From a virus, in the IMG/VR virus record IMGVR_UViG_3300017788_000149, positions 1 through 25,875 of that record: a DNA stretch of 25,875 nt; one strand, 5' to 3'. The notes beneath the pieces are model-generated. The model made no database searches. It worked only from the letters and a program-made list of their open reading frames with translations, and was not told the DNA's origin. How positions within the stretch are numbered: position 1 is the first letter of the stretch; each line of letters opens with the position of its first letter. The translations under genes were made by a program, and so were the position numbers. Positions 1 through 25,875 of the stretch are shown piece by piece.

Positions 1-59
1 TCAACTTTGCCGCTACTGCCCGTGAGATCATGGGTCTGATCGCTGAGGGGACGATCTGA
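1..59 (+). CDS. C-terminal end of an unidentified protein (partial)
   Basis: An open frame runs in from the left edge (first full codon at 3) and stops at TGA 57-59. The visible tail is NFAATAREIMGLIAEGTI. It is GC-rich with codon use like the small genes that follow. Its stop lies four bases before the first hairpin plus TAGACTAA element, the same arrangement as after the next gene, which supports it as a real gene end. Only 18 residues are visible, so no function can be given. Confidence 0.5.
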   Translation, partial: NFAATAREIMGLIAEGTI

Positions 60-63
60 CAAG

Positions 64-108
64 TGGCACAAGGGGGACTGAGATCCCCCCGCTGACCCTC
101 TAGACTAA
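64..108 (+). promoter_or_regulatory. Intergenic hairpin plus TAGACTAA element, copy 1
   Basis: TGGCACAAGGGG (64-75) leads into a perfect 6-bp stem, GGGGGA (72-77) with TCCCCC (84-89) around a 6-base loop, followed by TGACCCTCTAGACTAA (93-108). The gene at 134 starts 25 bases later, after a leader containing CAAACGACC (119-127). The element sits directly after a stop codon. The hairpin could terminate or protect the upstream transcript, and TAGACT fits a sigma70 -10 box at 4 of 6 positions, but no convincing -35 is present. The function is inferred from its recurrence. Confidence 0.6.
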
Positions 109-133
109 TCACATCAACCAAACGACCCGAACG

Positions 134-382
134 ATGAACGGCTACGCCAACTACGAAACCTGGAACGCTGCCCTCTGGATTGGCAACGATGAGTTTCTCT
201 ACAACACCGCCAAAGCGTGTGTGACCTACTGTGCCGATTGGGAGACCCCTTGGGAGAAGTTCGTTCGCTGTATGGTGGATGGCATGATCGGCCGCTTCCT
301 AGGTGCCACTGGTGACGGTGTGGCATGGAACGATCCTGCTATCGATGCCGACGAGATGAACCAGATGATGGCCGATCTCTGA
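134..382 (+). CDS. Small NYETWN-family protein (DUF7249-like)
   Basis: This is an 82-residue acidic protein beginning MNGYANYETWNAALWIGNDE. The NYETWN..LWI.ND signature near the N-terminus is, from memory, typical of a small protein family frequent in phages and named DUF7249 in some databases; its function is unknown. The rest is rich in Trp, Asp and Met with no membrane segment or metal-binding cluster. The ATG follows an untranslated leader with no clear Shine-Dalgarno. The leader resembles that of the gene at 657. The gene lies between two copies of the hairpin plus TAGACTAA element, so it looks like a self-contained transcription unit, probably early or host-takeover related (inference from context only). 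Confidence 0.8.
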   Translation: MNGYANYETWNAALWIGNDEFLYNTAKACVTYCADWETPWEKFVRCMVDGMIGRFLGATGDGVAWNDPAIDADEMNQMMADL

Positions 383-384
383 AC

Positions 385-430
385 TGGCACAAGGGGTCAC
401 CACAGACCCCACCCTGACCCTGTAGACTAA
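385..430 (+). promoter_or_regulatory. Intergenic hairpin plus TAGACTAA element, copy 2
   Basis: It begins with the same 12 bases as copy 1, TGGCACAAGGGG (385-396). The stem is GGGGTC (393-398) with GACCCC (405-410) around a 6-base loop; the two inner base pairs differ from copy 1 on both sides, so pairing is kept. TGACCCTGTAGACTAA (415-430) matches copy 1 at 15 of 16 bases. It starts two bases after the stop of the upstream gene. Confidence 0.6.
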
Positions 431-449
431 CAGCATGAACAAAACCAAG

Positions 450-611
450 ATGACCCACGAACAACTCCTCGCCAAGGTGATGGCAGACTACACCGCCAAG
501 GTGATCAGAGAGGAGCGCCAGCGTCAGGCAATCCGGGACGCCGTGGCAAACGGGACCTATCAGGCACCCGAGGGTCAATTCGGGACCTGGCACATCAGCG
601 ACCGTGACTGA
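450..611 (+). CDS. Small hypothetical protein (53 aa)
   Basis: A 53-residue, charged, probably helical protein beginning MTHEQLLAKVMADYTAKVIR, with an Arg/Gln/Glu-rich middle and a C-terminus ending GTWHISDRD. No family is recognised. A longer start at 435 would add MNKTK, but that ATG falls inside a stretch (CATGAACAAAAC) that aligns with the untranslated leader of the gene at 134 (CATCAACCAAAC) and lies only four bases after the TAGACTAA box. The start at 450 gives a 19-base leader, closer to the 24-25 bases seen at the two sister genes. GC-rich codon use matches its neighbours. The stop at 609-611 overlaps the hairpin of element copy 3. Confidence 0.6.
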   Translation: MTHEQLLAKVMADYTAKVIREERQRQAIRDAVANGTYQAPEGQFGTWHISDRD

Positions 612-632
612 GGCGGGATGCCTCTAGACTAA
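610..632 (+). promoter_or_regulatory. Intergenic hairpin plus TAGACTAA element, copy 3 (shorter)
   Basis: A 5-bp stem, GAGGC (610-614) with GCCTC (620-624) around GGGAT, directly joins TAGACTAA (625-632). It shares CCTCTAGACTAA with copy 1 but lacks the TGGCACAAGGGG lead. The leader that follows holds CAAACGACC (641-649), also present after copy 1. The stem overlaps the stop codon of the upstream gene. Confidence 0.5.
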
Positions 633-656
633 CCACAGATCAAACGACCTGACCCC

Positions 657-842
657 ATGCCCGGATTTGCCCCCTGCTCTGACCTTGCCACCCGCCAGAT
701 CAAATGGATTGGCCGCGGCGATCAAATCAAGAACGACTGCCGCCCTGGTCAGTATATCGCCTGGGGCATCTCTGCTGTCAGCATCGCCGCCCAGTATGCT
801 GACGCCTACGCTGATGAAGTGACCGCCCCCACCTTCGGTTGA
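657..842 (+). CDS. Small hypothetical protein (61 aa)
   Basis: A 61-residue protein beginning MPGFAPCSDLATRQIKWIGR. It has two cysteines (7 and 28), a basic middle (about 13-29) and an Ala/Tyr-rich helical C-terminal half with several acidic residues (about 33-55). The hydrophobicity is too broken up for a membrane helix. No family is recognised. The ATG lies 24 bases after the TAGACTAA box of element copy 3, without a clear Shine-Dalgarno. The next gene starts two bases after its stop, so the two are probably translated from one message. Codon use is GC-rich like the other genes of this block. Confidence 0.6.
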   Translation: MPGFAPCSDLATRQIKWIGRGDQIKNDCRPGQYIAWGISAVSIAAQYADAYADEVTAPTFG

Positions 843-844
843 TC

Positions 845-1018
845 ATGACAGACAAGCAACTTAAGCGCCTCGCCCTGGCCAACGAATGGACGCTAGCTCG
901 CAGGGGCAAGCATGAGACATGGCGACGGGGACAGGCAGAGCAGATCATCATCCCATACCGCCCGAACGAACACACCGCCCGCCTGATCGCCAAGAGGATC
1001 ACAGCGGCGGCAGTCTGA
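845..1018 (+). CDS. HicA-like small protein (possible mRNA-interferase fold)
   Basis: A 57-residue basic protein, MTDKQLKRLALANEWTLARR followed by GKH (21-23), then an IIIPYRP strand (34-40) and a C-terminal helix ending RLIAKRI. HicA-family proteins have a helix, a 'GW.h.R..GSH' turn with a catalytic His, a beta-hairpin ending in a 'hhhP.H' strand, and a last helix. Here the turn is EWTLARRGKH, with the His kept and Ser replaced by Lys. The strand has P-Y-R-P rather than P-x-H. No HicB-like antitoxin is seen beside it, so it may be an orphan or a repurposed RNA-binding protein. It follows the previous stop by two bases and is followed by a strong hairpin. The assignment rests on pattern only. 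Confidence 0.55.
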   Translation: MTDKQLKRLALANEWTLARRGKHETWRRGQAEQIIIPYRPNEHTARLIAKRITAAAV

Positions 1019-1029
1019 GATCCTACCAC

Positions 1030-1054
1030 GCCCCCGCCATCGGGGGCAGTTTGA
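1030..1054 (+). terminator. Probable transcription terminator
   Basis: A perfect 7-bp stem, GCCCCCG (1030-1036) with CGGGGGC (1041-1047) around CCAT, is followed by AGTTTGA, a weak T-rich tail. It lies 12 bases after the stop of the last small GC-rich gene and before the shift to AT-rich late genes, so it probably ends the accessory-gene transcript. Confidence 0.6.
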
Positions 1055-1077
1055 CAGTTATTGTATGCCGTTATCGT
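1051..1077 (+). promoter_or_regulatory. Weak sigma70-type promoter candidate
   Basis: A consensus -35 TTGACA (1051-1056) overlaps the terminator tail. The best -10 is TATCGT (1072-1077), giving a short 15-base spacer; other spacings give poorer hexamers. It could supply host-polymerase transcription toward the genes at 1212 onward, but only the -35 is good. Confidence 0.25.
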
Positions 1078-1144
1078 TATACCGTGGCGGCCGAGCGGGT
1101 CCCATATCGTACCTCCCCTAACCTACAAAAGTATCCAGACGACC

Positions 1145-1152
1145 GATAAATA
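1145..1152 (+). promoter_or_regulatory. T4-type late promoter motif (GATAAATA)
   Basis: GATAAATA matches the cyanophage version (NATAAATA) of the T4 late promoter box TATAAATA, which is read by host polymerase carrying phage gp55-type sigma. It lies 59 bases before the ATG at 1212, at the point where base composition falls from GC-rich to AT-rich and the virion genes begin. The position fits a late promoter for the whole 1212-2851 gene group. Confidence 0.6.
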
Positions 1153-1211
1153 TCTTTGAAAATGGTTTTTTGAAAACCTCGAAAAATAAAAAATTTCCCC
1201 AGAAAAAAATC

Positions 1212-1457
1212 ATGCAAAAACCCGACTTTGAAAACTTCGATAGTATTTTAAATGACTTTGATGCTTTCTGTGACGAGTTTGAAACGAGAGCAGCAGAAGC
1301 ATTCCTAAGAGGAGACCAAAATGATGGAAGAGTTACAAGAGCAGCAGCAGAAGTTGGAGAAAGCACTCCTAGTGCTGTCCGAGAGGTTGCAGAACCTGGA
1401 CCAACGGATCTCGCAGTTGGAGCGCCCTACGTTGATGTATCGTCGTCCAGCATCTAA
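1212..1457 (+). CDS. Acidic small ORF overlapping the next gene in another frame
   Basis: The frame from ATG 1212 encodes 81 residues. The first ~36, starting MQKPDFENFDSILNDFDAFC and rich in Asp, Glu and Phe, look like a genuine acidic helical protein. From 1321 the same DNA also encodes the coiled-coil protein in a different frame, and residues ~38-81 (Ala/Val/Pro/Ser-rich) look less protein-like. It could be a real overlap, or a short protein whose tail is incidental, or the gene may be disrupted by an indel near 1310. A TTG start at 1170 is possible but has no support. The GATAAATA motif lies upstream. No family is recognised. Confidence 0.5.
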   Translation: MQKPDFENFDSILNDFDAFCDEFETRAAEAFLRGDQNDGRVTRAAAEVGESTPSAVREVAEPGPTDLAVGAPYVDVSSSSI

Positions 1458-1551
1458 AGACTATGAAAGTCTTTCAGATACATTAGATTATCTACATAAT
1501 AATGTCGAAGGAATTAAAAAAGATTTAGTAAGAGTAGCTACTGCAGTCTAA
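1321..1551 (+). CDS. Small coiled-coil protein
   Basis: A 76-residue protein beginning MMEELQEQQQKLEKALLVLS. Residues 1-36 form a clear Leu/Gln/Glu heptad pattern, followed by a basic linker (PTLMYRRPASK) and a second helix ending KKDLVRVATAV. It carries a strong Shine-Dalgarno, AAGAGGAG (1307-1314), six bases before the ATG. The first 40 codons are GC-rich while the rest is AT-rich. The switch falls near 1450, where the overlapping frame from 1212 stops (1457). Its stop shares one base with the start of the next gene (TAATG). As a short coiled coil in a virion-gene cluster it may be an assembly or adaptor protein, but no family is recognised. Confidence 0.8.
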   Translation: MMEELQEQQQKLEKALLVLSERLQNLDQRISQLERPTLMYRRPASKDYESLSDTLDYLHNNVEGIKKDLVRVATAV

Positions 1552-1934
1552 TGCCAAACATCGTAGGACCAGAAACAGTTGATACTTCAAGTACTGAAGG
1601 AAATTGTCTCTATCCAGCAAGACCATTAGGAGGAACACCCTTTGTTTCCCCTAATGTAAGAATGGAAGGACAACAAGTTAAAATTTATAATTCTCTCAAC
1701 CTTCCTGCTTCTGTTGCGGGAATAAAAATCAATCCAGTAATTCCTGTGCCATGTCAACCGGGCATACGAAGAATTGAACCAGTCATTAACGATAGTGTGT
1801 TCATTAATGGTCAACTTTTCGCAGTAACTGGTGATGAAGCAGATTTGGTAACTGGAGGAACAACACCAAGAACCTTGACAGGACCGTTCAGTTATCCTAC
1901 AATACAGATTGGTACACAACTAGGAAATTCATAA
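1551..1934 (+). CDS. PAAR-like baseplate spike-tip protein (candidate)
   Basis: A 127-residue protein beginning MPNIVGPETVDTSSTEGNCL, with short beta strands separated by Gly and Pro and no predicted helix. The segment DSVFINGQLFAVTGDEADLV resembles the 'V.INGxxxAxVGD' unit of PAAR and PAAR-like proteins, which cap the membrane-piercing spike of contractile tails (T4 gp5.4). The Cys residues (19, 68) do not form a full metal site as far as I can see. The start overlaps the previous stop by one base, so translation is probably coupled. Position just ahead of gp25 and gp6 fits a tail-tip role. Confidence is moderate because the PAAR match is weak and local. Confidence 0.6.
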   Translation: MPNIVGPETVDTSSTEGNCLYPARPLGGTPFVSPNVRMEGQQVKIYNSLNLPASVAGIKINPVIPVPCQPGIRRIEPVINDSVFINGQLFAVTGDEADLVTGGTTPRTLTGPFSYPTIQIGTQLGNS

Positions 1935-1935
1935 T

Positions 1936-2082
1936 ATGTCGAAAGCAAAAGGTGGTCTGGTCAAAACTGGTTACGTCGAAGGTGCGCCGAAGAAAACTCG
2001 TCAAGGTCGTTCAAAGAATACCAGTCTGAGTTCTACGGCACGTAACGGACGTAAGAAGCGTTATCGCGGTCAAGGGAGATGA
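1936..2082 (+). CDS. Very basic 48-aa protein conserved in cyanophages
   Basis: A 48-residue protein, MSKAKGGLVKTGYVEGAPKK continuing with TRQGRSKNTS and ending RKKRYRGQGR. About a third of its residues are Lys or Arg and there is almost no hydrophobic core, so it is probably disordered and binds nucleic acid or an acidic partner. I recall similar KTGYVEG..KKTRQG proteins in T4-like cyanophages, without known function. AGGA (1922-1925) lies ten bases upstream of the ATG. The stop overlaps the next start (ATGA, 2079-2082), indicating translational coupling. Confidence 0.75.
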   Translation: MSKAKGGLVKTGYVEGAPKKTRQGRSKNTSLSSTARNGRKKRYRGQGR

Positions 2083-2585
2083 TGAAGAACCTTTTATACA
2101 TTTCTCAGGATAAAGAAATGGCACTCATTCAGGAGATGTCATACAAAATCAAAATGTCTGATTGGGATATTCACCCAAGCAAGACATGCTTTTTGTGTGT
2201 TTCTCCTGATTATTCCGGAATTGTAACTCAGCATCTCTCTCACTCATTATCGATGGGTAGAGAGATTTTTCATATTGAAGCAGTTAACGTTCCCTTTCCC
2301 GACGAAAATCCTCAAAGGTACATCATCGATTTTCGCGTGAATTACCAGGAATGGTGTGAGCGTTGGGAGAATTTTGTTCTGATTGAGGCAGGCGTCATTC
2401 GTGGGGGGAACTATACTTGGATTACTGAGGGAATGAGAAAGACTTCTCCGAACAGATATTACACAGTAGCATTATGTGAGAATATTGGAAGCACATACAA
2501 GAGTAATATGGTTTCCATGTATTATGATGATAGCAAAGAAGATTTACATTTCTGGTGGGAGAAGCCAAACAACCACTGGACCTAA
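2079..2585 (+). CDS. Conserved hypothetical protein (168 aa), possible phosphoribosyltransferase-like fold
   Basis: A 168-residue protein beginning MMKNLLYISQDKEMALIQEM. It contains alternating strands and helices and a segment, FVLIEAGVIRGGNYTWI (about 98-114), that resembles in layout the PRPP loop of phosphoribosyltransferases (four hydrophobic residues, acidic residue, then a Gly-rich turn). The usual D-D and TGxT residues are missing, so activity is doubtful. It is rich in Trp and Tyr near the C-terminus (HFWWEKPNNHW). The start overlaps the preceding stop; GGGAG lies immediately upstream and would suit the second ATG at 2082 better. No family is firmly recognised and a role in the virion or in late infection cannot be told apart. 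Confidence 0.7.
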   Translation: MMKNLLYISQDKEMALIQEMSYKIKMSDWDIHPSKTCFLCVSPDYSGIVTQHLSHSLSMGREIFHIEAVNVPFPDENPQRYIIDFRVNYQEWCERWENFVLIEAGVIRGGNYTWITEGMRKTSPNRYYTVALCENIGSTYKSNMVSMYYDDSKEDLHFWWEKPNNHWT

Positions 2586-2650
2586 GCGCCGAACGCGGGA
2601 TAGAAACCCCGTAAAAAGTTCTGTTTCACCTTCTATTCATAGGAAAAACA

Positions 2651-2851
2651 ATGGGACTACATCCAGTCGATAAAGGTAATGAATTTGTTGAAAATGGAAT
2701 GACGCTGATTACTGAAACTGACAGCGACAAATATCTAAAACTTGTAAAGAAAAGAAAAGACGAGTTATACTCAATTCCAGAAGACCGTTACAGTAAACCC
2801 TGTGGTGGTTCTGGAGGGTTTGATGACTTTGTTGAACGTTGGCACGAGTGA
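2651..2851 (+). CDS. Small hypothetical protein (66 aa)
   Basis: A 66-residue charged protein beginning MGLHPVDKGNEFVENGMTLI. The centre is a Lys-rich helix (about 25-38) and the C-terminus reads KPCGGSGGFDDFVERWHE, a Gly turn followed by an acidic helix. AGGA (2641-2644) lies six bases before the ATG, a usable Shine-Dalgarno. The 65 bases between the previous stop and this start contain only a weak hairpin. The stop TGA abuts the AATAAATA motif used by gp25. No family is recognised. Confidence 0.65.
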   Translation: MGLHPVDKGNEFVENGMTLITETDSDKYLKLVKKRKDELYSIPEDRYSKPCGGSGGFDDFVERWHE

Positions 2852-2858
2852 ATAAATA
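2851..2858 (+). promoter_or_regulatory. T4-type late promoter motif (AATAAATA) ahead of gp25
   Basis: AATAAATA matches NATAAATA and ends 22 bases before the gp25 ATG, so a transcript would have a leader of about 17 bases. It starts on the last base of the upstream stop codon. No Shine-Dalgarno is visible between it and the ATG. Short AT-rich motifs can occur by chance, but the placement is right. Confidence 0.45.
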
Positions 2859-2880
2859 ATAGCAGCCTCGCTGTGTCTAA

Positions 2881-3273
2881 ATGCCCGAATTTCAGACGTT
2901 CAAGGATTTGAGCGTTACTTTTAAGAAGCATCCAGTTACTGGTGATCTTGTCACAGTAAAGGATAAGGCTGCGATTACACAATCGATCGTCAATTTGCTT
3001 CTTACAAATAAGGGTGAGAGATTATTCCAACCAGAAATTGGTTCCGGAATTTACAATACATTATTTGAACCATTAGATTATGGTACTGCCGGTATTATAC
3101 GATCTGCTGTAATTGACGTTCTTGAGCGTTATGAACCAAGAATTGCTGTGAGTAAAGTAATCGTTTTACCAGATTTTGATACAAATGGTTATTCAGTCGA
3201 AGTAACTTACGTAATTCGTGGTAGAGAAGACACACCAGTAGCAGTCGAATTCTTCTTAGAGCGTACTCGATAA
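2881..3273 (+). CDS. 25: Baseplate wedge subunit gp25 (GPW/gp25 family)
   Basis: A 130-residue protein beginning MPEFQTFKDLSVTFKKHPVT, the usual length for T4 gp25. It shows the family's order of features: an N-terminal strand region with the 'HPVTGDL' loop, a helix (AAITQSIVNLLLTNKGERLF), the 'PEIGSGIYNTLFEP' stretch, and the signature EPR motif (YEPRI, about 84-88) followed by the C-terminal beta-sheet. In contractile tails gp25 joins the wedge (gp6-gp7) to the sheath and starts sheath assembly. It shares its last base with the start of gp6 (TAATG), so the two are probably translationally coupled, as expected for partners. Confidence 0.95.
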   Translation: MPEFQTFKDLSVTFKKHPVTGDLVTVKDKAAITQSIVNLLLTNKGERLFQPEIGSGIYNTLFEPLDYGTAGIIRSAVIDVLERYEPRIAVSKVIVLPDFDTNGYSVEVTYVIRGREDTPVAVEFFLERTR

Positions 3274-5069
3274 TGCCTTACACTCAATTAGCTAATCTAG
3301 ATTTTACGGACATTAAGAATGCTCTGAAAGATTATCTTAGAGCACAGTCCGATTTTACTGATTATGATTTTGAGGGTTCGGCATTATCGAACCTACTCGA
3401 CGTACTTGCCTACAATACCTATTACACGGCGTTCAACACCAACATGGTGGTGAATGAACTGTTCATCGATTCTGCCACCTTGAGGGACAACGTAGTGGCG
3501 ATTGCGAAGCAATTAGGGTACAGACCAAAGAGTGCAACTGCACCAACTGCTTACGTTTCATTTACTGTCACATATACTAACCCAACAACAGATACACAGT
3601 TAATTCTGAAGAAAGGAACTGGATTTGTTGCTTCATATGATAATGTTCTTTATCAGTATGTCGTATTAGATGATGCGAAGGCACAAGTATCCAACAACAC
3701 GGCTACCTTTACAAATGTTCCTGTGAGAGAAGGAACTCAACTCACTAATACATTTACAGTTAATACTGCATTAGCATCCCAAAAGTTTATTCTCGATAAC
3801 TCAAATATCGATACAAATACAATCCGAGTTAAAGTATTTCCTTCTGGAGGTTCTTTCTCTGAACCATACTTGGTTTCTGATAACATTCTTGGAGTAGATG
3901 GCAATTCAAAGATCTTCTTCTTGAATGAAATTGAAGATGAAAGATATGAAATCATTTTTGGCGATGGAGTTCTTGGTAAAAAATTAGAAAATAATACTGT
4001 TGTTGAAGTAACTTATCTGGTAACTTCTGGACCAGCATCAAATGGCGTGAGAACATTTGTTTTCTCGGGTGTTCTAGAAAATCAGGATGGAGCAACTCCT
4101 GGTGGATTTACAGTTACTATTAATTCCACTCTTGCTTCATCTGGCGGAGAAGAAATTGAATCGACTAAAAAAATTAAGTTTAATGCTCCAAAGTCATATG
4201 GTACTCAAGATCGTGCCGTAACTTCACAAGATTATTCTGCAATTGTTCGCAACATTTATCCATCAACGAGTGATGTGATTATTTTTGGTGGAGAAGATCA
4301 AGTTCCTCCTCAATATGGCAAAGTCTTTATTGTATTGAAGCCAAGAGATGCAGCATACCTAACTTCAATCACAAAGAACGAAATTGTTGCACAATTGAAG
4401 AGATACGTTGTTGCTTCTGTAGAACCTGTACTTGTTGACCCATCAATTCTCTATGTTGAGATTGATAGTAAGATTTATTATAACAGTCAGATCACAGATC
4501 AAACTCCGGCACAAATTCGGGATAAAGTAATTGGCGCATTACAGACATATATCGAAACATCTGATACAGAGAAATTCAACGGAAAGTTTAGACATAGTAA
4601 AACTGTAGGTGTAATTGATGACGCAGATAAAAGCATCAATTCGAATTTAACTTCTGTAATCATGAGGAAAGACTTCTATCCTCAGTTGAATTCTACGTTC
4701 TATTATGAGATCTGTTTCCAGAATTCTTTTGATGAAGATTGTGATGATCCAGTACTATCATCAACCGGTTTTAGAGTTACTGAGTACCCCAATTTTGATG
4801 TCTATCTTGAAGATAGGGGGGGCAAAATTGTCCTATATAGACTAGACGCTATAACTGGTGAAAAGATTGTCCTAGATAGGGAAGTTGGCGATATTGATTA
4901 TGTAAAAGGCGAGTTAAAAATGTATGATTTAACTATCATCAAAGGAAGCTTTTTTGATAACAGAATTTCAGTTAGAGTAAAACCACTGTCTAATGATATC
5001 AAGGCGGTCCGAGAGGTTTATCTTGACGTTGATATAGCAAATTCCACGTTCGTTGCGTACAAAGAGTAA
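3273..5069 (+). CDS. 6: Baseplate wedge subunit gp6 (baseplate J-like)
   Basis: A 598-residue protein beginning MPYTQLANLDFTDIKNALKD. The N-terminal region aligns by eye with T4 gp6: the FEGSALSNLLDVLAYNTYY and NMVVNELFIDSATLRDNVV stretches (about 34-75) are hallmarks. A middle beta-rich region carries the FGDGVLG motif of baseplate J-like proteins (about 229-235). The C-terminal half includes the PRDAAYLT segment and a mixed domain. Length is close to T4 gp6 (about 660). gp6 dimers form the inner ring of the baseplate and clamp the wedges with gp25 and gp7. A GC-rich patch lies at about 3395-3530, and a run of seven G at 4816-4822 is unusual in this AT-rich gene. Confidence 0.95.
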   Translation: MPYTQLANLDFTDIKNALKDYLRAQSDFTDYDFEGSALSNLLDVLAYNTYYTAFNTNMVVNELFIDSATLRDNVVAIAKQLGYRPKSATAPTAYVSFTVTYTNPTTDTQLILKKGTGFVASYDNVLYQYVVLDDAKAQVSNNTATFTNVPVREGTQLTNTFTVNTALASQKFILDNSNIDTNTIRVKVFPSGGSFSEPYLVSDNILGVDGNSKIFFLNEIEDERYEIIFGDGVLGKKLENNTVVEVTYLVTSGPASNGVRTFVFSGVLENQDGATPGGFTVTINSTLASSGGEEIESTKKIKFNAPKSYGTQDRAVTSQDYSAIVRNIYPSTSDVIIFGGEDQVPPQYGKVFIVLKPRDAAYLTSITKNEIVAQLKRYVVASVEPVLVDPSILYVEIDSKIYYNSQITDQTPAQIRDKVIGALQTYIETSDTEKFNGKFRHSKTVGVIDDADKSINSNLTSVIMRKDFYPQLNSTFYYEICFQNSFDEDCDDPVLSSTGFRVTEYPNFDVYLEDRGGKIVLYRLDAITGEKIVLDREVGDIDYVKGELKMYDLTIIKGSFFDNRISVRVKPLSNDIKAVREVYLDVDIANSTFVAYKE

Positions 5070-5073
5070 GTAG

Positions 5074-8000
5074 ATGGCAGTAAAGACCAAAAGAATTTCT
5101 ACTCTTATTGAGTCACAACTTCCAGAGTTCATTTCGTCGGAATACGAACTTTTTGGGAAGTTTGTAGAAAAGTATTACGAATCTTTAGAAGTACAAGGTG
5201 GAACGCTCGATATCATCAGTAACGTCCAAAAATATTTGGATATTGATTTTTATGAGAAGAACCTACTGAAGCAAAACGATATTCTTGTTTCTAGTATTTC
5301 TTCTTCAGAAACAACTATTTCACTAATTGACGCAGGTTCATTTCCAGAAAAGAATGGATATGTAAGAATTGGTAGTGAAATCATTTTTTATGCGACACGA
5401 AATGGTAATCAGTTGCTAGATTGCTCTAGAGGTGTAAGTGGAAACACAACTCTTGGAGATCTTTATAACTCTTCAGATTTTCAAAGCACAGAAGCAGTAT
5501 CGCATGTTTCTGGTGAAATTGTTTATAATGTGAGTAATTTGTTCTTGTATGCTTTTGTCAAGAACTTTGAGACACAATATCTTGGATCTTTCCCAGAAAA
5601 GTATCTAAGAGGTGAAGTTGATAAAAGAACTCTCATTAAAAATATTCAGAAATTTTATAAAGCAAAAGGAACTGATAGCTCTATAAAATTCATTTTTAAC
5701 ACGATTGTATCCAGAGATGTTAATAACAAACCATCTGTATATAATCCAAGGGATTTCACCTACAAGGCATCGGAAGCAGATTGGATCAATATCTATGCCC
5801 TAAAGGTTAAAGTAGTATCCGGCAACCCAAAAACGTTAATTGGAAAACAGATTATTCAGTCTCCTACAGATGAATATGGATATGCTTCTGCTACTGTAGA
5901 TAATGTTTTTGCTGCAGGGACGTTTGATGGGGAACAGATTTGGAATATTGTTCTTGCTCCAGAAACAGTTAACGGACTGTTCTCGATTTCCACTAAAACA
6001 CGCCTCGAAAAAGACTTACAGGCATCTAGTGGATCAGGCAATAGAATTGATGTGTTTTCTACTATTGGGTGGGAAGCAACTGGTGATGTTTTGATTGGCG
6101 AAGAAAGAATTTCATTCATCGATAAAAATATCACTCAGTTTATAATCGATGAAAGAGGAGAAATTCCTGTACTTCATTCAGAAGGTTCAACTGTATACAA
6201 ACCAGTTATCATTCAAGGTTCTGGCGTATCTTTATTAACTCTTGGTGTCGTTTATAACCTATCTCCTGCAGATACACATCCGTATGCTTCAGTTGGAGAT
6301 CAAATTCAAATCTCACAACCAGGATTTGAGACTGCAGATCCAAAAATTGTTAGAACTGGCACAAACCAAGTAAGATGGATTTTGGGAGATGGAGATCCTG
6401 TATTCTCTCCAACAAATACTACCGTTTCCACTTTATTAAACGAAGTATCTACTGATGTTTCTGCTATTTTTGAAGACGATCAATACTACTACGTTGCGAG
6501 TTCTAGTTATCCATCATATAAAATTTTGGATGGATCTGTAGTAACTCAAGAAGCAAAAGATCAAAAGATACTTCGTATTATCCGAAAGGAAGCAACCAAG
6601 ACTACAGAAGTTTATAAAACTCCAAAAAGAGATGTTGGTATTCTATTAAATGGAACACCAATCTTTGGCTTTAGAGATGAAGAAAGTATTCGTTTTGGTC
6701 TCTTAGAAGAAATTGCTATTGATAATCAAGGAACCGGATATGCAAAACCACCTTTTGTTCTTCTTGATGGTGTTCCAAACCAAGCAAGAGCAGTTCTATC
6801 AGGTCAAGTCGTCGAAAGAATTATAGTTGACACAAACACAGTTTTTCCAAGAACTCCAGAAGTAACAATTACATCCGGAAGAGGAGCATCAGTTAGAGCT
6901 GTTGTAACTGGTGGAAAAGTTACAAGTTTAGTTATCGACAATCCTGGTGAATTTTACTCTTCGCCACCAATTGTAAGAATTAGAGATAATGCTGGCAGAG
7001 GAAGATTTGCTGATTATACTGCCACCGTTAATACTGATGGAAGAATAACTGGGTTCGTAAAACGAGACGAAGGAAATTTTTACGATCAGAATACAGTAAT
7101 TGTAGATATTATTCCAGTAGGTCAAGGTGCAAGTGGAACACCATATTTGAAAGAATGGAACAAGAATAGATTTGTTAAACTATCCAGTACATTAGATACA
7201 GAATATGGATACTTGTTTGAGAATTATAACCCAGTACTTAAATATGGATATGGTCATGTAGGAAACCCAAAGGCACTTAGGGTTGCTTTAAATGATAACT
7301 TAAACGGAGCTGGAACAGAACCGTCAACCAAAACTCACTCTCCGATTATTGGATTTGCATATGACGGCAATCCAATCTATGGTCCTTTTGGTTATCAAGA
7401 TCCTTTAAATCAACAGTCATCTATTGTTAGAATGACATCTAGTTATTCGTTGAATAACAATCGTCCAAAAGGACCATCAACTAGAACATATCCTCTAGGA
7501 ACTTTTGTAAACGATTATCGTTATGTTCACAAAAGTGGAACTCTTGATCAAAATAATGGAAGATTTTGCGTAACTCCAGATTATCCAAATGGAACTTATG
7601 CTTACTTCTTGACTATCGATAGTAATCAGGTCCCACAGTTTCCATATTTTATTGGAGAGAATTTTTACTCTCTTCCAGTTGATAGTAACTATAATTCCGA
7701 TATCAATCAAAATGATATTCCAAAGAAATCTAAGAGACTATTTTCTGATGGAATGCCGGAGAATGGCGAAGGACTAATCGCTCAAATTGCTGAAGTAAAA
7801 TCTGGCGTTGTTGATGGCGTAACTGTAGTAAGTTCATCTAATAATTTTTCGGTTAATTCAAAAGTTTATTTCGATAATTCTAGAACAGAAGGTAAGGATA
7901 CTGAAGTTATTATATCTTCAGTAAATGGCAAACCAGTAAATTACTTACAAAGCAAAGAAAATAAAGTTGTTCAATTAACTACAATTCAGAGTGCTTACTT

Positions 8001-11000
8001 ATTTGCTAATGATACATTAAGACAACCTGCTTCTGGTGCATATGGAGAAATCGTAGGAACTGTTGCAAACGATAATGTAATTGTATTGAAAAACGTTTCC
8101 GGTACTTTCAACACTACCGGTACCTTTTCTGCTGATATTAAGACGTTTTCAATACTAATTGATCAAAATAGTAGCTACACTAAGGGAGCAATTCTTTCAT
8201 TAACTGATGGTATAAATCCAGCAATTGCTACAGGCGAAATACTAGAAGGTACATCAAGTCAGAATATAGTAAAAATTAAAGTTTTAACAGGAACTTGGAT
8301 AGTTGATCAAGATTACTTCATACAATCAAGTAATTTATTCAATACTTCCGGATCCAGAATTATCAGACTTACATCTCTAAGTGATAATTTAGAACCATTT
8401 GATGTAAATCAAAATGTTGCTTTGATTGAGACAACACAAGAACATGGATTGGGTATTGATGATGAAGTCAATATTGAGGTATTTCCAAATGATGCGACCA
8501 AGACAAAGACATATTACTTGAGAAAGAGACTGTATCAAACAGTAAAATTTGTAAGTCCTGAATATACTTCAAATATCAATTATACCGGAATAGGTAGATT
8601 TGAAATTCTAAATGGCGGATCTGATTATACTCCAGGAACATATAATAACATCCCACTAACTGGTGGATCAGGTACAGGAGCAACTGCTAGTATTGTAGTT
8701 TCTTCTGCTGGTGTAGTTTCTTCAATTACCATCCAAAATGGCGGATCTTCTTATAAAAAGGCAGATTATCTAAGTGTAGACGATGAGGAGCTAGTAAGAT
8801 CACTAGGATCTTTAGGAAATTCCAGATTAACCATTTATGTTGATCATGTTGGGTTTGCTGCAGGATCTACTTCTTTGATCGTCGATAGCACTATTGGTGT
8901 TTCTAATGGAGATCTTTTAAAAGTTGGTGGTGAAGTAGTTCAAGTATCTTCGATCTTAAACAATAAACTTACTGTAGTAAGGGCAAGAGAAGGAACACAA
9001 AATATAGATCATTACGATGGTCAAGAAGTTGCACTATACAAACCAAAATATAATTTTGCCAACAACTATCAAATTTCTTCTTCTAGTTTTTCTGGATTTA
9101 TCAAGTCATATAATCCAGATACACAAGAAGCTGTAATTGTATTTGGATATGCTACAGAAAAAACAAATGCTGAAAGTGTTAGAATAAGTACTAGTTTCTT
9201 TGATAGCAGCACTCCAAGTAAGTTAGTTTCTGTCGAATTTGCAGATGAAGTTGATTACAAGTTTGAATTCTCTGAAGATAATACAAATTTTGTTTCAAAT
9301 CCAAGTATCAACATCCAAGAATATTACAAATATAAATTTGATACTTCCCACTCTTCTTTAACTGGCACTTATTTTGATTTAAGTCCAAGCAAAAACTATA
9401 ATATTGTTACAGAAGAAAAGACGGCAACAATAATTTTACCAGGAAATCCAGGATCTTTCACAGATGTCAAGTTTGGATTTGGACCTAGATTATCAGCAAA
9501 TACTTATAGTCAAAAGAAGCAAACACAATTTTCAAACTTCTACTACTTTGATAAGAATGGTATTGTATCCTCGGATGAAGCATACTTTAAAATTATTTCA
9601 GATCCACTTCAAGGAACTAAAAAGATTACATATGTAACTCCCACAAGATTTGTTTATCAGTTGAACTCCGTTCCTCTGTGGGATGGTTCTGGATCAATAT
9701 CCTATACAACCACAGGACAGTTTGCTGTAGGATCAATTCACTCATTTAAAGTTATCAATTCCGGTTTAAATTATAAGAAGTCTCCAATTGTTCTTGGTTG
9801 TGATCCAAATTCTGCATTCAAAGCAAAAGCAACAGTATTGTTTGATCCAGCAACAAAAACAATTGCTGGCGTTAGAATAGACGAAGAAGGATTGAATTAT
9901 CAAAATCCAAAAATTGTTGTAGTTGATAGCGATGGAAGTGGTGTAGATTTTGCACTAGTTGCCAGAAATGGAAAGATCTTTTCAATTACCGTAAAAAATC
10001 CAGGAAGAGGATACACATATGCTCCAGAAATTGAAATTATTGAAGGAAATGTTGAAGCATATATCGATAGTAATTCAATTGGTGTTCCTCAAAGTATTTC
10101 AATTATTCAAAATGGCGGTGCATTCCATTTAGATAAAACTGTATCTTCAAGTTTTACTTCTAAGTATGTCTTTTCTCTTTACAATTTCTCTGGTCAGTAT
10201 CAAAAAGGCGAAACTGTAATTCAGGAAATTAATGGAGTAGAAGTTGCTAGAGGAACTGTTTCTGAGTGGAGACCAGGATCTAACTTACTAAAGGTAGAAA
10301 ATATTACCGGTATTTTCAGAAAAGATTATACTGTTAAATCAATTAGTAACAATTCTGTTGGAACTATCAAGTCAGTTTTTGTAACTGGACTAATTGCAGA
10401 TATTACAAGTTTTTATAATAATCTTGGTTATTATAAGTCAGATAGAGGAAAACTTGGTGTTGCAAATCAAAGAATAACTGATAGTGATTTCTATCAAGAT
10501 TATTCATATGTCGTAAAATCTAAAACTCCAATTGACCAATGGAGAGAACTGATTAAATCAACGACGCACCCAGCTGGATTTAAACTATTCGGACAGGTTG
10601 ATGTTGAGGCTAGTGGTTCTACGACGATACCACAACAAACAGCAAACAGCAGTCATTTTTCAATTATTCAACTTTGGGACCCAGCAAAAAATATAGTAAC
10701 GATTGAAAATACTAGAAGAACTGTAACTCAAACTATTCAGAAAGTAGAAAGTCAGAGAGTACGTAGAGGTTTTGGATCTGCATCTCCATCTGAGTTTAAT
10801 TTTAGTGAGTATCGCGCTTTTGAAGTATCTTTAACTCAACCATTTAATGGTTATTATGATAGTGATGGTAGGTTGCAGGGAAGAACTGTATTTCAGATAA
10901 GGGATGATAATGGTATTCCATTTAGTCCAATTAATGCGAAGAGTTTGATTATTACTTTAGATGGAATTTTACAAGAACCAGAAGTAGCATATACAGTTCA

Positions 11001-14000
11001 GAATGATACGATTATTTTCTCTGCACCACCTCTTGGACCAGGAACAGTAAGAACTGGTAACGATTTAAATGATCTCACTCCTTATAATGGTGTCACTTTC
11101 TATGGTAAATATTTCTCGTTTAAAAACAACGAGTACAACAATAGATACCTAAGAAAAATTAGAAACATCTTCCAGAGAAATGGAAGATGGTTAGATGCTG
11201 CTAATCAAATTGAAAGAAACCGCACCTTTATTGTCGAAGAAGCAGTTGGTTATGGAAAAAACAAATATCCATCTCTAGATTGGAGTACTAAACTCGACGA
11301 CTATCAAGAAGATATTGGATTTATCTTAGATGCGTATCAACACGACCTAAGATTTGGTGGAAATGTGAAGACTATTGATTATGTAAACATATTCAGAAAT
11401 AATAGCGAGTATGATTACATCACAAAAAATAAAACTAGTTCGCTTGATATTTTTAGATATGCTACCAATCTAGCGACACTATCAGTTAGAAATTGGGATA
11501 TTGTAGAAAATAATGTTGTTTACAATTCTGGATCATCTACAGTTACTGTTGCTGATACTAATAGAATTGCGATTGGAATGTATATTAGTTGCGGCAGAGC
11601 TTTTCCAGCAAATACTAGAGTAACTGCTATTAATAGCGCAACTCAGATAACAGTATCAAATAATGCGCTAACATCTTCTGTATCGGACCAAGCAACTTTC
11701 TATCTAAGTGGAATTAACACAGGAACGTTTTATGATGCGTCTAATTTGATTTTATCAAACAAAGCATTTCTGCAAGAAGAGATTAGTGAATATATCTATG
11801 ATAATTATTCACTTCCTCCTACAGATAAACAAAAGTGTAAGAGAGATCTTGGGTACCTAATCGATGCTGTAATCTATCATCTAAGATTTGGTGGCAATAG
11901 AAAAGTAGTAGAATTTGCGAGATCATACTATACAAATTCTGGATACCCATATGGTGAAGAATTAACTTATATCAATAGAACTCCACAAGAAACTCTAGCT
12001 GCAATTGACGCATGGGAAACTTTAGGATTACTCATGATTGCTGCGATGAGAAATCAGTTGACTGCTGGAGCATATACATCAATATCGCCAGTAATTGATA
12101 GTTCAATCTTAGTAGATCCTGTCTCTCCAGTATGCCAAGAAGTTGCCGCTAGCATTAATACTATGATTGATATCGTTAAGGATATCATAGAAAACGGTGC
12201 TGGAAACGTAGAAATCACAGAGATTAATCTTAATAAGTCTGGATACTGGTCGAATACTTTTACATATTCAAACTATAACTTGATAGATGATCCTCTTCTT
12301 ACTGCTCAAGAATGTAATGATGTTGCTTCGTCTTTAAATTCTCTTTATTTAAACGTCAAAGATATCTTAGATAAAAAACCAGTATCTAGAGCATTACCAG
12401 ATTATGTTGATGGAGAAAATAAAGTATTCGATCTTTACTGGGAAAATGGCGATGAAGTAATTACTGATGAAGATGAAAATCTATTCCTCACCATTAATGC
12501 AGTACTTCAAAGACCAAAATATACAGAAGAATATCCAAGATTTGATGCTTATTATATCAATAGAACTGTAATTCCAAACCAGTTAGTTTTTGATGTTGCT
12601 CCTATTTGGGATCAAGATTTTGGCGCAAAAAGTATTGGTGAGCCAACTGCTGTAGAAAAAGTTGTTGGTGTTGGTGTTGGAAACTACAAGAGACTTACTA
12701 TCGATTATAACTTGGTCGATAATGTAAAGTCTGGTCCTTTCTTGATCTTAGATGTCGAGAACTATACGGTTCAATCAATCGAAGAACCAGATTTCTTATA
12801 CGTATTCCTTGATGGCGTACTTCAAAGACAAGGTTATTCTTATAGTGTATCTGGTCCAAATATTTTCTTTAATGTTCCAATATTAAAGGAAATGAAGATC
12901 GACATGAGATATCTTTATGGAAAGGATATTGGTCAGGTTCTCAATATCTACGATTTTAATCCAGACACATATTATGCAAAATCTCGTGTAACACTAGAAG
13001 TATCTTCCGGATTATCTACATTTGTTAATTATGGTTGGATGGGAAATAAAATTGGTTCTCCAATACATGCGTATCAACTCAATCTAAATGGAACATATAG
13101 AATGATTGGTGAGATATCAAATGTCTACGTGAATAGCAATACTATGGAATTTGATGTATTTGGAAGTAAATATCAAATTGATCCTAATGATGATGTCATT
13201 TTTGCTGTTAAAGGATTTTATAATATCAACACAGCGGTAGAAATTACAAATTCTACTGTTATCTTTGAAAAAGACGAAGATAATCGTCTATTACTATCAG
13301 ATTTAAATCAGATTTGGTCTGGTACCATTTTAGGAAAAACATACAAAAAACCATTTACTTTCCTTTCGAACAGCGATTTAATTAGACTTGATGGAGAAGA
13401 TACTTTCAGAAAAATTAAAAAACTTCCTGGAATAACAACAAGTAAAGAAGGAAGAAACAATCAACAAGTTTCTAATTCTTTATATGGTATTGTTGATATT
13501 GAAACTTATAATGGTGTTACCAGAGGGGAAGGTCTCAGTATTATTGCAAAAATTGAAAACGGTAAAGTTGTAGACCTAGAGTGGAACCAAAGAAGCTATG
13601 ATCCTTTAACACAACCAACAGCATATCAATACTACATTCCACCAGTATTAAATTTCATTTCTCTTGATGGAAATGGCGGTGGAGCTAGGGCAAATGTTCT
13701 TGTAAGTAAAGGTCAAGTCATTAGTGTTGATCTGATTGACGGTGGATCTGGATACACTAAGGCACCAAAGGTGGTTGTCTCTAGAGGATACGATATTTTA
13801 ACCGAAAGAGATATTGGTGTTTCTCTCATTAATATCGGTATCAATCCCCTTATTGACAGTAGTGGTATTACAGCATTTTCTTCTATTGATGTTCTTGGCA
13901 ATCAAGTATCTGGTGTTAATACATTTACTTCGATTTTCTTCGAAAGCCCAATAAGTTCTGATAGAAAAATTACTGCCATCATTCAACTGGTTGAAAATAC

Positions 14001-15606
14001 TGGAGAAAATTTAAGCAGGGATCACATCGAACTTCTTGGAATAGTAAATCCAAATAGAGAAGAAATTGAAGTAATTGACGTATTCTATAATGCTACACAG
14101 TTTATTAGTGTAATATCTGGAAGAGTTGCCGATATTATTTCTACATCTATTGTAACAACGAATAGACAGATTACAAGTACTGTTGAAAATCTAATTCCTA
14201 ATGATGCTCTCACAAATATTAATTACTATGCTACTGGTGCTTATCTTGATGTTGATCTAGGAATACTTGATAAAATTGTTTATGTTGCGGATACCAGTAA
14301 GTTTAAGACTAACGGTTATCTCTTAATTGGGGATGAAATTGTAAGATATTACAGAAAGTTAACAGATAGATTCCTCAAAGTAGAGAGAGGTCAATTAAGC
14401 ACAATTGCTAAGGCATGGGTAGCTGGGACTTTCTTACGTCAACTTCCAGATCCAATATCTACTGTATTTGGTGGCGTTTCTATTGTTGAATCTCAATCTC
14501 AACTTGTTACGGTACAGGGTGGTTTGGGGACTGCTAATCAGGCAATAACCTCATCACAAATACAGAGTGTAACTCCATCAACATCAATTACATCAACTCT
14601 GAACTTTATAGAAATTGGAATTTTACCAGCAGTAGCTGTAACTTCAATTTCAAATGTAACTGCCAAAACATTTACAATTGTTGAGACACCAGCAGATTTA
14701 GTACAATCAGTGATTGTATCGCATTCTGCTTCATCTGTATCTGGTGTACTACAACATGTTACTGCTGTAGTCGATGTCAAAAAAGATGTCTTTATAGAAA
14801 CACAAGTACATCCAACTGTAAGTATTCAATCAGTAGCTAAAGTTACTAGTATTGTTCTGCCAATTGTTGCTTCTGCTGTTGATATAATTTCTGTATTCCA
14901 ACTTTCTTCAGCACCAACAACTATAAAAACAACAGTTGAATCGATTCAATTTAATTCAAATATTCGTAAAGAATCATTAGAAGTTCTATTGATTCCTCCT
15001 CCATCTGGAGTTGTTGATAGATACACAGAAATTGCGTTCATTTCAGATCCAATTCAGACAAGACTAAATGGATTTGTAGATCTTATTGATATTGGTGGGG
15101 TGTATTCAGTTACATTGAGAGATGGAATTTCCACTATTAATATAAGAAACTCAGTATTTGGATTATCTGATCAATATGTTGGCAACTATACACCAACAAA
15201 TGCTGGACATAGAATATCGCACTTCTCTGGAATTTTTGATGATGGATCTTCTGCTGTTTCTGGATTAACTATTCAAGAACTTGATACATATTATCCATCA
15301 TTAACCTTACAAGATTTTACAGAAAGAGCAAATTCAAGTTATACAATTTCTGGAGATTATTTCAATCTTTTACCACCGTCAATTCAAAATCCAGTTACAG
15401 TTTCTCAAAATTCTGGAACAATTAATTCTACTATATCTGTACAAAAGACCACATACTTCCCAACTAGTGGATACTTATTCACTGGTAATGGTGGTGTAGT
15501 TCAATATACAGGCAAAACTTCAACTACATTTACTGGTTGTTCTGTTATTAGAGGTTCTAATTCTATAAGTGTAGGTACAGAAATCATACCATTCCAAATA
15601 ACCTAA
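5074..15606 (+). CDS. 7: Giant gp7-like baseplate wedge protein with YHYH domain (VrlC-type)
   Basis: A 3510-residue protein. Residues 1-300 match the C-terminal part of T4 gp7 by eye: a helical segment (LPEFISSEYELFGKFVEKYY), FYKAKG..SSIKFIF (194-208; T4 FYSTKG..ASYKFLF) and LIGKQII (255-261; T4 LVGQTIY). The matching TPIDQW...THPAGF (T4 SSRW...VHPVGF) appears only at ~1815-1836, so about 1450 residues intervene. These include a YHYH domain (758-861) and beta modules. Two DLRFGGN helical repeats lie at ~2076 and ~2254, and a Val/Ser/Thr-rich section at ~3140-3300. Five 'IG-E' modules recur along the protein. T4 gp7's large N-terminal part is absent. Known cyanophage relatives are called VrlC. 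It lies between gp6 and gp8 as gp7 does in T4; the start is four bases after gp6 with AAGAG upstream. Confidence 0.85.
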   Translation: MAVKTKRISTLIESQLPEFISSEYELFGKFVEKYYESLEVQGGTLDIISNVQKYLDIDFYEKNLLKQNDILVSSISSSETTISLIDAGSFPEKNGYVRIGSEIIFYATRNGNQLLDCSRGVSGNTTLGDLYNSSDFQSTEAVSHVSGEIVYNVSNLFLYAFVKNFETQYLGSFPEKYLRGEVDKRTLIKNIQKFYKAKGTDSSIKFIFNTIVSRDVNNKPSVYNPRDFTYKASEADWINIYALKVKVVSGNPKTLIGKQIIQSPTDEYGYASATVDNVFAAGTFDGEQIWNIVLAPETVNGLFSISTKTRLEKDLQASSGSGNRIDVFSTIGWEATGDVLIGEERISFIDKNITQFIIDERGEIPVLHSEGSTVYKPVIIQGSGVSLLTLGVVYNLSPADTHPYASVGDQIQISQPGFETADPKIVRTGTNQVRWILGDGDPVFSPTNTTVSTLLNEVSTDVSAIFEDDQYYYVASSSYPSYKILDGSVVTQEAKDQKILRIIRKEATKTTEVYKTPKRDVGILLNGTPIFGFRDEESIRFGLLEEIAIDNQGTGYAKPPFVLLDGVPNQARAVLSGQVVERIIVDTNTVFPRTPEVTITSGRGASVRAVVTGGKVTSLVIDNPGEFYSSPPIVRIRDNAGRGRFADYTATVNTDGRITGFVKRDEGNFYDQNTVIVDIIPVGQGASGTPYLKEWNKNRFVKLSSTLDTEYGYLFENYNPVLKYGYGHVGNPKALRVALNDNLNGAGTEPSTKTHSPIIGFAYDGNPIYGPFGYQDPLNQQSSIVRMTSSYSLNNNRPKGPSTRTYPLGTFVNDYRYVHKSGTLDQNNGRFCVTPDYPNGTYAYFLTIDSNQVPQFPYFIGENFYSLPVDSNYNSDINQNDIPKKSKRLFSDGMPENGEGLIAQIAEVKSGVVDGVTVVSSSNNFSVNSKVYFDNSRTEGKDTEVIISSVNGKPVNYLQSKENKVVQLTTIQSAYLFANDTLRQPASGAYGEIVGTVANDNVIVLKNVSGTFNTTGTFSADIKTFSILIDQNSSYTKGAILSLTDGINPAIATGEILEGTSSQNIVKIKVLTGTWIVDQDYFIQSSNLFNTSGSRIIRLTSLSDNLEPFDVNQNVALIETTQEHGLGIDDEVNIEVFPNDATKTKTYYLRKRLYQTVKFVSPEYTSNINYTGIGRFEILNGGSDYTPGTYNNIPLTGGSGTGATASIVVSSAGVVSSITIQNGGSSYKKADYLSVDDEELVRSLGSLGNSRLTIYVDHVGFAAGSTSLIVDSTIGVSNGDLLKVGGEVVQVSSILNNKLTVVRAREGTQNIDHYDGQEVALYKPKYNFANNYQISSSSFSGFIKSYNPDTQEAVIVFGYATEKTNAESVRISTSFFDSSTPSKLVSVEFADEVDYKFEFSEDNTNFVSNPSINIQEYYKYKFDTSHSSLTGTYFDLSPSKNYNIVTEEKTATIILPGNPGSFTDVKFGFGPRLSANTYSQKKQTQFSNFYYFDKNGIVSSDEAYFKIISDPLQGTKKITYVTPTRFVYQLNSVPLWDGSGSISYTTTGQFAVGSIHSFKVINSGLNYKKSPIVLGCDPNSAFKAKATVLFDPATKTIAGVRIDEEGLNYQNPKIVVVDSDGSGVDFALVARNGKIFSITVKNPGRGYTYAPEIEIIEGNVEAYIDSNSIGVPQSISIIQNGGAFHLDKTVSSSFTSKYVFSLYNFSGQYQKGETVIQEINGVEVARGTVSEWRPGSNLLKVENITGIFRKDYTVKSISNNSVGTIKSVFVTGLIADITSFYNNLGYYKSDRGKLGVANQRITDSDFYQDYSYVVKSKTPIDQWRELIKSTTHPAGFKLFGQVDVEASGSTTIPQQTANSSHFSIIQLWDPAKNIVTIENTRRTVTQTIQKVESQRVRRGFGSASPSEFNFSEYRAFEVSLTQPFNGYYDSDGRLQGRTVFQIRDDNGIPFSPINAKSLIITLDGILQEPEVAYTVQNDTIIFSAPPLGPGTVRTGNDLNDLTPYNGVTFYGKYFSFKNNEYNNRYLRKIRNIFQRNGRWLDAANQIERNRTFIVEEAVGYGKNKYPSLDWSTKLDDYQEDIGFILDAYQHDLRFGGNVKTIDYVNIFRNNSEYDYITKNKTSSLDIFRYATNLATLSVRNWDIVENNVVYNSGSSTVTVADTNRIAIGMYISCGRAFPANTRVTAINSATQITVSNNALTSSVSDQATFYLSGINTGTFYDASNLILSNKAFLQEEISEYIYDNYSLPPTDKQKCKRDLGYLIDAVIYHLRFGGNRKVVEFARSYYTNSGYPYGEELTYINRTPQETLAAIDAWETLGLLMIAAMRNQLTAGAYTSISPVIDSSILVDPVSPVCQEVAASINTMIDIVKDIIENGAGNVEITEINLNKSGYWSNTFTYSNYNLIDDPLLTAQECNDVASSLNSLYLNVKDILDKKPVSRALPDYVDGENKVFDLYWENGDEVITDEDENLFLTINAVLQRPKYTEEYPRFDAYYINRTVIPNQLVFDVAPIWDQDFGAKSIGEPTAVEKVVGVGVGNYKRLTIDYNLVDNVKSGPFLILDVENYTVQSIEEPDFLYVFLDGVLQRQGYSYSVSGPNIFFNVPILKEMKIDMRYLYGKDIGQVLNIYDFNPDTYYAKSRVTLEVSSGLSTFVNYGWMGNKIGSPIHAYQLNLNGTYRMIGEISNVYVNSNTMEFDVFGSKYQIDPNDDVIFAVKGFYNINTAVEITNSTVIFEKDEDNRLLLSDLNQIWSGTILGKTYKKPFTFLSNSDLIRLDGEDTFRKIKKLPGITTSKEGRNNQQVSNSLYGIVDIETYNGVTRGEGLSIIAKIENGKVVDLEWNQRSYDPLTQPTAYQYYIPPVLNFISLDGNGGGARANVLVSKGQVISVDLIDGGSGYTKAPKVVVSRGYDILTERDIGVSLINIGINPLIDSSGITAFSSIDVLGNQVSGVNTFTSIFFESPISSDRKITAIIQLVENTGENLSRDHIELLGIVNPNREEIEVIDVFYNATQFISVISGRVADIISTSIVTTNRQITSTVENLIPNDALTNINYYATGAYLDVDLGILDKIVYVADTSKFKTNGYLLIGDEIVRYYRKLTDRFLKVERGQLSTIAKAWVAGTFLRQLPDPISTVFGGVSIVESQSQLVTVQGGLGTANQAITSSQIQSVTPSTSITSTLNFIEIGILPAVAVTSISNVTAKTFTIVETPADLVQSVIVSHSASSVSGVLQHVTAVVDVKKDVFIETQVHPTVSIQSVAKVTSIVLPIVASAVDIISVFQLSSAPTTIKTTVESIQFNSNIRKESLEVLLIPPPSGVVDRYTEIAFISDPIQTRLNGFVDLIDIGGVYSVTLRDGISTINIRNSVFGLSDQYVGNYTPTNAGHRISHFSGIFDDGSSAVSGLTIQELDTYYPSLTLQDFTERANSSYTISGDYFNLLPPSIQNPVTVSQNSGTINSTISVQKTTYFPTSGYLFTGNGGVVQYTGKTSTTFTGCSVIRGSNSISVGTEIIPFQIT

Positions 15607-15613
15607 ATAACTG

Positions 15614-15627
15614 CATAAATATAAATA
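15614..15627 (+). promoter_or_regulatory. Double T4-type late promoter motif ahead of gp8
   Basis: Two overlapping boxes, CATAAATA (15614-15621) and TATAAATA (15620-15627), lie in the 55-base gap after the giant gene. The second is the exact T4 late consensus and ends 34 bases before the gp8 ATG. This is the clearest late promoter in the window and probably gives gp8 and the genes after it their own late transcript. Confidence 0.7.
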
Positions 15628-15661
15628 ACTTTGGCACAAATCACGTCGGAACGGAAAACCA

Positions 15662-17473
15662 ATGGCTGCTATTATCTCTGATAAATTTAGAATTTTTAAT
15701 GCGAAACAATTTCTAGAATCGCTAACTGAAGGTGCTACGGATACGGGTTCCGAGCGTACTAGGATGTATTTCTTTGTGGGACGCCCACAACCATGGAGAG
15801 CGTACTTAGAAATCTATTCTAAGTCTTCAACTGCTTTTACTGTAGGTAATGAAGTTTTTGTTGGAACATATGGTTCTACTGCTTTCCGTGCCACTATTGC
15901 AGCAGTTTACGATACCGCTCTATTTCTAACCGACGTTTTTGGAAGCAACGGTGTTAATTCCGTTCCTTCTTCTGGTAGCACCCTTCTAGAAACAGCAGAT
16001 GGTGGTTCTACAACAACTAGCGCAACCGCTAAGTCGGGAGTTTATCGTTATGCTACCGAAGACGTTCCCCCTATGCCTCTTGATAATCAGGCAGAAAAGA
16101 ATGCAATCTATGATGAACTAATCGCTGCCAAGAGAATTACTGATTCATTTGCTAGAGAAGTAATTCGTCGCTACAATTGGGATCTAGTTGCTAATCCCAA
16201 GTTCGACATGTGGAAACCAGATTATTCAGCAACTCCTGGTGGTGGTGGTCAAATTGGTAAGACAACTGCTACTGGTGCTACTTCTATTGCTGATGCTAAG
16301 TTCTATGTGATGAACTCTGCTTATGAAGTTTTCAAGTGTCTCTATAACGGAGAGAACCCTTCAAACGCTAGCGGTCAAAACGCAACCGAAGAACCTATTA
16401 CTACCGGTGCTAACTATACTTCAGCAACTGGACTATACGAAGAAACAACTGGAGCTGGTTACATCTGGAAGTACATGTATACCATGCCAACTGATGATGT
16501 TCTGAGATTCCTTTCGTCAGACTTCATGCCTATCGTTCTTCCATCAAACTCCTCACGTCAGGCAGTTACAGCAGCTGCTGTAGATGGAGCAATTGATGTT
16601 GTTTTAATCGAAGATGCTGGAACAGCTCTTCCTGCTTCTCAGACACTATACACCCCAATTCTTGGTGATGGAACTGGTGGTAAAGTTAAGTTTGTAACTA
16701 ATGGTAGCGGTGTAATTACTTCTGCTGAAATTGAAGCAAGAGGTTCTGGTTACACTTACGCAAATATTAGACTTGTAAATGGTAACGTTTATTCGAACGT
16801 TGGTTTAACTACTTCGGTTTCAGTTGGAGCATCTGCAAGAGGTGCTATTGAAGCTATTCTACCACCTCTTGGTGGTCATGGCAGCGACCATGAAACAGAA
16901 TTAAATGCTAAGAGAGTCATGACGAATATTCGTCTAACTTATGCTGAAGGTTCTGGAGACTTCCCAGTAGATAACGATTTCCGTAGAATTGGTATTCTAA
17001 AAGATCCATATAATTATGGAACTACGACTTTCTCAACAGCAGATACTCTTTCTGGTCTAAGAGCAGTTAAAATTACTGGTGCTACTGCTGACTATATTGC
17101 TGATGAAAGAATTCAGCAAACAGTAACGGGTGGTACTGCTTATGGTACTGTTGTTTCATGGACACTCGATTCTGGTTCAACGACTGCTGGTGTTCTTAAG
17201 TATATTCAGACAAACGATGCCCATACAGATGCAGGTGTTGTCAGAGCGTTTGAAAGCAACGGATCTAATGCAATTACTGGTCAACTTTCAAGTGCCTCTG
17301 GAACTGTGAATACTTCATACAGTTCGTCTCTACTTGGTTCCACATTTAGTAGTGGATTAGCAAACCCAGAAATTAGAAATAATTCGGGTGAAGTAATTTA
17401 CGTCGAAAACCGTCGTCTAATTACTCGTGCTCCGGACCAAATTGAAGATATCAAACTTGTTATTGAGTTCTGA
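15662..17473 (+). CDS. 8: Baseplate wedge subunit gp8
   Basis: A 603-residue protein beginning MAAIISDKFRIFNAKQFLES. T4 gp8 features appear in order: FFVGRPQPW near residue 40 (T4 ITFGRSEPW), REVIRRYNWD (~162-171), KCLYNGENPS (~224-233), GYIWKYMYTMP (~265-275), FRRIGILKDP (~440-449) and the C-terminus SGEVIYVENRRLITRAPDQI (T4 SGEMIYMENRPPIIMAMDQT). It is far longer than T4 gp8 (334). The extra length includes a GSGY beta module at about 336-378 and another insertion at about 453-570. gp8 dimers bind gp7 and gp10 at the edge of the wedge. A late promoter lies upstream; the Shine-Dalgarno is weak (CGGAA). Confidence 0.93.
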   Translation: MAAIISDKFRIFNAKQFLESLTEGATDTGSERTRMYFFVGRPQPWRAYLEIYSKSSTAFTVGNEVFVGTYGSTAFRATIAAVYDTALFLTDVFGSNGVNSVPSSGSTLLETADGGSTTTSATAKSGVYRYATEDVPPMPLDNQAEKNAIYDELIAAKRITDSFAREVIRRYNWDLVANPKFDMWKPDYSATPGGGGQIGKTTATGATSIADAKFYVMNSAYEVFKCLYNGENPSNASGQNATEEPITTGANYTSATGLYEETTGAGYIWKYMYTMPTDDVLRFLSSDFMPIVLPSNSSRQAVTAAAVDGAIDVVLIEDAGTALPASQTLYTPILGDGTGGKVKFVTNGSGVITSAEIEARGSGYTYANIRLVNGNVYSNVGLTTSVSVGASARGAIEAILPPLGGHGSDHETELNAKRVMTNIRLTYAEGSGDFPVDNDFRRIGILKDPYNYGTTTFSTADTLSGLRAVKITGATADYIADERIQQTVTGGTAYGTVVSWTLDSGSTTAGVLKYIQTNDAHTDAGVVRAFESNGSNAITGQLSSASGTVNTSYSSSLLGSTFSSGLANPEIRNNSGEVIYVENRRLITRAPDQIEDIKLVIEF

Positions 17474-17487
17474 TCCTCGAAAACTTC

Positions 17488-17495
17488 GCTAAATA
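17488..17495 (+). promoter_or_regulatory. Imperfect late promoter motif ahead of the DUF4815 gene
   Basis: GCTAAATA differs from NATAAATA at one position and ends 36 bases before the ATG at 17532, almost the same spacing as the gp8 promoter. It may be a weak late promoter, or chance in an AT-rich gap. Confidence 0.25.
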
Positions 17496-17531
17496 CTTCA
17501 ACGAGAATGCTAGTATTATTGGCGAGGTACA

Positions 17532-20500
17532 ATGCCACAGAAGACCAACCTTAACGTAAATCCTTACTACGAGGACTTTGATGCGAAGAAGAACTTCTAT
17601 AAGATTCTCTTTCGTCCAGGTTACTCCATTCAAGGCAGGGAATTAACCCAGTTACAGTCCACTCTCCAAAATCAAATTGAAAGCTTTGGAAGATATGCTT
17701 TCAAACAAGGGGAGATGGTTATCCCAGGTGAGGTTGGTCTCAATACAAAATTAGATTATGTAAAACTATCTTCAGTTTCCGAAGTAGCTGTTAGCGAAGG
17801 AAATGATATAGTTTATAAGAAGTATGATATTTCCCAACTGGTCGGCCAACAACTAGTTGGGTTAACTTCTGGTGTTGTAGGAACAATTTTAGCAACAAAG
17901 GAAGCAACAGAAAATTCTGCCGACACGATATTTGTAAACTACTTGACTAGTGGTAATTCAAATACAGAACCAACTTTTAGGCAGGGAGAAACTCTAGAAG
18001 TTATTGATGGTGTTAATACTCCGCTTTTAGTTGTTGGAACTGATGGTAGTGTTCTTCCAACAAGTATTAATGTTACAAATCCAGATACCGATGAAGTAAC
18101 TTCAATTGAAAGCCCTGCTATGGGTTATGCTTCTGCTGTGAAAGTGGAAGAAGGAATTTATTTTTTAAACGGTTACTTTGTTCGTAATGATGCCGAATTA
18201 TTAGTAATTGAAGAATACTACGACAAACCATCAGCAAAAGTTGGTTTTGTCATTAATGAACAAATTGTAACTCCCGAAGAAGATGATTCGTTGTATGATA
18301 ATGCAATTGGTTCTTCAAATTATACTGCTCCAGGAGCACACAGACTAAAAATCACAATTTCTCTAAAAGAGTTTGATTTAAATGCTATTACAGATAAAAA
18401 CTTCATTCAACTCCTAACCGTTTCAAGAGGAGTTATACAAAAGAAGGTATCCGTAACTAATTACAATCTTTTAGAAGAAACTCTTGCTAGAAGAACTTTC
18501 GACGAAAGTGGTGATTATGTTGTAGACAACTTTTCGATTGATATTCGAGAATATGCCCAGAAAGATGGCAATAGAGGAATATACTCTATTGATGAATTTG
18601 GGTTATACAACAATTTGACAACTGGCGAAGCATCACGAAAGATGATTGCTAGTATTGGTCCTGGAAAAGCATACATTAAAGGATATGAGATTGTCAACAA
18701 AGAAACAAAATACTTAGAAATCAATAAGGCAAGAGAAAGCCTAAGCAGCGATAATGTAACATTAAAAACAAAAGGTCTTCCGACTTTTAGTATCACTAAT
18801 GTTTATGGTAGCGTACCTCTCAACAAAGAAGGTTCTGATTTAACTGCATATCCTGATGTATTTTTATATTCATCTTTTAATGATGGATCTATTGGATTAA
18901 ACAATACCGAATTGCCATCGGATCATAGACAAACTCTCAACAGAAGAGGATTGATCTTTAATTCAAATGATGCGATTAAAACAATTACAATTCAGGTAAG
19001 TAGCACAACTACTCTGATCGGATCAATTACAGATGGAACATTTCAAAATCTAATTGGAACTCTATACTTTATCAAATCAAGAAGTGATGTTGGATCTCCT
19101 ACTGCGGTTGGAAGAATCAATTCAATATCGTATGCCACAGTAAACAAACCACTAATTAATCCATCAGTATCGGTTCAATTTTTGGAGCTTACTGTAACTG
19201 GAGCAAAGGATGAATTAGAACTTCTTCTCCTCGAATATGATAATGGCGATTCTGAATTTAAAAGAAGATTATTCCTTTCAGAAGCAGACGCTCAAATAGA
19301 TGATAATGAATTTGGATTTGTTGTAGATTATCGCCAAACAATTACTCCCGTTATTGGAAAGGTAAAGCCAAGTAATTTCTATCTACAAAAAAGAGGTCCA
19401 GGATTTAATTCAGATTCTGATATTATCTTATCAAAGGGTCGTCTTTCTAGGGGAGCAGCTGCTTATAATTCAATTTTTGGATTGTCTTATTTCGATCCTC
19501 AGTTTTTTACTAAGATAACTCTAGAATCGACTATAACAGGCACAGACGCATTTGACGAAGGCAAGTATATCTTTGGTCTTTCAAGTGGCGCATACGGCGT
19601 TGTAGAGGGCGCTCCAAATGGTGTTTATACCACAAGCAATCTTCTATTTGTAAAAACTCTATCCGGAAGATTTATCCCAGGTGAAACTATTAGAGATGAA
19701 TCCGGGAACACTATTAAAATTGCCAAAGAGAATACTATCTCTCACTTTATTATTCAGAACAGAGGTTTAGGATATTCTACAGGATCTACAATTATTATTA
19801 ATGGACTTGAGTTTGATTCTTCAAAAGTGCAGTTGTCTCTAACTGGCGATGGAAAAGTTTACAAGGCTATCATCAACGACAGAAATGCCCTTAATACAGA
19901 ATATTCACAACCACCTGCAGTAAGTGTTAAAAATCCAGATGGTGCTACACCTCCAAATGCTGGAGCATCAGTTGTTCCTGTTTTATTCAGAGATGCTGTA
20001 GTTACATACACCCCGCAGAATGTGAAATCAATTGGTTGTAGATATGGTTCCGGAAATGCGAATTCGTTTAGTGCAGATATTCTAATTGATGACCAGGACT
20101 TTTCCGAAATTAAGTCTGTCACAGACTTCACATTCTTTGGATCACAAGGATATGATTTCATCGAATCGACAAGTTTTAGTGCTGACGCAAGTTCTCTTCT
20201 AGTACAAGGAGATATGGTGCAGTTCTCTGACGTAGACAATAATTTAGTCAGAGCAACAGTTCAATATGCCACAAAACCATCTGGTTCTTCAAAGACAAGA
20301 ATTTATCTAGATACTGTCCTTCCAGGTGACATTAGTAACACAAGTATTGTACGCTTGAGACCAAAATTACAAAATCCAAATTCAGGAACTTTATTATTTC
20401 CAACTGGAAGTAAGCAGGTAGAAAAAATTTCTGCTGGTGGGGATGACACTAAGATTAAGTATTATTTCAGAAGAGATTTTGTTACTACAGCATCTGCTAG

Positions 20501-23500
20501 TGGCGGTACTGTTACATTTGCAGCACAACTTCCATTTGGAACTCAAAGATTTTCAGCATTTTTAGAAAATAATTTTGTAATTACTGTTTTGAATAAAGGA
20601 GATGCTCCAAATATTCAGAATGGAGACATCATTTATGTAAGTCCAGATGCTGTTGAAATTTCTTCTTCAACTGATACATCAAGTGGATTAACTTCTGGAA
20701 GTATCAGTCTTAATTTGCCATCAACATATTTTGGTACAATCCCTTCAAATGGCACATTTCCAAAATTAAAACTTACAGCAACTTTAGAAGTAAGCAACGC
20801 TAAACCAAGATTAAAAACTGCAGTAAGAAATAAAAGAGTTGTTGTTAATTCTTCTGGTGACAGAGTTCTTCCTTTTAGAGGAACTGACTATGATAACGAA
20901 GTTGTAGAAGTACTTTCATATTCTGATGCCTTTAGATTAAGATATGTCTACGAGGGAACTAGTACACAACCACCTGACGTTGATAGTGCTGGTAATTTGA
21001 TCTCTGGTACTGATGTTACTTCAAGATTTACTTTTGATGATGGACAAAGAGATACCATTTATGATGTCTCAAGAATTGTTTTAAAACCTGGATTTGAACC
21101 AACTTCAGGACAATTATTAATTGCTTTTGATTATTTTGAGCATTCTCAAGGAGATTTTTGTACGATCGATAGTTATCTACATGAAGCTGGTGTTGGCGAA
21201 GATGAAATTCCATCATTCAATTCTTCAGTCCATGGGAATGTTGAGTTAAAGAACGTTCTTGACTTTAGACCAAAAGTAGATAACAACGCCATAATTGCTG
21301 GTTATCAGGATGTTTCTTCTCTAGAAATAACTACTGGGCAATTCTCTGGTCCTGGATCTGTTATTGCTGCAACACCTGCTCCAGATCAAAATATTGAATA
21401 TACATTCTCATTCAGTCAGGTTCAATACTTAGATCGTATCGATGGTATATTCTTGAATAAGAGGGGAGAATTTTTCGTCAAAGAAGGAAATTCATCGCTT
21501 AACCCATCAAAACCAGATACCGTTGATGATGCTGTTTCCTTGTTCTATGTTTATATTCCAGCGTATACAAAGACGAGTAAAGATGTAAGAGTTACTCCAG
21601 TAGACAATCGTAGATATACGATGAGAGATATTGGTAAACTTGAAAAGCGTATTGAGCGTTTGGAGTACTATACAACTTTGAGTATTTTAGAGCAGCAAGC
21701 TCTCAATATGCAGATCAAAGATGAAATAGGATTAGATAGATTTAAGAGTGGTTTCTTTGTAGATAATTTCGAAAGTCATAAGGTTGGCAATCTTTCATCA
21801 CTTGATTATAAATGTGCTGTTGATAGTCAGCAATCTGTTCTACGTCCGCAATCTAAAGAAGATTCTATCTTCCTCAAAGAAGTCAACACCAGACAAGATC
21901 AAAGATCTGTTGCAGGATATCAAAAATCTGGAAACATCATTACTCTTCCATATAGTAACTTAGAATTACTAGGAAATTCATTTGCTTCAAAAACAATCAA
22001 TCCAAATCCATTCGTTGTTATTCAATATGTTGGAGATGTTGAAATTTCTCCAAATATCGACCACTGGTATGATCAAAGTATTGATCCAGTAGTAGTTGAT
22101 ACAAATACAAGTCTGTTTAATATTTTCTTGGCAAAAGAAGATTCAAAAGAAAGTTTCTCAAGTCTTCACAATTCATTTATTGTGAACTGGGTTGGAACTG
22201 CTCCATCATTTACTTCCATCAATTCTTTGGGCGAAGTAAATACTCAGCAAGCATCATCATCTGTTTCTATTGCTTCAACTGCTAGTTCTTCAAATATTAG
22301 TCCACAAAATAATGATATCGGAAAAGGAGTACAGACAAAATCAATTAGTGGAAAGTTGGTTTCAAATGCTCTTTCTTTCTTTGTCAGAAGTGTACCAGTA
22401 AAATATGTAATCAGAAGGTTAAAACCCAACACAACAGTAAGTGTATTTTTAGAAGGTAGAAATATAAATCGCTGGGTAAATCCTGATTTGAGATTTACTG
22501 GAATTGCTGGCAATTCTCTTTCTTCGTTTAATGGAAAAATTACTACTGATGAAAATGGAAATGCAAGTGGACTAATTTTAGTTCCAGCAGGTGTGCCACC
22601 AAGAGAGAATGCAACTTGGACAGGAGACGTTAACACAGTAGATTATGACACAATAGGCGAAGAAATTCGTTTGACTACTGGCGTACTTACATTCAGATTT
22701 ACTTCAAGTCCAACAGATGTGTCAAAAGAAACAGTTGATACATATGCAGAAGTAAAGTATTACGCTACCGGTTTACTGCCAGAAAATCCAGCAAGTATCG
22801 TATCTACAAAACCAGCATACTTCAAGTCAAACGAAGGAGTTCAAATTGTAGATAGTAATACTGATAATCCACTAAGACCAAATCCATTAGCTCAGACTTT
22901 CAAAATTGAAAACTACGACGGTGGATTGTTTACCACAGGAGTTGATATTTTCTTCTCTAAGAAGAGTAGCAATATTCCAGTTAAAGTTTACTTTACTGAT
23001 GTTGTTTCCGGAAAACCAGGAAAGAATGTAATTCCAGGAACTGAAAAAGTTTTAAACCCAAATACTTTACTCAAGTGCTACGCTAACGGAAATGTATCTG
23101 TAACAAAGGGAGAACTAGTCACAGGTTCCAGTTCTTCTGCAAGTGGTCCAATCTTAAAACTTATCGATAAGAACGGTGTTGAACTAACTGCTTCAACTTC
23201 TGGAAGATACTCTTTAACTAACGAGCAAGTATATACTCTTGTCCTAGGAAATCATAATGGCAAATCATTCAAGCAAAATGAGGATCTAATCATTCCATCT
23301 GTGACGTTAGCAAATGCTACAGATGGAACAGACCTAAAACTAACAATTGCTAAAGATAGCGGTAAACTCTCCGATATCAGGGTCAAAAATCCAGGGCAGA
23401 ACTATAATAGTGCGATCTTAACAATTGAAAGTCCACAACTTCCCGGAGGTTCTGCAGCAACTGCTCGTATCGAAGTTTCTGGTGGTAAAGTTTATAATGC

Positions 23501-25628
23501 TGAAATTTCTCTATCTGGTTTTGGATATACAGAACCACCATCTGTTGTAGTAAAGGGTGTTGGAAATGGATCTGGTGGTTGTGAAATTGAAACGTTTATA
23601 GAGATTGATACTCCAGCAGTACTTATGGGTGTTGCTGTAGATACAGACGGAGTTACAAATTCAACTATCCCAACTCACTTTGGATTTGATTATCCAGTTT
23701 ACTTACAAAATGATACTGAGTATGCTCTTATTCTCGAAACAGATTCTGTTGATTATGAAGTTTGGGCTTCTCGTTTAGGTGATATCGATATTTCAACCAG
23801 CACAGTAATCACCACACAACCATCTCTTGGATCAGTTTACAGATCTCAGAATGTTGATAACTGGACTGAAGATATTTTTGAAGACCTTAAGTTCAAACTT
23901 TATAGAGCAGAATTTAATATTACCAGACCAGCAGAATTACTTCTAACAAATAGAAATCTTGGATATGAATTGTTAAATTCAAACCCATTTGAGACTAATG
24001 CTAGTGCTAATACTAACGCATCATCAAAACTATTCAAAAATAATAATAGCATTATTAAAGTAAATCATAGAGATAATGGATTTGAAGCATTTGGTAAATC
24101 TTATGTGTTCTATAGAAGTGCTGAAGAAGTTGCTGGTATTACTTCTGATATTCTAAACAATACGCTATTCCAAGTAAGCAATTCCGGAATTGATAGTTAT
24201 AATATTAGATCTATTTCAAAGGCATCGGGAAATGCTATTGGTGGGGGAACAAACGTCTATGCTACCTATAATAGAAAGTTTGAAACTTTATATCCGCAAA
24301 TTCATTATCTAACTGTTACCGGAACTAAACTTGATACATTTGTTAAAACTACCAATATTATTCCAGTAGATTCTTCAACTACCAATTATGTTTCATATTC
24401 TCAAACAGACTACGAAAAAACATTCTTAAATGAACCACATTATTTTACAAACCAAAAGATAGTTGCTTCTCAGATTAATGAAACGTTAAACAACGTTGAT
24501 CGATCACTAACATATAAAATGGTATTGTCTTCTACTAGATCATACTTATCTCCAGTAATCGATCTTTCTAGTGCTTCACTAAAAACTGTTTCGAATAGAG
24601 TTGAATTTGCTTCTGGCAAAGAAGATAGATTTGGAAGAAGAGATCAAATTATTGAATTTTATCCAGTCTACAGATTTGAAATCTCTGGAAATGGTGGAAC
24701 TCAAATTCAATCTAATCAAACTATTACCGGCGAAACTACAAAAGCAACCGGAACAATTGCTAAAGTACAGGGTAATAATGTTTGGGTTAGAGTTAAAACT
24801 AGTCAATTCTTCCAAAGAGGAGAAGGAGTAACTTTAGGCAACCAATTATCTCTTGTCAATACTGTAATTGATTCAAATCCATCTCAAGTACTAGTATCAA
24901 TTGCCGATGCCTCGACAATTATTGCTCGTAACCCATCTGTGATTTTACAGACTTATGACAATATTATTACTGGTAAAACAGTAGTGTGGAATAATAAGAC
25001 GCAAGAATTAATCGTTCGTACTGATGTCCATCCAATTCTTGATGATTTCTTTGGTCGTATAATTGATAATCCAGCATTTAATAGAAATGCTGATACTAAT
25101 GATCAAATCTCTGATATCTTTAGAGTTGGAGATTACATCAAGTATCCAAATCAGCCAAATGATCAAGCTTCATTCTTGGAAGTTAAGAGTATTACATATA
25201 CCGATGGTATTGATTATGTCTCTGATAATACTTCTAAAAATAGTTCCGCTGTTGCTAAGTATGTAACAAAGGAGGTTTCTATTGGAAGTCCTGCCACTTC
25301 AATTGATGTTCGCTTGACAGCAAACGTTAAAGACGTTCAGAATATTCAAGTTCTTTATAGATACAAGAAAGCGTCAAGTCAGGAAAACTTTGAAGATATT
25401 GATTGGATTTACTTTAATGAAACTGGTTTACCAGATACATTAGAAATTCCAAATAGTGAAAATAGTATTTCTGGAATTGTCGAGAAGCAATCTTCGTATC
25501 AAGAGTTTAAGTATAGTGCTTCTAACTTACCAGAGTATTCTTCTTTTGCTATTAAAATTGTTATGAAGTCTGTCGATCCTGCCTATGTTCCAAAAATACA
25601 AGACATTCGCGCTGTTGCTTCTTTCTGA
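17532..25628 (+). CDS. Giant DUF4815-type virion structural protein
   Basis: A 2698-residue protein beginning MPQKTNLNVNPYYEDFDAKK. The N-terminus (NPYYEDFD..KNFYKILFRPGYSIQGRELTQ) is, from memory, typical of DUF4815 proteins of cyanophage virions. Other landmarks are a coiled coil at about 1360-1380 (RRYTMRDIGKLEKRIERLE), DHWYDQSIDP at about 1513-1522, LAQTFKIENYDGGLF at about 1786-1800, and a conserved-looking end, VPKIQDIRAVASF. Beta modules like those in the gp7-like protein and gp8 occur at ~100-160, ~677-733, ~739-820, ~1950-2027 and ~2387-2437. It sits where T4 has gp9 and gp10, so it may link wedge and fibres (inference). Start is supported by GAGG (17524-17527), four bases from ATG. 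Confidence 0.85.
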   Translation: MPQKTNLNVNPYYEDFDAKKNFYKILFRPGYSIQGRELTQLQSTLQNQIESFGRYAFKQGEMVIPGEVGLNTKLDYVKLSSVSEVAVSEGNDIVYKKYDISQLVGQQLVGLTSGVVGTILATKEATENSADTIFVNYLTSGNSNTEPTFRQGETLEVIDGVNTPLLVVGTDGSVLPTSINVTNPDTDEVTSIESPAMGYASAVKVEEGIYFLNGYFVRNDAELLVIEEYYDKPSAKVGFVINEQIVTPEEDDSLYDNAIGSSNYTAPGAHRLKITISLKEFDLNAITDKNFIQLLTVSRGVIQKKVSVTNYNLLEETLARRTFDESGDYVVDNFSIDIREYAQKDGNRGIYSIDEFGLYNNLTTGEASRKMIASIGPGKAYIKGYEIVNKETKYLEINKARESLSSDNVTLKTKGLPTFSITNVYGSVPLNKEGSDLTAYPDVFLYSSFNDGSIGLNNTELPSDHRQTLNRRGLIFNSNDAIKTITIQVSSTTTLIGSITDGTFQNLIGTLYFIKSRSDVGSPTAVGRINSISYATVNKPLINPSVSVQFLELTVTGAKDELELLLLEYDNGDSEFKRRLFLSEADAQIDDNEFGFVVDYRQTITPVIGKVKPSNFYLQKRGPGFNSDSDIILSKGRLSRGAAAYNSIFGLSYFDPQFFTKITLESTITGTDAFDEGKYIFGLSSGAYGVVEGAPNGVYTTSNLLFVKTLSGRFIPGETIRDESGNTIKIAKENTISHFIIQNRGLGYSTGSTIIINGLEFDSSKVQLSLTGDGKVYKAIINDRNALNTEYSQPPAVSVKNPDGATPPNAGASVVPVLFRDAVVTYTPQNVKSIGCRYGSGNANSFSADILIDDQDFSEIKSVTDFTFFGSQGYDFIESTSFSADASSLLVQGDMVQFSDVDNNLVRATVQYATKPSGSSKTRIYLDTVLPGDISNTSIVRLRPKLQNPNSGTLLFPTGSKQVEKISAGGDDTKIKYYFRRDFVTTASASGGTVTFAAQLPFGTQRFSAFLENNFVITVLNKGDAPNIQNGDIIYVSPDAVEISSSTDTSSGLTSGSISLNLPSTYFGTIPSNGTFPKLKLTATLEVSNAKPRLKTAVRNKRVVVNSSGDRVLPFRGTDYDNEVVEVLSYSDAFRLRYVYEGTSTQPPDVDSAGNLISGTDVTSRFTFDDGQRDTIYDVSRIVLKPGFEPTSGQLLIAFDYFEHSQGDFCTIDSYLHEAGVGEDEIPSFNSSVHGNVELKNVLDFRPKVDNNAIIAGYQDVSSLEITTGQFSGPGSVIAATPAPDQNIEYTFSFSQVQYLDRIDGIFLNKRGEFFVKEGNSSLNPSKPDTVDDAVSLFYVYIPAYTKTSKDVRVTPVDNRRYTMRDIGKLEKRIERLEYYTTLSILEQQALNMQIKDEIGLDRFKSGFFVDNFESHKVGNLSSLDYKCAVDSQQSVLRPQSKEDSIFLKEVNTRQDQRSVAGYQKSGNIITLPYSNLELLGNSFASKTINPNPFVVIQYVGDVEISPNIDHWYDQSIDPVVVDTNTSLFNIFLAKEDSKESFSSLHNSFIVNWVGTAPSFTSINSLGEVNTQQASSSVSIASTASSSNISPQNNDIGKGVQTKSISGKLVSNALSFFVRSVPVKYVIRRLKPNTTVSVFLEGRNINRWVNPDLRFTGIAGNSLSSFNGKITTDENGNASGLILVPAGVPPRENATWTGDVNTVDYDTIGEEIRLTTGVLTFRFTSSPTDVSKETVDTYAEVKYYATGLLPENPASIVSTKPAYFKSNEGVQIVDSNTDNPLRPNPLAQTFKIENYDGGLFTTGVDIFFSKKSSNIPVKVYFTDVVSGKPGKNVIPGTEKVLNPNTLLKCYANGNVSVTKGELVTGSSSSASGPILKLIDKNGVELTASTSGRYSLTNEQVYTLVLGNHNGKSFKQNEDLIIPSVTLANATDGTDLKLTIAKDSGKLSDIRVKNPGQNYNSAILTIESPQLPGGSAATARIEVSGGKVYNAEISLSGFGYTEPPSVVVKGVGNGSGGCEIETFIEIDTPAVLMGVAVDTDGVTNSTIPTHFGFDYPVYLQNDTEYALILETDSVDYEVWASRLGDIDISTSTVITTQPSLGSVYRSQNVDNWTEDIFEDLKFKLYRAEFNITRPAELLLTNRNLGYELLNSNPFETNASANTNASSKLFKNNNSIIKVNHRDNGFEAFGKSYVFYRSAEEVAGITSDILNNTLFQVSNSGIDSYNIRSISKASGNAIGGGTNVYATYNRKFETLYPQIHYLTVTGTKLDTFVKTTNIIPVDSSTTNYVSYSQTDYEKTFLNEPHYFTNQKIVASQINETLNNVDRSLTYKMVLSSTRSYLSPVIDLSSASLKTVSNRVEFASGKEDRFGRRDQIIEFYPVYRFEISGNGGTQIQSNQTITGETTKATGTIAKVQGNNVWVRVKTSQFFQRGEGVTLGNQLSLVNTVIDSNPSQVLVSIADASTIIARNPSVILQTYDNIITGKTVVWNNKTQELIVRTDVHPILDDFFGRIIDNPAFNRNADTNDQISDIFRVGDYIKYPNQPNDQASFLEVKSITYTDGIDYVSDNTSKNSSAVAKYVTKEVSIGSPATSIDVRLTANVKDVQNIQVLYRYKKASSQENFEDIDWIYFNETGLPDTLEIPNSENSISGIVEKQSSYQEFKYSASNLPEYSSFAIKIVMKSVDPAYVPKIQDIRAVASF

Positions 25629-25637
25629 TTTCCGCAT

Positions 25638-25853
25638 ATGGATTATATAAAAGTTGCTGGGCATGATGGTCTCGTGAGAGACGAGAACACAGGTGCCATC
25701 TTGAATTTGGATGATTCTTCTATCGAAGCAAGGCGTAAATCAAAACACCTCAGTTCCGCATTAGAAGACATAAATATGTTGAAGAATGAAGTTTCTGAGA
25801 TCAAAACTTTACTTAGAGAGTTAATCAAAAATGCCAGCAATTCAAGTAGCTAG
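25638..25853 (+). CDS. Small coiled-coil virion-cluster protein (71 aa)
   Basis: A 71-residue protein beginning MDYIKVAGHDGLVRDENTGA, then AILNLDDSSIEARRK and a C-terminal coiled coil (ALEDINMLKNEVSEIKTLLR, about 41-60). I recall 'VRD..T.AILN' plus coiled-coil proteins at this place in other T4-like cyanophages, annotated hypothetical. It starts nine bases after the giant gene, with no clear Shine-Dalgarno, so reinitiation or coupling is likely. Its last 23 bases overlap the start of the next gene in another frame. The role is unknown; a fibre or wedge adaptor is a guess from position. Confidence 0.8.
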   Translation: MDYIKVAGHDGLVRDENTGAILNLDDSSIEARRKSKHLSSALEDINMLKNEVSEIKTLLRELIKNASNSSS

Positions 25854-25875
25854 AACTGATACCTTTGAACAGCAA
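25831..25875 (+). CDS. N-terminus of next virion structural protein (partial)
   Basis: From ATG 25831 the frame stays open to the window edge and reads MPAIQVARTDTFEQQ. This resembles, from memory, the 'AIQVARTDTFEQQR' start of a cyanophage virion structural protein that follows the DUF4815 gene and is often treated as gp10 or fibre-like. AGAGAG (25815-25820) lies ten bases upstream and could serve as ribosome binding site. It overlaps the previous gene by 23 bases. Only 15 codons are visible. Confidence 0.6.
   Translation, partial: MPAIQVARTDTFEQQ

Follow-up and report, generated by a model that had tools for sequence, protein, structure and literature searches.

A probable gp7 baseplate wedge protein with its core split by large beta-rich insertions in a marine cyanobacterial virus

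The stretch of DNA analysed here, referred to as the window, comprises 25,875 bases of a single IMG/VR virus record (IMGVR_UViG_3300017788_000149) and originates from a marine cyanobacterial virus. It encodes a series of baseplate proteins on the plus strand, including an exceptionally long open reading frame (ORF) between the genes for gp6 and gp8:

2881..3273, + strand: gp25, baseplate wedge protein and sheath initiator (phrog_261, E 7e-54)
3273..5069, + strand: gp6, baseplate wedge subunit and partner of gp7 (Pfam Gp6-like_1st, E 2e-18; phrog_219, E 7e-207)
5074..15606, + strand: probable gp7 homologue with its core split by insertions (3,510 aa; intact, open for 3,510 codons)
15662..17473, + strand: gp8, baseplate wedge subunit (Pfam Phage-Gp8, E 3e-11; phrog_438, E 4e-176)
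17532..25628, + strand: VrlC-like (DUF4815) structural protein (PF16075, E 1e-45)

The order gp25, gp6, ORF 5074-15606, gp8 places the ORF in the slot of T4 gene 7 (T4 order 6-7-8). Its closest named relatives are found in the Synechococcus phages S-WAM2, which has been placed in the Kyanoviridae, and S-B43. The syntenic counterparts of the 17532..25628 gene in S-WAM2, S-PM2, and S-CAM7 are labelled virulence-associated protein. The GC content is 58% in positions 1-1000, versus 32-42% elsewhere in the window.

In the window protein a KGT motif at residue 198 and a THPAGF motif at residue 1831 lie 1,634 residues apart, while the corresponding motifs of T4 gp7 (P0001, 1,032 aa), KGI at 738 and HPVGF at 884, are separated by 146 residues. 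The motif-to-motif excess over T4 gp7 is approximately 1,490 residues, and the net inserted length, obtained by alignment of the flanks to compact relatives, approximately 1,450. These measurements agree with a sequence-only reading of the locus, which had put the THPAGF block about 1640 residues from the N-terminal block, had given the T4 gap as roughly 150, and had estimated some 1450 inserted residues, now assigned to an insertion spanning residues 306 to 1775 approximately. The same reading had counted about 1700 residues past THPAGF, for which 1,674 were found, and had considered the large N-terminal region of T4 gp7 to be missing. The latter was borne out, as no segment of the window protein matched T4 residues 1-640 in sliding-profile comparisons (best probability 3.7%).

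The identity of the two blocks was investigated with profiles built for 300-aa segments sliding along the window-clade proteins, which were compared with a gp7 profile from the Straboviridae, the T4 family. Only two window segments exceeded 4% probability, 177-217 matching T4 703-757 (E 2e-4) and 1810-1840 matching T4 862-892 (E 5e-3), and they are collinear. BLASTP of the window protein against T4 gp7 likewise returned collinear matches (176-216 to 702-756 and 1810-1836 to 862-888), each with an E-value of about 0.03. A first-block profile built without T4 finds T4 gp7 with an E-value of 8.6e-8 (28 bits, against 10 bits for the best of 1,000 shuffles), and in a search of the PDB with the N-core profile gp7 ranks first (E 2.4e-4). 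The second block alone scores weakly against T4 gp7 (8 bits, with one shuffle of 1,000 scoring higher), and compact relatives are therefore needed as a bridge. These compact relatives (400-631 aa; Ochrobactrum phage OC and viral contigs) hold both blocks uninterrupted, and their profile aligns continuously with T4 gp7 642-888 (97.8%, E 1.2e-12). In database searches of the whole PDB with this profile, gp7 of Klebsiella phage KP1 came first (residues 648-893, database E-value 5.3e-9) and T4 gp7 second (6.4e-7), with the following match at only 0.44. By hhalign, window residues 4-305 and the stretch 1740-1860 match the compact profile with E-values of 6.2e-21 and 8.6e-17, respectively, which are pairwise profile values and not database E-values. 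A corresponding Pelagibacter comparison was set aside, its alignment being contaminated with further ORFs from those loci. Both blocks can thus be placed in gp7 by profile, as the sequence-only reading had anticipated, and residues 1-305 and approximately 1776-1847, as judged from these alignments, each supply one half of a single gp7 core. Moreover, a weak Pfam Baseplate_wedge match lies at residues 1800-1839 of the window protein. Several searches were negative: the whole window protein searched directly against the PDB gave only chance phycocyanin matches, domain VI (PF21456, T4 920-1012) had no match at the sequence level in Pfam or sliding-profile searches, and HMMER, run with a domain V HMM built from the compact relatives, detected no such domain in the window. 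Domain V was recovered by profile-profile comparison and by fold.

Structure prediction for window residues 1-1150 yielded a model of moderate confidence (pLDDT 65). In VIA-align, KP1 gp7 ranked first (model 234..402 to gp7 761..853, Z 10.4) and T4 gp7 third (760..853, Z 9.8), and both alignments cover domain V with an rmsd of 3.3-3.5 over 87-88 residues. Competing phage tail proteins scored Z 8.5-10.2 and unrelated rows went down to about 6; Foldseek on the 1,150-residue model gave no match under E 0.001, so that gp7 was listed by VIA-align only. The model shuts domain V with residues 380-402, whereas the sequence puts the closing strands just before residue 1790, outside the model. For a 1,016-aa relative of the HTVC008M type, the model was poor (pLDDT 48.6), but gp7 chains were the first and second Foldseek matches (E 3.3e-5 and 1.1e-4) and the sole ones under 0.001. 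Residues 235..749 of this model align with T4 gp7 (5HX2) 756..844, reaching across the insert, and residues 1..758 with T4 638..853; given the pLDDT of 48.6, these matches are supported by parts of the model only. The crossing of the insert speaks in part against the possibility, raised in the sequence-only reading, that the two blocks lie far apart in the fold, at this low pLDDT and with the HPAGF block itself placed in neither model (window 1-1150 and the 1,016-aa relative).

The combined alignments, models, and profile searches yielded the following anatomy of the window protein:

5074..5247, + strand: gp7 core helix-turn-helix, residues 1-58, expected to form a hairpin of the core bundle (alignment to compact relatives; model helices 2-15, 18-23, 25-40)
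5248..5550, + strand: small insertion, residues about 59-159, a beta-domain (missing from compact relatives; model strands 68-115)
5551..5988, + strand: gp7 core continued, residues 160-305, comprising the KGT helices and the greater part of domain V (hhalign to compact relatives, E 6e-21; domain V fold, Z 10.4 and 9.8)
5989..10398, + strand: main insertion, residues about 306-1775 (compact alignment; spacing series)
6838..6984, + strand: GxGY beta-module copy 1, residues 589-637 (HMM, E 8e-13)
7249..7635, + strand: YHYH domain, residues 726-854 (PF14240, E 8.7e-32)
8602..8778, + strand: GxGY beta-module copy 2, residues 1177-1235 (HMM, E 1e-16)
9670..9792, + strand: GxGY beta-module copy 3, weak, residues 1533-1573 (HMM, E 0.009)
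9871..10044, + strand: GxGY beta-module copy 4, residues 1600-1657 (HMM, E 3e-17)
10399..10614, + strand: closing gp7 core block, residues 1776-1847, YQDYSYVV...THPAGFKLFG (hhalign, E 9e-17; collinear with T4 862-892)
10615..15606, + strand: C-terminal extension, residues 1848-3510, which varies among clade members (clade comparison)
13621-13782, + strand: fifth GxGY module, inside the C-terminal extension (HMM)

Window residue 305 corresponds to compact residue 191 and window residue 1776 approximately to compact residue 213, which implies that about 20 residues have been replaced by about 1,470, with insertion edges accurate to some tens of residues. Possibly, residues 306-379 and 403-1775 represent two separate insertions. 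The single insertion implied by the sequence-only reading is in part upheld, in that the core does contain a large split, but at least two insertions (59-159 and approximately 306-1775) plus the C-terminal extension are found. At the site of the 59-159 insertion, Syn19 carries about 600 aa. Nine members of the clade (L073, L075, and L025 among them) have some 235 extra residues at window-equivalent position 215 approximately, just past the KGT region, and this addition marks a third site of insertion within the gp7 core. With insertions at several core sites, the loops of the gp7 core have repeatedly served as acceptors. Within the C-terminal extension, two copies of the motif D.G[FY]..DA...LRFGGN were observed (window 11311-11364 and 11845-11898, residues about 2080-2097 and 2258-2275). 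They recall the phycocyanin alpha helix KC.RD.GY......Y.L..GG, a similarity that is not significant (PDB E 0.15; Pfam E 0.006, below the cut-off).

The wedge protein gp7 of T4 binds two gp6 chains, and an equivalent contact of the window gp7 with the gp6 dimer is predicted from homology. T4 gp7 has been described in contact with gp6, gp8, gp9, and gp10 (PMC3004832). The gp7 proteins of T4 (Straboviridae; 5IV5, 5HX2) and KP1 (9F4A) share with the window ORF the slot between gp6 and gp8, and contain in identical order a helical core, a KGT/KGI motif, domain V, and an HPxG block. T4 gp7 has a 640-residue N-terminal arm, a trait of the full T4-type gp7 (PHROG 964), and is insertion-free, whereas the window protein is armless and begins with the core. 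Relative to T4 gp7, it has about 1,450 additional residues in domain V, a further 100 within its helical part, and a C-terminal extension of 1,660 residues. In T4 the peripheral mass sits on the N-terminus of the core; in the window protein it would hang from loops and the C-terminus. The compact proteins of Ochrobactrum phage OC and of three IMG/VR contigs (L092, L096, and L112; 400-631 aa) have the core, the blocks, and the insertion flanks as in the window, but lack both the main and the 59-159 insertion. The gp7 of Pelagibacter phage HTVC008M (1,016 aa) has its core split in the same region and GxGY modules in the insert; its main insert is smaller (about 430 residues), and its first small insertion is located elsewhere, at about residue 44. 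The homologues of S-WAM2, S-B43, S-PM2, and ACG-2014e/j (PHROG 4406) occupy the same gene slot and have equal spacing where measured; their C-terminal half diverges, and they have been deposited merely as (virion) structural protein. In Vibrio phage XM1, the gp7 orthologue gp17 (242 aa) holds tail spikes by its core-domain loop 80-106 and its C-terminus (PMC10457771); it lacks large inserted domains, and the separate spikes are bound by loops that measure 27 and 42 residues. The A-1(L) wedge has an insertion domain that holds a tail fibre (PMC10966104). For the Kyanoviridae, no experimentally determined baseplate structure was found.

Phage records containing the first block number 463, and those containing the second 399; almost all are from cyanophages, the remainder being a few Pelagibacter, Methylophilales, and other phages. 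Distances between block ends were determined in the 178 ORFs holding both blocks, and form a graded series: 119 residues in T4, 137-161 in the compact proteins, then 220, 284 (pf16), 367-477, 549-586 (HTVC008M type), 1,601-1,866 (window clade), 2,203-2,211 (ACG-2014f, S-CAM9), and 2,757 (Syn19). Most independent contigs of the window clade fall within 1,601-1,733, which rules out an assembly chimera. In a tree of 103 cores, built on few columns and with weak deep forks, fitting the six size classes takes six changes, a single change more than the minimum, and the size class of the window forms one clade (support 99/98). Insertion size classes are thus nearly clade-specific in these alignments. 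The smallest insert, that of the 220 class (L129, L131, and L138), consists of exactly one GxGY beta-module at the insertion site; a compact protein has none, and the main insert of the window protein four, one of them weak. The marine T4-like phages share the split, which affects the same region in graded sizes and is neither unique nor recent. No description of the split gp7 core or of its graded series was found in the literature searched.

Taken together, the ORF very probably encodes gp7, with its core split in domain V by a beta-rich insert and followed by a C-terminal extension. In the proposed arrangement, the chain would exit the core within domain V at about residue 305, run through some 1,450 residues of beta-rich modules, including the GxGY modules and the YHYH domain, and re-enter at about residue 1776 to complete the core before the 1,660-residue C-terminal extension. 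The inserted chain would point outward from the wedge, and together with the C-terminal extension it would perform the peripheral work that in T4 falls to the gp7 arm with its partners, i.e., holding or forming host-contact parts. An outer, host-facing position of the insert, with the periphery hung from loops and the C-terminus, is suggested by analogy with the known systems. Of the sequence-only reading's large new outer structure threaded through a conserved wedge core, the wedge core with a very large insertion is therefore supported by profile, 'outer' we infer, and 'new' does not hold for a split that is general among marine T4-like phages. A broader proposal, that in these phages host-contact modules within gp7 loops took the place of the gp9-gp12 system and of the gp7 arm, with lineages enlarging the structure at fixed loops through GxGY and other modules, is speculative and rather unlikely; if it were true, the wedge protein would bear its own receptor-contact structure.

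The gp7 core could also be combined with an insert that serves purely as scaffold and would thicken or brace the wedge, or hold gp8 and VrlC, host recognition being left to downstream fibres and VrlC. This is a plausible but less likely alternative. In its favour, the main insert is steady in length within the clade (1,601-1,733 in most) and the C-terminal extension varies more, as expected of structural and not of host-facing material. Against it, the insert contains a YHYH domain, listed among host-recognition-linked domains (PMC7029224), and core-loop insertions hold spikes and fibres elsewhere (PMC10457771, PMC10966104). In the literature, gp7 is stated to be lacking in cyano- and pelagimyophages, where VrlC is said to replace it (PMC7029224), and is counted in the non-cyanophage core (PMC3037559). 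That the ORF would consequently be an unrelated structural protein, with VrlC in the role of gp7, is very improbable in view of the profile matches from both sides of the insert, the fold matches, and the gene order, and since Ochrobactrum phage OC has a compact gp7 plus a large gene after gp8. Chance similarity in a long, repetitive, beta-rich protein might account for a second block that alone performs no better against T4 than one of 1,000 shuffles; collinearity, the E-values of 6e-21 and 9e-17 to compact relatives whose own match to gp7 is continuous, and the top fold match, which is gp7, make this extremely improbable, and chance matches were excluded through the bridge of compact relatives. 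A core split by a long insertion also resembles, at first sight, one carrying an intein or another self-removing or mobile element that would leave a compact gp7. This is scarcely credible, as no intein or endonuclease Pfam family was detected in the whole protein or its pieces, the insert consists of beta-modules and a YHYH domain, and it persists across the clade, domains having been added in a graded manner.

The gp7 core is present in marine T4-like phages, contradicting its published absence, and its interruption by the insertion, which hides it, accounts for the reports that gp7 is missing in such viruses. Cyano- and pelagimyophages are abundant ocean viruses and gp7 is a central protein of the T4 wedge, so that the core found here fills a gap. 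Moreover, the series formed by these natural proteins, whose lengths range from 400 to over 5,800 aa, illustrates how a conserved machine part takes up domains. The identification corrects the labels of PHROG 3465 (HTVC008M gp7; head closure Hc2) and PHROG 4406 (window; head and packaging), both of which conflict with gp7. The gp7 identity is not wholly new, since the records of ACG-2014f, S-CAM7, and S-CAM9 already refer to a baseplate wedge initiator or subunit, and PHROG 2885 points likewise. Finally, in the S-SKS1 genome (HQ633071.1; L009 11970-18967), about 7 kb after gp6 are without an annotated gene and give a tblastn match to the gp7 N-core, and the gene is therefore probably absent from the deposited annotation.
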